From: Pararhodobacter zhoushanensis
GTDB taxonomy: Bacteria > Pseudomonadota > Alphaproteobacteria > Rhodobacterales > Rhodobacteraceae
Reading direction: 5' to 3'
DNA length: 64,000 bases
Assembly (NCBI RefSeq): GCF_003990445.1
Contig: NZ_REEZ01000006.1
Span: 1-64,000, forward strand
The notes under the pieces were generated by a model. The model was not told the origin of the DNA, ran no database searches, and saw only the letters and a list, made by a program, of their open reading frames with translations. Below are positions 1 through 64,000 of the stretch, piece after piece. The position numbers and the translations under genes are program-made. Within the stretch, counting starts at the first letter, position 1. Each line of letters starts with the position of its first letter.

Positions 1-54
1 AAGGTGTTCCTCTCGGCCATCGCCCTCGCTGCGACCGTTCTCTTCTGGCTTTGA
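1..54 (+). CDS. C-terminal end of an unidentified protein (cut by window edge)
   Basis: The first 54 bases read as an open frame ending in TGA after the residues KVFLSAIALAATVLFWL. The segment is hydrophobic and could be the last membrane helix of an integral membrane protein, or a short anchor. Only the tail is visible, so the function cannot be given. It points toward the IS256 element. A terminator-like hairpin follows about 100 bases downstream. Confidence 0.45.
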   Translation, partial: KVFLSAIALAATVLFWL

Positions 55-157
55 AAATCAATGAGTCTGGAACCTAAGGGCTCGGCGTCGAGGCCCATAC
101 CTTGCTGACACACCGGGATTAGAAATTTTATCTCTCAAAATCAGCCAGATAAAAGGA

Positions 158-190
158 AAACGGGCCTACCCTCTGCAGGTAGGCCCGTTG
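158..190. terminator. Strong hairpin terminator, probably bidirectional
   Basis: A perfect 11-bp stem (ACGGGCCTACC paired with GGTAGGCCCGT) has a 7-base loop. AAAA lies on its left and a GCTTTTCT run on its right, so it can end transcription in either direction. It probably closes the gene whose tail is at the left edge. Confidence 0.75.
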
Positions 191-283
191 CTTTTCTACT
201 GACATCCACAGCGCCCGACATCGGCCCGTGGGCAATCTATGCGGTGATACTGGACACCAAACCGCACCAAATGGGCAAACTAT

Positions 284-311
284 GGTCACGTCCGTCAAGG
301 TGGTGTAAATT
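284..311 (+). repeat. Left terminal inverted repeat of the IS256 element
   Basis: This end lies downstream of the transposase stop codon. It pairs imperfectly with 1634-1661 through CGTCCG, then TGGTGTAA, then TT. Confidence 0.75.
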
Positions 312-333
312 GCGAGATGGCCTGAGGTCATGA

Positions 334-1539
334 TCAGGCGGCTCTTGTGGTGATGCTGAGAAGCGGGTCGATCTCCTCCTTGTCGATCTGGGCGAATGCC
401 TCGACCATCATGTAGCGGCTGGAGGTCTGCCATTCGTCATTCTGTTCGAACAGCACGGCGCCGATCAGACGCAGGATCGAGGCCTCGTTCGGGAAGATCC
501 CGACGACATCAGCGCGGCGTTTTACTTCTTTGTTCAGGCGCTCGATCGGGTTCGTACTGTGAAGCTTCGTGCGGTGCTGGCGCGGAAAGGCCATGTAGGC
601 CAGCACGTCATGCTCGCTGGCGTCCATCAGATCGGCGAGCTTGGGCCAGCGGGGTCGAACTTGATCCGCCACGCGATGCCATGTTTCCGCGGCATGGGTG
701 CGGTCAGGTTGTTCGAAGGCCTGGCGGATCGCGGCGGCCACGACCGTGTGCTGGCCCTTCGAGACGTGAGCCAGTGCATTGCGCATCCAGTGAACGCGGC
801 AACGTTGCCAGGTCGCTTCAAAGACGCGGGTGATGGCGGCCTTGAGGCCGGTGTGGGCATCGCTGACCACCAGCTTCACCCCATCGAGGCCACGGGCCTT
901 CAGAGAGCGCAGGAAATTCGTCCAGAACGTCTCTGCCTCGGATGGGCCAATCCCCAGGCCGATGATCTCCCTGCGGCCTTCGGTGTTGGCGGCGACGGCG
1001 ATTATCGCCGCGACGCTAACGATGCGCCCGCCCTGGCGCTGCTTGAGGTAGGTGGCGTCGAGCCAGACGTAGGGCCAGTCCCCGGTCAGGGGTCGGTTCA
1101 GGAACTCACCGACACGCTCATCAATGTCTTTGCACAGCTTGGAGACGGTGCTCTTCGAAATGCCACTCAGCCCCATGGCCTGCACCAGATCGTCGACCTT
1201 GCGTGTCGAGACGCCGCTGATCCACGCCTCCTGTATCACGGCCACCAAGGCCTGCTCGGAGGTCTTGCGGGCCTCGAGGAAGCCAGGAAAGTAGCTGCCC
1301 TGCCGCAGCTTCGGCACCTTCAGGTTCAGCGTGCCGAGCCGGGTGTCGAAGGACCGATCTCGGTGGCCATTGCGCCACGTCGTGCGCCCCTCGGCCCGTT
1401 CGTGTCGCCCGGCACCGATCAGGCCATCGACATCGGCCTCCATGATCAGCTGAAGGACAGCCTCGGCGATGCTGCGCAATAAATCCCCCTGATCGTGCTT
1501 TGCCAGAAGCTCGGACAGGTCCATTGTGGTCTTGGTCAT
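334..1539 (-). CDS. IS256-family transposase
   Basis: This is a full-length 401-residue mutator-type (Transposase_mut) DDE transposase that catalyses excision and insertion of the surrounding element. The catalytic residues are visible: D161 in VWLDATYLK, D227 in VVSDAHTGL and E333 in NPIERLNKEVKRR. The family C-x2-H motif is CRVH at 247-250. The N-terminal part (about 1-100) contains the conserved EGRTTWRNGHRDR stretch, and the frame has no disruption. The ATG has a GGAGACC ribosome-binding site a few bases upstream. The gene lies wholly inside the terminal repeats and looks functional. Confidence 0.95.
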   Translation of the reverse strand: MTKTTMDLSELLAKHDQGDLLRSIAEAVLQLIMEADVDGLIGAGRHERAEGRTTWRNGHRDRSFDTRLGTLNLKVPKLRQGSYFPGFLEARKTSEQALVAVIQEAWISGVSTRKVDDLVQAMGLSGISKSTVSKLCKDIDERVGEFLNRPLTGDWPYVWLDATYLKQRQGGRIVSVAAIIAVAANTEGRREIIGLGIGPSEAETFWTNFLRSLKARGLDGVKLVVSDAHTGLKAAITRVFEATWQRCRVHWMRNALAHVSKGQHTVVAAAIRQAFEQPDRTHAAETWHRVADQVRPRWPKLADLMDASEHDVLAYMAFPRQHRTKLHSTNPIERLNKEVKRRADVVGIFPNEASILRLIGAVLFEQNDEWQTSSRYMMVEAFAQIDKEEIDPLLSITTRAA

Positions 1540-1633
1540 CGGGGTCTCCGTGTGGTTCGCGGTTGAAGCGTCGAAACTCCACCTCGATCATACACCTCGA
1601 TGGCCACCTCGCCCTACACCGGCAGCGCCGATG

Positions 1634-1661
1634 AAATTACACCACGTCCTCGGACGCTACC
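1634..1661 (-). repeat. Right terminal inverted repeat of the IS256 element
   Basis: This repeat lies upstream of the transposase start. On the minus strand it reads GGTAGCGTCCGAGGACGTGG and then TGTAATTT. Its TAG supplies the stop codon of the truncated HTH gene next to it. Confidence 0.75.
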
Positions 1662-1821
1662 CGATTGCCGCTTCGATCCGCGGAGATCTTTTCCTACCCG
1701 CCAACACGTTCGACACCGCAGGTCGACTGTATCCGATACTCTCAGCAAGCTCCGTGATCGTCGTCCCGGACATCCCGAGATGCAGTTTCACGATCTGCTG
1801 GCGCATTTTGTCTGCGTCCAT
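1657..1821 (-). pseudogene. Small phage-type helix-turn-helix regulator truncated by the IS
   Basis: The 54-residue frame begins MDADKMRQQIVKLHLGMSG and contains a clear HTH: ITELAESIGYSRPAVSNVLA at about 22-41, followed by GRKRSPRIEAAIG. It resembles the small Ner/Cro-like DNA-binding proteins of prophages and mobile elements, which usually go on for 20-40 more residues with a LG-x-x-x-x-IWP-like tail. Here the frame meets a TAG inside the IS terminal repeat, so the C-terminus is lost. I could not find the missing tail on the other side of the element. The HTH core is intact, so residual DNA binding is possible. Confidence 0.6.
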
Positions 1822-2136
1822 ATCTTACAGCCTTCAGCGGGAACGAACGTTTCTAATCAAGCCGGGTTTGTTTTCTCGAACCGAACCGATTCTAGAAAGC
1901 CCCCAGAGCAGCTTGCAAGGGGAATCTGGAGTCTTACCCCGGAGAAGTCTCAATTAGTTCTGACACTTAACTTACCTTTCCCTTGGAATGTCAGATGGCA
2001 ATTTCACATTAGACATTGGCGGCGGAACAAAGGTTTCCGAAGACGTCGGGAAACCCACACCATACCGAAAGAGGTCCTCGGCTTTTGTGCAGTCACATGC
2101 CAATGTCTGGGACGGATTCTGACGAAAGCGGAGGGC
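1822..2136. other. Intergenic stretch, no gene seen
   Basis: About 315 bases lie between the divergent truncated HTH gene and the phosphoesterase gene. The open frame that continues upstream of the phosphoesterase has no family features and no ribosome-binding site, and I treat it as non-coding. The stretch probably carries the promoters of both neighbours, but no convincing -35/-10 pair can be picked. Confidence 0.5.
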
Positions 2137-2697
2137 ATGCACTTGGCCAACTGGTATTCGGCCGACTTGCACTTCGGCCATCATCGCATCATCGACTTCT
2201 GTAAGCGCCCGTTTGCCTCGACAGTCCAGATGAACGCCACGTTGATCGCAAACTTCCAGGCCTGCGTCCATCATGACGATGATCTGTGGATTCTGGGGGA
2301 TTTCGCGTTCGGACGGGCCGAGGATACGGCGCAGTTCGAGAGCTGGTTTCACAGCCTCCCCGGGCGCAAGCACCTGATCATCGGCAACCACGATGATGAA
2401 GCAGTGATTTCGCTACCCTGGGAAAGCACCGAGTACATGGCCGAGATCAATGACGGCGATCAAAGCCTCATTCTTTGCCACTATCCGATGATCACTTGGA
2501 ACGGCGCTCGACGGGGTGCCTTACAGCTCTTCGGCCACGTTCACGACCAGTGGCCTGGCTCACGTAACAGCCTGAACGTCGGCGTCGACCAGTGGGACTT
2601 CCGTCCCGTGCAGGTTTCCGACATCATAGGTCGGGCCGCAACGCTGCCCGTGAACAAGCACTGGCATGATGTGGAACACGGGAACGAGCTTAGTTGA
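2137..2697 (+). CDS. Calcineurin-like metallophosphoesterase (COG4186 type)
   Basis: This 186-residue protein is the usual length for the small bacterial predicted phosphoesterases of COG4186. All dinuclear-metal motifs are present in order: SADLHFGHHR near the N-terminus (D-x-H), LGDFAFG (GD), IGNHDDE (GNHD), LCHYPM (H) and FGHVHDQW (GHxH). It should hydrolyse a phosphoester, but the substrate is unknown. The start is the ATG preceded by GCGGAGGGC. An in-frame extension of nearly 180 codons upstream lacks a ribosome-binding site and any domain. The gene converges on the STAND-nuclease gene and sits between it and the IS, so it belongs to the accessory block. A role with the defence genes is possible but only inferred. 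Confidence 0.9.
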   Translation: MHLANWYSADLHFGHHRIIDFCKRPFASTVQMNATLIANFQACVHHDDDLWILGDFAFGRAEDTAQFESWFHSLPGRKHLIIGNHDDEAVISLPWESTEYMAEINDGDQSLILCHYPMITWNGARRGALQLFGHVHDQWPGSRNSLNVGVDQWDFRPVQVSDIIGRAATLPVNKHWHDVEHGNELS

Positions 2698-2844
2698 GAA
2701 TGCTGTGCCCGGTAGGCGGCACAATGGTACAGCGGCAGGCAGCACCCATCGCTCCAGATGGACCTGAACGGCCGGTCGAATTGGCACTGTGCTACCGGTC
2801 TTTTCTTCAAAGGCGCGCAATCGCGGTACCAGTGAACTCGGGGC

Positions 2845-5800
2845 TCAGCGCCTTGCGAGGTCAAGAACCACAACATCGATCTTGCCCACGAGTTCGGCGG
2901 ACAAGCCTTCTTCAAGTTTCTTTTTCAGATCAGAGACCTGCAAGTTATCGTGGTTCTTCAGGCCTGCAATCTTTTCGTTCGTCCCAAACCAGAGAACTAG
3001 ATAGACGCCCTGATCTTCTGCAGTTGGGTGTACTGCGTAGCGATCTGAAAGCTGCATGTGGGCCGCCGTGAAAAGCTCAGCGTTCCATTGACCTTTAACT
3101 TCAACAACCAGCATCTTGCGCCCTGCAGACGTCTGGATGGATGCTGTAATGTCGCATCGGTTGCCATCAGCTAGCTGGTGTTCGATCACATCCACGAACC
3201 CCAGGGGCTCAAGGCGAGGTCTCAGCCAGTTTACGATGCGCCGGGTCGCGGCGTTCTCGCCAAGCCGCTGTCCTTTCTCGTAAAACTGGTCGATCACTCC
3301 GAGGTCGCCGCCCTGAATATCGTCCTGCAATCGTCCAAGGTACTCGACAACGATGCCGCGCATGTGTTCAACGCTGGCTGGCCGTGCCTGATCAAGTGCC
3401 GCTCTGACGGCTGCGGCACTCGGTGGGGTAAAGTCGCGTAGGGATCTTGTGCGCCTGCTCGTCGCCCGGATGCTTCGCAGATTTATGTGAAACGGTGCCA
3501 TTCGACGATCGGCGAGAAGGCCATCCAGAACCGGCAAGACAGCGTCCGTCGTATCCCGTCCAATCGTGTAGACGATGTCACAAAGATAGCGATAGGCGAC
3601 TTCAGGCTTCGGGCTCCCCGTTCCCCAGCTTGAAGGGAGTGGGACAGGCGGCCAGCGGTCAATGAACGTGTCTAAGATGCGCGCGATTTTCGCGGCACTC
3701 AGGTCGGGCCACGTCGCATCCTCCCCTCTCTGGTCACTTCGAATGTGTTCAAGTTCGAAGATGAAATCCGGATCACGATCCAGAACCGACCAGACCGCCG
3801 GCTGATCCTCATCCAAGAACCAGAAGTGGCGAAGGAACCAAAAGCGCCGTTGCGCCTCGAGCCGGTGGGGCAGCATGCCGGAATCAAGGTCTGCACAGCG
3901 CTCCCTGATCAACGAAAGCAGGTCTGCGCGATCCCCGTAGCGAACAGCCATGTCGAAGAGCCGGTTCAAGGGATGGTGCGCGATGGCCGGAAACTTGCGC
4001 AGCCATTCCAAAGGACGCGTAGGCCGTAGGAAATGGAACGTTGGCTTTCGTTCCAACCAACTTACGTCTGCCGCTTCGCTGCCAGAGGCGAGCTGAGCTT
4101 CAACGTACCCTGTTATGAATGCGTCGGCGTCGGTGTCGTTGCGAAAAAGCAATGCGTCGACCGCTTCCTCGAATTGTACGCGTTCATCCTCACTAACCCC
4201 ATTGTATCCGCCGATATCTGTGCGAACCGCAGCGAGGATGCGCCGATCAATATGCGACAGGTCTCCGGTGGCCCTGAACTCGGCGACGCAGGCGGCATGG
4301 AGCCTGGCAACGCTTGCGCGGGCGGTGCCCAATGCACACTGTTCCAAGTTCGGGATGTCATCGACGACGACGCGGAGATAGTTCCGCAGGGCCGCGTCCA
4401 CGTCGATCAATCCGTGCGTAAGTTCCTGCATTTCGTCGGGCTGAATGAGGTAGTACTGCGCGATGTGCGTCAGCCAACCCTTGTGACGGCCAGCCTCGAT
4501 AATGCTGCGGTCTCGGTTCAGTGATAAGACCGCGGCGCCTTCAGCCGCACGATCTCGACGGCGCCGACGGGCTTGGAAGCGAGAGCGTCGATCGCGGTTC
4601 CGCTGCCAGTAATCGAACTGCCTGCGCTGCCGAAGTGCCCACCTTTCGAGGAATGCGGGCTTCTGTTGCGCTTGCCATCGCGCATACCGCCGCAGATCGT
4701 TCGGACCTCGTTCGCTCGGTCCGGCGTAGAAATGGTGCGATGGCGAAAAGAAATCCCAAAGCTCGAAGTTATCCGTGGCGAACGCATAATCCATCGCGGG
4801 CCGAATATCGTCGCGCAGGAAGGAGAGGCCGGCGTGACCATAGCGGTCGGTTCTTTGGTCGATCATGGCCTCCCGCGTGGTTAGCCCGTCGAACATTAAC
4901 CGCTGAATTTCACGACGCAGGTGGTGTTCCTCGTGCAGGACGCGGACTGCTGGGCTATCCTTGGCACCGACCGAGCGATGGAAGTGAAGCGGTTTCAAAC
5001 AACTCCAGATCCTTGCAGGATCCCGCGGCGCCTCGGCGATGTCAAAATATCGGTCTAGGAGATGCCCAGCAATCTTGCTGATGCCATCTCGGCAGTGACA
5101 ATCCCATGGACGCGCACCGCAAGTACACGTCAAGCCTCGTGTAATCTCATCAAGCAGCCAGCCACACAGATCAGCATCGAAATCCCGCACCAGAATTCTT
5201 ATGAAGTATCGTGATCCGATCACGCGGTCGCGCTCTTTTGGATCAGTCGGGTACAAGTTGGCGCAGGACAGAAGCAGGTCGCGAAGCCTTTCGCGAGGTT
5301 GGCGTCTCACACCCACGTGGGTAACGATCTCTGCAGCAAGACGCAGGGCCTCGTTTGTGCCAGACGCGATAAGTGGATCGATCATCGGTGCCAGGTCGAG
5401 CTCTTCCCTTGCGAGGCAATCGAACGCTGCGTGCCTGCACCGCGGCGTGGCGGTGTCGTCCAGAATGATCGCTTTCAGTTCTGGACGAAGCGCGGTGACC
5501 GCAGGCGAGCCCGATAGAAGCTCCAGCAACAATGCGCGCAAGTCACCTCCGGTTTCGCGAACGATCATCGGGCGGATCGCATCAACGATGTCGGGAGAAA
5601 AGAACCCCGAGGCGCTGAAATTTCGCCAGCGATCTACGCGGCGGAAGAAGGGATCATCGGCCTCCAGTTTGCCGAGGGCTTCAAGAAGTCGATGTCTGGA
5701 CCTAACCGAGAGACGCGATGGATCCCCGTTTGAGAGGACGGCATATGGGTCAACGTCGATGGCCGCATCCTGGACATTCTGGCTTCCTAATGCAGCCATC

Positions 5801-6765
5801 CAGCCAAGGAGACCACGAAGGTCATCGCGGGTAGCACCGTTGGGTGCTACAAGGCTGAGACACTGTTTTACGGTGAATGTGTTTGCAGGATCGTCAACCC
5901 GTTGGACAAGCGCGCGGGCTGCACAGTGCTCCGCAACAATGCGATGGACAGGTTCATGTCGATCGGCGCCAGCAGCCGGACGAAAGAGGCGGGTATCAAG
6001 GATCGAGGGTAGTCGTTGGTCGGGCAGGCCAAGGTCTGCGAGACGGGGGAACGTGGGGCCTTCGGCGAAATCGGCCATTGCAACGCCATCGCAACCTGAC
6101 AAGAGAAGTCGAGCAAAGACCTCGTCCGCCCAAGCTATGCGTTGCTCAGTTGTGGGCGCATCTCGTGTGGAAACCGACCTATTCGTTTCGCGAGCGAGAT
6201 ACCGAACCGCATCGCTGAAAATCTCATGTCGCTCCGTGAATCGGCCTCCGGCCTGAACGAACGCATCCGCGAACAGGTTCAGGAACTCCGGATTGCCAAG
6301 GAGATGAGTTAGGTCGTGGCGGGCGGCATCGGAAAGGAAGTCCTCGAAGTTGGCATCTGGATGTCGGTATCGAAAGAGCAGAGCTTGCTCGTTTTGATCA
6401 AATGGGACCAACCTGGCGATGGTTGGCTCGATACCCGTGATGTCATGCAGCAGGCGAGTGTCCGCGTCGCTCCACTCCCCAGATCGGCTCGACAGAATTG
6501 TGTGCTCTGCTCCCGTGTGACGCAGTTCTTTGAATGTGCGATGAAGGCCTGTCGGATCAATGCGAGCAACCTCGTCGAATGCATCGACGACAATGCACGG
6601 CGCATGCGTTCGTTCGAAAATGCTGGCCTTGACCGAAGTGGTGCCAAAGCGTGCTGCAAGACTTACCAGAAGTGCTGACTTTCCTGACCCTGGTTCGGCT
6701 AGAACAATTGCTACGCCGGGACCTGAAAGCAGGTCAGTTTCCAGCACCTGCATTTCACCTAACAA
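2845..6765 (-). CDS. NACHT/STAND-like P-loop NTPase with C-terminal PD-(D/E)XK nuclease
   Basis: This is a very large protein (1306 residues from TTG; 1302 from the ATG four codons on). The NTPase core is at the extreme N-terminus: Walker A AEPGSGKS (23-30), Walker B CIVVDAFDE (57-65), a sensor-like ILSSRSGEW (90-98) and a GNPEFLNLF helix typical of STAND/NACHT modules. A long alpha-helical middle, plausibly repeat-like, includes a CxC-x6-CxC cluster (547-558) and a very Arg-rich stretch. The C-terminus (about 1190-1306) has a PD-(D/E)XK signature: D1205, then E1222-V-K1224, followed by a QLSDRY segment. This suggests a sensor whose NTPase gates DNA cleavage, as in anti-phage STAND proteins. 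The start is uncertain: an in-frame TAG lies only 14 codons upstream of the TTG, and AGGTGA directly abuts the ATG. A 242-bp gap separates it from herA upstream, so its own promoter is likely. I do not recognise it as a named system. Confidence 0.75.
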   Translation of the reverse strand: MLGEMQVLETDLLSGPGVAIVLAEPGSGKSALLVSLAARFGTTSVKASIFERTHAPCIVVDAFDEVARIDPTGLHRTFKELRHTGAEHTILSSRSGEWSDADTRLLHDITGIEPTIARLVPFDQNEQALLFRYRHPDANFEDFLSDAARHDLTHLLGNPEFLNLFADAFVQAGGRFTERHEIFSDAVRYLARETNRSVSTRDAPTTEQRIAWADEVFARLLLSGCDGVAMADFAEGPTFPRLADLGLPDQRLPSILDTRLFRPAAGADRHEPVHRIVAEHCAARALVQRVDDPANTFTVKQCLSLVAPNGATRDDLRGLLGWMAALGSQNVQDAAIDVDPYAVLSNGDPSRLSVRSRHRLLEALGKLEADDPFFRRVDRWRNFSASGFFSPDIVDAIRPMIVRETGGDLRALLLELLSGSPAVTALRPELKAIILDDTATPRCRHAAFDCLAREELDLAPMIDPLIASGTNEALRLAAEIVTHVGVRRQPRERLRDLLLSCANLYPTDPKERDRVIGSRYFIRILVRDFDADLCGWLLDEITRGLTCTCGARPWDCHCRDGISKIAGHLLDRYFDIAEAPRDPARIWSCLKPLHFHRSVGAKDSPAVRVLHEEHHLRREIQRLMFDGLTTREAMIDQRTDRYGHAGLSFLRDDIRPAMDYAFATDNFELWDFFSPSHHFYAGPSERGPNDLRRYARWQAQQKPAFLERWALRQRRQFDYWQRNRDRRSRFQARRRRRDRAAEGAAVLSLNRDRSIIEAGRHKGWLTHIAQYYLIQPDEMQELTHGLIDVDAALRNYLRVVVDDIPNLEQCALGTARASVARLHAACVAEFRATGDLSHIDRRILAAVRTDIGGYNGVSEDERVQFEEAVDALLFRNDTDADAFITGYVEAQLASGSEAADVSWLERKPTFHFLRPTRPLEWLRKFPAIAHHPLNRLFDMAVRYGDRADLLSLIRERCADLDSGMLPHRLEAQRRFWFLRHFWFLDEDQPAVWSVLDRDPDFIFELEHIRSDQRGEDATWPDLSAAKIARILDTFIDRWPPVPLPSSWGTGSPKPEVAYRYLCDIVYTIGRDTTDAVLPVLDGLLADRRMAPFHINLRSIRATSRRTRSLRDFTPPSAAAVRAALDQARPASVEHMRGIVVEYLGRLQDDIQGGDLGVIDQFYEKGQRLGENAATRRIVNWLRPRLEPLGFVDVIEHQLADGNRCDITASIQTSAGRKMLVVEVKGQWNAELFTAAHMQLSDRYAVHPTAEDQGVYLVLWFGTNEKIAGLKNHDNLQVSDLKKKLEEGLSAELVGKIDVVVLDLARR

Positions 6766-7007
6766 GAGCTTACGTGGGATATGAAACGGCGGCAGAGTTT
6801 GAACTTTCTAGTAAATCGAACTTTTTACGAAAATGCGACCTAACGAGTTGTGTCGCAAGCTGTATTCACATCCTCCACTGCCCAAGCCTGCTTTTAACGT
6901 TCGCACAACGGGTCACTTTCTACCCTGAAATTCGGAACCATGGTGCATGCTGCAACATTTACGAACGTCAGCTAAGGGCGAAGGTACCGCGATGCCTGAG
7001 TTCCCAC

Positions 7008-8807
7008 CTACCCCTCGACAACAGTGCCTCCGCCGCCCCAGAAGCGTTGATATTGAGGGCCATGGCTCTCAGGCTGCTGCCCCTTTTCAGGCTTTGTCAT
7101 CATGAGAGGCAATGGTGCTGGAAGGTCTGGCCCAACGACAATTGCTTCGCCTTGCGCAAGCGCAGGAATGAAAGCGGCAGCACTCCTGTCGAGATCGCCA
7201 CAGGCTTTCTCTATTGTTTCCCGATCCCGTTCGTTAGTTAGTCGATGGACGAACAAGGTTCCAAGTTGGCTGAGCACGTCCGGAGGCACGTCACGCGGTC
7301 GTTGCGTGGCGATCACTGTCGTAAGACCGTATTTGCGACCTTCCTTGGCGATTAAGCCGAACGCATCGAGAGACACATGGTTTTGCTCGTCACCGACGGA
7401 CCTGCCGATGAACTGGTGAGCTTCGTCTAAGAAGCACACCAACGGGCACTCACGGAACCGCCCCTGCCGCGCAAGTCCTAACAGGTAGCGCCCAAGCGTA
7501 TTCAGGAGTAGTTCGCGGGTATTATGCTTAAAGCTAACCTTCTCGAAGGAAAGGACCATGGCATTTGCGCTGGGATCACCCAAAAAACTTTCAATCTCGG
7601 CTGAGATGTCCAACCCATTTTCTGAGAAGATACAGGCCAACTCAGGCGAAGAAAGGTAGGTCTCAATTCGAATGATCAATGTGTTGCAGTAGCCAATTGC
7701 AGCATTATCGAGGCCACCGAAGCTAGCCGCGTCATTGCCAACTGGGCGAACGCATTCATTTCGAACTTGCCGAGACAGAGCACGGAAATCGAAATCGCAT
7801 TGCTCAGCGGTCAACTGCTCTGCGAGCAACAACTCTGCCCTTCCGAAGGCAACCCGACTTTGGTTTGCCTTCTCAATTGAGCCGTGCTCTTCGATAACCA
7901 CATAGCCGAATGGGTTTTCTCCCTGACGGATAAGAACCTTTGTTCTCTTACCCTCGGCTTCCTGTGTGAAAAGATGAGGTGCGTCACGCAAGGCTTTAGA
8001 CATGCGCAGGCTTTTGGTCGCGCCGCGAAGCATGGGACCTTGGCTTTGGCCGGTTGGCGTCAAGAGAGCATGGAGGTCAAGTTCCGAAAGCAGCTTGCTC
8101 GGGAAACGCACCAGTGGCTGCCCTGGGAGCGTGGCCTCGGCAAATGCGAACTGCTTTGCACCAGCAACCTTACCTGTGAACTCTCCTGTCGGATCAAACA
8201 GGATGCACTTCCCACCGATCCGAACGACCTCGTTGACTAAGCGCGATACCGTCCAGCTTTTGCCGCCCCCGGTGGCCCCAAACACACCGCAATGACGACC
8301 GAACAGCTTTTCTGGCGGGATGCTGATCTCTGCATCCTCCAGCCCCGCCAGCCTGCCCAAGTTGACCATCAACGGCTCAGTGCTTCCGTCTGCCCCACCT
8401 CGCAGTGCATCTTGGATCGAAGCCGACAAGGCGCTTCCATCGGCGAGATATACCCCGTCTCCGACGCGCGGCTGCGAGCTGATCCCGCGCGAAACTTTTC
8501 GCGTTGTCTTGCTCACGGTCGCAAGCAATTGGATGCGGCCATTAGGCTCTACCAGTGCTTCCTGCTCGATCTGATGCTCTAGGCTCGGTCTTTGTTTCTC
8601 GGGGATGCCGACTTCTGTAATCCGCCCGAGAACGGTCTCCCGGTCGCAATCAACGAACACAAAGTTACCTACCGCGCCCTTCGCCAGCCCTCTGCGCCCA
8701 GAAGCTGCCAACGCGTTGGGAAGCGTGAGTTCAACGGCGCTGGCCGTGACGCGTGTAACAGTTCCGATGCGCTTGAGCGGGTCGATCAGTGAAGCAGGCT
8801 CGGTCAT
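7008..8807 (-). CDS. herA: HerA-like ATPase of a SIR2-HerA anti-phage system
   Basis: This is a 599-residue FtsK/HerA-superfamily ATPase. Residues 1-120 fit the HerA beta-barrel (HAS) domain, with LKRIGTVTRV at the start. Walker A is GATGGGKS (177-184), Walker B is LVCFLDEAH (456-464), ATQRP at 500-504 is the sensor-like strand, and a TNERD segment (524-528) follows. HerA proteins form hexameric DNA translocases. Paired with SIR2 they make the SIR2-HerA (Nezha) defence complex, in which NAD depletion and NTPase or nuclease activity block phage. The start codon overlaps the SIR2 stop in ATGA, so the two are translationally coupled. The C-terminus ends in a Gly-rich GGGGTVVEG tail. Confidence 0.9.
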   Translation of the reverse strand: MTEPASLIDPLKRIGTVTRVTASAVELTLPNALAASGRRGLAKGAVGNFVFVDCDRETVLGRITEVGIPEKQRPSLEHQIEQEALVEPNGRIQLLATVSKTTRKVSRGISSQPRVGDGVYLADGSALSASIQDALRGGADGSTEPLMVNLGRLAGLEDAEISIPPEKLFGRHCGVFGATGGGKSWTVSRLVNEVVRIGGKCILFDPTGEFTGKVAGAKQFAFAEATLPGQPLVRFPSKLLSELDLHALLTPTGQSQGPMLRGATKSLRMSKALRDAPHLFTQEAEGKRTKVLIRQGENPFGYVVIEEHGSIEKANQSRVAFGRAELLLAEQLTAEQCDFDFRALSRQVRNECVRPVGNDAASFGGLDNAAIGYCNTLIIRIETYLSSPELACIFSENGLDISAEIESFLGDPSANAMVLSFEKVSFKHNTRELLLNTLGRYLLGLARQGRFRECPLVCFLDEAHQFIGRSVGDEQNHVSLDAFGLIAKEGRKYGLTTVIATQRPRDVPPDVLSQLGTLFVHRLTNERDRETIEKACGDLDRSAAAFIPALAQGEAIVVGPDLPAPLPLMMTKPEKGQQPESHGPQYQRFWGGGGTVVEG

Positions 8808-10120
8808 GCGTTAGTCTCCCCGAGCGTGGCCAGACGGTCTTGCAAAAGCTGACGGTCTGTCTTGCCAGATATCTCGGGGATTGCATGGGCCAGGTCCTCG
8901 AAACGCCCATTCAGGACGGTGATCCTGCTGTCCCCCTGCTGCACGAGCTTGATGATCTTCTTTTGATAAGAACGCTGCGTATCAAGTTCGAGGTCGATTT
9001 CATGCGCATCTATTGCGTCAAGTCGCTGATGGGGAACAAAGCCCCTGTCACACAGGATCACGCGCAACGACAAGTTTGTCTCAATGGCTGACCAGATCGG
9101 AGCGCTGATGTGATAGTCGGCAAAGCCGAACCCCGAAACGATCAGCGTCGTGTCAGGCTCTCGCAGTGCCTCTTGCAGGGCCGCGAACATGTCGAGGTAG
9201 GGCGTTTCAAACGCCTCCTGATATTTGGTCGAGCGCGGATAGATCAGGACCGGGCGCAGTTCATCAGTGGCTTCTGCCTGACTGCGGATCACAACACCAT
9301 CGGCTTGTCTGCGCCAGTCCACCGACCCGTGTAGTTTGTAGGAGTGAAAGACCCCATCAAGGTAATCAGCCTTTGTGCTTTTCGTGGAGCGCCGCACGAT
9401 GTCGTGCTGAAAGTGATCCCGATTGAACCGCTGTACAGCAGCGTGTGAAAATCCGTCTACCAGAACGACGCCCAAACGGGCTGCCGCCGTTTCAATGCAG
9501 AGGTCGTAATTGGTAGTAAACAGCTTGACGCGCGGCTTCTCGGGCGAGCGGCGTCCGAATTTGCGAATAAACCCCACGTGGGCGGCCAGCTCCGTATCCA
9601 GCCTCACGAAATCCACCTTCTCAAGGATGGTCTTTTCCGCGGCCTTGATGAACTTTTCTAGGCTTCTGAGCTTGGGCTGCTCTATGAAAAGCTGGTCATT
9701 CTCCGACTGTACGCGCAATAGCTCAATTGACATCTTACACAGGCTTAGCAGCCCCTCAATGTTTTCTTTGCCCTCGTCGGGAACATCGCCCATCACATAT
9801 GTGACGATTTGATCGAAGGCATCATGGCCGTATCCATCGCGGACGGCGTACCAGAGGTCCCACATACCGGGTGCTTTGGACCCATCTGCGCTCTTAGCGC
9901 AGAAAGAAGCGCCAGATCCTAACAGCACGACCACATTGGTCGAGTGCAAGGCATCGTTCAGCTTGTCCTCCACCTGCTCACGGCATCCCGTGATGCGTTT
10001 GCTTTTTGCATCATCCGGGTCGGCTTCCTTGTCAGACCAAGCCAGCCACTTTGCATTACCTGTCAGCAGGCGCAGAAGGTCTTTTTTGCCATCGTGGAGG
10101 CTTTCCCAAAAATCGGTCAT
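8804..10120 (-). CDS. SIR2-family NAD hydrolase of a SIR2-HerA anti-phage system
   Basis: This is a 438-residue SIR2-like (SIR2_2/DUF4917-type) protein. The Rossmann NAD-binding loop is VVVLLGSGASF (63-73). The catalytic Asn lies in FTTNYD (N204) and the catalytic His in KLHGSVDW (H264). SGFGFAD (329-335) forms the second NAD-contacting strand. The sirtuin zinc-binding cysteines are absent, as in defence SIR2 proteins, which degrade NAD+ and do not deacetylate. It is the first gene of a two-gene operon with herA (4-bp ATGA overlap). The expected role is abortive NAD+ depletion on phage sensing, with HerA as partner. Its promoter should lie between 10121 and about 10300, but no clear consensus is seen. 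Confidence 0.92.
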   Translation of the reverse strand: MTDFWESLHDGKKDLLRLLTGNAKWLAWSDKEADPDDAKSKRITGCREQVEDKLNDALHSTNVVVLLGSGASFCAKSADGSKAPGMWDLWYAVRDGYGHDAFDQIVTYVMGDVPDEGKENIEGLLSLCKMSIELLRVQSENDQLFIEQPKLRSLEKFIKAAEKTILEKVDFVRLDTELAAHVGFIRKFGRRSPEKPRVKLFTTNYDLCIETAAARLGVVLVDGFSHAAVQRFNRDHFQHDIVRRSTKSTKADYLDGVFHSYKLHGSVDWRRQADGVVIRSQAEATDELRPVLIYPRSTKYQEAFETPYLDMFAALQEALREPDTTLIVSGFGFADYHISAPIWSAIETNLSLRVILCDRGFVPHQRLDAIDAHEIDLELDTQRSYQKKIIKLVQQGDSRITVLNGRFEDLAHAIPEISGKTDRQLLQDRLATLGETNA

Positions 10121-10866
10121 AGTAAAACTCGCTCGAAATCCCTCACCGCGCCTCGCACTCTGTCAGCGTGATCTATTCGCGATACAGCTTCCTGCTGGCA
10201 GTTTTTGAAAAGATCGTATTCACACGCCTAATCTGACCGGAGCAAGAACCGTGAAATACAGGAGTTCTGAATATCGCCCATTGTCGCGGAACCTTCCCAA
10301 ATAACAGAAACCTACTCGCTCTCAGAAGGCACTATTTCCGGCAGTGGTTTGGAAGGCAAGGCAATCAGAGCGTGTGAGTGCAAAGAAACGCCCGCCGAGT
10401 TCTTGGTGAACAGCTTGTCCCACAGGCTTAGCCGGCCAGCATGACGTCTGAGGCGTGGCCGGTCTGGACGCGATTGTCATAGCGGAGGAAGCCGCCTGTG
10501 CTGATGAGGTCGCAAAGACTAGCGGCCCTCGCGCAACAACCCGGCGCCATGGTCTGCTTCGAAGCCACCGATTGGCAGGAGTGGAGGTTATGCTGCGCAA
10601 GGTCATCCATGTCTGGTTCGGGTAAGCTGCAATGCGGCTACACCGCTTCCGGCGAATAACGCCATTGGGCCGGCACCGGCGGCAACCAGCGCCAAGATGA
10701 ACTGGGCAATTGGCCGGCTCCTGACAAACTAAGACCTGATGCACGCGGAACCGCATTCACTTGCTGCGCCTGCCTTTGTTCATACGATCACATGATGCGC
10801 AACGGAGGTCGATTTGGCCTGCTGCCCAGCAAAAACACTGGCAGGCGTCTCCACAACCGGACATGC
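10121..10866. other. Gene-free boundary of the defence island, possible transposase debris
   Basis: About 750 bases hold no intact gene. Short frames exist on both strands but none has a ribosome-binding site or family features. On the plus strand, 10519-10587 reads LAALAQQPGAMVCFEATDWQ. This resembles the conserved strand of IS110-type transposases (A-L-V-x-x-E-A-T-G) and is followed by stops within a few dozen codons. This may be a decayed IS110 fragment, at low confidence. The stretch joins SIR2 to the conserved nrdJ region. I see no tRNA gene and no direct repeats that would mark an attachment site. Confidence 0.45.
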
Positions 10867-10901
10867 AAACGGCCTCGGGTACTCCCCGAGGCCGTTTCTT
10901 T
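10867..10901 (+). terminator. Hairpin terminator at the island/core junction
   Basis: A perfect 13-bp stem (AAACGGCCTCGGG with CCCGAGGCCGTTT) has a 5-base loop and is followed on the plus strand by CTTTA. No intact plus-strand gene precedes it, so it may be the leftover terminator of a deleted gene. It could also insulate the end of nrdJ on the minus strand. Confidence 0.65.
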
Positions 10902-10982
10902 ATCACCTCAGCCAAAATGACCTTGTGAGACGGTTAGGTCATGTCGCGTGGCACGCCACAACTACTTCCCACCCCACCACCG

Positions 10983-13241
10983 TCACCCGCATTTCGAATG
11001 CCCGCAGGCGCGGCAGGTCATGCAGCCTTCGATCATTACCAGCTCATACGCGCCACAGGACGGGCACGAGGCGGGGCGGACGTTGCTGGTCACCGGGCCG
11101 GCCTTGGGATCGGATTTCAGCCCCAGTCCCTGCCCTTCGATAAAGCCGATGGCGACCAGATGTTCCTCGATGACGCCGCCAATCGCGGCAAGGATCGAGG
11201 GGATGTACTTCCCCTGCATCCACGCCCCGCCGCGCGGATCGAACACGGCCTTCAGCTCTTCGACGACAAAGGACACATCGCCCCCGCGCCGGAACACCGC
11301 GCTGATCATCCGCGTCAGCGCCACGGTCCAGGCGTAATGCTCCATGTTTTTCGAGTTGATGAACACCTCGAACGGCTGCCTGCGCCCGCCGACGATGATG
11401 TCATTGACGGTGATATAGATCGCGTGCTCGCTCACCGGCCATTTCAGCTTGTAGGTGTGGCCCTCCAACGCCTCGGGGCGGTCCAGCGGCTCGGAGAGGT
11501 AGATCACCTCGGCGCCGGTATCGGTCTGCGGGGCTTTCTCGCTGGTCTCGGAAACGGTCAGCACCGAGCCGGTCACAGCATTGGGCCGATAGGTCGTGCA
11601 GCCCTTGCAGCCCATGTCCCAGGCCGCCATGTAGACGTCCTTGAAGGATTGAAAATCAATGTCTTCCGGGCAGTTGATGGTCTTGGAGATACTCGAATCC
11701 ACCCATTTCTGCGCCGCCGCCTGCATGCGCACATGCTCCATCGGGGCAAGTGTCTGGGCGCTAACGAAATACTCGGGCAGCGGCGCATCGCCGTTCTTCT
11801 CACGCCACAGCGCGACGGCGTAATCGACCACCTCTTCCTCGGTGCGCGAGCCATCCTTCTGCAAGACCTTGCGGTTATAGGCATAGGCGAACACCGGCTC
11901 GATCCCCGAGCTGACATTCCCGGCATAGAGGCTGATCGTCCCCGTCGGCGCAATCGAGGTCAACAGCGCGTTGCGGATACCATGCGCGCGCACAGCCTCG
12001 CGCACATCGTCATCCATCGCCTGCATGGTCCCAGAGGCGAGGTACTTCTCGGCATCAAACAGCGGGAAGGCCCCCTTCTCGCGCGCCAGATCGACCGAGG
12101 CGAGATAGGCCGCCCGCGCAATCGCCCGCATCCACGCGTCGGTCTGGACGACAGCGTCGTCCGAGCCATAGCGCAACCCCATCATCAGCAGCGCATCGGC
12201 CAGACCGGTGACGCCCAGACCGATGCGACGTTTGGCCTCAGCCTCAGCCGCCTGCTGCGGCAGCGGGAATTTCGACGCGTCAACCACGTTATCCATCATC
12301 CGCACAGCCGTGCGCACCAGCGCGTCCAGCTCGGCCGTATCGATGCCGGCATCGCTCTCGAAGGGCGCCTTGACCAACCGGGCCAGATTGATCGACCCCA
12401 GCAGACACGCGCCATAAGGCGGCAGGGGCTGCTCGCCGCAGGGGTTGGTGGCGGCAATCGTCTCGACATAGCGCAGGTTGTTGGCGGTGTTGATCCGGTC
12501 GATGAAGATCACGCCGGGCTCGGCATAGTCATAGGTCGCGCGCATGATCCGGTTCCACAGATCCAGCGCCTGCACGGTGCGGTAGACCCGGCCATTGAAC
12601 TGCAGATCCCACGGCCCATCGGCTTTTACGGCATCCATGAACGGATCGGTCACCAGCACCGACAGGTTGAACATCCTTAGCCGGGCGGAATCCTGTTTGG
12701 CGGCGATGAAATCCTCGATATCCGGGTGATCGCAACGCATCGTCGCCATCATCGCCCCCCGGCGGCTGCCTGCCGACATGATCGTCCGGCACATCGCGTC
12801 CCAGACATCCATGAAGCTGAGCGGCCCTGACGCATCGGCGGCGACCCCATGCACCACAGCGCCCTTGGGGCGGATGGTGCTGAAATCATAGCCGATGCCG
12901 CCGCCCTGCTGCATGGTCAGCGCGGCCTCTTTCAGCATCTCGAAAATGCCGCCCATGCTGTCGGGGATCGTGCCCATGACGAAGCAGTTGAACAGGGTAA
13001 CAGCGCGGCCCGTCCCGGCCCCGGCCAGAATACGCCCCGCGGGCAGAAAACGGAAATCTTCAAGCGCGGTATAGAAGCGGTCCTCCCACAGCACCGAATC
13101 GCTCTCGACCGAGGCCAGATCACGCGCCACGCGGCGCCAGCTGTCTTCCAGCGTGGCATCGAGGGGCGCACCACCGGCGTCTTTGAGCCGGTACTTCATG
13201 TCCCAGATCTGCTCGGCAATGGGGGCGGAGAAACGGCTCAT
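10983..13241 (-). CDS. nrdJ: Adenosylcobalamin-dependent (class II) ribonucleoside-diphosphate reductase
   Basis: This 752-residue class II ribonucleotide reductase makes deoxyribonucleotides with an adenosylcobalamin radical and needs no oxygen. Characteristic segments are FLPAGRILAGAGTGR and LFNCFVMG near the N-terminus, QQGGGIGYDFS, AATNPCGEQPLPPYGAC (the active-site NPCGE loop) and SIAPTGTISLYAGNVSSG. The C-terminus has the extra domain with paired cysteines (CPSCG...CMTCRACGHSKCG), which binds zinc and carries the redox-active tail in this subfamily. The ATG preceded by AGGA at about -10 is preferred over a TTG six codons earlier. The gene is divergent from the DUF1489 gene. No cobalamin-riboswitch-like leader is visible in the 143-bp upstream gap. 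Confidence 0.96.
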   Translation of the reverse strand: MSRFSAPIAEQIWDMKYRLKDAGGAPLDATLEDSWRRVARDLASVESDSVLWEDRFYTALEDFRFLPAGRILAGAGTGRAVTLFNCFVMGTIPDSMGGIFEMLKEAALTMQQGGGIGYDFSTIRPKGAVVHGVAADASGPLSFMDVWDAMCRTIMSAGSRRGAMMATMRCDHPDIEDFIAAKQDSARLRMFNLSVLVTDPFMDAVKADGPWDLQFNGRVYRTVQALDLWNRIMRATYDYAEPGVIFIDRINTANNLRYVETIAATNPCGEQPLPPYGACLLGSINLARLVKAPFESDAGIDTAELDALVRTAVRMMDNVVDASKFPLPQQAAEAEAKRRIGLGVTGLADALLMMGLRYGSDDAVVQTDAWMRAIARAAYLASVDLAREKGAFPLFDAEKYLASGTMQAMDDDVREAVRAHGIRNALLTSIAPTGTISLYAGNVSSGIEPVFAYAYNRKVLQKDGSRTEEEVVDYAVALWREKNGDAPLPEYFVSAQTLAPMEHVRMQAAAQKWVDSSISKTINCPEDIDFQSFKDVYMAAWDMGCKGCTTYRPNAVTGSVLTVSETSEKAPQTDTGAEVIYLSEPLDRPEALEGHTYKLKWPVSEHAIYITVNDIIVGGRRQPFEVFINSKNMEHYAWTVALTRMISAVFRRGGDVSFVVEELKAVFDPRGGAWMQGKYIPSILAAIGGVIEEHLVAIGFIEGQGLGLKSDPKAGPVTSNVRPASCPSCGAYELVMIEGCMTCRACGHSKCG

Positions 13242-13384
13242 CGGGCGTCCTGACGGCAAGAGTTTGGCTGTATGGAGAGCGACGGAAGATAGTCTGCCGC
13301 CACGCCGGGGTCAACGTATTGAACCGCGACGGAACGGCGGGATCGCGCCTTGAACTTGCGGGGCATCGGGGCACATATGGGGCC

Positions 13385-13810
13385 ATGACCGTTCACATCC
13401 TCAAACTCTGCGTCGGCTGCGAATCGATTGAGGATCTCGCCGATTGGCAGATCCAGCGCGCCAGCGAGCGGCCCGACGGGCTGCCGCGCCATGTTACCCG
13501 CATGTGGCCAAAACGCGCGGATGAGATCACCGATGGTGGCTCGATCTACTGGATCATCAAAGGCCAGGTGAGCGTGCGCCAACGCATTGTCCGGCTGGAT
13601 GAGGTGGTCGGTGACGACGGCATCCGCCGCTGCGCGCTGGTGCTTGACCCCGAGCTGGTGCGCCTCCAACCCGCGCCCCGCCGGCCGTTCCAGGGCTGGC
13701 GCTACCTGTCGCCCGAAGACGCCCCGCGCGACCTGCCGCGATACCGTGCCGGCGACGATGAACTGCCGCCCGAGCTTGCCGAAGCGCTGGCGGAGTTCGG
13801 CTTGAGGTAG
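13385..13810 (+). CDS. DUF1489 family protein
   Basis: This 141-residue protein is conserved in alphaproteobacteria and of unknown function. It begins MTVHILKLCVGCESIEDL and contains the family stretch GGSIYWIIKGQVSVRQRI (about 51-68), followed by a Pro/Arg-rich C-terminal half. There is no signal peptide or membrane segment, so it should be cytosolic. It is divergent from nrdJ and convergent with the HAD gene. The first ATG in good context is used; the few codons upstream have no ribosome-binding site. Confidence 0.85.
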   Translation: MTVHILKLCVGCESIEDLADWQIQRASERPDGLPRHVTRMWPKRADEITDGGSIYWIIKGQVSVRQRIVRLDEVVGDDGIRRCALVLDPELVRLQPAPRRPFQGWRYLSPEDAPRDLPRYRAGDDELPPELAEALAEFGLR

Positions 13811-14110
13811 GCGCGGCTCGGACCCCATCGAGGGGTCCTCGCCGCGGCGGGTTGCCACCCGCACCCGCTTCAAGGGACGCACGCGCCCCTTGAAAATCCC
13901 CGTGGATATTTAGAGCATAAAGTTGAACAAAAAGCGGCACGCATCCCAGGGACACGCGCCGCCAACTTCATGCACGGTCATCGGCATCCCTGCCTGTACC
14001 GTGCGGCTATTCTGGGCCCGCAGCGTTAACAAAGGCTGAACGCCGCCCCAACTTTATGCCCAAAATATCCTGGGGGGTGAATTTGGCTTTAGCCAAAGAG
14101 GGGGGCTAGC
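13811..14110. repeat. Composite palindromic intergenic repeat, locus A
   Basis: This locus fills a convergent gap. In order it holds a GC hairpin around CCCCATCGAGGGG (13811-13848), a hairpin TTCAAGGG...CCCCTTGAA (13869-13894), the left arm GGATATTTAGAGCATAAAG plus TTG (13904-13925), a degenerate internal copy CAACTTCATGC (13963-13973), and the inverted right arm CAACTTTATGC plus AAATATCC (14049-14070). GGGGGCTAGCCCCC follows (14101-14114). The arms recur at about 25.5 and 62.0 kb. It probably acts as a bidirectional terminator, or is a REP-like element. Confidence 0.7.
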
Positions 14111-14125
14111 CCCCCTTACCCGCTC

Positions 14126-14788
14126 TCAGCCCTGCGCACGCAAGAGCAAGGGCATCATCGCTGCCACCAGTGCGCGCGCGCCGTTGGGCTCGTAATCCCA
14201 CCCCAACCAGCCGCGCTTTTCCGCGGCGGCGATGTTTGCGGCGGTGTCATCAATGAACAGGATCTCGAAAGGCGCCATGTCCAGCGCCTTCTCCACCGCC
14301 TCGAACGCTGCCGGGTTCGGCTTCATCAGCCCCGTCTCGCCCGACGCAAAGAACGCGTCCACCCGTTCGGCCCAGCCCGCATCCTGTGCGATCCAGCGGG
14401 CGCGGCGGGAGTCGTTGTTGGTAAAGATCGCCTGCACGATGCCGCCCTGCGCCAGCATCTCGACGATACGCTCAAGTTCGGGGTCCGGGTCGTGATCGGT
14501 CTCGAACCACAGTTCCAGCACGTCCTCGGGGGCCAGGTCGACGCCCGCGCTCTCGGCCCAGTCCGCCAGCCGGTCCATCACGTCGTCCTTGCCGGTGAAC
14601 AGTGCCGCCTTGTCACGCCCGAACACCGCCTTGCCCATCGCGACGGCGTCGATGCCCAGCTCGCGCCCGACCAGCGCCTGCCACGGGAAAATCCCCTGCG
14701 CATCCGGTCGCCCGGCGCGGTTGAGTACGCCGTCGAAATCCCAGACCACGGCGCGGACGGCGTCCAGTCCCTCGATCACCTCGCTCAT
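14126..14788 (-). CDS. HAD-family hydrolase (HAD-IA) at the end of the his operon
   Basis: This 220-residue haloacid-dehalogenase-like phosphatase has motif I VVWDFDGVLN (D17, D19), motif II IFTNND, the conserved Lys in GLMKPNP and motif III/IV FIDDTAANI. An insert between motif I and motif II fits a small helical cap. The substrate cannot be told from sequence. It is translationally coupled to hisG through an ATGA overlap and is the last gene of hisS-hisZ-hisG-HAD. A phosphatase at the end of a histidine operon recalls histidinol-phosphate phosphatase, but HAD-IA proteins are too diverse for that assignment. Confidence 0.85.
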   Translation of the reverse strand: MSEVIEGLDAVRAVVWDFDGVLNRAGRPDAQGIFPWQALVGRELGIDAVAMGKAVFGRDKAALFTGKDDVMDRLADWAESAGVDLAPEDVLELWFETDHDPDPELERIVEMLAQGGIVQAIFTNNDSRRARWIAQDAGWAERVDAFFASGETGLMKPNPAAFEAVEKALDMAPFEILFIDDTAANIAAAEKRGWLGWDYEPNGARALVAAMMPLLLRAQG

Positions 14789-15474
14789 GCCAGACGCTCC
14801 CGCAGGGCCTGCATCGCGGCCGTTTCACCCGCATCCAGCGCCGCAGCGCGCGTCGCGAAAAGCGTTGCCTGTGACAGCAGGATCGGTTCGGTATCGAGGA
14901 TCTTCAGATGGTTGGCGCGCAACGTCTCGCCAGTCGAAGTGATATCCGCCACCGCCTCGGCCGTCAGGTTGCGAATGGTGCCCTCGGTCGCGCCCTGGCT
15001 GTCGACCAGCTGATAATCCGCCACCCCATGCGCGCGCAGATAGTCGCGCACCAGCCGGTGATATTTCGTCGCGATCCGCAGCCGGAACCCGTGATCGGCA
15101 CGGAACGCCGAGGCCGCCGCATCCAGATCATCCAGCGTTTCGACATCGACCCAGCACTCGGGCACCGCGATGATCAGGTCGGCATGGCCAAACCCCATCG
15201 GCGCGATTTCCTCGACCACCGCTTGCCAGTCCGCCAGCTTTTCGCGCACCAGATCGGTGCCGGTGACGCCCAGATGAATACGCCCCGCCGCCAGCTCGCG
15301 CGGGATCTCGCTGGCCGAAAGCAGCACCAGCGAGACACCCTCGATCCCCTCGACAGCGCCCGAATATTCGCGTTCAGCGCCAGTGCGCTTCATGGTGATG
15401 CCGCGTTCGGCGAACCACTCGAAGGTCTTCTCCATCAACCGGCCTTTTGAGGGCACGCCAATCTTCACGCTCAT
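14785..15474 (-). CDS. hisG: ATP phosphoribosyltransferase, short form
   Basis: HisG joins ATP and PRPP in the first step of histidine synthesis. At 229 residues this is the short form, which lacks the C-terminal ACT-like histidine-binding domain and needs HisZ. Typical segments are [28 protein letters not shown] and the PRPP-binding EGTIRNLTAEAVADITSTG. It overlaps hisZ upstream by 4 bp and the HAD gene downstream by 4 bp. Coupled translation fits the HisG-HisZ octamer. Confidence 0.96.
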   Translation of the reverse strand: MSVKIGVPSKGRLMEKTFEWFAERGITMKRTGAEREYSGAVEGIEGVSLVLLSASEIPRELAAGRIHLGVTGTDLVREKLADWQAVVEEIAPMGFGHADLIIAVPECWVDVETLDDLDAAASAFRADHGFRLRIATKYHRLVRDYLRAHGVADYQLVDSQGATEGTIRNLTAEAVADITSTGETLRANHLKILDTEPILLSQATLFATRAAALDAGETAAMQALRERLA

Positions 15475-16568
15475 GCCGGGTCTCCCAGTTCGACCAGCAG
15501 CGCGGGCCGGATCACCCCGCCCACCGCCGGGATCGAGCGCCCCTGCCCCAGCACCGCTGTCAGCGCATCATACCGCCCGCCGGTTGCCACAGGGGCCAGA
15601 TCGGGCCGCGCCTCGGCATAGAAGCCAAAGACGAAGCCGTCGTAATATTCCAGCGTGGTGCGGCCATAGGCCGCCTCGAAATCCAGATCCTCGACCGCGA
15701 CACCATGCGCCGACAGCACCACCAGCCGTTGCTCGAAGAGGTCCAGCGCCGGGGCGATCCACGGCATCTGCCCGGCCAGCCCGCGCATCGCCGCCAGTGC
15801 CTTCGGCGCCTTGTCAGCCACCGCCACCAGCGCCTCCAGCGCATCGACCACCGCGCCCGGAATCGCCGGGGTCGCCGCATCCTCGGCCAGTCGCGCCAGC
15901 CGTGTTTCGATCTCGGCGCGCGAGCGCAGACCGATTTGCGGTGCCGGGCTCTCGACCGGATCGCCCGCCGCCAGCCGCTCCAGCAACGCCGTGCGTCCCT
16001 TGGGCAGCGGCGCGCGGTCCGCAAACCGCTCCAGCAACGCGCGGAACCGCGTAGGCCGCCACAGGTGGCGCATCAGCGCCGCCTTGCGCGTGTCCGACGT
16101 CGGCAACCCCCGCACCGCCGCGATCAGCACCCCGATGTCGCCCGTCGCCGCCCGCAGCCCCTTGCCCGCCAACATGCGGGAAAACAACGCGAAAACCTCG
16201 GCATCTGCGCGCAACGGCTGCTCGCGGTCAAAGACCTCATAGCCGACCTGCAGGTATTCCGAGGCCCGGCTCCTGCCGCCCTCCTGCTTGCGAAACACCT
16301 CGCCGCTATAGCAATAGCGCGCCGGTTCCGCCCCCAGCGCCATATGCGCCTGCACCACCGGCACGGTAAAATCCGGGCGCAGCATCATCTCGCCCTGCAC
16401 CGGGTCCGTGGTGACATAGGCGCGCGCGCGAATATCCTCGCCATACAGGTCCAGCAGCGTTTCCGCCGGTTGCAGCACCGCCGCCTCGACCGGCACCGCG
16501 CCCCAGCTCTGGAACGCGCTGAACAGACGCTGCGCCTCGGCGCGGGCGGCAAGGGATGGTGTGCTCAT
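15471..16568 (-). CDS. hisZ: ATP phosphoribosyltransferase regulatory subunit
   Basis: HisZ is a catalytically dead HisRS paralogue that binds short HisG and makes it histidine-sensitive. The 365-residue protein keeps the class II synthetase fold ([45 protein letters not shown]) but lacks the full HisRS C-terminal domain. The start is the ATG that overlaps the hisS stop in ATGA; the frame stays open for 26 more codons upstream inside hisS. The order hisS-hisZ-hisG is usual in Rhodobacterales. Confidence 0.93.
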
Positions 16569-18049
16569 GAGGCCTCCAGCATGGCCTTGACGGTGGCCAC
16601 CAGATCCGCGAGCGGCACCTCGACCTGCGCGGGCCGCTCTTTCCATTCCTCCAGCGTCGCGTTCTCGGCGATCTTGGCACCCAGCACCAGATCCTTGACC
16701 TGCACCACGCCGCGCGCGGCCTCGTCCGAGCCCTGGATGATTGCCACTGGAGAGTTGCGTTTATCGGCGTATTTCAACTGGTTGCCGAAGTTCTTGGGAT
16801 TGCCCAGATAGACCTCGGCCCGGATCCCCGCGCGGCGCAGATCGCGCACCATCGCCTGATAATCGGCCATCCGCGTGCGGTCCATCACCGTCACCACCAC
16901 CGGCCCGGCCGTATCCGCCACGACCCGCCCCTTGGCGGTCAGCGCGGCCAGCAGACGGTCGACACCGATGCTGACGCCGGTTGCCGGCACCGCTTGGCCC
17001 GTGAAGCGTTTGACCAGATCGTCATAGCGCCCGCCACCGGCCACCGAGCCGAACTGCCGCTTGCGGCCCTTCTCGTCGAGGATCTCGAAGGTCAGCTCGG
17101 CCTCATAGACCGGCCCGGTATAATACCCAAGGCCGCGCACCACTGACGGATCAATCACCACCCGGTCCGCGCCATACCCCTGCGCGGCCAGCAGCGCAGC
17201 CATCTCTTCCAATTCGGCCACGCCCTCGGCCCCCATCACCGAGTCCCCGACCAGCCGCCGCAATTCAGCGCAGGTCTCGGCCCCGCTGTCACGGCGCGCA
17301 GCGGTGAAGGCCAGCACGATATCCGCCGAGGCGTCCGGCAGCCCGGCCCCCTTGGTGAAATCGCCGCTGTCATCCTTGCGGCCTTCGCCGATCAGCGCGC
17401 GCACCCCGGCTTCGCCCAGGCGGTCCAGCTTGTCGATGGCGCGCAGCACAATCCCGCGCTCCTCGGCAAACTTCTCTGGATCGGCCGGGTCCAGCACCCC
17501 CGCCGCTTCCATCACGCCGTTCAAAACCTTGCGGTTGTTGATGCGCACGATGAAATCGCCGCCCAAACCCAGATCCTCGAACACATCGGCCAGCATCGCG
17601 CAGATCTCGGCATCGGCGGCCACCGTCGAGGCCCCCACCGTATCCGCATCGCATTGATAAAACTGCCGGAACCGCCCCGGACCGGGCTTTTCATTGCGCC
17701 AGACCGGCCCCATCGCATAGCGCCGGTACGGGCTGGGCAGATCGTTGCGATACTGCGCCGCGACGCGCGCCAAGGGCGCTGTCAGATCATAGCGCAGCGC
17801 CACCCAGTCCTTTTCATCCTCCTGCCACGCGAAGACCCCTTCATTGGGGCGGTCCACATCCGGCAGGAACTTACCCAGGGCTTCTACAGTCTCGACCGCG
17901 CTGGTCTCCAAGGGGTCAAAGCCATAGCGATGATACACCCGGGCAATCCGGTCCAGCATCTCTTTGCGCGCGGTTACCTCGGCGCCGAAATAATCGCGGA
18001 AACCCTTGGGCGTTTCAGCCTGGGGGCGGCGTTGCTTGGTCTTGCTCAT
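16565..18049 (-). CDS. hisS: Histidyl-tRNA synthetase
   Basis: This 494-residue class II aminoacyl-tRNA synthetase charges tRNA-His. Motif 1 lies in [10 protein letters not shown]...[12 protein letters not shown], motif 2 in [23 protein letters not shown], and motif 3 in [10 protein letters not shown]. The histidine-binding [12 protein letters not shown] segment is clear. A C-terminal anticodon-binding domain follows ([17 protein letters not shown] onward). It is the first gene of the hisS-hisZ-hisG-HAD operon and diverges from slyX. Confidence 0.96.
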
Positions 18050-18178
18050 GGATCACCCGTTCTGCTCGCGCGAGGTCTACCCCAAGGGGCGCGGCACGAC
18101 AAGAAGGCGGGCACCTGCCAAGGCCCCTCGCCCGAACACCCGATTGACGCCGCCGCTGCTCCCTGCGCATTGTGCGCC

Positions 18179-18382
18179 ATGACCAACACCGACGCTCTTG
18201 AAGAACGCATCGCCCATCTGACCCGCGCGGTCGAGGATCTCTCGGATATTGTCCGCGCGCAGGGGCTGCAACTGGACCGCATGACCCACCGCGTGCGCAT
18301 GCTGACCGAGCGCGAGGCCGAACGCGACGCCGCCGATGGCGTGCAGATCCCGCTGACCGACCAACGCCCGCCGCATTACTGA
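18179..18382 (+). CDS. slyX: SlyX family protein
   Basis: This is a short cytosolic protein of 67 residues. It starts MTNTDALEERIAHLTRAVED and is almost wholly heptad-like, fitting the SlyX coiled coil, with the diagnostic C-terminal PPHY. The function of SlyX is not established. The start is the ATG that gives the standard SlyX length; the longer open frame upstream runs into hisS on the other strand and is not credible. It is divergent from hisS. Confidence 0.85.
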   Translation: MTNTDALEERIAHLTRAVEDLSDIVRAQGLQLDRMTHRVRMLTEREAERDAADGVQIPLTDQRPPHY

Positions 18383-18732
18383 GGCGTCCATTTTTCGGCT
18401 AAAACAGCCGATAGGCGCGCGATCATCGCGAGACCGACACGCCCCGACACCGTCAAAGATCGGCGAACACGCGCAAGCGCGTCGGGAACGACCTTGATCT
18501 GATGCTAAATTCCCGTCGGCAGGGAAGAATTGCACCCCCGCTCGGCCAAATCCCCACGCAGCACCGCGCCCAAGCGCAACGATCAGCAGCGGCGCGACGC
18601 TAAGCACGGGCTAAAGTCATCGCAAAGACGCGTCACTCAACCCGTCCCTCACCCACCGCCGCCGCCAAAGCACACGCCCTCGGTCAGCGGGACTTCTACC
18701 GCACGGCTCCGACGACCGACACGACCCTGCCC

Positions 18733-18761
18733 CCTCACCTTGTCCCAAATACTCACGCACC
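18733..18761 (-). repeat. CCCAAATAC-type intergenic repeat, copy 1
   Basis: On the plus strand the copy reads CTCACCTTGTCCCAAATACT and continues CACGCACC. On the minus strand it is GAGTATTTGGGACAAGGTGAG. It closely matches the copy about 40 bases downstream. Confidence 0.5.
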
Positions 18762-18799
18762 AGTGCCGCATCCTCACGGCTGACCCGCTGCACCCGCCC

Positions 18800-18827
18800 C
18801 TTCATCTTGCCCCAAATACGCACCCGC
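18800..18827 (-). repeat. CCCAAATAC-type intergenic repeat, copy 2
   Basis: The plus-strand sequence is CTTCATCTTGCCCCAAATAC followed by GCACCCGCC. It differs from copy 1 at a few positions. Elements reading GTATTTGGG(A/G)CAAG.TGA look like the small dispersed repeats common between genes in Rhodobacterales; this is from memory and was not searched. Confidence 0.5.
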
Positions 18828-18955
18828 CGCTCCCGCAACACCCCGGCCTGAACCGCGCGCAACAGCCGGGCCGCCCGCGGCACGCGGGCAGGTCCGGGCG
18901 GGGGGCGTCGGGGGGCCCTGGCCCTCCGGCGCCCCCCGCCATCCCCTTTCGGAAT

Positions 18956-18988
18956 AGAAAAAGGGCGACCCGAAGGCCGCCCTTTCCC
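18956..18988 (-). terminator. groESL operon terminator
   Basis: The stem AAAGGGCG/CGCCCTTT is extended by a CC/GG pair around a CGAA tetraloop. On the minus strand it is followed by TTTTTCTATT. It lies just after the groEL stop codon. Confidence 0.85.
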
Positions 18989-19010
18989 GTCTGTGCGTTT
19001 GCACGGCAGA

Positions 19011-20714
<1,704 letters not shown>

Positions 20715-20731
20715 TTACCGGAAAGTCGAGA

Positions 20732-21019
20732 TCAGGCGATAACGCCCAGGATGTCGCTTTCTTTCATGATCAGCAGCTCTTCGCCGTCGACCGTCACTTC
20801 GGTGCCCGACCATTTGCCGAACAGGACGCGGTCGCCGGTTTTGACAGCCATGGCGATCAGCTCGCCCGAATCCTTGCGCGCGCCTTCGCCGCAGGAAACG
20901 ATCTCGCCTTCAGCGGGTTTTTCTTTCGCCGAATCGGGGATGATCAGTCCGCCTTTGGTCTTTTCTTCGCCTTGGACGCGGCGCACCAGCACACGGTCGT
21001 GGAGGGGTTTGAAAGCCAT
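20732..21019 (-). CDS. groS: 10-kDa co-chaperonin GroES
   Basis: This is the 95-residue co-chaperonin that caps GroEL. It begins [20 protein letters not shown] and contains the mobile loop ([19 protein letters not shown]) and the KWSGTEV segment. It is the first gene of groES-groEL. A near-consensus promoter with an overlapping CIRCE operator lies immediately upstream. Confidence 0.98.
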
Positions 21020-21054
21020 CTGTGAACACTCCCTAGGTTCCAGGTTCTATTCTC

Positions 21055-21081
21055 TTAGCACTCGCCGTTGGTGAGTGCTAA
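21055..21081. promoter_or_regulatory. CIRCE element (HrcA operator)
   Basis: This is a perfect TTAGCACTC-N9-GAGTGCTAA inverted repeat. It lies just downstream of the predicted -10, over the expected transcription start and 5' leader of groESL. HrcA should repress the operon here outside heat stress. Confidence 0.97.
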
Positions 21082-21089
21082 CGACCCCC

Positions 21090-21118
21090 GAGATAGGCAA
21101 CCTGACCCAGCCTGTCAA
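21090..21118 (-). promoter_or_regulatory. groESL promoter (sigma-70-like)
   Basis: On the minus strand, TTGACA (21113-21118) is separated by exactly 17 bases from TATCTC (21090-21095). The CIRCE operator begins about nine bases downstream. No RpoH-type consensus is needed to explain heat control. Confidence 0.8.
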
Positions 21119-21138
21119 CAGCCGCTTGGCGGGAAATT

Positions 21139-21405
21139 TTACGCGTCCTGCCCGCGGGCCGATTGCGCGAACTGCCCCCAGACATCGGGCGCCAGCGCCT
21201 CGACCTCGGCGCGGCTCAGAGACCCGCCGTCAGGCGCAAAAGCCGCGATGCCGTCCGGCCCGGCGATCAGGATCGCGACGGGTTCCTTGCGGCCCCAGCC
21301 GACGATCCGCTCGTCCACCATCTGGGCACCCGCCCCGCTGCGTGCAAGGGCGGCGACCCGAAAACCTTTTGCCGTCATGACCTTACCCAGCGTGAGTTCG
21401 CTCAT
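21139..21405 (-). CDS. Conserved hypothetical protein, last gene of the GerW/DUF2953 operon
   Basis: This 88-residue protein, MSELTLGKVMTAKGFRVAAL onward, is of no family I recognise. It is soluble, with no signal peptide, and has a GPDGIAAFAPDGGSL segment. Its ATG overlaps the stop of the DUF2953 gene (ATGA), which supports it as a real, co-translated gene. The groESL promoter lies just outside its 3' end. Confidence 0.65.
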   Translation of the reverse strand: MSELTLGKVMTAKGFRVAALARSGAGAQMVDERIVGWGRKEPVAILIAGPDGIAAFAPDGGSLSRAEVEALAPDVWGQFAQSARGQDA

Positions 21406-21920
21406 CGAAGCGCCCAGACCAGCCGCGCCGCCAAGGGCAGCAGCCGCGCGGGCACCAGTGACAGCGCCAGTTCAGCCTCACCCTCCAGCGTCTCGCGGTC
21501 AAAAACCGGCACCAGTCGCAGCCATCGCCCGCCCCCCAGCGCGGCCAGGGGCGCGGCCAGCCGACCGTATAGCTCGCCCGTCATCGCCGGGTCTTCCAGC
21601 CCGAACCACAGCGCGCCCCGGCAGGTCTCGATCCTGATCTTCCCCAAAGCCTCCAGCGCCCCGCCCGGCAACAGCCGCAGGAACCGTGTCGGCGGTCGCC
21701 AGCCGCCCGACTTTGCCTTGGCCTTCGGGGCTTCGCGCCGGGGTTTACGCGGTAGCGCGCTGTCCAGCGGCGCAAACCGCACCAGCCCCCAGAACAGTCC
21801 CAGCTCCACGCGAGCCTGCGCCGGGGTGCTTGTTACCGTGGCCCGCAGCCGAACCGGTGCGACCAGGATCACCGCCAGCACCGCGACCAGCCCCAAAAGC
21901 ACCCACGCCACAGCCGCCAA
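21402..21920 (-). CDS. DUF2953 domain membrane-anchored protein
   Basis: This 172-residue protein has an N-terminal hydrophobic helix (VAWVLLGLVAVLAVILVAPV) followed by a beta-rich soluble domain typical of DUF2953. The likely start is TTG, because GCGGAG lies 8 bases upstream, and an internal GTG is the alternative. In endospore formers DUF2953 proteins sit beside ytfJ/gerW genes. The same pairing is seen here with the GerW-like gene 4 bp upstream. The function is unknown. Confidence 0.75.
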   Translation of the reverse strand: MAAVAWVLLGLVAVLAVILVAPVRLRATVTSTPAQARVELGLFWGLVRFAPLDSALPRKPRREAPKAKAKSGGWRPPTRFLRLLPGGALEALGKIRIETCRGALWFGLEDPAMTGELYGRLAAPLAALGGGRWLRLVPVFDRETLEGEAELALSLVPARLLPLAARLVWALR

Positions 21921-21924
21921 GCGC

Positions 21925-22293
21925 TTACTCCGCGTCCGCAGCCTTTTCAGCCGCCTTGCCGCCGCGCGCTTTGATCACTTTGGCGACGGTCGAGCCGATC
22001 GCTTCGGCCATCGTCGCCGCATCGCCACGGATCGCCTCGACCCGCGCGCCGCCGTCGTCGATGATGATCGCACCGACCGGCCGGATCCCACCCCCTGCCG
22101 CCGTGCCCATACCGCTGCCCTGCGCGGCAGCTGGACCGGTGCCACTGCCCGCCCCAAAGCCGAAGCCATAGCTGACAATCGGAATCACCGTCGCCCCGTC
22201 GCGGTCGATGGGCGTGCCCAGTACATTCTTGGCGTTCAGCAGCTTGTCCAACTCGTCTACCGTGCTTTGTAGCAGCTTTGCGACGTCATCCAT
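21925..22293 (-). CDS. GerW/YtfJ family protein
   Basis: This 122-residue protein has the YtfJ/GerW pattern: an N-terminal helix MDDVAKLLQSTVDELDKLL, the strand TPIDRDGATVIPIVSYGFGF, a Gly/Ala-rich loop and the VGAIIIDDGGARVEAI segment. GerW is a sporulation or germination protein in Bacillus, but the family is widespread in non-spore-formers where its role is unknown. The ATG has AAAGGAG upstream, so the frame open for ten more codons is not used. It is the first gene of a three-gene operon with DUF2953 and the 88-residue protein. Confidence 0.85.
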   Translation of the reverse strand: MDDVAKLLQSTVDELDKLLNAKNVLGTPIDRDGATVIPIVSYGFGFGAGSGTGPAAAQGSGMGTAAGGGIRPVGAIIIDDGGARVEAIRGDAATMAEAIGSTVAKVIKARGGKAAEKAADAE

Positions 22294-22395
22294 GATCCGA
22301 CTCCTTTGCATTTGATCTATCATCGCGCAAAGCGCAGGCCTTCGCCATGACTTGGATCACTTGCGCGAAACCACGCGCGCGGCTACGCCAAAGCC

Positions 22396-22863
22396 ATGCG
22401 TTTCACGATCTCCCCCCTGCCCCTGCGCCACGGCACGCTGGCGCTCTGCGCGGTTCCCGCCGGAGCCGACGCGCGCGCGGCCCTCGCCGAATTTGCGCCC
22501 GCGCTTGTCGTCTCGATGACCGAGGCCGATGAGCTGGAAAATCTGGGCGCAGGCGACCTCCCCGACTGGCTGGCCGCCCAAGGCATCCTTTGGCGCGGCT
22601 TCCCCATCCGCGATTTCGGCACGCCGCCGCCGGGGGCCGACTGGGCGGCGCTTGCCCGCGATGCCGCCCGGATCCTCGACACTGGCGGCCGCGTCTTGCT
22701 GCACTGTCGCGGCGGGCTTGGCCGGTCCGGCATGATAGCCCTGCGCCTGATGGTCGAGGCGGGCGAAGACCCCGACGCAGCGCTCACCCGGTTGCGCAGT
22801 GCACGTCCCGGCGCGGTCGAGACCGTGGCGCAAGAGCACTGGGCGACATCGGGACAGTCTTAA
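22396..22863 (+). CDS. Protein-tyrosine/dual-specificity phosphatase-like protein
   Basis: The 155-residue protein has the PTP signature HCRGGLGRSGM (Cys and Arg of C-x5-R). A GIL-WRGFPIRDFGTPPP segment upstream resembles the WPD-type loop of the CDKN3/DSP-like group. It should dephosphorylate a phosphoprotein or small phosphoester in the cytosol. It stands alone, divergent from the GerW operon and convergent with the DUF2161 gene; a TGTCCC palindrome follows its stop. Confidence 0.85.
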   Translation: MRFTISPLPLRHGTLALCAVPAGADARAALAEFAPALVVSMTEADELENLGAGDLPDWLAAQGILWRGFPIRDFGTPPPGADWAALARDAARILDTGGRVLLHCRGGLGRSGMIALRLMVEAGEDPDAALTRLRSARPGAVETVAQEHWATSGQS

Positions 22864-22914
22864 GATTTCCTGAATCACGCCACCTAAGTGGTTGATTTGT
22901 ATAGTCCTGAAAAA

Positions 22915-22931
22915 TGTCCCATCGTGGGACA
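22915..22931. repeat. TGTCCCATCGTGGGACA palindrome, copy 1
   Basis: This is a near-perfect palindrome in a 70-bp convergent gap. It is preceded by TGATTT and CTGAAAAA, and the same neighbours occur in inverted orientation around the copy at 55.5 kb. It probably works as a terminator or small repeat. Confidence 0.6.
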
Positions 22932-22933
22932 CC

Positions 22934-23608
22934 CTACTCGGGCAGCGCCCCGTCCCAGTCCGCCAAGCCTTTGCGGCCCGCTTCCGTCAGCCCGTAGACG
23001 CCGGTTGAGACCCGCTCGAACCAGCCATAATGATTATCCGCCATGATCCGCCGCGCCACCGGCACGCCAGTATCGCGCGCCACCGCCGCCCCCTTGGCCG
23101 CCCCGTATTCCGCCAGATACGCAGCACATCTGAGCGCATCCTGCCGATACCCCGTCACCAACCCGTGCCGCGTCGCCCCGCCCGCGTTCGGATCGCCCTG
23201 ACGGCGCGCGAACTCCGCCTCCAGCTTGCCCCGCTTCGCCTTCGAGCCGCGCGGCGCATAGGGCCCCGGCTCGGCCAGCACCTCGACAAACCCGTCGCGC
23301 CCCCGCACCGTGATCAACCCCAGCGCCAGCCTGCGGCACAGCGCCGTATTTTCCTTGATCATCCGCCGCGCCGCCGCGCCCTCAGGCCGCAGCACCGCCA
23401 GATACACCTGCGGGCTCATCGCCAGCCGCGCGATACCCTGATGATAGAGCGCCAGCGAGAACTTCAGCTTCATCTCGACGATGACCGGGTCCGCGCCCCC
23501 CATCGCCACCAGATCCGCAGCCCCGATCTCGCCCTTCACGGTCAGACCGCGGGCCTCGAAATGCGCCTTCAGGGGCGGGTAGAGATCCGCTTCGCGGGTG
23601 ACTGTCAT
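22934..23608 (-). CDS. DUF2161 family protein with a PD-(D/E)XK-like core
   Basis: This 224-residue protein has the DUF2161 nuclease-like core near the N-terminus: GEIGAADLVAM followed by VIVEMKLKFS (D ... E-x-K). The middle is basic, and a C-terminal winged-helix-like part follows (RRIMADNHYGWFERVSTGVY). Members are annotated as putative phosphodiesterases or nucleases. The function is unproven. It is monocistronic and convergent with the phosphatase gene. It is conserved in Rhodobacterales and not obviously mobile. Confidence 0.8.
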   Translation of the reverse strand: MTVTREADLYPPLKAHFEARGLTVKGEIGAADLVAMGGADPVIVEMKLKFSLALYHQGIARLAMSPQVYLAVLRPEGAAARRMIKENTALCRRLALGLITVRGRDGFVEVLAEPGPYAPRGSKAKRGKLEAEFARRQGDPNAGGATRHGLVTGYRQDALRCAAYLAEYGAAKGAAVARDTGVPVARRIMADNHYGWFERVSTGVYGLTEAGRKGLADWDGALPE

Positions 23609-23662
23609 GAGTGCTTTCTAGCCCGGCCCGGAACTCAGGGGAACCGGCGGCGTTAAGGCTCC

Positions 23663-24364
23663 ATGCTGATGACCCTGCTCGTCCTCGCCCTTGTCGCCGC
23701 CGCCCTGTTGCTCGGGGCCGCCTGGGGCCTGTTTGCCCCGCTGCCCGAACGGCTTGAGGGGTTCCTGATCGCAGTAGCGGGCGGCGCGCTGATCGTGTCG
23801 ATCATGTCCGAACTGGTCGACCGCGCCGCCCCCCATATCCCCTATCCGGTGCTGGCCCTGTCCCTGCTGGCAGGCGCCGGCGCCTTCGTGCTCCTCGACC
23901 GGCTGGTCAAGCGCCGGATGGGGGCCGAGTCCGGCGGCGGGCTGCTGCTCTCGGTCACGCTGGATGGCATCCCTGAGAACCTCGCCCTCGGCGTCGCCCT
24001 GATCGGTGCCACACCGCTGGAAGTGGCGGCGCTGGCCGGCGCGATCTTTCTGTCCAACCTGCCCGAAGCGGCAGGCGGCGCGAAGGGCATGCACAAGGAC
24101 GGCTACAGCCGTGCCGCGGTCTTCGCGATCTGGACCGGCACCGCCCTGCTGCTCTCGCTGGCCGCGTTGATCGGCAACGTGACCCTTGCCGAGGTCAGCG
24201 AAACACCCCTCGCCATCATCCGCGTCTTTGCCGCCGGGGTCGTCGCAGCCTCGCTGGCGACCGAGGTCTTCCCCAAGGCCTACAAGGAAGACAGCCTAGC
24301 GACCGGCTTCGCCATCGCGCTGGGACTGGTCGCGGCGCAGGGGCTGGGGCAACTGGCGGGATGA
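23663..24364 (+). CDS. ZIP-family divalent metal permease
   Basis: This 233-residue inner-membrane protein has about seven or eight hydrophobic helices. The ZIP metal-binding helices are recognisable: SVTLDGIPENLALGVALIG (the H-x-x-P-E-N-type motif with Asp-Gly in place of the usual His-Asn) and AIFLSNLPEAAGGAKG. Zinc or another divalent metal is the likely substrate; direction and specificity cannot be told. The gene diverges from DUF2161 and is followed by ppaC in the same direction. Confidence 0.85.
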   Translation: MLMTLLVLALVAAALLLGAAWGLFAPLPERLEGFLIAVAGGALIVSIMSELVDRAAPHIPYPVLALSLLAGAGAFVLLDRLVKRRMGAESGGGLLLSVTLDGIPENLALGVALIGATPLEVAALAGAIFLSNLPEAAGGAKGMHKDGYSRAAVFAIWTGTALLLSLAALIGNVTLAEVSETPLAIIRVFAAGVVAASLATEVFPKAYKEDSLATGFAIALGLVAAQGLGQLAG

Positions 24365-24452
24365 GGGCTGCGACCCTGGCAACTAGTGACATCCCCTGGG
24401 GCTTTGCCTATAACCCGCGCGAAAATTCGCCGCAGCGCACGGGACACTTCAC

Positions 24453-25373
24453 ATGACGATTCAGGTTTTTGGCCACAAATCCCCCGACACCGACTCGACC
24501 GGTTCGCCCATCGCCTGGGCCTGGTATCTGAGCGAGATCAAGGGCACCCCCGCCAAACCCGTGCTGCTGGGCGAGCCGAACACCGAAGCGGCCTTTGTTC
24601 TCAAGCACTGGGATCTGCCCAAGCCCGAGATCATCGCCGGCGTCGAGGCCGGCGCACCGGTGGTGATCGTCGATACCAACAACCCGGCCGAGCTGCCCGA
24701 GGGGATCAACAAAGCCGACATCCTTGCCATCATCGACCACCATAAACTGGTCGGCGGGCTGGAAACCAACGGACCGATCGAAATCACCGTGCGCCCGCTG
24801 GCCTGCACGGCGACGATTTTGCATGACCTGATGGGCGACGACCTCGCCCGCGCGCCGCGCGGCATCAAGGGCGCGATGCTGTCGTGCATCCTGTCCGACA
24901 CGCTGGAATTCCGCTCGCCCACCACGACGGCGCATGACCGGGCGGTGGCCGAGAAGCTGGGGGCGGATCTGGGCGTTGACCTGAATGCGCTGGCGACGGC
25001 GATGTTCGAGGCGAAATCGGATGTCTCTGGCTTTTCCGACGCCGCCCTGCTGCGCATGGACAGCAAGGAATACACCGTCGCAGGCAAGGAGCTGCGGATC
25101 TCGGTGCTGGAAACCACGGCGCCCAAACTGATCCTCGATCGCAAAGCCAGCCTGATGGCCTCGATGATCGACGTCGCCAAGGAAGACGGCGCGGATCAGG
25201 TGCTGCTGTTTGTCATCGACATCCTGAACGAAGAAGCGACGCTTCTGGTCCCCAACGCGCTGGTCAAGGAAATGGCCGAGAAAAGCTTCGGTGCGACGGT
25301 CACGGGTGACACCGTCGTGCTGCCGGGCATCATGAGCCGCAAGAAACAGATCATCCCCTCACTGTCGCTGTGA
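24453..25373 (+). CDS. ppaC: Manganese-dependent inorganic pyrophosphatase (family II)
   Basis: This 306-residue DHH-superfamily enzyme splits pyrophosphate to phosphate and drives biosynthetic reactions. The signature motifs are GHKSPDTDS (residues 7-15), VDTNN, the DHH motif in IIDHHKLVGG, SDTLEFRSPT, and the substrate-binding SRKKQ near the C-terminus (MSRKKQIIPSL). It is a complete, cytosolic protein. It is convergent with the M29 aminopeptidase gene across repeat locus B. Confidence 0.96.
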   Translation: MTIQVFGHKSPDTDSTGSPIAWAWYLSEIKGTPAKPVLLGEPNTEAAFVLKHWDLPKPEIIAGVEAGAPVVIVDTNNPAELPEGINKADILAIIDHHKLVGGLETNGPIEITVRPLACTATILHDLMGDDLARAPRGIKGAMLSCILSDTLEFRSPTTTAHDRAVAEKLGADLGVDLNALATAMFEAKSDVSGFSDAALLRMDSKEYTVAGKELRISVLETTAPKLILDRKASLMASMIDVAKEDGADQVLLFVIDILNEEATLLVPNALVKEMAEKSFGATVTGDTVVLPGIMSRKKQIIPSLSL

Positions 25374-25380
25374 GCGCAGG

Positions 25381-25605
25381 CAGGTGCGGCGCTCAGGGGC
25401 ATCGAGCCCCTTCGCGCCGCCGGGGGGCGCTGCCCCCCACGCGCGTTCCGCGCTCCCCCCGGGATATTTAGAGCATAAAGTTGAAAGAATCGGGCGCGGG
25501 CTGCGCAACTTTATGCTTCAAATATCCACGGGGGGATTTTCAAGGGGGGCGCGTGCGTCCCCCTTGAAGCAGGGGGTCCGGGGGGCGGCAGCCCCCCGGC
25601 GCCGG
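25381..25605. repeat. Composite palindromic intergenic repeat, locus B
   Basis: The locus fills a convergent gap. It contains a GCGGCGC...GCGCCGC hairpin with an internal ATCGAG (25386-25420), the left arm GGGATATTTAGAGCATAAAG plus TTG (25461-25483), the inverted right arm CAACTTTATGCTTCAAATAT plus CC (25506-25527), and a TTCAAGGGGG/CCCCCTTGAA hairpin (25539-25568). GGGGGGCGGCAGCCCCCC closes the locus. The right arm plus hairpin is a near copy, inverted, of locus A (13869-13925). Confidence 0.72.
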
Positions 25606-25606
25606 G

Positions 25607-26842
25607 TCACGCCCATTCGCCCTTGCGCATCACCGGCACGCGCTCGCCGCTTTGGCTGATGCCGTCGATGTCGATCTGACCCGAGCCGATCATCCAGTCG
25701 ATATGGATCGCCGAGGCATTGCCGCCGCGGCGCGCAACCTCGTCGTTGTCCATCTTGTCGCCGCCGTGGAAGCAGGTCGAATAGCACTGCCCCAGCGCGA
25801 TATGCGAGGCGGCGTTTTCGTCGAAGAGGGTGTTGTAGAACAGCATGCCCGATTGCGAGATCGGTGAGCCGTGGGGCACCAGCGCCACCTCACCCAGCCG
25901 CCGCGCGCCTTCATCGGTGTCGAGCACTTTTTGCAGCACGGCTTCGCCTTTGGTTGCCTTGGCCTCGACGATGCGCCCGTCCTCGAACCGCACGGCGATA
26001 TTCTCGATCAGCGTGCCCTGATGCGACAGTGGTTTCGTCGCGCAAACCGTGCCGCTCACCCGCAGCCGGTGCGGCGTGGTGAAGACCTCTTCGGTCGGGA
26101 TATTGGGGTTGCACAGGATGCCACTGGTGGTCTCGGTCGCGCCTGCCACCCATTTGTGCCCGTCGGCCAGACCGATTGTCAGATCGGTCCCCGGCCCGGT
26201 GTAATGCAGAGCGGAAAAGTTCTGGCCGTCCAGCCACGCCGACCGACGCCCCAGTTCCGCGTTATGGCTCAGCCAGTTCTCGACAGCGCCGTCGTCATCG
26301 ACGCGCGAGGCGGCAAAGATCGCCTCGGCCAGCCGCCGCTGCGCGTCGTGCTCGCTCAACTCGGGCGAAACCAGCCGTGCCCAGGCTGCATCCGGCCAGG
26401 CGACAATCGTCCAGTTCGTCGCAAAGCGGGTGATCCGGTCACGCGCGCCCGAATAGGCCATGGCCATCGCCCGGTTGGCGCGGGCGACCTTGTCCGGGTC
26501 TTGTTCCGACAGCAGCATCGGGTCGCCCCCGGCGATCGCCAGCCGTGCCGCGCCCTTGTCATAGGCCGCAGCCATGCCGTCAAACAGCCAGCCCGCCGCC
26601 GCATCGAACGACTCATCGCGCGCATGGGCGTAGCGCGCCAGCGTCACCTGATCGTCGGACAGGATCGGCGTGACCAGCCCCGCGCCCGCCTTGTAGGCGT
26701 GCTCGGCGATGCGCCGCACCAGCGGCAGCGCGCCGACCGGCGCCGTCAGGACCAGGTCCTGCCCCGGTTGCAGGTTGAGCCCGACGCGCACGGCCACTTC
26801 GGCCAGTCTGTCGAGTTTGACGGGATCTATCGGGTCTTGCAT
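25607..26842 (-). CDS. M29-family aminopeptidase (AmpS/PepS type)
   Basis: This 411-residue cytosolic metallo-aminopeptidase belongs to the thermophilic peptidase family M29. Family segments include LTIGLADGHKWVAGATETTSG, NIPTEEVFTTPHRLRVSG (metal-binding Glu and His region), VALVPHGSPIS, and the C-terminal CFHGGDKMDNDEVARRGGNASAIHIDWMIG. It should release N-terminal residues from small peptides with a di-metal centre. The gene is monocistronic and its length is normal. The stop is immediately next to repeat locus B. Confidence 0.92.
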   Translation of the reverse strand: MQDPIDPVKLDRLAEVAVRVGLNLQPGQDLVLTAPVGALPLVRRIAEHAYKAGAGLVTPILSDDQVTLARYAHARDESFDAAAGWLFDGMAAAYDKGAARLAIAGGDPMLLSEQDPDKVARANRAMAMAYSGARDRITRFATNWTIVAWPDAAWARLVSPELSEHDAQRRLAEAIFAASRVDDDGAVENWLSHNAELGRRSAWLDGQNFSALHYTGPGTDLTIGLADGHKWVAGATETTSGILCNPNIPTEEVFTTPHRLRVSGTVCATKPLSHQGTLIENIAVRFEDGRIVEAKATKGEAVLQKVLDTDEGARRLGEVALVPHGSPISQSGMLFYNTLFDENAASHIALGQCYSTCFHGGDKMDNDEVARRGGNASAIHIDWMIGSGQIDIDGISQSGERVPVMRKGEWA

Positions 26843-26972
26843 TGCGTTCCCTTGTTCTTGGGTGGGGCAAAGCTGAGCCGTTGCCCCGATGTGTCGCTGA
26901 GGATAAACCCACTCTGCCTGCCGTCAATGCCAGCGCCCGGTGCTCTGCGCCGAAACCGTGAAAGGACTGCCC

Positions 26973-27854
26973 GTGACTGATGTGATCGCCTCGCTTTTTG
27001 AGATTTCGGCACCGTATGATGTGCTTTACTGCGATCTCTGGGGGTGCCTGCATAATGGCAAGGCCTTGTTCCCGCAGGCGGTTTCCGCCCTGCAGGCGTT
27101 TCGGGCCAAAGGCGGCGCTGTGGTTCTGCTGACCAACGCCCCGCGCACCAAGCACGCCGTCAAGCGTCGGCTCGACCAGATGGGCCTGCCTGAGGATGCC
27201 TATGATGCCATCGCCGCCTCGGGCGACGCGACGCAGATCGCGATGCTGCAAGGCGCTGCCGGTCGCAAGCTGTGGCATCTGGGGCCGGGCAAGGATGAGG
27301 ATCTGTTTTCCATCATCCCCGACTGGCTGCAGGACCAGCCTGCCATCGAGCGTGTACCGTTTGAGCAAGCCGAGGGCATCATTTGCACCGGCCCGTTCGA
27401 CGAGTTCAACGACACGCCCGAGGATTACCGCGGCCGCTTCCTTGCCGCCAAGACGCGCGGTCTGAAGATGCTCTGCGCCAACCCCGATCTGGTCGTGGAT
27501 CTGGGCGAGCAGCGCATCATTTGCGCCGGCGCCCTTGCGCAGCTCTATGAGGAGATGGGCGGCGAGGTGCTGTCCTTCGGTAAGCCGCATCCCCCCGTCT
27601 ATGACGTCGCGCGCAACGCGCTGGCGGCCAAGGGCATCACCTATGAGAATGACGCGATCCTTGCCATCGGCGACGGGATCCGCACCGATTTGCGCGGCGC
27701 GCAGGGCGAAGGCATCGACGCGCTCTTCGTCACCGGCGGGCTGGAAGCCGATCGCTTTGGCCCGGATGTCGAGAATCCCGATCCTGCCCTGCTGACCGCC
27801 TGGCTGGAAGCCGAAGACCTGCACCCGCGCTACACCATCGGGCGTCTGCGCTAA
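26973..27854 (+). CDS. TIGR01459-family HAD-IIA hydrolase
   Basis: This 293-residue HAD phosphatase has a subclass IIA cap. Motif I is LYCDLWGCLHNG (the Asp nucleophile with Trp-Gly in place of the usual Asp-Gly), motif II is VVLLTNAPR, the Lys lies in SFGKPHPPVYD, and motif IV is AIGDGIRTDLRGA. It is NagD-like in layout; the substrate is unknown. The start is GTG, fixed by AAAGGA 7 bases upstream; another GTG 11 codons earlier has no such site. It diverges from the M29 gene. Confidence 0.88.
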   Translation: MTDVIASLFEISAPYDVLYCDLWGCLHNGKALFPQAVSALQAFRAKGGAVVLLTNAPRTKHAVKRRLDQMGLPEDAYDAIAASGDATQIAMLQGAAGRKLWHLGPGKDEDLFSIIPDWLQDQPAIERVPFEQAEGIICTGPFDEFNDTPEDYRGRFLAAKTRGLKMLCANPDLVVDLGEQRIICAGALAQLYEEMGGEVLSFGKPHPPVYDVARNALAAKGITYENDAILAIGDGIRTDLRGAQGEGIDALFVTGGLEADRFGPDVENPDPALLTAWLEAEDLHPRYTIGRLR

Positions 27855-27956
27855 GCATCGCCCGCTGCGCTTGAGACCACCCGCAAGCGGCCTATCTCAT
27901 CCCAAGACGGCGCTACACTTTCAGCGCAACTGACCTTTCCTGACCTTGGAGCCCCA

Positions 27957-28523
27957 ATGACCCATTCCCTCAAGATCATCATCGGATCGACCCGCCCCGG
28001 CCGTAAAGGCCCTGTCGTGGCGCAATGGATCGACACTGTCGCGCGGGCGCATGGCGCGTTTGACGTCAGCCTTGTCGACCTTGCCGATATGGACCTGCCG
28101 CTGCTCGATGAGCCCAAGCATCCGGCGATGCAAGACTACCAGCACGACCACACCAAGCGCTGGAGCGCGGTGATCGGTGAAGCCGACGCCTTTATCTTCG
28201 TGACGCCGGAATATGACTTTTTCGCCCCTGCCTCGCTGGTTAACGCGATCCAGTGTCTGAGCCGGGAATGGAAATACAAGGCCGCCGGCGTCGTCAGCTA
28301 TGGCGGCATTTCGGGCGGCCTGCGCTCGATGGAAGTGCTGCGCGGTCTGCTGGTCAACCAGAGCGTCATGCCGCTGGCCCAGAGCGTGCCACTGCCCTTG
28401 TTCACCAACCACATCACCGACGATGGCCGCTTTGACGCCAACGAAAAGATGGTCGAAGGCGCCAACCTGATGCTGGACGAACTGGTCAAATGGACCGGCG
28501 CGCTCAAGTCCCTGCGCGGTTAA
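27957..28523 (+). CDS. NADPH-dependent FMN reductase family protein
   Basis: This 188-residue flavodoxin-like reductase carries the phosphate-binding loop IIGSTRPGRKG at the N-terminus and the FMN-contacting TPEYDFFAPASLVNAIQ and SYGGISGGLRSMEVLR loops. It should reduce FMN, quinones or azo compounds with NAD(P)H. Its stop overlaps the stop of the convergent MFS gene. Confidence 0.9.
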   Translation: MTHSLKIIIGSTRPGRKGPVVAQWIDTVARAHGAFDVSLVDLADMDLPLLDEPKHPAMQDYQHDHTKRWSAVIGEADAFIFVTPEYDFFAPASLVNAIQCLSREWKYKAAGVVSYGGISGGLRSMEVLRGLLVNQSVMPLAQSVPLPLFTNHITDDGRFDANEKMVEGANLMLDELVKWTGALKSLRG

Positions 28524-29722
28524 CCCAGAACGTCTGACGGCGGGCGCAAGCGGCCCAACAGGATGCCGCCCACCGCCGTCAGCGCGCAAAAGCCCATCAT
28601 CGGCCCCAGCGCATAGACCCAGTTGCCGCCGCCGAACGACACCGAGGCGGCAACCAGCGGTGCGCCGATGAACTGCCCCATGGACGAGCCCTGCATCAAC
28701 ATCCCGTTGCCCGCACTGATATGGCGCAGGCTGGGCGTATAGCGCGGAACGCAGGTGAACAGGGCGGGCGGGATCAGCCCGCCTGCAAACGAGAACACCA
28801 GACACAGCGCCACCCGCATGCCCACCGACGGGCCGGGCAGGAAGATCCCCAGCGTACAGGCCGCCATAACCCCGGTGGCGATCAGGATCATCGGACCGGG
28901 GTTCCAGCCCCGGCGGATCAGCGCGCCGCCGAACAGGCAGCCGGGCACGTTGATCAGCACCACCAGCGCGGTCATCAGCGCGGCGAAGCCAAGATCGGCG
29001 TTGAAGCTCTCGGTAAGAAAAGTCGGCAGCCAGGCCATCAGTGTCACCCACTGGAACGCATAGGCAAAGAAAACCAGAGCAATCAGCTGGAAGCCCCGCG
29101 TGCGCAGCGCCTCAAGCGCCAGCGGCAGGAAGGGGGCGCGGTTGGGCGCGGGCAGGTCCAGCCGCTTCATCTGACGCAGCGCGGCCCAGGCCACGAACGG
29201 GCAGAGCGCCGCGATCAGCCACCAGACGCCGCGCCAGCCGAAGAGATGCAGCAGGACCGGCGAGGCGAGCATGGTCAACGCCATCCCGAAGGGGTGGTAA
29301 ATGCTCCAGATCCCCAACACCATGCCCTGATCCCGTGGCGCTGCGGCGGAAACCATCGCGTAGGGCAACGATACCGTGACGGCAACAAAACCGACGCCTT
29401 CGACCAGACGGCTGACCATCAGCCAGACCAGATTGGGCGACAGCGCGCCCAGAATGCCGCCCGCGACAACGAGGCCAAAGCCCAGGGCCACCAGACGCTG
29501 CCGCCCTGCCCGCTCGGCCAGACCGCCGAGCAGCACGGCAATGGTCATGCCCAGCACGTTGAACAGCGACAGCACGAACCCACCGGCGATCAGCCCGAAT
29601 CCCATGTCAGACCGGATCAGCGGCAGTGCCGGCGGCAGCTTGCCCACCTGCGCCGAGGCCATTGCCCCGGCCAGTGTGATGATCGCCACGGCACCCCAGG
29701 CTGTCTTGTCTCGGCTGGTCAC
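28520..29722 (-). CDS. Major facilitator superfamily permease
   Basis: This 400-residue inner-membrane transporter has twelve predicted helices in two halves. The MFS loop motif is GGLAERAGRQRLVALG after helix 2. The overall pattern resembles the CynX/NimT-like anion or drug branch, but the substrate is not inferable. The start is GTG with a strong GGGAGGGG ribosome-binding site. It is divergent from the MaoC-type gene and its stop overlaps the FMN reductase stop. Confidence 0.85.
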   Translation of the reverse strand: MTSRDKTAWGAVAIITLAGAMASAQVGKLPPALPLIRSDMGFGLIAGGFVLSLFNVLGMTIAVLLGGLAERAGRQRLVALGFGLVVAGGILGALSPNLVWLMVSRLVEGVGFVAVTVSLPYAMVSAAAPRDQGMVLGIWSIYHPFGMALTMLASPVLLHLFGWRGVWWLIAALCPFVAWAALRQMKRLDLPAPNRAPFLPLALEALRTRGFQLIALVFFAYAFQWVTLMAWLPTFLTESFNADLGFAALMTALVVLINVPGCLFGGALIRRGWNPGPMILIATGVMAACTLGIFLPGPSVGMRVALCLVFSFAGGLIPPALFTCVPRYTPSLRHISAGNGMLMQGSSMGQFIGAPLVAASVSFGGGNWVYALGPMMGFCALTAVGGILLGRLRPPSDVLG

Positions 29723-29939
29723 GGGCCCCTCCCTGCTCGATCTGCCGGATGGCTAGCGGGAATGGGGGGCAAAGGCCACAGGGCGCGGGCTTGCTTCACC
29801 TATTAAGTAAAGCAGGCAGATTCTCTGCGTAATTAAATTGCCTCCGCCAGTGATTTTGCGCACAATAATTACTTGCTGGCTTGCGTCAGCCCGGCAAACC
29901 CGCTATGCTGCGCTGCAACATCCCCTGTGAGACCCGAAA

Positions 29940-30425
29940 ATGGGACATAACAACGGAACCCGCGCCATGCTCGACAGTCGCCCCAAGGATAACCTGCCCC
30001 GCGGCACGATCTGCATCGAGGATCTTGAGGTCGGCCTCATGCGCTATCTGCGCAAGGAAATCACCGACCGCGACATCGCACTGTTCGCCGAGGTCTCGAC
30101 CGACCACAACCCGGTGCATCTGGATGACGACTACGCCCGCGACACGATTTTCGAGGGGCGCATCGCGCATGGGATGCTGACGGCGGGCCTGATTTCAGCG
30201 GTGATTGGCGAGCAATTGCCGGGACATGGCACCATCTACATGGGCCAGAACCTCAAGTTCCTTGCGCCCGTGCGCCCCGGCGATGTGGTGCTGGCCGAGG
30301 TCACGGTGCGCGAGATCGACTACGCCAGGCGCCGGGTTACCCTTGATTGTCGGTGCTCGGTGGGCAATACCACCGTTCTGAAAGGCGACGCGCTGGTTCT
30401 GGCGCCAAGCCGCAAATTCGACTGA
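29940..30425 (+). CDS. MaoC-like (R)-specific hydratase
   Basis: This 161-residue hot-dog-fold protein contains the hydratase 2 motif with catalytic Asp and His: FAEVSTDHNPVHLDDDYA. GRIAHGMLTAGLISAVIGEQ and an LKFLAPVRPGDVV strand follow. It should hydrate trans-2-enoyl-CoA to (R)-3-hydroxyacyl-CoA, like PhaJ, or a related dehydration. The first ATG is used, but an internal ATG nine codons later is possible because neither has a good ribosome-binding site. ribF follows 34 bp downstream and may be co-transcribed. Confidence 0.88.
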   Translation: MGHNNGTRAMLDSRPKDNLPRGTICIEDLEVGLMRYLRKEITDRDIALFAEVSTDHNPVHLDDDYARDTIFEGRIAHGMLTAGLISAVIGEQLPGHGTIYMGQNLKFLAPVRPGDVVLAEVTVREIDYARRRVTLDCRCSVGNTTVLKGDALVLAPSRKFD

Positions 30426-30459
30426 CGCCGCGACCGCGCGGCAAGCGCCGCGGGGCAGC

Positions 30460-31386
30460 ATGAAACACATCACCACCTGGAGCGGACTGGACGCGGCGCT
30501 GAAAGGCGCCTCGGTCGCGATGGGCAATTTCGACGGGGTCCACCGGGGCCATCAGGCCGTGATCGACGCCGCCCGCCGCCCCGATATGCCGCTGGGCATC
30601 GTGACCTTCGAGCCGCATCCGCGTCAGGTCTTTGCCCCCGATGCGCCGCCCTTCCGGCTGATGAACGCCGAAGCGCGCTCCAACCGGCTGGCCAAGCTGG
30701 GGGTCGCGTTCCTGTACGAGCTGCCCTTCACCCGCGATCTGGCTTCGCTCACGCCCGAGGACTTCGCGCGGCAGGTGCTGGCCGAAGGGCTGGGGATCAA
30801 GCATGTCGTTGTCGGTGCCGATTTCTGCTTCGGCAAGGGCCGCGCCGGCACCGCGCAGACCCTGCGCGAGGATGGCAAACGCTTTGGCTTCGAAGTGACG
30901 ATCCAGCCTTTGGTCGGCGGGGATGAGGGGGCGATTTCCTCGACCGCGATCCGCGCGGCGCTGGGCGACGGCCGCGTGCGCGATGCCGCTGACATGCTGG
31001 GCCATTACCACCGCATCGACGGCGAGGTTCTGCACGGCGAAAAGCGCGGCCGCGCGCTGGGCTATCCGACGGCGAATATGGCCGTCGAGGGCCTCCACCT
31101 GCCCAAGCTGGGCGTCTACGCCGTCAAGGTCGAGGTGCTGAGCGGCGAGCATCGCGGGTTCTATGACGGCGTGGCCAGTCTGGGTGTGCGCCCGATGTTT
31201 GGCGAGAACACGCCGAACTTCGAGGTGCATCTTTTTGATTTCACTGGCGATCTCTATGGCCAGCATCTGAGCGTCGCTTTGGTCGAATACCTGCGGTCCG
31301 AGGCCAAGTTCGACGGGCTCGACGCGCTGATCGCCCAGATGGACGCTGACAGCGAACAAGCGCGAGCGATCCTGATCAACGGTTGA
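30460..31386 (+). CDS. ribF: Bifunctional riboflavin kinase/FMN adenylyltransferase
   Basis: This 308-residue enzyme makes FMN and FAD from riboflavin. The N-terminal FAD synthetase domain has the nucleotidyltransferase motif GNFDGVHRGHQAVI (about 22-35) and SSTAIRAALGDG. The C-terminal flavokinase domain has the KRGRALGYPTANM strand and GVYAVKVEV, ending in VALVEYLRSEAKFDG. It has full length and no defects. It probably forms an operon with the preceding MaoC-type gene. Confidence 0.96.
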   Translation: MKHITTWSGLDAALKGASVAMGNFDGVHRGHQAVIDAARRPDMPLGIVTFEPHPRQVFAPDAPPFRLMNAEARSNRLAKLGVAFLYELPFTRDLASLTPEDFARQVLAEGLGIKHVVVGADFCFGKGRAGTAQTLREDGKRFGFEVTIQPLVGGDEGAISSTAIRAALGDGRVRDAADMLGHYHRIDGEVLHGEKRGRALGYPTANMAVEGLHLPKLGVYAVKVEVLSGEHRGFYDGVASLGVRPMFGENTPNFEVHLFDFTGDLYGQHLSVALVEYLRSEAKFDGLDALIAQMDADSEQARAILING

Positions 31387-31430
31387 TCCTTATGAGAAAC
31401 AATATCGCCGAAAAGATGCAGACCTGTCGA

Positions 31431-31781
31431 TTATCGAACCCGGATCTGAATGGGGTCATCGAAGAGTTCGATCGTTTCCCGACCAACACGATCGCCGGTA
31501 AAGATCACCTCAATTGCTGGCGTCGACCCACCGCACGATCTGCTTTGCCTAACACCGGTGCGCCCTAACGAAAAATGGCCAAGTGATGAAGCCGGGGGAC
31601 GAAAACTGCTCTGCCGTGGTGTCTCGCCGCAATTAGCACGCATTCCATGGATGACGACGCTTTGGCCGACATTCAGGGTAACGCTGTCTCGATAACGAAT
31701 CGTGAGGTTTGCATCGGCGAGAGACACCGTGCCAGTTCCCAAGAAAGCCAAACACGCAAAAACAATTGTCGAAAGCCGCAT
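31431..31781 (-). CDS. Small secreted protein of unknown function
   Basis: The 116-residue protein starts with a clear Sec signal peptide (MRLSTIVFACLAFLGTGTVSLADA, cleavage after SLADA). The mature part is beta-rich and has two cysteines (GMRANCGET and SRSCGGSTP) that could form a disulfide in the periplasm. It begins with a LTIRYRDSVTLNVGQS segment and ends IQIRVR. No family is recognised. It lies in a stretch that looks less GC-rich than its neighbours, convergent with ribF. Gene status is supported mainly by the signal peptide. Confidence 0.6.
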   Translation of the reverse strand: MRLSTIVFACLAFLGTGTVSLADANLTIRYRDSVTLNVGQSVVIHGMRANCGETPRQSSFRPPASSLGHFSLGRTGVRQSRSCGGSTPAIEVIFTGDRVGRETIELFDDPIQIRVR

Positions 31782-32065
31782 TGTAAATTCCTCGTCTCGT
31801 TGAGTTCATAGAAATGAAACAGGCGATTCCCAATCGCGTCAACTCAATATCGAAAAGCTCTGCGCCCTTACGATACCAAGGACCGCTGGGCGTTTGCCTG
31901 TAGGTCGCCAAGCTTTACACACAAAATTTCCGTGCGCTATCGATGTCTAAGCGAATTCTCAGACTGGGTATGTCTATCATTACCTGTGATCCCATGGTGG
32001 CATTAGCAAACTAACCTTGGTTTGCGAATAATCTCTGGTTGTCACGGCAACTGAAAGGGATGCCC

Positions 32066-32647
32066 ATGTCCAATGCCACTGTCATCCGCCCGCTGACGCC
32101 TGATCTGTCAGCGGATTTCCAGACGGTCATGGGCCCCTCGGGCGCTTGTTACGGCTGCTGGTGCACAGCGTTCATGATGAGCCCGAAGGCGCGGCAGGCC
32201 AGCACGCCGGACGAACGGCGCGATCTGTTCCTGAACATCGTGGCCGAAGGGCCGCCGCCCGGCCTGATCCTCTACCGTGACGGCGCGCCGGTCGGCTGGA
32301 TGCAGATCGGCCCGCGCGCGCTGGTGCCCGAATGGAACAACCCGCGCCGCAGCTCCACCCCCCTGCCCGACGCGCCCGCCGATGACCCGGGTGTCTGGGC
32401 GATCACCTGCTTTTTCCTGCACACCAAGCACCGCGGACAGGGTCTGTCGCACGCGCTTGTCGCCGCCGGGATCGACCATGCCCGTGCCAATGGCGCGCGG
32501 GTGCTTGAGGCCAGCCCGATGGATCAGGCGAAGCGGTCCAAGAGCATCGGGCTGTTTGTCGGCTCGACCTCGGTCTTTGAGAAAGCCGGGTTCGAGACCG
32601 TCGCGCGGCAAAAGCCTAACCGTCCGCTGATGCGGTTCACGCTCTGA
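32066..32647 (+). CDS. GNAT-like N-acetyltransferase
   Basis: The 193-residue protein has the GNAT acetyl-CoA-binding core: WAITCFFLHTKHRGQGLSHAL (R/Q-x-x-G-x-G/A pattern) and GARVLEASPMDQ, with a C-terminal FEKAGFETVAR strand. The N-terminal half has a Cys-rich SGACYGCWCTAF segment typical of a subfamily close to YitH/YobR-like acetyltransferases. The substrate is unknown. The ATG at 32066 has GAAAGGG 6 bases upstream; an ATG two codons earlier overlaps that site and is less likely. Confidence 0.82.
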   Translation: MSNATVIRPLTPDLSADFQTVMGPSGACYGCWCTAFMMSPKARQASTPDERRDLFLNIVAEGPPPGLILYRDGAPVGWMQIGPRALVPEWNNPRRSSTPLPDAPADDPGVWAITCFFLHTKHRGQGLSHALVAAGIDHARANGARVLEASPMDQAKRSKSIGLFVGSTSVFEKAGFETVARQKPNRPLMRFTL

Positions 32648-32689
32648 GGCCCCCTTTTTGTTTCGCGCGTGAAGGTCTAGGGTCGCGGC

Positions 32690-33151
32690 ATGAACACGCC
32701 CTCTGCCCTGCGCCCCCGTTTCTGGGAAACCGTGCCCCTGTCCAAGATGACGCTTCCGGAATGGGAAGCGCTGTGTGACGGCTGCGGCAAATGCTGTCTG
32801 AACAAGCTGGAGGACGCCGACACCGGTGAAGTGTTCTTCACCCGCATCGCCTGCCGTCTCTTCGACGACAAAAGCTGCCAATGCGGCAACTACGCGAATC
32901 GCAAATCCATCGTGCCGGAATGCGTCATGCTGACCCCCGACACGCTGAAGGACATCAGCTACTGGATGCCGCGCAGCTGCGCCTATCGCCGTCTGAATGA
33001 GGGCCGCCCGCTGGAAGCGTGGCACCCGCTGATCAGCGGCGATCCGGACTCGGTTCACCGGGCGGGGATTTCGGTGCGCGAAGAGACGGTCAGCGAATAC
33101 GACGTCGCCGACGACGATTGGGAAGATTACATCATCGACGAGGAGATCTGA
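32690..33151 (+). CDS. YcgN/UPF0260 cysteine-cluster protein
   Basis: The 153-residue protein has the YcgN family cysteine cluster LCDGCGKCCLNKLED (C-x2-C-x2-CC) plus ACRLFD and SCQCGNYANR, and ends in an acidic YDVADDDWEDYIIDEEI tail. The cluster probably binds Fe-S or zinc. The function is unknown, though the family is widely conserved. Its TGA overlaps the ATG of the threonine aldolase gene by one base (TGATG), so the two are coupled. Confidence 0.92.
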   Translation: MNTPSALRPRFWETVPLSKMTLPEWEALCDGCGKCCLNKLEDADTGEVFFTRIACRLFDDKSCQCGNYANRKSIVPECVMLTPDTLKDISYWMPRSCAYRRLNEGRPLEAWHPLISGDPDSVHRAGISVREETVSEYDVADDDWEDYIIDEEI

Positions 33152-34200
33152 TGTTTCTGGCATCCGACAACACTTCGGGCGTGCCCGAGCAGGTTCTGGC
33201 CGCTCTGGGTCGCGTTAATGACGGGTTCTCATTGGGCTACGGCGCTGACGACCTGATGCAGCAAGTGCAGGCGAAGATCCGCACGCTGTTTGAAGCGCCC
33301 GATGCGGCGGTGTTCTTGGTTGCCACCGGCACCAGCGCCAATTCGCTGGCCATCGCCACCTATGTGCAGCCGTGGAGCGCGGTCTACTGCCACCGCCACG
33401 CGCATATCGAGGAAGACGAGTGCAACGCGCCCGAGTTCTACAGCAACGCCAAGCTGTCCCTGGTGGACGGCGAGCATGCCAAGATCGACGCACAAGCCCT
33501 TGAAACCACACTGACCAATGCCGCCGAGGGGGTGCACCATGTGCAGCCCGGCCTGCTCAGCCTGACCAACCTGACCGAACGCGGCGCGCGCTATACGGTA
33601 GCCGAGGTGACGCGGCTGGCCGCCATCGCCAAGGCCAAGGGCCTGCCCGTTCACATGGACGGCGCGCGCTTTGCCAATGCGCTGGTGGCCGAGGGCTGCA
33701 CGCCTGCCGAGATGACGTGGAAAGCGGGCGTCGATGTGCTCAGCTTCGGCGGCACCAAGAACGGGTTGCTGGGCGTTGAGGCGGTGATCTTCTTCGACCC
33801 TGCCAAGGCCTGGGAATTCGAACTGCGGCGCAAGCGCGGCGGGCATCTTTTCTCGAAACACCGCTTCCTGTCCGCGCAGATGGACGCCTATCTGACCGAC
33901 GATTTGTGGCTGGATCTGGCCCGCACCGCCAACGCACGGGCTGAGGCGCTGGAAGCGGGCCTGACGAAAGCCGGTGTGCGGCTGCTACACCCGCGCGGCG
34001 GCAACATGCTGTTCGCCGAATTCCCGCTCAAGGCGCACGACGCCCTGCGCGCTGCCGGGGCTGTCTATTACGACTGGCCCGCCCCGCCGCCCCAAGGCGC
34101 GGGCGGCGATCATCCGCATCAATGTCGTCTGGTGGCCTCGTGGTCAACGACCGAGGCGGATATTGCCCGGTTCATCGAGGTGCTGACGGCCGCGCTGTAA
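33151..34200 (+). CDS. Low-specificity L-threonine aldolase
   Basis: The 349-residue PLP enzyme splits L-threonine or beta-hydroxy amino acids into glycine and an aldehyde. It starts MFLASDNTSGVPEQVLAAL. The PLP-site features are present: HIEEDECNAPEF, PVHMDGARFANAL (Asp contacting the pyridine N), and the Schiff-base Lys in LSFGGTKNGLLG. It also contains the C-terminal LLHPRGGNMLFAEF segment. It is co-translated with the YcgN-like gene through TGATG. A GC hairpin follows and is shared with the convergent DUF1294 gene. Confidence 0.93.
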   Translation: MFLASDNTSGVPEQVLAALGRVNDGFSLGYGADDLMQQVQAKIRTLFEAPDAAVFLVATGTSANSLAIATYVQPWSAVYCHRHAHIEEDECNAPEFYSNAKLSLVDGEHAKIDAQALETTLTNAAEGVHHVQPGLLSLTNLTERGARYTVAEVTRLAAIAKAKGLPVHMDGARFANALVAEGCTPAEMTWKAGVDVLSFGGTKNGLLGVEAVIFFDPAKAWEFELRRKRGGHLFSKHRFLSAQMDAYLTDDLWLDLARTANARAEALEAGLTKAGVRLLHPRGGNMLFAEFPLKAHDALRAAGAVYYDWPAPPPQGAGGDHPHQCRLVASWSTTEADIARFIEVLTAAL

Positions 34201-34208
34201 CACCGGCA

Positions 34209-34231
34209 GGCGCGCTGTCGCTCAGCGCGCC
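34209..34231. terminator. GC hairpin at a convergent junction
   Basis: The stem GGCGCGCTG/CAGCGCGCC encloses a short loop. It lies between the aldolase stop and the end of the DUF1294 gene, overlapping the latter's stop codon. There is no T-run, so termination strength is uncertain. Confidence 0.4.
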
Positions 34232-34506
34232 AGATACGAGATCGAGTAAATCGCAGCCATGGCGACGATCTGGACCGCAAGGATGCCGTTAAGCTGCTGG
34301 CGAAACGGCTCTTTGCGGATCTTGTGGCGAAGGGTCATCTGGGCGATCTTGGCCCCGATCGAGCCGCCCAGAAACGCCAGCGCCAGCAGCCGGTCCTCTG
34401 AAATGCGACGCGCTCCGGCAATCGCCGCGGCCTTGTCGCGCGCGAAGGCGACATAGGCGGCGATGTTGACCACGCATAAATACAATCCGACGAGGATTTC
34501 AAACAC
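34222..34506 (-). CDS. DUF1294 membrane protein
   Basis: The 94-residue protein fits DUF1294: an N-terminal helix (FEILVGLYLCVVNIAAYVAFA), a basic loop with DKAAAIAGARRISEDRLL, a second hydrophobic stretch (LALAFLGGSIGAKIAQMTL), the HKIRKEPFR motif and a final helix (ILAVQIVAMAAIYSISYL). It is a small inner-membrane protein of unknown role. It is divergent from the first gap gene. Confidence 0.88.
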   Translation of the reverse strand: MFEILVGLYLCVVNIAAYVAFARDKAAAIAGARRISEDRLLALAFLGGSIGAKIAQMTLRHKIRKEPFRQQLNGILAVQIVAMAAIYSISYLAR

Positions 34507-34645
34507 AGCGCGTCCGTCGCTTCGTTGAGTTTCACTTCGTCCGCCCTCTTAGGAGAGGCCCGCGCACATTGCAATGCGATCCCGGGCCGCCTGTTGCCGC
34601 CGCGCCCGGAAAATCGTTATCGCAAACACCCGCAGATTTGCGATG

Positions 34646-34657
34646 GTTTGCGCTAAC
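34646..34657. promoter_or_regulatory. LacI-type operator candidate upstream of the first gap gene
   Basis: GTTTGCGCTAAC is a near-palindrome with a central CG. It has the same half-sites as GTTAGCGCAAAC upstream of the second gap gene. LacI-family sites of this form control central carbon metabolism in Rhodobacterales (the CceR type is one candidate; not verified). Confidence 0.5.
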
Positions 34658-34800
34658 GCCTTGCGAAGTATCGCTTTTCGCCCTTTCTATGCCACCTTTG
34701 GGCAGGTATACATTGCGCAGCATCATACGCGGACTCGTACCCGGGTTGCCTCTCTGCTCCCGCCTTCGCACCCGGTTCGACACCAGACGGAGACAGATCC

Positions 34801-35802
34801 ATGACCATCACCATCGGCATCAACGGTTTCGGTCGCATTGGCCGTTGCACGCTGGCCCATATTGCCGAAAGTGCGCGCAACGATGTGGAAGTCGTCGCCA
34901 TCAACGCGACCGGCCCGATTGAGACCAACGCGCATCTGCTGAAGTACGACAGTGTGCATGGCCGCTTCCCCGGCACCGTCCGGGTTGAGGGCAACACGCT
35001 GGATCTGGGTCGGGGTCCGATCCGCGTCATGTCGACCTACAATCCGCAAGAGCTGGACTGGGAAGGCGTCGATATCGTTCTGGAATGCACCGGCAACTTC
35101 AATGAGCGTGACAAGGCCGCCGTGCACATGACCCGCGGTGCCAAGCGCGTGCTGATCTCGGCCCCGGCCAAGAACGCTGACAAGACCATCGTCTACGGCG
35201 TCAACCACCGCACGCTGACGAATGAGCATCTGGTGATCTCGAACGGGTCGTGCACGACCAACTGTCTGGCTCCGCTGGCCAAGGTGCTCAACGATGCGGT
35301 CGGTATCGAATCGGGCATCATGACCACGATCCACAGCTACACCGGCGACCAGCCGACGCTGGACCGCCGTCACAAGGATCTCTACCGCGCCCGCGCCGCT
35401 GCCATGGCGATGATCCCCACCTCGACCGGGGCTGCCAAGGCGATTGGCGAGGTGCTGCCGGAACTCAAGGGCAAGCTGGACGGCTCGGCCATCCGCGTGC
35501 CGACGCCGAACGTCTCGGCTGTGGACCTGACCTTTGTGGCGGGCAAGGACGTGACGGTTGCCGACATCAACGAGATCATGCGCGAAGCGGCTGCCGGTCC
35601 GATGGGTGCAGTGCTGTCCTATGACGCCGAGCCGAAGGTCTCCATCGACTTCAACCACACGCCCTATTCGTCGATCTTCGCCCCTGACCAGACCAAGGTC
35701 ATTGGTGGCCGCACGGTGCGCGTGCTGGCGTGGTATGACAACGAATGGGGCTTCTCGTGCCGCATGGCCGATGTCGCCGGCGCGATGGGTCGCCTGATCT
35801 GA
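34801..35802 (+). CDS. gap: Glyceraldehyde-3-phosphate dehydrogenase, paralogue 1 (INA type)
   Basis: The 333-residue GAPDH interconverts glyceraldehyde-3-phosphate and 1,3-bisphosphoglycerate. The Rossmann motif is INGFGRIGR, the catalytic Cys151 lies in [12 protein letters not shown], and the partner His is in the YTGDQPTLD region. The position that is Asp in NAD-specific enzymes (IND) is Ala here (A36 in VVAINATGPI), and LDRRHKDLYRA replaces the LP found in NAD-specific forms. These changes recall the gluconeogenic, NADP-tolerant GapB class; the preference is inferred. A putative LacI-type operator lies about 145 bases upstream and a strong terminator follows. GGAGACAG precedes the ATG. 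Confidence 0.95.
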   Translation: MTITIGINGFGRIGRCTLAHIAESARNDVEVVAINATGPIETNAHLLKYDSVHGRFPGTVRVEGNTLDLGRGPIRVMSTYNPQELDWEGVDIVLECTGNFNERDKAAVHMTRGAKRVLISAPAKNADKTIVYGVNHRTLTNEHLVISNGSCTTNCLAPLAKVLNDAVGIESGIMTTIHSYTGDQPTLDRRHKDLYRARAAAMAMIPTSTGAAKAIGEVLPELKGKLDGSAIRVPTPNVSAVDLTFVAGKDVTVADINEIMREAAAGPMGAVLSYDAEPKVSIDFNHTPYSSIFAPDQTKVIGGRTVRVLAWYDNEWGFSCRMADVAGAMGRLI

Positions 35803-35826
35803 CCCGATCCCGTTTGCAGACCCTGC

Positions 35827-35863
35827 AGGCCCGTCCCTCACCGGACGGGCCTTTGCCTTTTTG
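35827..35863 (+). terminator. Rho-independent terminator after gap paralogue 1
   Basis: A perfect 10-bp stem AGGCCCGTCC/GGACGGGCCT is followed by TTGCCTTTTTG. It ends the first gap transcript before map. Confidence 0.9.
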
Positions 35864-35916
35864 TGTGCGGGGCACTAGGTGTGGGGCCGACCCGCCCAGC
35901 CTGTGAGACCCCGATC

Positions 35917-36663
35917 ATGACCATCACCCAGGAAGACGAACTCGACGGCCTGAAAGAAATCGGCCGTATCGTCGCCAACACCATGCACGCCATGGCCAAA
36001 GCGATGGAGCCGGGCATGACCACGGCCGAGCTGGACGCCATCGGGCGCGGGCTGCTGGAGCGCGACGGCGCGGTGTCGGCCCCCGAGAGCACCTATGACT
36101 TCCCCGGCGCGACCTGCATCAGCGTCAACGAAGAGATCGCGCATGGCATTCCGGGCGAGCGGGTTCTGGTGGCGGGCGATCTGGTGAACATTGACGTCTC
36201 GGCCTCGAAGAACGGGTTTTTCGCCGATACTGGCGCGACCTTCCGCCTGCTGCCGGTCAAACCCTCGCTCGATCAGCTGTGCCGCGATGGCAAGCGCGCC
36301 ATGCAGATCGGCATCGCGCAGGTCGGCAGTGGCAAACCGCTGGCCGGGATCGGCAATGCCATCGGCAAGTTTGCCGAGCAGCGCGGCTATACGCTGATCC
36401 GCAACCTTGCCAGCCACGGCGTCGGGCGCAGCCTGCACGAATACCCCGAAGAGATCGCCACCTGGCCGACGCGCGACAAGCGTCGGATCACCAAGGGGCT
36501 GGTGCTGACGGTCGAGCCGTTCCTGTCCAAGGGTGGGCTCTGGGCCGATCAGGGCGATGACGCGTGGACGCTCTACAGCGATCCGCGCGCGCCGGTGGTG
36601 CAGTATGAACACACCGTGGTGGCAACCGATCGCGGCGCGATCATCGTCACGCAACCGCGCTGA
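35917..36663 (+). CDS. map: Type I methionine aminopeptidase
   Basis: The 248-residue cytosolic enzyme removes the initiator Met from nascent proteins. All five metal ligands are visible in context: VNIDVSASK (Asp), FFADTGATF (Asp), ASHGVGRSLHEYPEE (His), LTVEPFLSKGG (Glu) and VQYEHTVVA (Glu). CISVNEEIAHGIPG is the family signature. The ATG at 35917 gives the normal N-terminus; the frame is open 18 codons earlier but overlaps the gap terminator region. It lies between two gap genes but is separated from each by terminator or promoter signals. Confidence 0.94.
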   Translation: MTITQEDELDGLKEIGRIVANTMHAMAKAMEPGMTTAELDAIGRGLLERDGAVSAPESTYDFPGATCISVNEEIAHGIPGERVLVAGDLVNIDVSASKNGFFADTGATFRLLPVKPSLDQLCRDGKRAMQIGIAQVGSGKPLAGIGNAIGKFAEQRGYTLIRNLASHGVGRSLHEYPEEIATWPTRDKRRITKGLVLTVEPFLSKGGLWADQGDDAWTLYSDPRAPVVQYEHTVVATDRGAIIVTQPR

Positions 36664-36711
36664 TTTTACAGGCACCCTGACCTCTGGACCCCGGCTGCGG
36701 CCATCGCGACC

Positions 36712-36740
36712 TTGACTTTTGCGGTATTCTGTGTTGTTAG
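36712..36740 (+). promoter_or_regulatory. Putative promoter of gap paralogue 2
   Basis: TTGACT (36712-36717) and TGTTAG (36735-36740) are 17 bases apart. The -10 overlaps the GTTAGCGCAAAC operator candidate, which would suit repression. Confidence 0.5.
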
Positions 36741-36747
36741 CGCAAAC
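36736..36747. promoter_or_regulatory. LacI-type operator candidate upstream of the second gap gene
   Basis: GTTAGCGCAAAC is the mirror form of the site upstream of the first gap gene (GTTTGCGCTAAC). Both have GTT(A/T)GC-GC(A/T)AAC half-sites. It lies 45 bases before the gap start codon. Confidence 0.5.
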
Positions 36748-36791
36748 AAAGGCCCTGGCTCGCTCAACCCCGGGGACCGAGGAGTTGCACC

Positions 36792-37796
36792 ATGACCACC
36801 ACCCTTGCCATCAACGGTTTCGGCCGCATCGGTCGCCTCGTCCTGCGCGCCCTGATGGACCAAAAGCGCACCGATCTTGAGGTCGTTGCCATTAACGATC
36901 TGGGCCCGGTCGAAACCAATGCTCACCTGATCCGCTTTGACAGTGTCCATGGCCGCTATGACGGTGAGGTCACCACCGGCGACGACTGGATGGATCTGGG
37001 CGCCGGCCCGATCAAGGTCACCGCGATCCGCAATCCGGCAGAGCTGCCGTGGAAACACGTCGATGTGGTCCTCGAATGCACCGGCATCTTTACCGACGCC
37101 GAGAAAGCCAGGATCCACCTTGAGAATGGCGCGACCCGCGTGCTGGTCTCGGCCCCGTCCAAGGGCGCGGACCGCACAATCGTGTTCGGTGTCAACGATG
37201 GCACGCTGGTTTCGGCGGACAAGATCATCTCGAACGCGTCCTGCACTACCAACTGTCTGGCGCCCGTGGCCAAGGTGCTCAATGACACCGTCGGCATCAC
37301 CAAGGGCTTCATGACCACGATCCACAGCTATACCGGCGATCAGCCGACGCTGGACACGATGCACAAGGATCTCTACCGCGCCCGTGCTGCGGCGCTGTCG
37401 ATGATCCCCACCTCGACCGGCGCGGCCAAAGCGGTCGGGCTGGTTCTGCCCGAGCTGGACGGCAAGCTGGACGGTGTGGCGATCCGCGTGCCGACGCCCA
37501 ACGTCTCGGCGGTGGATCTGACCTTTGAAGCCTCTCGCGAGACGACGGTTGAGGAGATCAACGCAGCCCTCAGCGCCGCGGCCGCAGAAGGCCCGCTCAA
37601 GGGCATTCTGGGTGTCACAGGCTTCAAGAATGTCTCGATCGATTTCAACCATGACCGCCGCTCGTCCATCGTCGCGTTGGACCAGACCAAGGTGATGGGC
37701 GGCACCATGGTCCGCATTCTGGCATGGTATGACAACGAGTGGGGCTTCTCTAACCGGATGCTCGATACGGCGGCAGTGATCGGGAAACTTGCCTGA
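36792..37796 (+). CDS. gap: Glyceraldehyde-3-phosphate dehydrogenase, paralogue 2 (IND type)
   Basis: This is the second GAPDH, 334 residues. The catalytic Cys is in [12 protein letters not shown], the Rossmann motif is INGFGRIGR, and the NAD-binding Asp is kept (D36 in [10 protein letters not shown]). It therefore looks like the NAD-dependent glycolytic type. The two gap products share long stretches ([28 protein letters not shown]) and look like paralogues that diverged in cofactor site and upstream control. GAGGAGTTGCACC precedes the ATG. A strong terminator follows. Confidence 0.95.
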
Positions 37797-37830
37797 TCCG
37801 CAATTGTTGCAGAACTTGTCCTAAATTTGA

Positions 37831-37866
37831 CCCCCCGGCCACTGTGCGCCGGGGGGTTTTGCTTTT
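37831..37866 (+). terminator. Rho-independent terminator after gap paralogue 2
   Basis: A 9-bp GC stem (CCCCCCGGC/GCCGGGGGG) is followed by GGTTTTGCTTTT. Confidence 0.92.
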
Positions 37867-37877
37867 ATCTTAAGGAC

Positions 37878-40382
37878 ATGGACCTAGTAGCCGTTGTCGC
37901 CCTCACCGCCATTCTTTTTGCGATCATCGGCCTGTCCGAGCCGGTCGCCAACCGTCTGCGCCTGCCCGCTACGGTGGTTCTGGCGCTGATGGGCATTGCC
38001 ATCGGCGCGGTTTCGGCCTCGGTGCTGGCCTTGCCGGATTCGCCGATGCTTGAGGCGGCGGGCGAGATGATCCAGAACCTGCCGATCCGCTCGAACCTGT
38101 TCTTGTATGTCTTCCTGCCGACGCTGATCTTTCAGGTCTCGCTGACAATTGATCTGCGCCGGATGCTGGATGACTGGGTGCCAATCCTGCTGCTGGCCGT
38201 CGTCGCCGTGGTGGTCAGCACCATGGCCGTGGGCTGGGCGCTGTTCCCGCTTTCAGGCTTGCCGATCATGGCCTGCCTGATGATCGGCGCGATTGTGTCG
38301 ACCACGGACCCGTCGGCCGTTGTCGGCATCTTCCGCGCCACGCCTGCGCCCCAGCGACTGGCCCGGATCGTCGAAGGCGAAAGCCTGCTGAATGACGCGG
38401 CCGCCATCGCGTTGTTTTCGCTGTTCTTTGCCTTTGTGGCCTACGGCATTCCCAATCCGCGCCTCAGCGATGTCGCCGTGCAATTCCCGTGGCTGGTGGT
38501 GGGGGGTGCGGTAACCGGCTGGGTCGCCGGGCGGCTGGCGCTGGCCGGCCTTGCTCGGCTTGATGACCATCCGCTGGGGCAAGTTTCGCTGTCGGTGGCG
38601 CTGCCGTATCTGACGTATATCATCGCCGAAACGCTGCTGGGCGTGTCGGGGGTGATCGCCGTGGTGGCTGCCGGACTGGCGCTGAACTTCCACGCGCCCG
38701 GCTCGCTGTCGCCGCCCAGCCGCGCCAAGCTCGAGGACACCTGGGATCTGCTCGGCTACTGGTCCGGTGGCCTGATCTTCGTGCTGGCCGCCATCCTGAT
38801 CCCGCGCCTGTTGTCGGATGTGCGGCCCTTCGATCTGGTGCTGGTCGCCGTCACCGTGCTGGCCTCGCTGGCCGCGCGGGCGCTGATTCTGTTCGGCCTG
38901 CTACCGCTGCTGGGCAAGTTGAAACTGTCACCCAAGGTCGAGCGCCGACAACGCGCGGCGATCCTGTGGGGCGGTCTGCGCGGCGCGGTAACGCTGGCGC
39001 TGGCACTGGCGGTGACCGAGAGTTTCCGCATCCCCGTCGACATTAAGCGGCAGGTCGGCATAATCGCCACAGGCTTCACGCTTTATACCCTGATGGTACA
39101 GGGTACGACGCTGCGCTGGGTGATCAACCGGCTGGGGCTGGACAAACTGTCGGCCATAGACGTTGCGCTCTCGGCGCAGGTTGTCGCGGTTGCGTTGCAA
39201 TCGGTGCGCGAGACGGTCAGCGACACCGCGCGCGATTTCGGACTGGCGCCGCAGACTGTGCGGGATGAGGCCAAACGCTTTGCCGAACGCGTGGACGAAG
39301 CGGTCAAGGCCGCCGACGCCGGGGCCGAGATCGCCGACCGTGACCGCATCACGCTGGGGCTGGTGGCGCTGGCCGGGCGCGAGCGTGATCTGGTGCTGGA
39401 AGGCTTCAGGGACGGGATGCTGCCTGCGCGGCTGGCGACGCAGATGGTCGCCGACGCGGACCGCCTGATCGAAGGCACGCGCAACGGGGGGCGTCTGGGC
39501 TATCTGACCACGGCGCGGCTGACCCAACGCTCGGGCCGCGCGCAGGCGCTGGCGACCTTCCTTCATAACCGGCTGCGCATCACCGGCCCGCTGGCGCGCC
39601 AGACGGCTGATCGCTTTGAACATCTCGTCGCCCTTGCCCCGACCCTGCGCGAACTGCACGGCTTCATTGATACCCGCATCCGCCGCATTCACGGCAAGCG
39701 CGTCGGCGACCTGCTGCACGACCTGCTCGAACGCCGCATGGACGAAGCGGATCGGGCGCTGGACGGCCTGCGTCTGCAATTCCCCGGCTACGCCGAGGAA
39801 CTGGAGCGCCGCCTGATCCGCCAGATGGTTCTGGCGCAGGAAGAGCGGGAATACGCGGCGCTGGTCGATGACGGGCTGGTCGGTCCCGAGCTGCGCCATT
39901 CGCTGGCCAATGGCATCGCCAAGCGGCGCAGTGCGCAATCGCAGCGGCCGACGCTGGACCTTGCCATTCAGCGCATGGCGCTGGTCGCAACCTTCCCGCT
40001 GTTCGCCGAGATGCCGGTGGACCGCCGCAAGATGCTGATGCGCGAGATGCGCACGATCTATGCCGCGCCCGGCACCGTGCTGCTCAAGCGTGACGAGATC
40101 CCGCGCAAGGTCTGGTTCATCTCCTCAGGCGCGGTCGAGCAGGTGCGCGCGGGTCAGGTGCTGCGGCTGGGACCGGGCGAAATGTTCGGGCATCTGGCCA
40201 TGCTCAAACGCGGCTTGCGGCGCGGCCAGACCACAGCGATCACCCGCTGCACCCTGCTGACGCTGGACGAGGCGCAGTTTATCAAGATGATGAAGGCTGA
40301 TAAAGGCCTGCGTCAGGCCGTCATCGAAAGCGCCGCCAAACGCGGCGTGGCCCTGGACCCCGACGCACTGACGACAGAGTGA
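37878..40382 (+). CDS. CPA1-type Na+/H+ antiporter with C-terminal cyclic-nucleotide-binding-like domain
   Basis: This 834-residue inner-membrane protein has an N-terminal NhaP/CPA1 exchanger domain of about 410 residues and roughly 12 helices. It includes the ion-binding GAIVSTTDPSAVVGIFR and EGESLLNDAAAIALFSLF. A long hydrophilic helical region with coiled-coil character follows (about 440-690). The C-terminus (about 700-820) is a CNB-like beta-barrel: MPVDRRKMLMREMRTIYAAPG, WFISSGAVEQVRAGQVLRLG, GEMFGHLAML. The architecture recalls the plant SOS1 antiporter. The protein probably exports Na+ and regulates pH under control of the cytosolic domain. The ATG with adjacent AAGG is used; upstream codons lie in the gap terminator. 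Confidence 0.9.
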   Translation: MDLVAVVALTAILFAIIGLSEPVANRLRLPATVVLALMGIAIGAVSASVLALPDSPMLEAAGEMIQNLPIRSNLFLYVFLPTLIFQVSLTIDLRRMLDDWVPILLLAVVAVVVSTMAVGWALFPLSGLPIMACLMIGAIVSTTDPSAVVGIFRATPAPQRLARIVEGESLLNDAAAIALFSLFFAFVAYGIPNPRLSDVAVQFPWLVVGGAVTGWVAGRLALAGLARLDDHPLGQVSLSVALPYLTYIIAETLLGVSGVIAVVAAGLALNFHAPGSLSPPSRAKLEDTWDLLGYWSGGLIFVLAAILIPRLLSDVRPFDLVLVAVTVLASLAARALILFGLLPLLGKLKLSPKVERRQRAAILWGGLRGAVTLALALAVTESFRIPVDIKRQVGIIATGFTLYTLMVQGTTLRWVINRLGLDKLSAIDVALSAQVVAVALQSVRETVSDTARDFGLAPQTVRDEAKRFAERVDEAVKAADAGAEIADRDRITLGLVALAGRERDLVLEGFRDGMLPARLATQMVADADRLIEGTRNGGRLGYLTTARLTQRSGRAQALATFLHNRLRITGPLARQTADRFEHLVALAPTLRELHGFIDTRIRRIHGKRVGDLLHDLLERRMDEADRALDGLRLQFPGYAEELERRLIRQMVLAQEEREYAALVDDGLVGPELRHSLANGIAKRRSAQSQRPTLDLAIQRMALVATFPLFAEMPVDRRKMLMREMRTIYAAPGTVLLKRDEIPRKVWFISSGAVEQVRAGQVLRLGPGEMFGHLAMLKRGLRRGQTTAITRCTLLTLDEAQFIKMMKADKGLRQAVIESAAKRGVALDPDALTTE

Positions 40383-40385
40383 TGC

Positions 40386-40904
40386 CTAGGGTGCAGGGGC
40401 GCGTTCGATGGCCGGGCCAAACCGCTCACGCAGGGCGGTATTGACCGGCGCGGGCACGAATTTACTGACCTCGCCGCCCAGCCGGGCGATCTCCTTGACC
40501 AGCTTCGAGGCAATCGCCTGACGGCGGGCGTCAGCCATCAGGAACACGGTCTCGACCTTGTCGTCGAGCGCGCGGTTCATACCAACCATCTGGAATTCAT
40601 ACTCAAAATCCGCCACGGCGCGCAGCCCGCGGATGATGATCCCCGCGCCCACATCACGGGCGCAATCGATCAGCAGGTTCTCGAACGGATGCACAACGAT
40701 CTCGACGCCGGTGCTCTTGATCAGCGCCGCTGTCTCACCCTCGACCATCGCCACCCGCTCATCCAGTGAGAACAGCGGGCTCTTGTCGCGGTTGATCGCC
40801 ACGCCGATCACCAACCTGTCCACCATAGGGCAAGCACGCGTAATGATGTCCATATGTCCCAATGTGAGTGGGTCAAATGTCCCCGGATAAAGCCCAATAC
40901 GCAT
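40386..40904 (-). CDS. coaD: Phosphopantetheine adenylyltransferase
   Basis: The 172-residue enzyme performs the fourth step of coenzyme A synthesis (4'-phosphopantetheine plus ATP to dephospho-CoA). The nucleotidyltransferase motif is YPGTFDPLTLGHMDII at the N-terminus. GAGIIIRGLRAVADFEYEFQM is the pantetheine site and ASKLVKEIARLGG the C-terminal helix. The segment before that helix is MADARRQAIASKLV, where many CoaDs have a P-x-x-x-Y-S-F-L-S-S pattern; this is a divergence, not a defect. It is convergent with the antiporter gene, 3 bp apart. Confidence 0.94.
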   Translation of the reverse strand: MRIGLYPGTFDPLTLGHMDIITRACPMVDRLVIGVAINRDKSPLFSLDERVAMVEGETAALIKSTGVEIVVHPFENLLIDCARDVGAGIIIRGLRAVADFEYEFQMVGMNRALDDKVETVFLMADARRQAIASKLVKEIARLGGEVSKFVPAPVNTALRERFGPAIERAPAP

Positions 40905-41024
40905 CGCGTCCCCCTTGCGGATGTGTGTGCGACGCCACGCAACAATATTGCGTGAAAAGATGCAAGCGCAGAAAAACCGCCGACGCGCCCGGCGTCACCC
41001 TGCCACGGGCGCGTCGGCAAGGGC

Positions 41025-41456
41025 TCAATTGCCCATGATCATCCCGGTCAGCGCGTCTTTTTCCATCTGCAACTCGCTCAAACGGGCCGCGACGACATCC
41101 CCGATCGAGATAAAGCCGACCATCAGGTTGTCCTGCATGACGGGCATATGGCGAAAGCGGCGGGTGGTCATGGTTTCCAGCACCGAGTCCGTCGAATCTG
41201 CAGGCGCGCAGCCATAGATCGCGCGGGTCATCACCTTGTCGACTTTCTCGTCCAGACAGGCGGGGCCAGAGCGACCCAGTTCGCGCACGATATCGCGCTC
41301 GGATACGATTCCCTTGACCTTTTTGCCGTCATTGGACACCACCACCGCGCCGATCCGCCGGGTCGAGAGCAGCTCGACAACTTCGCGCAGCGTGGCATTG
41401 GGGGCGACGGTCACGACCCCCTCAGCCTTGGATTTCAGGATTTGACTGACAAGCAT
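41025..41456 (-). CDS. CBS-domain pair protein
   Basis: The 143-residue protein is made of two CBS domains only (about 10-62 and 75-130), a Bateman module. VVTVAPNATLREVVELLSTR and GIVSERDIVREL mark the first, and PADSTDSVLETMTTRRFRHMPV and GFISIGDVV the second. It probably binds adenine nucleotides and acts as a regulator. The start at MLVSQILKSKAEG is fixed by GGAGGTG upstream; an in-frame extension of 16 codons is rejected. The gene is alone between coaD and a divergent secreted-protein gene. Confidence 0.9.
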   Translation of the reverse strand: MLVSQILKSKAEGVVTVAPNATLREVVELLSTRRIGAVVVSNDGKKVKGIVSERDIVRELGRSGPACLDEKVDKVMTRAIYGCAPADSTDSVLETMTTRRFRHMPVMQDNLMVGFISIGDVVAARLSELQMEKDALTGMIMGN

Positions 41457-41567
41457 GGGGCACCTCCTTGTCCCTGTTTGTCCTTTACAGTCGGCACTTT
41501 GCACGGGATTCTGTCAAGACTTGTTTTCCAGCGAATCTTTTAGACCGGTCAAGATTTAGAGGACGTC

Positions 41568-42200
41568 ATGCGCGCCAAATTTCTGAGCATCGCGGTGCTT
41601 GCCGCCTCATCGCTGGCCGCTCAGGCACAAGACGCCCTGCTGGCGCGCGAACAGCTTTATGGTCAGGTGCTGGCACATCCCTTGGTGTTTGGCGTCGAAC
41701 CCGCCTTTCACGCCGAGCGCGCTGACGGGTTCTACCTGATGGAATGGGTGCCCGAGGGGCAGAGCGTCGAAGACTGGCAGCAAATGCAGACCATCACCGC
41801 GCACCGGGCCGTCGGCTCCAACCATGGGGACGATCAGGCCGCTTCACTGGGTGAAAACATCGCGGTGAACTTCCTGAACGGCTACCGCGACAACTGCGCG
41901 ACCGAGGTGGACGCCCTGCCCTTGCCGATCACTGGCGCACACGGCGCCCGCGCGGCCTTCGCCGCCTATATGGGCTGCTCGCAGGTGCGCGGGACCGACC
42001 ATGCCGAGGAAATGGTGATCCTTGTGATGGTCGGCGCGACCGACAGCTATACGCTGCAATGGGCCGAACGCTCGCCCGCGCGGGCTGCCTTCGACCGCGA
42101 GGACTTCTCGCGCTGGCGGCCCCGGATCGAGGCGCTGACGCAGGCCCATCTGTGCACCGTCCCCGACGGCGAAGAGCCGCCCTACCCGTCCTGCAACTGA
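41568..42200 (+). CDS. Secreted hypothetical protein
   Basis: The 210-residue protein begins with a Sec signal peptide (MRAKFLSIAVLAASSLAAQA, cleaved before QDALLAR). The mature part has three visible cysteines (RDNCATE, YMGCSQV and a C-terminal LCTVPDGEEPPYPSC), suggesting periplasmic disulfides. No family is recognised. Its last 19 bases overlap the end of the convergent LysR gene. Confidence 0.75.
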   Translation: MRAKFLSIAVLAASSLAAQAQDALLAREQLYGQVLAHPLVFGVEPAFHAERADGFYLMEWVPEGQSVEDWQQMQTITAHRAVGSNHGDDQAASLGENIAVNFLNGYRDNCATEVDALPLPITGAHGARAAFAAYMGCSQVRGTDHAEEMVILVMVGATDSYTLQWAERSPARAAFDREDFSRWRPRIEALTQAHLCTVPDGEEPPYPSCN

Positions 42201-43084
42201 CCTTCCAGCGCCCGCATCTCGGCCCGCATTCCGGCGACCAGCGCCGCGGCGAAGCGCTCGATACGGGGCAGTTTGCGGTCGTCGGCGTGGCGGATTAGCC
42301 AGAAAGCGCGGGTCAGGCTGAAGTCTGAGGTCAGAACCCGCCGCACCCCCGCCGCCGCAGGCAGCGCGAAATCATGCGCCACGCCGACGCCCGCGCCCTG
42401 CCGGATCAGGTTCAGCTGCACCGAGACCGAATTGGACGCCATCGGAGGCTGTTCCACGCCCAGATCGGCCAGATAATCCAGTTCGCGGTCAAAGATCATG
42501 TCGGGGATATAGCCGATCACCCGATGCGCGCGCAGATCCGCCAGCGTCTCCAGCGGCGGCGCATCCCGCAGGTAGCGGTCCGAGGCCGCCAGATGCAGGT
42601 GATAGTCGGTGATCTTGGTGGCGATGACCCGGCCCTGCTCGGGCTTTGACACCGCGATCACCATATCCGCCTCGCGCCGGGACAGGCTGAAAACGCGCGG
42701 CAGGGCAACGATCTGCACCTCAAGCCCGGGATTTTGCGCAACAATCCCGGCCACCACCTGCGGCAGCAGGTAGTTCGCGCAGCCATCCGGCGCACCGATG
42801 CGGATCTGGCCGCTGATCCCCTCGGACGGTCCCGCCAGCGTCTCGGCGGCGCGTTCCATCGCAGTTTCAATCGCTTCGGCATGGGCCACCAGCCGCCCGC
42901 CCTCGTCCGTCAGCACATAGCCCTGCGGCGAGCGGGTAAAGAGCCGCGCGTCCAGCGCCTGCTCCAGCCGCGCCACGCGGCGGCCCACGGTGGCGGCGTC
43001 CAGCTTGAGCACCCTGCCCGCCCGTGACAGGCTTTCGCCGCGCGCGACGGCCAGAAACACCTTCAGATCATCCCAATCGGCCAC
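42182..43084 (-). CDS. LysR-family transcriptional regulator
   Basis: The 300-residue protein has an N-terminal winged HTH (WDDLKVFLAVARGESLSRAG, AATVGRRVARLEQALDARLF) and a periplasmic-binding-like effector domain from about residue 90 (GISGQIRIGAPDG onward). It is divergent from mmsA across a 111-bp gap that contains a perfect CTTGCAAAA/TTTTGCAAG inverted repeat. It is thus a good candidate for the regulator of the valine/isobutyrate genes; the effector is unknown. Confidence 0.92.
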   Translation of the reverse strand: MADWDDLKVFLAVARGESLSRAGRVLKLDAATVGRRVARLEQALDARLFTRSPQGYVLTDEGGRLVAHAEAIETAMERAAETLAGPSEGISGQIRIGAPDGCANYLLPQVVAGIVAQNPGLEVQIVALPRVFSLSRREADMVIAVSKPEQGRVIATKITDYHLHLAASDRYLRDAPPLETLADLRAHRVIGYIPDMIFDRELDYLADLGVEQPPMASNSVSVQLNLIRQGAGVGVAHDFALPAAAGVRRVLTSDFSLTRAFWLIRHADDRKLPRIERFAAALVAGMRAEMRALEGQLQDG

Positions 43085-43111
43085 AGGCGTACTTTCAGGG
43101 GGCTTTGCATC

Positions 43112-43162
43112 CTTGCAAAACGGCTTTTGGGAAACTGCCTCTGTTCAGGTGATTTTTGCAAG
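43112..43162. promoter_or_regulatory. Inverted-repeat operator candidate between lysR and mmsA
   Basis: CTTGCAAAA (43112-43120) and its exact inverse TTTTGCAAG (43154-43162) are separated by 33 bases. They lie in the divergent gap, in a position and size suited to a LysR tetramer site. Confidence 0.5.
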
Positions 43163-43195
43163 CCTATTGTGCGCCCAAAGCCACAGGAGGACGCT

Positions 43196-44695
43196 ATGAA
43201 AGAACTCGGACACTGGATCGACGGCAAACTGGTCGCGGGCACGTCGGGCCGCTTCGCCGATGTCTATAACCCGGCCACCGGTGAGGTTCAGGCCAAGGTC
43301 GCGCTGGCCTCTAAGGCTGAACTCGACGCCGCCATTGCCTCGGCTGCGAAAGCGCAGGTCGCCTGGGGTGCTACCAACCCGCAGCGCCGCGCGCGCGTGA
43401 TGATGGCGCTGGTTGGCCTGCTGAACCGCGACATGGACAAGCTGGCCGAGGCGCTTTCGTCCGAACATGGCAAGACCTTCCCAGATGCCAAGGGCGACGT
43501 GCAGCGCGGGCTGGAAGTGATCGAATACTGCATCGGCGCGCCGCAGATGCTCAAAGGTGACTACACCGACAACGCCGGCCCCGGCATCGACATGTATTCC
43601 ATGCGCCAGCCGCTGGGCGTCGTCGCCGGCATCACGCCGTTCAACTTCCCCGCCATGATCCCGCTGTGGAAAATGGGTCCGGCGCTGTCGTCGGGCAACG
43701 CGATGATCCTCAAGCCGTCCGAACGTGACCCTTCGGTCCCGCTGATGATCGCGGCGCTGTGCAAGGAAGCCGGTCTGCCCGATGGCATCCTGCAGGTTGT
43801 CAACGGCGACAAGGAAGCCGTCGACGGCATTCTGGACAGCGACATCATTCAGGCCGTGGGCTTCGTCGGCTCGACCCCTATCGCGCAGTACATCTATTCC
43901 CGCGCCGCCGCGAGCGGCAAGCGCGCGCAGTGCTTCGGCGGTGCCAAGAACCACATGATCATCATGCCGGACGCCGACATGGACCAGGCCGCCGACGCGC
44001 TGGTCGGTGCAGGGTTTGGCGCGGCGGGCGAACGTTGCATGGCGATCTCGGTCGCGGTGCCGGTGGGTGAAGGTACCGCAGAAGCCCTGCGCGAACGGCT
44101 GGTGCCCAAGATCGAGGCGCTCAAAGTCGGGCCGTGGACCGCGGGCGACGATGTGGACTATGGCCCCGTCGTCACCGCCGCCGCCAAGGAGAACATCCTG
44201 CGGCTGGTGGAATCCGGCGTGGCGCAGGGTGCGGATCTGGTTGTCGACGGGCGCGACTTCAAGCTGCAGGGCTATGAGGACGGCTTCTTCGTCGGTGCGC
44301 ATCTGTTCGACCACGTGACCACCGACATGGATATCTACAAGACCGAAATCTTCGGCCCGGTCCTGTCGATGGTGCGCGCGCAGACCTATGAAGAGGCGAT
44401 CCAGATGGCGATCGACCACGAGTATGGCAACGGCACCGCGATTTTCACCCGCGACGGCGACACTGCCCGCGATTTCGCCAACCGGATCAACATCGGCATG
44501 GTCGGTATCAACGTGCCGATCCCGGTGCCGCTGGCCTACCATACCTTCGGCGGCTGGAAGAAATCAGGGTTTGGCGATCTGAACCAGCACGGGCCGGACG
44601 GGTTCCGCTTTTACACCCGCACCAAGACGATCACCGCGCGCTGGCCGAGCGGGATCAAGGAAGGCGCGGCCTTCAACTTCAAGGCGATGGACTGA
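43196..44695 (+). CDS. mmsA: Methylmalonate-semialdehyde dehydrogenase (CoA-acylating)
   Basis: The 499-residue aldehyde dehydrogenase converts (methyl)malonate semialdehyde to acyl-CoA at the end of valine and thymine or beta-alanine degradation. Family signs are GVVAGITPFNFPAMIPLWK, the NAD-site GFVGSTPIAQYIYSRA, and the catalytic Cys in GAAGERCMAISVAV, the MmsA variant of the ALDH motif. The start is the ATG with AGGAGG upstream; 23 further in-frame codons are not used. It lies divergent from the LysR gene. The rest of the pathway is 2 kb downstream. Confidence 0.95.
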   Translation: MKELGHWIDGKLVAGTSGRFADVYNPATGEVQAKVALASKAELDAAIASAAKAQVAWGATNPQRRARVMMALVGLLNRDMDKLAEALSSEHGKTFPDAKGDVQRGLEVIEYCIGAPQMLKGDYTDNAGPGIDMYSMRQPLGVVAGITPFNFPAMIPLWKMGPALSSGNAMILKPSERDPSVPLMIAALCKEAGLPDGILQVVNGDKEAVDGILDSDIIQAVGFVGSTPIAQYIYSRAAASGKRAQCFGGAKNHMIIMPDADMDQAADALVGAGFGAAGERCMAISVAVPVGEGTAEALRERLVPKIEALKVGPWTAGDDVDYGPVVTAAAKENILRLVESGVAQGADLVVDGRDFKLQGYEDGFFVGAHLFDHVTTDMDIYKTEIFGPVLSMVRAQTYEEAIQMAIDHEYGNGTAIFTRDGDTARDFANRINIGMVGINVPIPVPLAYHTFGGWKKSGFGDLNQHGPDGFRFYTRTKTITARWPSGIKEGAAFNFKAMD

Positions 44696-44705
44696 CATTG
44701 CTTTT

Positions 44706-44732
44706 TCCGGGCCGCTCAGTCGGCGGCCCGGA
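44706..44732 (+). terminator. Hairpin after mmsA
   Basis: A perfect 10-bp stem TCCGGGCCGC/GCGGCCCGGA has a 7-base loop. There is no downstream T-run, so it may act as a weak or factor-assisted terminator between convergent genes. Confidence 0.45.
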
Positions 44733-44756
44733 TACCAAAGCCCAAGATCGCCGCGC

Positions 44757-45386
44757 TCAGCGACCGGGAACTTCCACAATCGGGCTGGGCACCTGACCTC
44801 TGCCTCGAATAATAAAGCCGCAGTCTGGCCGCTCGCACCGTGCGCGCATCTCGTAAACGGCAGTAAGAACCGGACCCACAAGCGCCGCCCCGATCAGGGC
44901 AACTATGAGGGATATGACTAAACCAAGGCCAGGGAGAGCAAGCCGCGACGACGGCTCACCCGTCGATGGCGCAGACCCCGAGCCCTCAATCAACTGATCG
45001 CCATTTCTCAGGCTGAAGCTGACGGTCTGCCCCGATTGCCGCAGCGCCACCTCGGCTTCGACGCGGGTTCTGCCCTGCTCGAAGGTCACGCCAACGCGGC
45101 CTTCCTCGACCATCGCCCGCACCGCCCGATCAGCGCCCGATGGGATCTCGATGAGCTGCCAGACCTCTTCGCGGCCGCGACGTGTCATCACGTAGAACTC
45201 ATTCGCACTGGGTCCGGCGTAAATCTCGGCCTGCACGCGCCCCCCGCGCGTCAGCGACGCGGTGGCGAGCGGCGTCAGCGTGGCCTGTTCGGCGCGGGCG
45301 ATGCGCGGATTGAGTGTAGTCACGCTCAGGCCGGTGACGCCCAAAGCGGCGGCAAGCGCACGGGTGGTGAAACTGCGACGGTCCAT
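44757..45386 (-). CDS. Tat-exported or membrane-anchored hypothetical protein
   Basis: This 209-residue protein begins MDRRSFTTRALAAALGVTGL, a Tat-like signal (RRSFT) with cleavage near ARAEQ. A soluble domain follows with GGRVQAEIYAGPSANEFYVM and RRGREEVWQLIEIPSG. A strong transmembrane helix (LGLVISLIVALIGAALVGPV) lies near residue 165. The C-terminal tail has CERPDCGFIIRGRG, two cysteines. It may be exported and anchored with the tail inside. No family is recognised. The start is fixed by GGAGG upstream; an in-frame extension is rejected. Confidence 0.7.
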   Translation of the reverse strand: MDRRSFTTRALAAALGVTGLSVTTLNPRIARAEQATLTPLATASLTRGGRVQAEIYAGPSANEFYVMTRRGREEVWQLIEIPSGADRAVRAMVEEGRVGVTFEQGRTRVEAEVALRQSGQTVSFSLRNGDQLIEGSGSAPSTGEPSSRLALPGLGLVISLIVALIGAALVGPVLTAVYEMRARCERPDCGFIIRGRGQVPSPIVEVPGR

Positions 45387-45711
45387 AATTCCTCCAGGGA
45401 CAGGGCAAGTCGCGATACACCGCCACACCGTCCAGACGACCGCATCACCCAAACGGTCTAAGCCGATACCCCCAAAGGCTCGGCTGCGCCTTCACAACCG
45501 CGCAACCCCTATCAAAGTGCCGTGATGGCAGCGGAAATCCGTCCCGTTGCGTTTATATGAGGAGTACTTGATGATGGAGCCAAGTTAGCCGACCCGGCAT
45601 GGCAGAGATTCTCAGGGCTGTTCCCTAGGGAACTGTACCGACGCCCGTGCTGGCGCAAGATGCATCCACGTTCTGCGCAAGGCAGAGCCGTTTCTTCCAC
45701 GGAGGCTTTCT
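45387..45711. other. Divergent intergenic gap with a 14-bp palindrome
   Basis: This 325-base stretch separates the Tat-type gene from the cupredoxin gene. No gene is seen. A perfect palindrome GTTCCCTAGGGAAC lies at 45620-45633. The two divergent promoters must lie here. Confidence 0.5.
45620..45633. promoter_or_regulatory. Perfect 14-bp palindrome upstream of the cupredoxin gene
   Basis: GTTCCCTAGGGAAC lies 78 bases before the cupredoxin start. Its dyad symmetry fits an operator for a dimeric regulator. The identity is unknown. Confidence 0.4.
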
Positions 45712-46047
45712 ATGACCACGATGACCCGCCGCTCGACGCTCGCCCTTTTCGCCGCCACGCCGCTGGCCTTTGCCCTTGCCGGCCGCGCACATGCGGCCAC
45801 CCATGACATCGCCATCGAAGGCATGGCCTATTCACCGGCCGAGATCACCATCGCGCGCGGTGACAGCATCACCTTCACCAACAATGACTCGATGCCGCAC
45901 ACCGCCACGTTCCGTTCCGCCGGAATGGACACCGGGCGCCTGTCGCAGGGCCAGACCGCGACGTTGACCTTCGCCAATGCCGGTACGTTTGACTATTTCT
46001 GCGCCGTTCACCCGTCGATGCGCGCGCGGGTCATCGTCGCTGGTTAA
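45712..46047 (+). CDS. Amicyanin/plastocyanin-like cupredoxin
   Basis: The 111-residue periplasmic blue-copper protein has a Tat-like signal (MTTMTRRSTLALFAATPLAF, cleavage near AHA-ATHD). The mature domain is about 82 residues. The type 1 copper ligands are H63 (SMPHTATF), C97, H100 and M103 (CAVHPSM). It should shuttle electrons in the periplasm. The redox partners are not visible in the neighbourhood. GGAGGC upstream of the ATG supports the start. Confidence 0.9.
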   Translation: MTTMTRRSTLALFAATPLAFALAGRAHAATHDIAIEGMAYSPAEITIARGDSITFTNNDSMPHTATFRSAGMDTGRLSQGQTATLTFANAGTFDYFCAVHPSMRARVIVAG

Positions 46048-46068
46048 AAACCTGACGTCGCGGTCAAG

Positions 46069-46557
46069 TTGGGGCTCGCACTGGGGGATTTTCGCGATAC
46101 GTTGAGCGAAAGCCACCGGTTGCCGGAGTGCATCTTGTCCGCGACGTATCGTATCCTGCCCGACCGCGCGCTGGTCTATGTGCGCTATGAAGGGTTCGTG
46201 ACGCTTGATGAAAGCGTCGCGGTGATCGGCGATTACATCAATGATCCACAGCGACGTCCCGGACAGATGCAACTGGTGGACCTTTCGGCGGTGACAGGTT
46301 TCGAATTCGACTTTGTCCGCCTGATGGCCCTGCAAGCGCAAAAAGCGGCGATCTTTCGGCCCGCTGACGGTATCCAGACCTTGCTGGTCTATTATGCTCC
46401 CCATGATGAAGGCTATGAGATGGCCAAGCTGGTGCTGCGCTCGTGGCAGGGCGTCCCCTCGGTCATGGCCACCATCCAGCGCCACGAATCCGACGCGCTG
46501 GATATTCTGGGCCAGCCCGAGCGGCGGATGGACGAACTGCTCTCGGCCGCGGGCTGA
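46069..46557 (+). CDS. Hypothetical protein, possibly SpoIIAA-like
   Basis: The 162-residue frame carries RILPDRALVYVRYEGFVTLD, VIGDYINDPQRRPGQMQLVD and LSAVTGFEFDFVRLMALQAQ. This beta-alpha pattern resembles SpoIIAA-like proteins. There is no signal peptide. The start is unclear: TTG at 46069 has no convincing ribosome-binding site, and TTG codons at 46099 or 46135 are alternatives. It lies just after the cupredoxin gene in the same direction and may be co-transcribed. The function is unknown. Confidence 0.6.
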   Translation: MGLALGDFRDTLSESHRLPECILSATYRILPDRALVYVRYEGFVTLDESVAVIGDYINDPQRRPGQMQLVDLSAVTGFEFDFVRLMALQAQKAAIFRPADGIQTLLVYYAPHDEGYEMAKLVLRSWQGVPSVMATIQRHESDALDILGQPERRMDELLSAAG

Positions 46558-46699
46558 CGGGTCAGTGCCTTGGGCACTTTCCGTCGTGACGCTGCGCCAA
46601 AACCTGCCTCCCCTTGCGCTTGTCCCGGCGCGCTGCAAAACTCCTGCAACAATCAAGAATTAAACATGCGTTCAATTCTTGGGGGAGAGAGGACCGCGC

Positions 46700-47845
46700 A
46701 TGGATTTCGCCTTGAGCGACGAGCAGACCGCCATATTCGACATGGCCCATGCCTTTGGGCAGGAACACATCGCGCCCTTCGCGCGCCAGTGGGAAGCCGA
46801 GGGCGTGATCCCGCGCGATCTGTGGCCGAAACTGGCCGAGCTGGGGCTGGGCGGGCTCTATGTCAGCGAAGACAACGGCGGAACCGGGTTGACGCGGCTG
46901 GACGCGACGCTGGTGTTCGAGGCGCTGAGCATGGCCTGCCCCTCGGTCGCGTCCTTCCTGTCGATCCACAACATGTGCGCGGCGATGCTGGACAAGTTCG
47001 GCTCGGAAGACGTGAAAGCCCGCATCCTTGCGCCCGCTGTGACGATGGAAAAACTGCTGTCGTATTGCCTGACCGAACCCGGTGCGGGCTCGGACGCGGC
47101 GGCGCTGAGCACGCGGGCCGAGAAGACCAACACGGGCTATCGGCTCAACGGCACCAAGGCGTTCATCTCGGGAGGCGGCTACTCCGACGCCTATGTCGTG
47201 ATGTGCCGCACCGGCGATGCGGGGGCGAAGGGCATCTCGACCGTGGTCGTCGAGCAGGGCACGCCGGGGCTCAGCTTTGGCGGGCTTGAGGACAAGATGG
47301 GCTGGCGCAGCCAGCCCACCCGGCAGGTGCAGTTCGATGATTGCGAGACCTCACTCGACAACCTCGTCGGGGTCGAAGGCGACGGGTTCAAATACGCGAT
47401 GATCGGATTGGATGGCGGGCGGCTGAACATCTCGGCCTGCAGCCTTGGCGGCGCGCAGGCAGCGCTGAACCAGACGCTGGCCTATATGGGCGAGCGCAAG
47501 GCGTTTGGCAAAAGCATCGACCAGTTTCAGGCGCTGCAATTCCGTCTTGCTGACATGGAGATCGAACTGCAGGCGGCGCGGACCTTCCTGCGTCAGGCCG
47601 CGTGGAAGCTGGACACCAAAGCCCCCGACGCGACCAAATTCTGCGCCATGGCGAAGAAATTCGTCACCGAAGCCGGCAGCCGCATCGCCGATCAGTGCCT
47701 GCAATTGCATGGCGGCTATGGCTATCTGGCCGATTATGGCATCGAAAAGCTTGTGCGGGATCTGCGTGTGCATCAGATCCTCGAGGGCACCAATGAAATC
47801 ATGCGCCTGATCACCGTCCGGGCGCTGCTGGCCGAACGCGGCTAA
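46700..47845 (+). CDS. Acyl-CoA dehydrogenase, probably isobutyryl-CoA dehydrogenase
   Basis: This 381-residue FAD enzyme oxidises an acyl-CoA to the 2-enoyl-CoA. Landmarks are MDFALSDEQTAIFDMAHAFG, YCLTEPGAGSDAAAL, AFISGGGYSDAYVVM, and the catalytic-base region ILEGTNEIMRLI near the C-terminus. Placement ahead of 3-hydroxyisobutyryl-CoA hydrolase and mmsB indicates isobutyryl-CoA to methacrylyl-CoA in valine degradation. A methacrylyl-CoA hydratase gene is not in the window. AGAGAGGA precedes the ATG. Confidence 0.9.
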   Translation: MDFALSDEQTAIFDMAHAFGQEHIAPFARQWEAEGVIPRDLWPKLAELGLGGLYVSEDNGGTGLTRLDATLVFEALSMACPSVASFLSIHNMCAAMLDKFGSEDVKARILAPAVTMEKLLSYCLTEPGAGSDAAALSTRAEKTNTGYRLNGTKAFISGGGYSDAYVVMCRTGDAGAKGISTVVVEQGTPGLSFGGLEDKMGWRSQPTRQVQFDDCETSLDNLVGVEGDGFKYAMIGLDGGRLNISACSLGGAQAALNQTLAYMGERKAFGKSIDQFQALQFRLADMEIELQAARTFLRQAAWKLDTKAPDATKFCAMAKKFVTEAGSRIADQCLQLHGGYGYLADYGIEKLVRDLRVHQILEGTNEIMRLITVRALLAERG

Positions 47846-47854
47846 GGGAAATCC

Positions 47855-48883
47855 ATGTCTGAACCCGAAGTGATCGTGCGCAAAGAAGGCCGTGCCGGTC
47901 GTCTGACGCTGAACCGACCCAAGGCGCTGAACGCACTGACGCATGGCATCTGTTTGCAGACCACGCAGGCGCTGCTCGACTGGGCGGACGACCCCGAAGT
48001 GTCGGTGATCATTCTCGACGGCGCAGGCGAGCGGGCGTTCTGCTCGGGCGGCGATATCGCGCAGGTGACGGCGGCGGGCAAGCGCGGTGACTACGCCGCC
48101 GGGCGCGATTTCTGGCGTGATGAATACCGCATGAACTGCCTGCTGGCCGCCTATGCCAAGCCCGTGGTCAGCTTCATGCATGGCTTCGTTATGGGCGGCG
48201 GCGTCGGCTATGGCTGCCACACGCGCAACCGGATCGTTGGCGAGAGCACGCAGATGGCGATGCCCGAATGCGGCATCGGCATGATCCCCGATGTCGGAGG
48301 CACCTGGCTGCTGGGTCAGGCGCCCGGCGAGCTGGGGGTCTATCTTGCGCTGACTGCTGCGCGCATGGGGCCGGGCGACGCGATCCACGCCGGTTTCGCC
48401 GACCGCTTCGTGCCTGAGGCCGCGTGGGACGGCGCCAAGGCTGCGCTGATCGAAACCGGCGATGTCAGCGCCCTGCCCCGGCACGCCGATCCGGCCAGCC
48501 CGATGGCGGTTGAGCAATCGCGGATCAACCGGCTGTTTGCGCCCTCGACCGTGACCGAGATCATCGACTCCCTGCGCACCGACTCCAGCGCCTTCGCGCA
48601 AGCGGCGCTCAAGGCAATCGGACGCAACTCGCCGCTGTCGATGGCCAGCACGCTGGCTTTGCTGCGCCCCTCGCCCCGTTCGCTGGAAGAGGCGCTCAAG
48701 CAGGAATACCGCTGGACCTGGCGGGCGATGGAACACTCGGACTTCATCGAGGGCGTGCGCGCGCAAATCATCGACAAGGACCGCACCCCGCACTGGAAGC
48801 ACGCCGATCCCGCCGACGTTACCATCGCCGAGGTCGCCGCACTGCTGGCCACGCTGGGCCGCGACGAGCTGAGTTTTGGCTGA
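47855..48883 (+). CDS. 3-hydroxyisobutyryl-CoA hydrolase (enoyl-CoA hydratase/isomerase family)
   Basis: This 342-residue crotonase-superfamily protein carries the HIBCH pattern: RLTLNRPKALNALTHGI, the oxyanion-hole segments AFCSGGDIAQVTAAG and FMHGFVMGGGVGYGCH, and AMPECGIGMIPDVGGTWLL with the acidic catalytic residues. It releases 3-hydroxyisobutyrate from its CoA ester, feeding MmsB. The gene starts 9 bp after the acyl-CoA dehydrogenase stop. A stem-loop lies before mmsB. Confidence 0.93.
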   Translation: MSEPEVIVRKEGRAGRLTLNRPKALNALTHGICLQTTQALLDWADDPEVSVIILDGAGERAFCSGGDIAQVTAAGKRGDYAAGRDFWRDEYRMNCLLAAYAKPVVSFMHGFVMGGGVGYGCHTRNRIVGESTQMAMPECGIGMIPDVGGTWLLGQAPGELGVYLALTAARMGPGDAIHAGFADRFVPEAAWDGAKAALIETGDVSALPRHADPASPMAVEQSRINRLFAPSTVTEIIDSLRTDSSAFAQAALKAIGRNSPLSMASTLALLRPSPRSLEEALKQEYRWTWRAMEHSDFIEGVRAQIIDKDRTPHWKHADPADVTIAEVAALLATLGRDELSFG

Positions 48884-48888
48884 GATCC

Positions 48889-48918
48889 GGCCGAGCCCAC
48901 GCTCGGCCCCCCGCTTTT
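48889..48918 (+). terminator. Intra-operon stem-loop before mmsB
   Basis: The stem GGCCGAG/CTCGGCC is followed by CCCCGCTTTT. It may be a partial terminator or RNA-stability element that lowers mmsB expression relative to the upstream genes. Confidence 0.5.
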
Positions 48919-48931
48919 GAGGAGGAGCATC

Positions 48932-49801
48932 ATGTACATCGCCTTTATCGGTCTGGGCAATATGGGCGCGCCCATGGCCGCCAATCTGATCAAGGCCGGG
49001 CACTCTGTCACCGGCTTTGACACCCAGGCCACGCCCGCGGGCGTAACCATGGCTGCTTCGGCCGCCGAGGCGGCCACGGGCGCAGACGTCGTCATCACCA
49101 TGCTGCCCAATGGCGCGATCCTGCGCGCGGTGGCCGATCAGATCATCCCGGCGATGAAATCCGGCGCGGTGCTCTGCGATTGCTCGACGGTTGATGTCGA
49201 CAGCGCCAAAGCCGTCGCCGCGCAGGCCGAGGCCGCAGGGCTGGGCGCGCTGGACGCGCCGGTCTCGGGCGGCACGGGCGGGGCGACCAACGGCACGTTG
49301 ACCTTCATGGTCGGCGGCAGCGATGCGGCCTTCGCCACCGTGCAGCCGCTCTTTGACATCATGGGCCAGAAGGCCGTGCATTGCGGCGCGGCGGGCGCGG
49401 GCCAGTCGGCCAAGATCTGTAACAACATGATCCTCGGCGTCACCATGATCGCGACCTGCGAAGCCTTCGCGCTGGCCGACAAGCTGGGACTGGACCGCCA
49501 GAAGATGTTCGATGTGGTCTCGACCTCGTCAGGCTACAGCTGGTCGATGAACGCCTATTGCCCCGCCCCGGGTGTTGGCCCGCAATCGCCTGCGGATAAC
49601 GGCTACAAGCCTGGCTTCGCTGCGGAATTGATGCTCAAAGACCTGCGCCTGAGCCAGCAAGCAGCTGAAAGCGCCGATGCCGATACGCCGATGGGCCAGC
49701 TGGCCGCCGCGCTCTATCAGCAATTCGTCGAGGCCGAAGACGGCAAAGGCACGGACTTCTCCGCCATGCTCCCCCGCTTCGAGAAACGCGGGCGCGCCTG
49801 A
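48932..49801 (+). CDS. mmsB: 3-hydroxyisobutyrate dehydrogenase
   Basis: The 289-residue NAD-dependent beta-hydroxyacid dehydrogenase forms methylmalonate semialdehyde, the substrate of MmsA. The N-terminal Rossmann motif is FIGLGNMGAPMAANLIKAGH, the substrate-binding segment is LDAPVSGGTGGATNGTLTFM, and the catalytic Lys lies in GAGQSAKICNNMILGV. The start is fixed by GAGGAGG. Its TGA overlaps the ATG of the Crp/Fnr gene by one base, so the regulator is co-translated. Confidence 0.95.
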   Translation: MYIAFIGLGNMGAPMAANLIKAGHSVTGFDTQATPAGVTMAASAAEAATGADVVITMLPNGAILRAVADQIIPAMKSGAVLCDCSTVDVDSAKAVAAQAEAAGLGALDAPVSGGTGGATNGTLTFMVGGSDAAFATVQPLFDIMGQKAVHCGAAGAGQSAKICNNMILGVTMIATCEAFALADKLGLDRQKMFDVVSTSSGYSWSMNAYCPAPGVGPQSPADNGYKPGFAAELMLKDLRLSQQAAESADADTPMGQLAAALYQQFVEAEDGKGTDFSAMLPRFEKRGRA

Positions 49802-50448
49802 TGGGTTGGGCAGGCACCGCGCTCCCCGGACTGGATGCCGAGGACCGCGCGCGTCTTGACGCCCTGCCCGTTCAGGTGCTGCCAGACGGTGCGCATCTGT
49901 TTTCCCCCGGCGACCGCCCGCAGGGCTTTGCCATGGTGCTCTCGGGCCGGATCGAGGTCAGCCTCACCGGCCCCAACGGGCGCGAGATCCTGCTCTACGC
50001 CGTCGAGCCGGGCCAAAGCTGCATCCAGACCACGCTGGGCCTTTTGGGCGATGACGCCTATTCCGGCGAGGCGGTCTGCATCGGGCCGGTGCGCGTCGCG
50101 GTGATCCCCGGCGCACTGTTCCATGCCCTCATGGCCCGGTCCGAGGCGTTTCGCGGCTTCGTCTTCCACGCGCTTGCGACGCGGATGAACGACATGACCC
50201 AACTCCTTGAGCGCGTCGCCTTCACGCGGGTCGAGGCGCGGCTGGCGGGCGCGCTGCTGGATCTGGGCGGGCATGAGGGCATCGTCGAGGCGACCCACGC
50301 CGACCTCGCCGCGCGCATCGGCTCGGCGCGTGAGGTCGTCTCGCGCAGGCTGGAAGCGATGGCCAAGCGCGGGATGGTCAGCACGGATCGCGGACGCGTC
50401 GCGCTGCTCGATCCGGCGGCGCTGCGCCGCCTCGCCGTGGCGCTATAA
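49801..50448 (+). CDS. Crp/Fnr-family transcriptional regulator
   Basis: The 215-residue regulator has an N-terminal cyclic-nucleotide-binding fold (about 20-130; GFAMVLSGRIEVSLTGPNGR) and a C-terminal winged HTH with recognition region ATHADLAARIGSAREVVSRR. It lacks the N-terminal cysteine cluster of oxygen-sensing FNR. It has one cysteine in GQSCIQT and one in EAVCIGP, which could sense thiols or persulfides, but this is only a guess. It overlaps mmsB by one base, so it is expressed with the valine genes. The DUF2892 gene that follows is often part of sulfur-stress operons. Confidence 0.9.
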   Translation: MGWAGTALPGLDAEDRARLDALPVQVLPDGAHLFSPGDRPQGFAMVLSGRIEVSLTGPNGREILLYAVEPGQSCIQTTLGLLGDDAYSGEAVCIGPVRVAVIPGALFHALMARSEAFRGFVFHALATRMNDMTQLLERVAFTRVEARLAGALLDLGGHEGIVEATHADLAARIGSAREVVSRRLEAMAKRGMVSTDRGRVALLDPAALRRLAVAL

Positions 50449-50533
50449 CCGCAGGGGCGGTGATCACGTCACAGACCCGGACGGCGCTGACGTGGTAAGA
50501 CGGCGGTGGCACAAATCTGGAAAGGGTTTCCCC

Positions 50534-50740
50534 ATGTTCTCGCGCAATGTTGGCACGATCGACCGCGGCCTTCGCATCATCCTCGGCCTCGCCCTGCTGG
50601 CCGGGTTCTTCCTGTACCCCGACGCTGGCCTGCGCTGGCTGTTTCTGGTCGGGATCATCCCGCTGGTCACCGGGTTGATGGGCACCTGCCCGCTCTACCG
50701 GATCTTCGGCTTTTCGACCTGCCCGATTTCGCGCAGCTGA
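50534..50740 (+). CDS. DUF2892 (YgaP-type) small membrane protein
   Basis: This 68-residue protein has two hydrophobic helices: GLRIILGLALLAGFFLYP and WLFLVGIIPLVTGLMG. The DUF2892 end is CPLYRIFGFSTCPI. In other bacteria this module is fused to, or adjacent to, rhodanese and persulfide-handling genes. Here it follows a Crp/Fnr regulator, while the YeeE/MBL sulfur operon is at the right end of the window. The internal ATG is chosen because the longer frame overlaps the regulator gene antisense to its codon pattern. Confidence 0.85.
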   Translation: MFSRNVGTIDRGLRIILGLALLAGFFLYPDAGLRWLFLVGIIPLVTGLMGTCPLYRIFGFSTCPISRS

Positions 50741-50756
50741 CGCGTTAAGCGCCGGA

Positions 50757-50818
50757 GGGGCAGCGCCCCGACACGCCGCGCGAAGGCTCCCCTTGCGGGG
50801 GCCTGAGCGCGGCGTTTC
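50757..50818. repeat. Composite palindromic intergenic repeat, locus C
   Basis: GGGGCAGCGCCCC is followed by CGCCGCGCGAAGG...CCTGAGCGCGGCG (50774-50814) with a CCCC/GGGG inner stem. It shares the GCGCGAAGG...CCTGAGCGC frame with loci B and D but lacks the GCATAAAGTTG arms. It fills a convergent gap. Confidence 0.6.
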
Positions 50819-50828
50819 CGCGTCGCCG

Positions 50829-52691
50829 TCAGACCGGCGCGCTCAGGCTTTCGTGCGAGCTGCCCTCATGCGACTGGCGCGCCCACATCGCCGCATAGCG
50901 CTGCCCCAGTGCCAGCAGCTGCGCATGGGTGCCCTCTTCGATCACCTCGCCCGCTTCCAGCACCACGATCCGGTCGGCATCGACCACCGTCGACAGACGG
51001 TGCGCGATGGTGATCACCGTGCGCCCCCTGCCCATCGCCGCCAGCGCGTCCTGAATGTCATGCTCGGTCTGCGTATCCAGCGCCGAGGTCGCCTCGTCCA
51101 GTAGCAAGATCGCCGGGTTCTTCAGCAGCGTCCGGGCAATCCCCACCCGCTGCTTTTCGCCACCCGACAGTTTCAACCCACGCTCGCCGACCTGGGTGTT
51201 GTACCCCTCGGGCAAGCTGCTGATGAAATCGTGGATCTTGGCCGAGCGTGCTGCCGCCTCGACCTCGTCGCGCGTGGCGTGGTCCTTGCCGTAAGCGATG
51301 TTGTAATAAATCGTATCGTTGAACAGCACGGTATCCTGCGGCACCACGCCAATGGCCGCGTGCAAGCTGTCCAGCGTCACGTCGCGGATGTCCTGCCCGT
51401 CGATGGTCAGCGCGCCGCCGCTCACGTCATAAAAGCGGAACAGAAGCCGCCCGATGGTCGACTTTCCGCTGCCCGAATGCCCGACCAGCGCCACGGTCTG
51501 CCCGGCGGGCACGTCGATGCTTACGCCTTTCAGGATAGCGCGCTCGGTCTCATACGAGAAGGCCACGTCGTTCAGCCGGACATGCCCCCCCGCCAGCCGC
51601 AACGGCTTGGCTCCGGGTTTCTCAACCACGTCAGGGGCCTGCGACAGCAGCCCGAACATCTGCCCCATATCCACCAGCGCCTGCCGGATCTCGCGGTACA
51701 CCGTGCCCAGAAAGTTCAGCGGCATGGTGATCTGGATCATATAGGCGTTGACCATGACGAAATCGCCGACCGTCAGCGTGTTGTTCTGCACCCCGATGGC
51801 CGCCATGACCATCACCACCACCAAGCCGGTGGTGATCAGCGCGGCCTGCCCGAAATTGAGCAGCGTCAGCGAATAGGCGGTGCGCAACGCGGCACTCTCA
51901 TACCCCGCCATCGCGCCGTCATAGCGCTGCGCCTCGCGGTTCTCGGCGTTGAAATACTTGACGGTTTCAAAGTTGAGCAGGCTGTCGATGGCTTTCTGGT
52001 TGGCATCGGTGTCCTGCTCGTTCATCTCGCGTCGGATCTTTACCCGCCATTCGGTCACCGTGAAGGTGAACCAGACATAGAGCGCGATGGTGACCATGAT
52101 CACCGCCAGATACCAGGCGTCGAACAAGACCAGCATGACGATGCCGATCATCAACAGTTCCAGCACCAGCGGCCCGATCGAGAACAGCAAGAAGCGCAGC
52201 AGGAAATCGACGCCCTTCACCCCGCGCTCGATCACGCGACTCAGGCCGCCGGTCTTGCGGGTCAGGTGATAGCGCAGGCTCAGGCGGTGGATATGCGTGA
52301 AGGTCTCCAGCGCCAGTTGCCGCAAGGCGCGCTGGCCCACGGCCGCAAAGAACGCGTCACGCAATTGCTGGAAGCCGTTGGTCATCAGCCGCGCCATGCC
52401 GTAGGCGATGGTCAGACCAACCGCGCCGATGCCCACAAGCCAGCCTGCGTCCAGCACATTGGGTGCCAGCGCATCGACGGCGGCCTTGTAGATCATCGGC
52501 GTTCCCACCGCGATGAGCTTGGACGCCATCAGCGCCACCATCGCCAGCACGACGCGGATCTTCAGCCCGTTCTCGCCCTCAGGCCACAGATACGGCGCCA
52601 CTTTGGCGATGGTCGAACGGCCCGAAGCCTCGGTTTCCAAAGGGTCGGAGGGCAGCGCGGTCGAGCTGGGACGGTTTCGCATACGGGACAT
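50829..52691 (-). CDS. ABC exporter of the Atm1/heavy-metal type (fused permease-ATPase)
   Basis: The 620-residue half-transporter has a six-helix ABC1 membrane domain followed by a nucleotide-binding domain. The latter has Walker A LVGHSGSGKST, Q-loop VPQDTVLFN, signature LSGGEKQRVGIARTLL, Walker B PAILLLDEATSALD and H-loop ITIAHRLST. The N-terminal helix order and the NFETVKYFNAENREAQRY segment match Atm1/HMT1 proteins, which export glutathione-bound sulfur, metal or persulfide species. The start is uncertain: ATG at 52691 or three codons later, with an open frame beyond. It is convergent with the DUF2892 gene. Confidence 0.92.
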   Translation of the reverse strand: MSRMRNRPSSTALPSDPLETEASGRSTIAKVAPYLWPEGENGLKIRVVLAMVALMASKLIAVGTPMIYKAAVDALAPNVLDAGWLVGIGAVGLTIAYGMARLMTNGFQQLRDAFFAAVGQRALRQLALETFTHIHRLSLRYHLTRKTGGLSRVIERGVKGVDFLLRFLLFSIGPLVLELLMIGIVMLVLFDAWYLAVIMVTIALYVWFTFTVTEWRVKIRREMNEQDTDANQKAIDSLLNFETVKYFNAENREAQRYDGAMAGYESAALRTAYSLTLLNFGQAALITTGLVVVMVMAAIGVQNNTLTVGDFVMVNAYMIQITMPLNFLGTVYREIRQALVDMGQMFGLLSQAPDVVEKPGAKPLRLAGGHVRLNDVAFSYETERAILKGVSIDVPAGQTVALVGHSGSGKSTIGRLLFRFYDVSGGALTIDGQDIRDVTLDSLHAAIGVVPQDTVLFNDTIYYNIAYGKDHATRDEVEAAARSAKIHDFISSLPEGYNTQVGERGLKLSGGEKQRVGIARTLLKNPAILLLDEATSALDTQTEHDIQDALAAMGRGRTVITIAHRLSTVVDADRIVVLEAGEVIEEGTHAQLLALGQRYAAMWARQSHEGSSHESLSAPV

Positions 52692-52783
52692 AGGGCTCGC
52701 TGTCTGGGCTGGCGTGGGAGAGAGACGTAATCCCTTCACGCAGGCTTTACCAGCCTGACACACGCGCCTTGTGCAGTGGGGCC

Positions 52784-54805
52784 TTATTCCGTCGGCAAGG
52801 TAAAGATCTGACCCGGATAAATCAGATCGGGATCGCGGATCTGACTGCGGTTGGCGTTGTAGATGACGACATAGCGCTCACCCTGCCCGTAACGCTCACG
52901 CGAGATATGCCACAGCGTATTGCCCGGCTGCACGGTGATCAGCGACACCTGCGGCGCAGCGGCGGTCGGCGGCGCGCTGGCCGATGCCGTGGCGGTGACG
53001 ACCGGGGTTTCGATCGACGCGGCGGCGCGGGATGGCTCGACCGGTGCCCCCTCGGGGGTTTCCTGCGCCAGCGTGCGGGGCGTCACCACGAGGGGCGTCG
53101 CATCAGCAGCAGGCGCGACGGGTTCCTGTACACTCGCGGCAACGGTGCTCGCGGTGCCGGCGGCGGGCGATGTCGTCGCCGCGCTCTCAACCGGGCGCGC
53201 GCCAACGGGGGACTCGGCAGACGCTTCAGGCTCCACCGCCGCCGTCTGGGTCACGGGTTGTTCCACCGCCGCAGTCTGTTGCGCGCGGGCTTGCGCGGCG
53301 GCGACGATTTCAGGGGCTTCGCGCTGGAACGGGGTCTCAAAGCGCGAAACAACCCGCCCGTCAGTGCCGACCTGATCGACCCGCAACGTGTAGACGCCCG
53401 GATCGATCGACGGCAGGTCCGACGCCCAATCGCCACTCTCGGCCTGCGCCACGGCGATGGGACGGTTGTCCAGATAGATGCGCAGATTGGCATCAGGATT
53501 GGCCCGCGCGGCGCGGCCCGCGATCTGGACATCCCCTGCCGAAGAATAGCTGATCGAGTCGATGATCACATTGTCCATCACACTGGGCGCGCGGTCCAGA
53601 ACCGTGACCTGCCCGTCGCCCCGCAGCAAGAAGGCCGAGGGCATGCGGCTGGAGTCGGGCACACTGTCGGCACTGGCGACCACGGTCGGCTCAGAAGCCG
53701 TCTCAGGCCCGGTCCGGTCCGGCACCGGATCCGTTTGCACAGGGTCAGCACTGGCCTCGGCCGTTTGCCCGGTCTGCGGCGCGGCAGCACCCCCTTCAGA
53801 CGGCGCAGCGCCGGTCGGGCGCGTCCCGGCTTCTGCCGAGGCGATCTCTAGCGGCGCGGCCTCTGCCGGGTCAGCGGCAGGAGCACCCGGAACGGGTGCC
53901 TGCACTGCGGGTTGGTCGCTGGTGGGTTGCGGTGCGTCCGACGCGATGGTCTGGCCTTCAGTGTCCGGTGCGCTGTCGTCTGGCGTGGCGCTTGCACTCT
54001 CGGTTCCTGCGACGGGGCTGCTTTCCACGCTCTCGGGCGCAGTGGTGTCTGTCGCGACCTCGGTCGTTGGTTCGTCACGAGCCGGGGGTGCCGACGGCTC
54101 CGCCTCGGGCGCGGAGGCCACCTCGACTGGCGCGGGCTCTGTCGCCCCCCCTTCGGAAACGCCCTGCGCCTGCGTTGCCGCGGTGTCGGCGCTGGCTGGG
54201 TCCGCAACCTCACCGGAGGTCGCGGCCTCTGAAGGACCGGTCAATGGCTCGGATTGAGGATCGGCGGTGCGCAAACCGTCAACCGCAGTTTGCAGTCCCA
54301 CCGTATCCGCTGCAGGCTGATCCACTGCGGCGATCTGCACCGGCGCGTCTGCCGGTCGCGGCGTCAGGATCACCGTATCCTCGCCGACAATCACCTGCCC
54401 CGCAGCATCCAGCATCTCAAGCGTCATGACCTGCGGCACGTCCGACGGCTCCAGCGAAAAGATCGCCACGAACTGCCCGGCTGAATCCGCCGAGGTCTGC
54501 GCCCGCTCGACACCATCGACCCGCAGGACAACCGCCGCCCCCGGCGCCGCCGATCCGGCCACCAGCGCCGCACCGTCGCGTGCCACGCGCACAACGTCAA
54601 AACCGGGGGGAACGGGGGCGACAACGGCTGGCTCTTCGGCAACCGGCGGCGTGCTTGGCTCAGGCGCAACCGCGGGGGTGGCCGGCGTCGCTTCCGGCGC
54701 AACAGCGACCCGGTCGTCCTGCATGCCCATGGCCAGCCACACGGCAACCGCGCTGCCTGCGGCCAGTGTACCACTGCCCAGGATCCATACCAGGTAACGC
54801 GACAT
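52784..54805 (-). CDS. LysM-domain envelope protein with a long Ala/Pro-rich region
   Basis: This 673-residue protein has one N-terminal membrane anchor (YLVWILGSGTLAAGSAVAVW). A very long low-complexity Ala/Pro/Glu/Thr-rich region contains short beta domains (VLRVDGVERAQTSADSAG and VTVLDRAPSVMDNVIID). A C-terminal LysM domain follows: ITVQPGNTLWHISRERYG and IYNANRSQIRDPDLIYPGQI. It probably spans the periplasm and binds peptidoglycan. Similar long LysM proteins are common in Rhodobacterales. The ATG one codon after the TTG is chosen because AAGG lies 5 bases upstream. Confidence 0.85.
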   Translation of the reverse strand: MSRYLVWILGSGTLAAGSAVAVWLAMGMQDDRVAVAPEATPATPAVAPEPSTPPVAEEPAVVAPVPPGFDVVRVARDGAALVAGSAAPGAAVVLRVDGVERAQTSADSAGQFVAIFSLEPSDVPQVMTLEMLDAAGQVIVGEDTVILTPRPADAPVQIAAVDQPAADTVGLQTAVDGLRTADPQSEPLTGPSEAATSGEVADPASADTAATQAQGVSEGGATEPAPVEVASAPEAEPSAPPARDEPTTEVATDTTAPESVESSPVAGTESASATPDDSAPDTEGQTIASDAPQPTSDQPAVQAPVPGAPAADPAEAAPLEIASAEAGTRPTGAAPSEGGAAAPQTGQTAEASADPVQTDPVPDRTGPETASEPTVVASADSVPDSSRMPSAFLLRGDGQVTVLDRAPSVMDNVIIDSISYSSAGDVQIAGRAARANPDANLRIYLDNRPIAVAQAESGDWASDLPSIDPGVYTLRVDQVGTDGRVVSRFETPFQREAPEIVAAAQARAQQTAAVEQPVTQTAAVEPEASAESPVGARPVESAATTSPAAGTASTVAASVQEPVAPAADATPLVVTPRTLAQETPEGAPVEPSRAAASIETPVVTATASASAPPTAAAPQVSLITVQPGNTLWHISRERYGQGERYVVIYNANRSQIRDPDLIYPGQIFTLPTE

Positions 54806-54910
54806 CAACCTTGTCTCCCCGTGTCGGGACCGCTCTTGTTCCCTTCATACAACGCCCGTATCTATGGGTGAACACTTATTCTTGCCCCAAGGTCTTGCGA
54901 AAGGACGCCC

Positions 54911-55471
54911 ATGCCAGCCTTCCCTCCCTCGGTCTGCGTGTTCTGCGGCTCGCGGCCCGGCAGCGATCCCGCGATGATGCAGGCCGCCCATGATACCGGC
55001 ACGATGCTGGCGCGGCGCGGCTGGCGGCTGGTCTATGGCGCGGGCGACATCGGGCTGATGGGCGAGACCGCACGGACTACGCAGGCGGCGGGCGGCAAGA
55101 CCTTCGGGGTGATCCCCACCCATCTGATGCAGGGCGAGGTGGCGCGGGCCGATCTGGACACGCTGGTGATCACCGAGACGATGCACGAGCGCAAGAAGGT
55201 AATGTTCGCCAACTCGCACGCGATCGTCGTGCTGCCAGGCGGCGCGGGGACGCTGGACGAGTTCTTCGAGGTCGTCACCTGGGCGCAGATCGGGCTGCAC
55301 AAGAAGCCGGTGGTTTTGGTGGATCAGAACGGGTTCTGGCAGCCGCTGCTGGCGCTGATCGAGCATGTGATCGCGCAGGGTTTCGCGCCGGATTTTTTGC
55401 GCGATCTGATCACGGTTGTGCCGGATGTGGCGATGCTGGAGGTCGTTTTGGCGGCCTATCTACCCGAGTGA
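54911..55471 (+). CDS. LOG/TIGR00730-family nucleotide phosphoribohydrolase
   Basis: The 186-residue Rossmann-fold enzyme has the family motif VVLPGGAGTLDEFFE (PGGxGTxxE) and an N-terminal VCVFCGSRPGSDPAMM. Members (LOG in plants, YvdD/YgdH-like in bacteria) cleave the N-glycosidic bond of cytokinin ribotides or purine nucleoside monophosphates. The gene stands alone, divergent from the LysM gene. A repeat and a strong hairpin follow. Confidence 0.93.
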   Translation: MPAFPPSVCVFCGSRPGSDPAMMQAAHDTGTMLARRGWRLVYGAGDIGLMGETARTTQAAGGKTFGVIPTHLMQGEVARADLDTLVITETMHERKKVMFANSHAIVVLPGGAGTLDEFFEVVTWAQIGLHKKPVVLVDQNGFWQPLLALIEHVIAQGFAPDFLRDLITVVPDVAMLEVVLAAYLPE

Positions 55472-55478
55472 CGCCGGA

Positions 55479-55495
55479 TGTCCCCTGATGGGACA
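55479..55495. repeat. TGTCCC...GGGACA palindrome, copy 2
   Basis: TGTCCCCTGATGGGACA is followed by TTTTCAG and then AAAATCA. Read on the minus strand, this matches the neighbourhood of the copy at 22.9 kb (TGATTT, CTGAAAA, TGTCCCATC). It too lies in a convergent gap. Confidence 0.55.
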
Positions 55496-55517
55496 TTTTC
55501 AGAATTGAGCAAAATCA

Positions 55518-55555
55518 ATGGGTAAAGGGCGGGGATTAACCCGCCCTTTACCCAT
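55518..55555 (-). terminator. Very strong hairpin terminator for the small membrane-protein gene
   Basis: A perfect 16-bp stem ATGGGTAAAGGGCGGG/CCCGCCCTTTACCCAT has a 6-base loop. On the minus strand it is followed by TGATTTT. It can also stop plus-strand transcripts from the LOG gene. Confidence 0.85.
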
Positions 55556-55583
55556 TCAGCACCTGACGCGTGGCTGGGCGCGA

Positions 55584-55754
55584 TCAGACCCGCTTGAGCA
55601 AACAGCCCGCCGCCAGCACGACATAGCCCGCGACAACGATCCAGAACGCGGAAACCGGCAAGGTCGGGATGATGGCCAGAGCCACCAGTATGCCGATGAC
55701 GGTGATGGCGAGGGAAATCAGAAAAATGACTTGGGTCGGCGCGCTGAGTTTCAT
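55584..55754 (-). CDS. Small two-helix membrane protein
   Basis: The 56-residue protein starts MKLSAPTQVIFLISLAITVI and has two hydrophobic helices separated by PTLPVSA. It ends in CLLKRV. Similar short proteins exist in Rhodobacterales and have no known role. The ATG has AGGTG upstream, and a strong terminator follows directly, which supports a real gene. Confidence 0.7.
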   Translation of the reverse strand: MKLSAPTQVIFLISLAITVIGILVALAIIPTLPVSAFWIVVAGYVVLAAGCLLKRV

Positions 55755-56289
55755 GAGACACCTGTGACTGGGGGAAATGGCCCGGAGCCTTTGACTGCGA
55801 CGGAGCCTGACCGCGCGATCCATACCGCGCGACGAGGGGACGGTAGGGCGGTTGGGGTTGGAAAACAAGGCGGTGTTCAGTTGGCGAAGCCGGATCTAGC
55901 CATTGCGGACCAGCGCGCAACACGCCCCCTTTTCTCGTCAGACGCGCAAAATTTGGCGAACGGCAAAGGCTACTTTCGTCTGAACCCCGAGGCGGCTGCC
56001 GAACAGGCACATCGTTGGACTGCGTCAAGGAAAGAAGCCAACGATTTGACCGCGTGAACAGTGGCACCCCCCTTCTGACTGCCAGGGGCAATTTTCGTCA
56101 GGCGTGGTGCAACTGCCCGGCTGTATCAGGTTGAGACAGCGACTGGCCGATTACCTCCTGCGCGATTGCGTTGGCTCTTGCCGGGTCGCCTTCGGGAGTT
56201 TTTGACAAGGAGCTGGTGGGCTCATACCCTAACCCAAGGAGACGCACCCGCGAAACCCGGTATCATTCTTGTCGCGAGCAGGCGTAACG
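55755..56289. other. Islet border, no gene seen
   Basis: About 535 bases separate the small membrane-protein gene from the unrecognised 327-codon gene. Open frames on both strands have no ribosome-binding site or family features. The composition looks less GC-rich toward the right. It may include the upstream region of the unknown gene (AAGGAGACGC at about 56237 is not next to a start). Confidence 0.4.
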
Positions 56290-57273
56290 ATGAAGCTCAG
56301 AGCATTCGGCCGCACGAACCGCAGCTTTGGGCCTGGACCGTGGCGACCACTTGCCGAACTGATCGAAATTGAGCTGCCTGACTTTGGCGACGCGCTCCAC
56401 CAGATCGAATTGACCGTCTATTGCAATGGCGATGCCCCCGTCAGACATAGCCCTTTGCTCGTTTTTCTGGAAAGTCTGGGTGGCTCGACTGACTTCGCAC
56501 CCCTTCAACTCACCGCTAAATCGACGTTTTTCAGGAAGCGGCGGGAACTGAGGATACAATTCCCGACGACACGCTTCGACGTATCGGATGCCGTCGGAAT
56601 CTCGGGTTCTGGCTGGAGCAGGGAAGCCCTGCGTGAAGCGAAGCATGATGTGCGCGATGCCGTGCAATGGGCGTTCAATCGGTCAATCAAAAAAACAGAC
56701 GACTTCGATACTGCCGCCTTTCTGACCTGGTTTGACAACTGGCGCGGACTCGACACCGACCTGGAGACCCCCATCTCCGACCTGATCCACGCAGCATGGA
56801 GCGAAAAGACGCGGCGGCGCGCGTTAGAAGACCCCTGGTCCTTGCTCGACATAAAATGGAACAGGATGCACCCGGAGGCCCGGAAGATCCTGGATCGCCC
56901 CGAAGACTGGTCGCAAACCGATGGCCTGTCGCCGCATGGCAGCGACACAGGTGCGGATATATGGAGCGACTGGCGACGCTATGCCCGCCTGACGCCCGAA
57001 GATGCGGCGCTGCGCATGGGCTGGAACCCGCGCGATCCCGAGGCCCGCGCGGTTATGGCGAGGGATTGGATGGAGATCCATCTGGCTCTGGCTTTTGGGC
57101 AGATCAAACGTAATGGCTGTTGTCCGCCAGATCTGGCGACTGCGACGGTGAAGTTACTGAATGAATCGCTATTGAACGAAGAGTTGGTTGTGCCAGAAAG
57201 ACTGCAGGACTGGCGTGATCGCGCAAATCGCTACACAACCATTCTTGCGAGGTATGCGGCGCAGAACCCTTGA
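56290..57273 (+). CDS. Unrecognised 327-residue protein in a small accessory islet
   Basis: The protein begins MKLRAFGRTNRSFGPGPWRP and has no signal peptide or membrane helix. It is rich in Trp and charged residues, with an N-terminal beta-like segment (LIEIELPDFGDALHQIELTVY) and a helical remainder (WFDNWRGLDTDLETPISDLI, WNRMHPEARKILDRPEDW). I do not recognise the family. It is flanked by a gene-free stretch and lacks the palindromic repeat that other convergent gaps carry, so recent acquisition is possible. Gene status rests on a long, uninterrupted frame with protein-like composition. Confidence 0.6.
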   Translation: MKLRAFGRTNRSFGPGPWRPLAELIEIELPDFGDALHQIELTVYCNGDAPVRHSPLLVFLESLGGSTDFAPLQLTAKSTFFRKRRELRIQFPTTRFDVSDAVGISGSGWSREALREAKHDVRDAVQWAFNRSIKKTDDFDTAAFLTWFDNWRGLDTDLETPISDLIHAAWSEKTRRRALEDPWSLLDIKWNRMHPEARKILDRPEDWSQTDGLSPHGSDTGADIWSDWRRYARLTPEDAALRMGWNPRDPEARAVMARDWMEIHLALAFGQIKRNGCCPPDLATATVKLLNESLLNEELVVPERLQDWRDRANRYTTILARYAAQNP

Positions 57274-57424
57274 TACCTGGTACCGCAAAGCACCCAAGAG
57301 ACGACATTGGCCGTCTATCAAGTGAACTTGAGCGCGCAGGCGGGCGCAGCAATTAAGGCTGCGCGATGCCCGTCAACACCAAATACAGGGCGAGCTTGGC
57401 GCAGCCGCTGCGAAAACCGGGGCT

Positions 57425-58936
57425 TTACAGCCCCAGTTTCTGCATCACCAGCGCGTTGACCGCTGCCGGGTTGGCCTTGCCGCCGGTGGATTTCATCACC
57501 TGCCCAACAAACCAGCCCGCCAGTTTCGGGTTCTGTTTGGCCTTTTCGACCTGCGCCGGGTTGGCCGCGATGATCTCGTCGACCGCCGCTTCGATCGCGC
57601 CGGTGTCGGTGACCTGCTTCATGCCGCGCTCTTCGACGATCTGCGCGGGATCGCCGCCTTCCGTCCACAGGATCTCGAACAGATCCTTGGCCAGTTTGCC
57701 CGAGATGACCTGGCTGCTGATCAGATCGACCACGCCGCCCAGTTGCTGCGCCGAGACGGGGCTGGCGTCGATGCTCAGGCCCTCTTTGTTCAGCCGCCCG
57801 AACAGTTCGTTGATCACCCAGTTGGCCGCGATCTTGCCGTCGCGGCCTTTGGCCACGGCCTCGAAGAAGGCCGCGTGCTCCAGCTCGGCGGTCAGGACGT
57901 TGGCGTCGTAATCGGTCAGGCCGAAGTCACCCATGAAGCGGGTTTTCTTGGCGTCCGGCAGCTCAGGCATGGTGGCTTCGATGTCATCGACCCAGCCCTG
58001 CTCGATTTCCAGCGGCAAGAGGTCGGGATCGGGGAAGTAGCGGTAATCCTGCGCTTCTTCCTTGGAACGCATCGAGCGCGTCTCGCCCTTGTCGGGATCG
58101 TAGAGCCGGGTTTCCTGATCGACTTTGCCTCCATCCTCAAGGATGGCGATCTGGCGGCGAGCTTCATAATCAATGGCTTGCTGGATGAAGCGCATCGAGT
58201 TCATGTTCTTGATCTCGCAGCGCGTGCCCAGATGGCCGAAGTCCTGCGTCGCCTGATACTTCTCATACTGGCCCGGACGGCAGACCGAGACGTTCACGTC
58301 GGCGCGCAGGTTGCCGTTCTGCATGTTGCCGTCGCAGGTGCCCAAGTACCGCAGGATCTGGCGCAGTTTGAGCACATAGGCGGCGGCCTCTTCCGGCCCG
58401 CGGATGTCGGGGCGCGAGACAATCTCCATCAGCGGCACGCCGGTGCGGTTGAGGTCGATGAAGGACATGTTCGGGTCCATGTCGTGGATCGATTTGCCCG
58501 CGTCCTGCTCGACGTGGATACGCTCAATGCGCACCAGCCGCGCGACGCCCGCACCCAGCTCGACCAGCACTTCGCCCTCACCCACGATGGGGTGATAGAG
58601 CTGGCTGATCTGATAGCCCTGGGGGTTGTCGGGGTAGAAATAGTTCTTGCGGTCAAAGGCCGAGCGCAGGTTGATCTGCGCCTTCAGGCCCAGCCCGGTG
58701 CGCACCGCCTGCTCAAGGCAGAATTCATTGACCACCGGCAGCATCCCCGGCATCGCCGCATCCACGAAGGACACGTTCGAGTTGGGCTCGGCCCCGAAGG
58801 TGGTCGAAGCGCCCGAGAACAGCTTGGCCTGCGTCGAAATCTGCGCGTGGATCTCCATCCCGATGACCAGTTCCCAATCGCCGGTGGCACCGGAGATCAC
58901 TTTGGGCTTGGGGGCTTCATAGCTGAGATCGAGCAT
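57425..58936 (-). CDS. gatB: Aspartyl/glutamyl-tRNA(Asn/Gln) amidotransferase subunit B
   Basis: The 503-residue GatB subunit binds mischarged Glu-tRNA(Gln) or Asp-tRNA(Asn) and, with GatA and GatC, amidates it. Landmarks are [54 protein letters not shown], the RADVNVSV segment and the C-terminal YqeY-like tail domain ([20 protein letters not shown]). The ATG with AAGGAC 8 bases upstream is used. gatA and gatC are not adjacent. Confidence 0.97.
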
Positions 58937-59338
58937 GGGGTCCGTCCTTGGCAATCACGGTCCCGGTTCTAGTGCGCCTTGCCCGCAGTGAAAAGCGGTT
59001 TTCGGCAAGGGCTGCCCGGCTTCGGGCTGAAACGCGGGCATAGGGCGCAATCGGCGTCGATGCGGGCTGGATCTGAACGGCGGACGGTTGACCGCGGCAG
59101 GGTCGGACTGCCTGTTGCCGTTGCCAGCTGCCCCGGTTCAGACCGGACCGGCAGCAAATTGGCGAGCGGCCGCTATGGTTCTGGGCCATGCCAGCCGTCC
59201 TTAAGTGCTGCAAATTCAACGGGCGGCGGATATCCGCCCGGCGCGTTTCCGCGCAGGCGCGGGTGCCAAACCCTGCCATGGATTGCGCAGATTTGGGGGG
59301 CGGCGCATGAGAGACCCCAGCAAACACTGGATCCTTTG
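58937..59338. other. Divergent gap between gatB and the lysozyme-like gene, no gene seen
   Basis: The roughly 400-base stretch has open frames without family features. It contains a perfect 14-bp palindrome GGCGGATATCCGCC (59225-59238), 100 bases upstream of the lipoprotein gene, a possible operator. No RNA gene is recognised. Confidence 0.5.
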
Positions 59339-59914
59339 ATGCGCCTCGCCCTTCTCGCCCTGCCTTTTGTCGCCGCGTGCGCTGCACTGCCGGCCGACCA
59401 GACCACGCCCGAAGTCGCCGCCCGTTGGAACCACCGCCCCGAGGCTGCGGTCTGGAACGCCGCCATGATCGAGGCCCTGCTGACCGATGGCAGCGCCATG
59501 GTCGTATCGGTGCCCGATGACATCGACAGCTTCTGCCCCGGTTATGCCGATGCCACCCCCAGCCAGCGCGCGGGCTTTTATGTCGCGTTCTTCTCGGGTC
59601 TGGCGCGGTTTGAAAGCACGTGGAACCCGCGCGCCTCGGGCGGCGGTGGTGCGTATCACGGCTTGCTGCAGATCTCGCCGGCCACGGCGCGCTACCATGG
59701 CTGCGCGTTGCCCGAAGACGGCCTTTATGACGGGGCGGCCAATCTCAGCTGCGCCGTGCGCATTGCCACATCAGCGGTGTCGCGCGACGGTGTGCTGGTG
59801 ACGGATCGCGGCGGGGTCGCTGCCGACTGGCCGCCGCTGCGCGATCCCGCGAAACGCCGCGAGATCGCCGAGTTCACCCGCGCCCTGCCCCAATGCGCAT
59901 CGCAAGAAAGCTGA
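59339..59914 (+). CDS. Lysozyme-like transglycosylase lipoprotein
   Basis: The 191-residue protein starts with a lipoprotein signal (MRLALLALPFVAAC, lipobox Cys 14). A lytic-transglycosylase-like domain follows with the catalytic Glu in GLARFESTWNPRASGGG and the YHGLLQISPATARYHGC segment typical of SLT folds. It should cut peptidoglycan from the periplasmic face of a membrane. A frame extending far upstream is rejected because the signal peptide begins at this ATG. Confidence 0.85.
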   Translation: MRLALLALPFVAACAALPADQTTPEVAARWNHRPEAAVWNAAMIEALLTDGSAMVVSVPDDIDSFCPGYADATPSQRAGFYVAFFSGLARFESTWNPRASGGGGAYHGLLQISPATARYHGCALPEDGLYDGAANLSCAVRIATSAVSRDGVLVTDRGGVAADWPPLRDPAKRREIAEFTRALPQCASQES

Positions 59915-59919
59915 GCGGC

Positions 59920-60456
59920 TTACTTGTCGCGTGACGGGGAGTTGGGCGACTGACCGCCGCCCTGGATGGCGAAGCCGGGCTCGATGACTTCCTCGCGGAA
60001 CTGCCGCATCACGGTACGCCACCATTGGACGGAATCGTCGAAATTGGCTGCCGGCACGCCATGCGCAAGGTTCACGTCCCATTCGATCGTCGCATTGCCG
60101 CGACTGTCGAGATAGGCCGATGAAAAGCGCCTGTCCTGGTTCCACTGGTTCATCGCGTCCACGGTATGCGCGCCGTTGGACTCCCACCAGGCGCGAAACT
60201 GGACCGAGTTGCAGTTCTGGTGCTGGTCGTTGCAGTTCAGAAACGAGATCGAATAAACGGTGTCATCCATCTCGCCGCGCAGCCAGACACCCGCGTCGTC
60301 TTCGCGCCGGTCAATCGTGCCGTAGACGGCAGCGATCTGGGTGATGCGGGCAACATCAGAGCCGGTCACGACACCGGTCAGCGGCTGCTGCGCCACCGCA
60401 GGCCCGGTCAGAAAAACGGCGAAAACCGCCGGCGCTATCAGAGCACGAACAGACAT
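59920..60456 (-). CDS. YbjN-domain secreted protein
   Basis: The 178-residue protein has a Sec signal (MSVRALIAPAVFAVFLTGPA, cleaved near VAQ). The mature part has the YbjN pattern (VYSISFLNCNDQHQNCNSVQ, RRFSSAYLDSRGNATIEWDV). YbjN-like domains are linked to type III secretion chaperone folds and stress responses in enterobacteria; the role here is unknown. GGAGGG precedes the ATG. It is convergent with the lysozyme-like gene, 5 bp apart. Confidence 0.82.
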   Translation of the reverse strand: MSVRALIAPAVFAVFLTGPAVAQQPLTGVVTGSDVARITQIAAVYGTIDRREDDAGVWLRGEMDDTVYSISFLNCNDQHQNCNSVQFRAWWESNGAHTVDAMNQWNQDRRFSSAYLDSRGNATIEWDVNLAHGVPAANFDDSVQWWRTVMRQFREEVIEPGFAIQGGGQSPNSPSRDK

Positions 60457-60679
60457 ATTGACAATCCCTCCTAGTAAAATCGCCTGATCACGCTAGCATC
60501 GGCCCGGTTGAGCTGACAATCACATGCCTGTGGCCACGGTGAAATAATCTGCGCAGAGCCGGCGCATCGCTGGTATCACCACGCAGGCCGGGCAAGCGGC
60601 GGTCAGCCGGTCGGGTCAGGCGCAGCTTGCAAATCCGACCCGTTTGCCGCACAACGCCCAAAACCTTTCGGAACACCCA

Positions 60680-61153
60680 ATGCTCGAATACAAGGTCGTC
60701 CCCGCGCCAGTGCGCGCGGTGAAATCCAAAGGTCTCAAGACCACCGCAGACCGGTTTGCCAACACGCTGGCCGAGCGGATCAATGCCGAGGCCGCCGGTG
60801 GCTGGCAGTTTCTGCGCACGGAATCCCTGCCCTGCGAAGAACGCTCGCGCTTTGGCGCGGCGCGGGTCTCGCAACAGGTGGTGATGGTGTTTGCCCGCGA
60901 ACTGGGCGCCGCCCGGCCCGATGCCGGGGCCGCGCTGGCTGCGGTGCAAGAGGCTGTGCACAGCGACGAGCCGCGTGAGGCGCCCGCACGCCTCAAACTG
61001 GAACCGCGCCGCGAGCCGGTGCCGGAACCCGCTGCCCGCCGCCAGGAACCGCTGTTCCGCTCGGGTGCCATGCTGCGCGCTGACGCGGCGCAACGCCCCG
61101 AACCGGTGCTGCGCCCGCTCAATGCGGCGGATGAGACCGGCACCGCTAACTGA
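60680..61153 (+). CDS. DUF4177-like protein with a charged tail
   Basis: The 157-residue protein starts MLEYKVVPAPVRAVKSKGLK. Its N-terminal 70 residues fit DUF4177 (NTLAERINAEAAGGWQFLRT, QQVVMVFARE). The rest is an Ala/Arg/Pro/Glu-rich low-complexity tail. It is soluble and of unknown function. The gene lies upstream of the J-domain gene in the same direction. Confidence 0.78.
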   Translation: MLEYKVVPAPVRAVKSKGLKTTADRFANTLAERINAEAAGGWQFLRTESLPCEERSRFGAARVSQQVVMVFARELGAARPDAGAALAAVQEAVHSDEPREAPARLKLEPRREPVPEPAARRQEPLFRSGAMLRADAAQRPEPVLRPLNAADETGTAN

Positions 61154-61314
61154 CGCGCGGCGCTGGTACTCAGGCAGACCGGGGCGATTGCATGCGATCG
61201 GTTTGCCCGCAGCCCTTCCCTTTTGCAGTTGCAAACAGGTACACTAACGCCTCCGACTCGCAGGCCGGTCATTCTGACCCCTGCAGCGGCACCAGACATA
61301 CCATCGGCAGGCTT

Positions 61315-61950
61315 ATGACTCGCGATCCTTTCAACTTTGATATCCGCGCTTCCACTGACAAGGCCAAGCGCACCAAGGGTCGGCGCGGGATGTCCGGCGC
61401 GGTCGAGACCTCGGCCCGGCTGTGCCAGCACCCGGGCTGCGGTCTGCCGGGCAAATACCGCGCACCGCGCTCGCCCGACGCGCTGGACGACTACCTGTGG
61501 TTCTGCAAGGACCATGTGCGCGAATATAACCTGAAGTGGAACTTCTTCTCGGGCCAGACCGAGAGCGAAATGCAAGACACCATGGAACGCGACCGCGTCT
61601 GGGGCCGTGCGTCCAAACCGTTTGACAACGGCGACGCGCGCGACTGGTCGCGTCATGGCATCGACGATCCGTTTCAGGTGCTGGGTGACAAGGCGACGCA
61701 GCGTCGGCCCGACGGCAGCAACCGACCGCACGGAGCAACGCGCAAACTGCCAGCCACGGAACGCAAGGCGCTGGAAGTGCTGGATGCGCGCGACACCTGG
61801 AGCCGCGCCGAAATCCGCAAGCAGTATAAAAGCCTGGTGAAGGACCTGCACCCCGACCTCAACGGCGGCAACCGCGCGGATGAGGAACGCCTGCAAGAGG
61901 TCGTCTGGGCCTGGGACCAGATCAAGGAAAGCCGCAGCTTCCGCGAATGA
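61315..61950 (+). CDS. J-domain (DnaJ-like) protein
   Basis: The 211-residue protein has an N-terminal half with a CQHPGCGLPGKYRAPRSPD segment, possibly metal-binding with WFCKDHVREY. Its C-terminal J domain (about 150-205) is LEVLDARDTWSRAEIRKQYK followed by HPDLNGGNRADEERLQEV; the HPD motif needed to stimulate DnaK ATPase is intact. The C-terminal position of the J domain matches a family common in alphaproteobacteria. It probably recruits DnaK to a specific client. A terminator and repeat locus D follow. Confidence 0.9.
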   Translation: MTRDPFNFDIRASTDKAKRTKGRRGMSGAVETSARLCQHPGCGLPGKYRAPRSPDALDDYLWFCKDHVREYNLKWNFFSGQTESEMQDTMERDRVWGRASKPFDNGDARDWSRHGIDDPFQVLGDKATQRRPDGSNRPHGATRKLPATERKALEVLDARDTWSRAEIRKQYKSLVKDLHPDLNGGNRADEERLQEVVWAWDQIKESRSFRE

Positions 61951-61973
61951 GCACGGTGCTTGTGGCGACGTAA

Positions 61974-61997
61974 AAAGGGGGCTTTCAGCCCCCCTTC
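61974..61997 (+). terminator. Rho-independent terminator after the J-domain gene
   Basis: AAGGGGGCT/AGCCCCCCTT pairs around a TTC loop and is followed by CTTCGCTT. It lies 24 bases after the stop codon. Confidence 0.8.
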
Positions 61998-62015
61998 TTC
62001 GCTTGTCGCGAATTC

Positions 62016-62173
62016 ACCCCCGAGGATATTTAGTGCATAAAGTTGGGGCTTAACTTTTCGTTAACCTTGTCCAACTTTATGCCTGATATATCCCGGGGGC
62101 GGGCCGGAACGGCCCGGCGGGGGCAGCGCCCCCGAGCGGCGCGAAGGCCCTCGATGGGCCTGAGCGCCGCGCC
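62016..62173. repeat. Composite palindromic intergenic repeat, locus D
   Basis: The left arm CCCCCGAGGATATTTAGTGC plus ATAAAGTTG (62017-62045) and the inverted right arm CCAACTTTATGC...ATATCCCGGGGG (62071-62099) enclose 25 bases. A GGGGGCAGCGCCCCC hairpin and a GCGGCGCGAAGGCCCTCGATGGGCCTGAGCGCCGC-like hairpin (62135-62173) follow. The locus matches A and B in the arms and B and C in the last hairpin, and fills a convergent gap. Confidence 0.72.
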
Positions 62174-62595
62174 TACCCGTTCGCCAGCCGGTCGATCAGC
62201 TCGCGGAATTGCCCCAGCTGGTAGCCGTATTGCGCCCCCGCTGCGATCAGGTCATCCGTCGGTTGCCGTCCGGCATTGGCCAGGGCCCAGACGACCGATG
62301 ACCGGTTGCCCGACGCGCAATAGGCCAGCACCTTGCCACCGGCGTCGATCGCCTCGCGCTGCGCCTCAACATTCTCCATGGTCAGCGCGCCGCCGACCAC
62401 CGGGTTGACCACAAACCCCATCCCCGCCGCCTCGACCGCGCTGCGCAGGGTGTCGGCGTGCAATTCGGGCGGGTTCTCGCCATCGGGGCGGTTGCAGATC
62501 ACCGTGGTGTAGCCCGCGGCGGCAATGGCCGGGATATCCTCGGGCAGGATCTGCGGGGTGACGCTGTAGCTGTCGGTCAGCGGACGGATGTCCAT
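62173..62595 (-). CDS. TIGR01244-family sulfur transferase/phosphatase-like protein
   Basis: This 140-residue protein belongs to the DSP/rhodanese-like group that forms the N-terminal half of Blh persulfide dioxygenases. The active loop is LAYCASGNRSSVVWALA (C-x5-R), and VICNRPDGENPPEL is the family signature. It probably moves sulfane sulfur or acts with the MBL enzyme of the same operon. The ATG has AGGAG upstream. It is the last visible gene of MBL-YeeE-DUF6691-TIGR01244. Confidence 0.88.
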   Translation of the reverse strand: MDIRPLTDSYSVTPQILPEDIPAIAAAGYTTVICNRPDGENPPELHADTLRSAVEAAGMGFVVNPVVGGALTMENVEAQREAIDAGGKVLAYCASGNRSSVVWALANAGRQPTDDLIAAGAQYGYQLGQFRELIDRLANG

Positions 62596-62614
62596 AAGGG
62601 CGGCTCCTGGCTCG

Positions 62615-63055
62615 TTAGCGGATCGCAGCGGCGACGGCGTTGACACGCGTGCGCACGGCGGGTGCAAGCAACATACCGGCGAGCATCGCGGCAAGGAAGA
62701 CCAAACCGCCGATCCCGCCCCAGCTGATCGAGGCAATGGCCGGACCCGGGCACAGTCCCACAAGCCCCCAGCCTGCACCGAACATCAGCGACCCGATCAC
62801 CAGATTGCCGTCGATCTCGGTGCCCGGCTTGCCCGGCAGCGGGCTGCCCAGCAGCGATTTTGCCCGCCGCGAGGCGATGTTCCACGCGACCGCCATCGGC
62901 AGGATCGCGCCGCCCAGCACAAAGGCCAGCGTCGGGTCCCAGTCGCCGAAAATGTCCAGCCAGCCCTGCACCTTGTCGGTGTTGGTCATGCCCGAGATCA
63001 GCAGGCCCGTGCCAAACAGCCCGCCTGCAAAGAGGGAGAAGAGATTGCGCATCAT
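62615..63055 (-). CDS. DUF6691/YeeE-like half permease
   Basis: The 146-residue inner-membrane protein has about four helices: LFSLFAGGLFGTGLLISGM, PTLAFVLGGAILPMAVAW, GLVGLCPGPAIASISWGG and VFLAAMLAGMLLAPAV. It forms a pair with the YeeE gene 1 bp upstream; together they correspond to one two-half sulfur-compound transporter. The GLCPGP segment contains a Cys seen in YeeE/YedE thiosulfate carriers. The start is one of two adjacent ATGs (63055 or 63052). Confidence 0.87.
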   Translation of the reverse strand: MMRNLFSLFAGGLFGTGLLISGMTNTDKVQGWLDIFGDWDPTLAFVLGGAILPMAVAWNIASRRAKSLLGSPLPGKPGTEIDGNLVIGSLMFGAGWGLVGLCPGPAIASISWGGIGGLVFLAAMLAGMLLAPAVRTRVNAVAAAIR

Positions 63056-63056
63056 G

Positions 63057-63485
63057 TCAGATCACCGAAAGCCAATGGCGGAAAACGATCACGGACACCC
63101 CGCCCGCAATCAGATAGAACACCGTCGCGATGATCCCGCGCATCGACAGCCGCGAGATGCCGCAGACCCCGTGTCCTGAGGTACAGCCGTTGGCCAGCCG
63201 CGTACCGACGCCGACCAGCAGCCCTGCCGCGACGATGGCCGACAGGTTGGTGGTGATGTTGGTCTGCACAGGCTCTGCCATGAACCCGCGCAGCACCATC
63301 GGCACCAGGGCCAGACCGGCGATAAAGCTGAGCCTCTCGGCCCAGGTGCTCCAGCCTGAGCGGTCGACCAGACCGCCGATGATGCCCGACGCGCCCATGA
63401 TCCGGCCGCTGCCCAGCAGATAGAACGACGCCGCAGCGCCGATCATGAGGCCCCCGACGAGGCCCCAGATCCAATCGATATCCAT
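63057..63485 (-). CDS. YeeE/YedE half permease
   Basis: The 142-residue membrane protein begins MDIDWIWGLVGGLMIGAAAS and contains the YeeE motif ANGCTSGHGVCGISRLSMRG, with cysteines that bind thiosulfate or persulfide in TsuA-type transporters. It is followed after 1 bp by its DUF6691 partner. The upstream neighbour is the MBL hydrolase. It probably imports or exports a reduced sulfur species. Confidence 0.9.
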   Translation of the reverse strand: MDIDWIWGLVGGLMIGAAASFYLLGSGRIMGASGIIGGLVDRSGWSTWAERLSFIAGLALVPMVLRGFMAEPVQTNITTNLSAIVAAGLLVGVGTRLANGCTSGHGVCGISRLSMRGIIATVFYLIAGGVSVIVFRHWLSVI

Positions 63486-63541
63486 GGTTATCTTCCCGTT
63501 TCAGTGCCCGGTTCTTGTGCTGACCGGGCTGATCGTGACGT

Positions 63542-64000
63542 TCAAAGCCCGTTCATTGGCACCTTGATATAGCTCACACCGTTGTCTTCCGGCGGCGGCA
63601 TCTGCCCGGCGCGCATGTTCACCTGTAGCGACGGAATGATCAGACGTGGCATCGCCAGCGTGGAATCCCGTTCCGTACGCATGGACACAAACGCCTCGGC
63701 GGGTTTGCCCGCGCCGACGTGAATGTTGAAAGCTTTCTGTTCGGCAACGGTGGTTTCCCAGGCGTATTCGTCGCGCCCCGGCGCCTTGTAGTCATGACCG
63801 ACAAAGATCCGCGTCGCATCGGGCAGCGCAAGGATCTTCTGGATCGACTCATAGAGCGTCTCGGCCGAGCCACCGGGAAAATCACAGCGTGCCGTGCCGA
63901 AATCGGGCATGAACAGCGTGTCACCGACAAAGGCCGCATCGCCCACCACATAGGTCAGGCAGGCCGGCGTATGCCCCGGCGTGTGCAGCACGTCGCCGCG
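63542..64000 (-). CDS. MBL-fold hydrolase, ETHE1/persulfide dioxygenase-like (5' end cut off)
   Basis: The last 152 codons are visible; the frame continues past the window edge. Visible motifs are LHTPGHTPACL (metal-binding His), FVGDTLFMPDFGTARCDFPG (Asp) and RIFVGHDYKAPG (His), matching the persulfide-dioxygenase branch of metallo-beta-lactamase proteins. In Blh proteins this domain is fused to the TIGR01244 domain; here the two are separate genes with YeeE transporters in between. It should oxidise persulfides to sulfite. The upstream regulator, if any, is outside the window. Confidence 0.88.
   Translation of the reverse strand, partial: RGDVLHTPGHTPACLTYVVGDAAFVGDTLFMPDFGTARCDFPGGSAETLYESIQKILALPDATRIFVGHDYKAPGRDEYAWETTVAEQKAFNIHVGAGKPAEAFVSMRTERDSTLAMPRLIIPSLQVNMRAGQMPPPEDNGVSYIKVPMNGL

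What the first reader, a model, noticed from the sequence alone, without database searches (positions are those of the whole stretch)
2845..6765. Large STAND-like NTPase-nuclease of an unrecognised defence architecture
One 1306-residue protein combines an N-terminal P-loop NTPase (AEPGSGKS; CIVVDAFDE), a long helical middle and a C-terminal PD-(D/E)XK nuclease (D1205, E1222-V-K1224). It lies beside SIR2-HerA. Published NACHT/Avs-type proteins often have the effector at the N-terminus and the sensor at the C-terminus. Here the nuclease is C-terminal and the NTPase starts within the first 25 residues, so sensing would have to be done by the middle region. I cannot match it to a named system.
Basis: partly seen in the sequence, partly recalled or inferred. 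Interest (0 to 1): 0.8.

Follow-up and report, generated by a model that had tools for sequence, protein, structure and literature searches.

The report
EruA-type NACHT–nuclease phage defence protein
This big gene encodes a bacterial immune-receptor-like protein with an energy-driven switch at the front and a probable DNA-cutting domain at the back, and it belongs to an already named antiphage family (EruA), so it is a good example of a known kind rather than a new system.

Summary
A long ORF lies at 2845-6765 (-), and Walker A (K29), CIVVDAFDE and D1205/E1222-V-K1224 are exactly where stated. It is not an unrecognised architecture: NCBIfam NF058535.1, 'NACHT domain-containing antiphage protein EruA', covers it end to end at 1321.8 bits (cut-off 1000). 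PADLOC and Pfam give no whole-length hit, which may be why it looked new.

Additions. (1) The true start is almost certainly CTG at 6795, ten codons upstream of the TTG, giving 1316 aa. (2) In 29 aligned rows, 25 of them 18-47% identical to the window, the Walker residues and the nuclease set E..E..D..ExK..QL..Y are invariant. (3) Residues 601-900 vary most among close and among distant relatives, less clearly in between; they may be the sensor. (4) The gene travels on prophages, plasmids and islands, with SIR2 or HerA found nearby in 3 of 30 neighbourhoods.

Proposed mechanism: a phage cue releases the NACHT switch, which activates a C-terminal PD-(D/E)XK nuclease. My searches found no paper on this EruA.

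The parts
2845..6795 (-). EruA-family gene, 1316 codons plus stop, start codon CTG at 6793-6795
   Evidence: NF058535.1 1322.1 bits, residues 16-1313 = profile 13-1317 of 1318, cut-off 1000; start
6766..6795 (-). ten N-terminal codons missed by ATG/GTG/TTG gene calling (LPPFHIPRKL)
   Evidence: kept in frame in the window and 7 of 7 close relatives; differences by codon position 41/7/118
5806..6795 (-). NACHT NTPase module with following segment (residues 1-330)
   Evidence: Pfam NACHT listed (E up to 0.5) for 11 of 12 members of A2, best E 8.7e-7; the window protein itself has only sub-threshold AAA/nSTAND hits
6676..6699 (-).
   Evidence: G36, G38, K39 in 29 of 29 rows
6571..6597 (-). Walker B-type CIVVDAFDE (D71, D74, E75)
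   Evidence: D71, D74, E75 in 29 of 29 rows
5914..5955 (-). EPVHRIVAEHCAAR, winged-helix-type H..E motif of NACHT proteins (motif name recalled)
   Evidence: H284 and E289 in 29 of 29 rows
5092..5127 (-). CTCGARPWDCHC, a CxC-x6-CxC cysteine cluster, possibly zinc-binding (inference)
   Evidence: C557, C559, C566, C568 invariant in 12 of 12 core members; not among the columns conserved in the wider 29-row set
4096..4995 (-). most variable region among close copies, residues 601-900; proposed sensor
   Evidence: mean identity of five close copies to the window 0.795 here against 0.888 elsewhere; 16 outer rows 10.6-14.4% in the five bins here against 14.8-31.0% elsewhere; nine core rows show no clear dip
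2848..3348 (-). C-terminal PD-(D/E)XK-like nuclease domain (residues 1150-1316)
   Evidence: E1180, E1205, D1215, E1232, K1234, Q1248, L1249, Y1253, G1263, W1269, G1271 in 29 of 29 rows; weak profile match to Mrr_cat in register
   Evidence: 29 of 29
3094..3102 (-).
   Evidence: 29 of 29 for E and K

Best explanation
A single-gene, NLR-like antiphage protein of the EruA family. Shown here: full-length family membership, conserved nucleotide-binding and nuclease-type motifs, purifying selection and mobile distribution. Inferred: at rest the NACHT module holds the protein inactive with nucleotide bound. A phage cue is recognised by the variable middle (about residues 600-900), which frees the NACHT module to exchange nucleotide and oligomerise. 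That brings the C-terminal PD-(D/E)XK domains together, and they cut DNA (phage, host or both), stopping the infection, possibly at the cost of the cell. It does not need SIR2-HerA.
For: NF058535.1 EruA 1321.8/1322.1 bits against cut-off 1000. Pfam NACHT listed for 11 of 12 members, best E 8.7e-7. Walker and nuclease-type residues 29 of 29. Comparison of the C-terminal alignment with a Mrr_cat alignment (27 of 30 loci fetched) scores 22.1, above 40 column shuffles (best 16.3) and an unrelated alignment (16.9), with D and E-x-K opposite Mrr D and Q-x-K. A Hjc resolvase hit puts D and E-x-K in register, at E 1.8. Low dN/dS. Found beside phage genes, on conjugative plasmids, and near an integrase plus AAA/UvrD pair. 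Analogy: bNACHT25/32 are NACHT proteins with an N-terminal PD-(D/E)XK DNase required for defence (PMC12169576, passages).
Against: No structure: prediction was not accepted. The window's C-terminal domain has no Pfam hit, and the Mrr comparison has only 6.8% probability, E 0.0053 for a single comparison. The best PDB sequence hits of the C-terminal profile are glycoside hydrolase entries (E 0.0022), which have S opposite the catalytic D and D-L-K opposite E-x-K, and haemoglobin (0.73); Hjc comes below them. The window protein alone reaches no Pfam cut-off for a NACHT or AAA domain. The middle is not distinctly variable among the nine 34-47% members. The antiphage label is NCBI's; I could not find the experiment behind it.
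Confidence: 0.67

Rival explanations
1. EruA with a different target: the C-terminal domain cuts RNA or specific structured or modified DNA, so it restricts phage directly rather than by general DNA destruction.
For: The matches in catalytic register are to Mrr-type and Hjc-type domains, which act on modified or branched DNA (recalled).
Against: No substrate information at all; both matches are weak.
Confidence: 0.17
2. It works as one system with SIR2-HerA upstream: a three-gene operon in which SIR2, HerA and EruA act together.
For: Adjacent and co-directional in the window; a HerA remnant (97% identical over 157 residues) sits upstream of EruA in L007, SIR2 near it in L077, SIR2 and HerA in L087.
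Against: 3 of 30 distinct neighbourhoods only, though some are cut by contig ends and the search used the window's own SIR2 and HerA; in L077 and L087 the orientation differs; the two plasmid stretches annotated list no SIR2 or HerA.
Confidence: 0.06
3. The window copy is a dead or barely expressed remnant.
For: No ATG, GTG or TTG start at the conserved place; the L007 copy has a frame change; L030, L031, L032 and L035 match only part of the model.
Against: Full-length open frame, catalytic residues kept, dN/dS 0.06-0.21; CTG at the same place in 7 of 8 close sequences, window included.
Confidence: 0.06
4. A housekeeping or phage-replication ATPase-nuclease rather than defence.
For: Large P-loop protein; also sits beside phage genes.
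Against: Patchy: 10 of 391 order genomes and 10 of 398 phylum genomes over cut-off (window's genome included in each); no PHROG hit; mobile neighbourhoods; curated antiphage name.
Confidence: 0.04

Closest known systems
EruA, NACHT domain-containing antiphage protein (NCBIfam NF058535.1)
   Same: Whole length, above curated cut-off, one gene, same order of NACHT, middle and nuclease-type end.
   Different: The window's close clade has a CTG start, and its core group a CxC-x6-CxC cluster; the six outer over-cut-off members aligned are 19.5-24.0% identical to it.
HyoA, NACHT domain-containing antiphage protein (NCBIfam NF058534.1)
   Same: Sister architecture; one HyoA, L033 (1599.7 bits), keeps all ten C-terminal signature residues checked.
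   Different: Window scores 68 bits against a cut-off of 1200.
bNACHT25/bNACHT32 (N-terminal PD-(D/E)XK DNase, NACHT, NCH1; PMC12169576, passages)
   Same: NACHT switch plus PD-(D/E)XK-type nuclease.
   Different: There the nuclease is N-terminal and the sensor C-terminal; here the nuclease-type domain is C-terminal and the P-loop begins about 30 residues in.
Avs/STAND defence proteins (recalled)
   Same: STAND NTPase as switch.
   Different: Effector at the opposite end; PADLOC gives no Avs hit at E 0.1.
SIR2-HerA / Nezha (PMC11559045, passages)
   Same: Direct neighbour in the window.
   Different: NAD+-depleting two-gene system; not found near EruA in 27 of 30 neighbourhoods.

Membership tests
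EruA (NF058535.1) | Score over the curated cut-off along the whole model | tested here: met
   1322.1 bits against 1000, profile 13-1317 of 1318
EruA (NF058535.1) | NACHT-type NTPase | tested here: met
   Walker residues 29 of 29; Pfam NACHT listed for 11 of 12 members, best E 8.7e-7, though the window sequence alone is below Pfam cut-offs
EruA (NF058535.1) | Antiphage activity | not testable with these tools
   NCBI label only; no paper found in full-text searches
PD-(D/E)XK nuclease | Catalytic D and (D/E)-x-K with preceding E and following Q (pattern recalled) | tested here: met
   29 of 29 rows
PD-(D/E)XK nuclease | PD-(D/E)XK fold | tested here: inconclusive
   Weak profile match in register; non-nucleases rank above Hjc in the PDB sequence search; structure prediction not accepted
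HyoA (NF058534.1) | Score over curated cut-off | tested here: not met
   68 bits against 1200
Tripartite bNACHT/Avs layout | N-terminal effector, central NTPase, C-terminal sensor | tested here: not met
   P-loop at residues 33-40 of 1316, nuclease-type motif at 1180-1253
SIR2-HerA system component | Regular linkage with SIR2 and HerA | tested here: not met
   SIR2 or HerA found in 3 of 30 distinct neighbourhoods
Any PADLOC system (2023 models) | Model hit along the protein | tested here: not met
   Only mad8 at 16.8 bits over residues 13-94

The most novel reading that the evidence does not exclude
EruA and HyoA together form an inverted NLR class: switch first, sensor in the middle, nuclease last, so activation must pass through the sensor to the effector rather than the switch sitting between them. 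In the window's close clade a conserved CTG start codon keeps the dose of this dangerous protein low.
Probability: 0.3. Interest if true: 0.5.

Novelty: new member of a known kind. Interest (0 to 1): 0.3.

Why it matters
It settles that a striking-looking gene is a member of a named antiphage family that Pfam and the 2023 PADLOC library do not recognise along its length. It gives the domain order, catalytic-type residues, a candidate sensor and the probable true start needed to test how an NLR-like protein with its nuclease at the opposite end works.

Tried and rejected
Searched for the paper that named this EruA. Full-text searches: one paper, an unrelated E. coli regulator also called EruA, PMC12839154, listing only; HyoA, none; none; one, unrelated by its listing. 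Broader searches gave 13, 10 and 2 papers seen as listings; of these I looked inside only PMC13092281 and PMC13236601 for 'Eru' and 'Hyo', none found in the main texts, and PMC12169576 for other terms. The library holds open-licence papers only, so absence there is weak.

Considered and rejected: MADS (mad8) membership, because the hit is P-loop-sized, 16.8 bits; a joint SIR2-HerA-EruA system; an RNA element in 1-14000 (none at gathering scores); a phage protein family (no PHROG at E 0.01). The glycoside hydrolase PDB hit was set aside because the catalytic D is S there and the entry is named as another enzyme; it does have D-L-K opposite E-x-K. Viral-contig scans with L062, L063 and L010 as queries added no new relative.

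Rows dropped: the 29-row alignment took the window and 28 of the 49 loci with a tblastn hit. Left out: close copies L003, L004, L008, L021-L023; frame-changed L007; partial L011, L014, L030-L032, L035, L057; L047 with an in-frame stop; L033 (HyoA); L012, L013, L016-L018 (partial loci). Ten of the 29 rows (L029, L048-L056) score below the EruA cut-off. My script trimmed the first residues of L025 and L026. Rows were chosen as family members, so invariance shows constraint, not independent proof of homology. A5 also left out L044 (28 rows). The dN/dS set left out L006 (length) and L007, and the L002/L003 pair. The Mrr set used 27 of 30 loci (without L103, L122, L128).
Full report
What is there. 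The minus-strand ORF 2845-6765 encodes 1306 aa from a TTG. HerA (7008-8807) and SIR2 (8804-10120) lie upstream on the same strand; PADLOC names them HerA (483.7 bits) and SIR2 (291.1 bits).

Start codon. The frame is open for only 14 codons above the TTG, with no ATG, GTG or TTG among them. The ten codons CTG CCG CCG TTT CAT ATC CCA CGT AAG CTC are kept in frame in the window and seven close relatives, with CTG first in seven of the eight and GTG in L005. Differences over the nine codons after the first fall 41, 7 and 118 on codon positions 1, 2 and 3; in 24 nt just upstream, in five of the sequences, they fall 22, 27 and 23. Of nine core members at 34-47% identity, seven have ATG and one (L045) GTG within a few residues of the same place; L028 has none of ATG, GTG, TTG or CTG in the codons shown. 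L004 and L008 have further in-frame GTG or TTG codons upstream, so for those two the start is less certain. The window protein is therefore almost certainly 1316 aa from CTG 6795.

What it is. NCBIfam NF058535.1, an equivalog named 'NACHT domain-containing antiphage protein EruA', matches at 1321.8 bits against a cut-off of 1000, and at 1322.1 with the corrected start, profile 13-1317 of 1318. The sister model HyoA gives 68 bits against 1200. PADLOC finds only a P-loop-sized mad8 hit, and no Pfam hit of the window protein reaches its cut-off.

Relatives. Seven relatives at 86-88% identity over the full length came from one scan of genome contigs, by their titles six from genera I recall as Rhodobacterales and one MAG labelled Verrucomicrobiaceae on a 10 kb contig. 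In sampled genomes, matches over the EruA cut-off occur in 10 of 391 of the order and 10 of 398 of the phylum, the window's genome counted in each; at E 0.001 the counts are 65 and 67, many of them short P-loop matches, and 2 of 14 control genomes also ring at that level, none over the cut-off. With the protein itself as query, 8 of 385 of the class matched at E 0.001, window's genome included. The plasmid collection holds 23 records with a match, 3 covering at least 80%; the phage collection 1, covering 54%.

Anatomy. In 29 rows (selection told in Tried and rejected), G36, G38, K39, D71, D74, E75, R104, W108, P169, H284, E289 and, at the far end, E1180, E1205, D1215, E1232, K1234, Q1248, L1249, Y1253, G1263, W1269 and G1271 are present in 29 of 29. 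Apart from three rows at 86-88%, identities to the window run 17.6-46.9%. Pfam NACHT is listed for 11 of 12 core members at E up to 0.5, best 8.7e-7. A CxC-x6-CxC cluster at 557-568 is invariant in 12 of 12 core members.

Is the end a nuclease? The residue pattern is that of PD-(D/E)XK enzymes (recalled). Against a Mrr_cat alignment built from 27 of 30 fetched loci, the C-terminal alignment scores 22.1 with D and E-x-K in register; 40 column shuffles reach at most 16.3 and an unrelated alignment 16.9; but hhalign gives only 6.8% probability. A PDB sequence search finds Hjc resolvase in register at E 1.8, below glycoside hydrolase entries at 0.0022 and haemoglobin at 0.73. Pfam lists 11 families at E up to 1 among the 28 C-terminal domains, each in one or two members, none of them named as a nuclease domain; the best is Tcp11 at 0.0048. 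I judge the assignment likely but unproved. Structure prediction was not accepted. One HyoA protein, L033, keeps all ten C-terminal signature residues checked.

Where sensing may lie. Five close copies average 0.795 identity to the window over residues 601-900 and 0.888 elsewhere; the least conserved 300-residue block starts at 589. In the 16 outer rows the five bins of 601-900 show 10.6-14.4% identity; elsewhere bins range from 14.8 to 31.0%. Against this, the nine core rows show 30.0-37.6% there, and bins such as 481-540 (31.4%) and 961-1020 (31.1%) are as low; among close rows bin 1-60 (76.7%) is as low too. dN/dS over 14 pairs is highest at 421-900 (0.18-0.21) and lowest at 301-420 (0.064). 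This is faster change under constraint, not positive selection, and makes the sensor assignment a proposal.

Context. G+C is 53-60% over 1-11000 and 63-69% over 11000-19000, which looks like an acquired stretch; it holds an IS256 element and is followed by genes I read as housekeeping (ribonucleotide reductase, histidine synthesis, GroEL; by eye). L007 shares with the window a HerA remnant, EruA with a frame change, and the phosphoesterase gene at 93.5%. In L060 the four neighbours tested are tail-completion, head-maturation protease, major head and tail sheath proteins; in L062 the one tested is a major head protein, and other ORFs begin like those of L060. Neighbours tested in L005, L006, L061 and L063 hit endolysin or peptidase and tail fibre, integrase, primase and DNA methyltransferase families. 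H1 and H2 are conjugative plasmids. L008 has an integrase and an AAA/UvrD pair that looks like Gabija (name recalled).

Mechanism. By analogy with bNACHT25/32, in which a PD-(D/E)XK DNase on a NACHT protein is needed for defence (PMC12169576, passages), I propose a NACHT switch controlling a C-terminal nuclease, with the cue read by the variable middle. The switch and nuclease-type residues are shown; the cue, oligomerisation, substrate and outcome are inferred.

Verdict. A well-observed, real gene; a member of a named antiphage family; the 'unrecognised' claim fails. Remaining interest lies in the reversed domain order and the CTG start.

Noticed in passing
6766-6795 (-), and the same place in L002-L004, L006-L008: A CTG start codon in 7 of 8 close EruA sequences (window included), missed by ATG/GTG/TTG gene calling; L028 has no usual start codon there either.
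   Followed up: yes
7008-8807 and 8804-10120 (-): SIR2-HerA pair, far below the cut-offs of NCBIfam's antiphage SIR2 and HerA models (118.5 against 500 and 131.2 against 800 bits) but best hit by PADLOC SIR2 and HerA models.
   Followed up: partly
284-1661: IS256 transposase (334-1539 -) with 28-base arms, 75% complementary, around it; the window is the start of its contig, and the arm searched occurs once in the assembly at up to 2 mismatches.
   Followed up: partly
2137-2697 (+): Small metallophosphoesterase-like gene, convergent with EruA and kept beside it in L007; weak PdeM (27 bits, cut-off 150) and PDC-S10 (20.1 bits) hits.
   Followed up: partly
L060:1-12214, L062:4995-12421: EruA genes within structural gene clusters of viral-collection contigs, next to head and tail genes.
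   Followed up: partly
L007:1033-10266: EruA copy of Mameliella alba with a frame change in its N-terminal part, followed at some distance by TniB and Mu-type transposase genes.
   Followed up: partly
L008:12994-17792: EruA followed by an integrase and an AAA_15/UvrD pair resembling Gabija (name recalled).
   Followed up: no
L002:6226-7769: HipA-like gene directly upstream of EruA, with a small ORF before it that looks like a helix-turn-helix protein by eye.
   Followed up: no
L003: An EruA contig assigned to a Verrucomicrobiaceae MAG is 86% identical to the window's protein; either transfer or a binning error.
   Followed up: no
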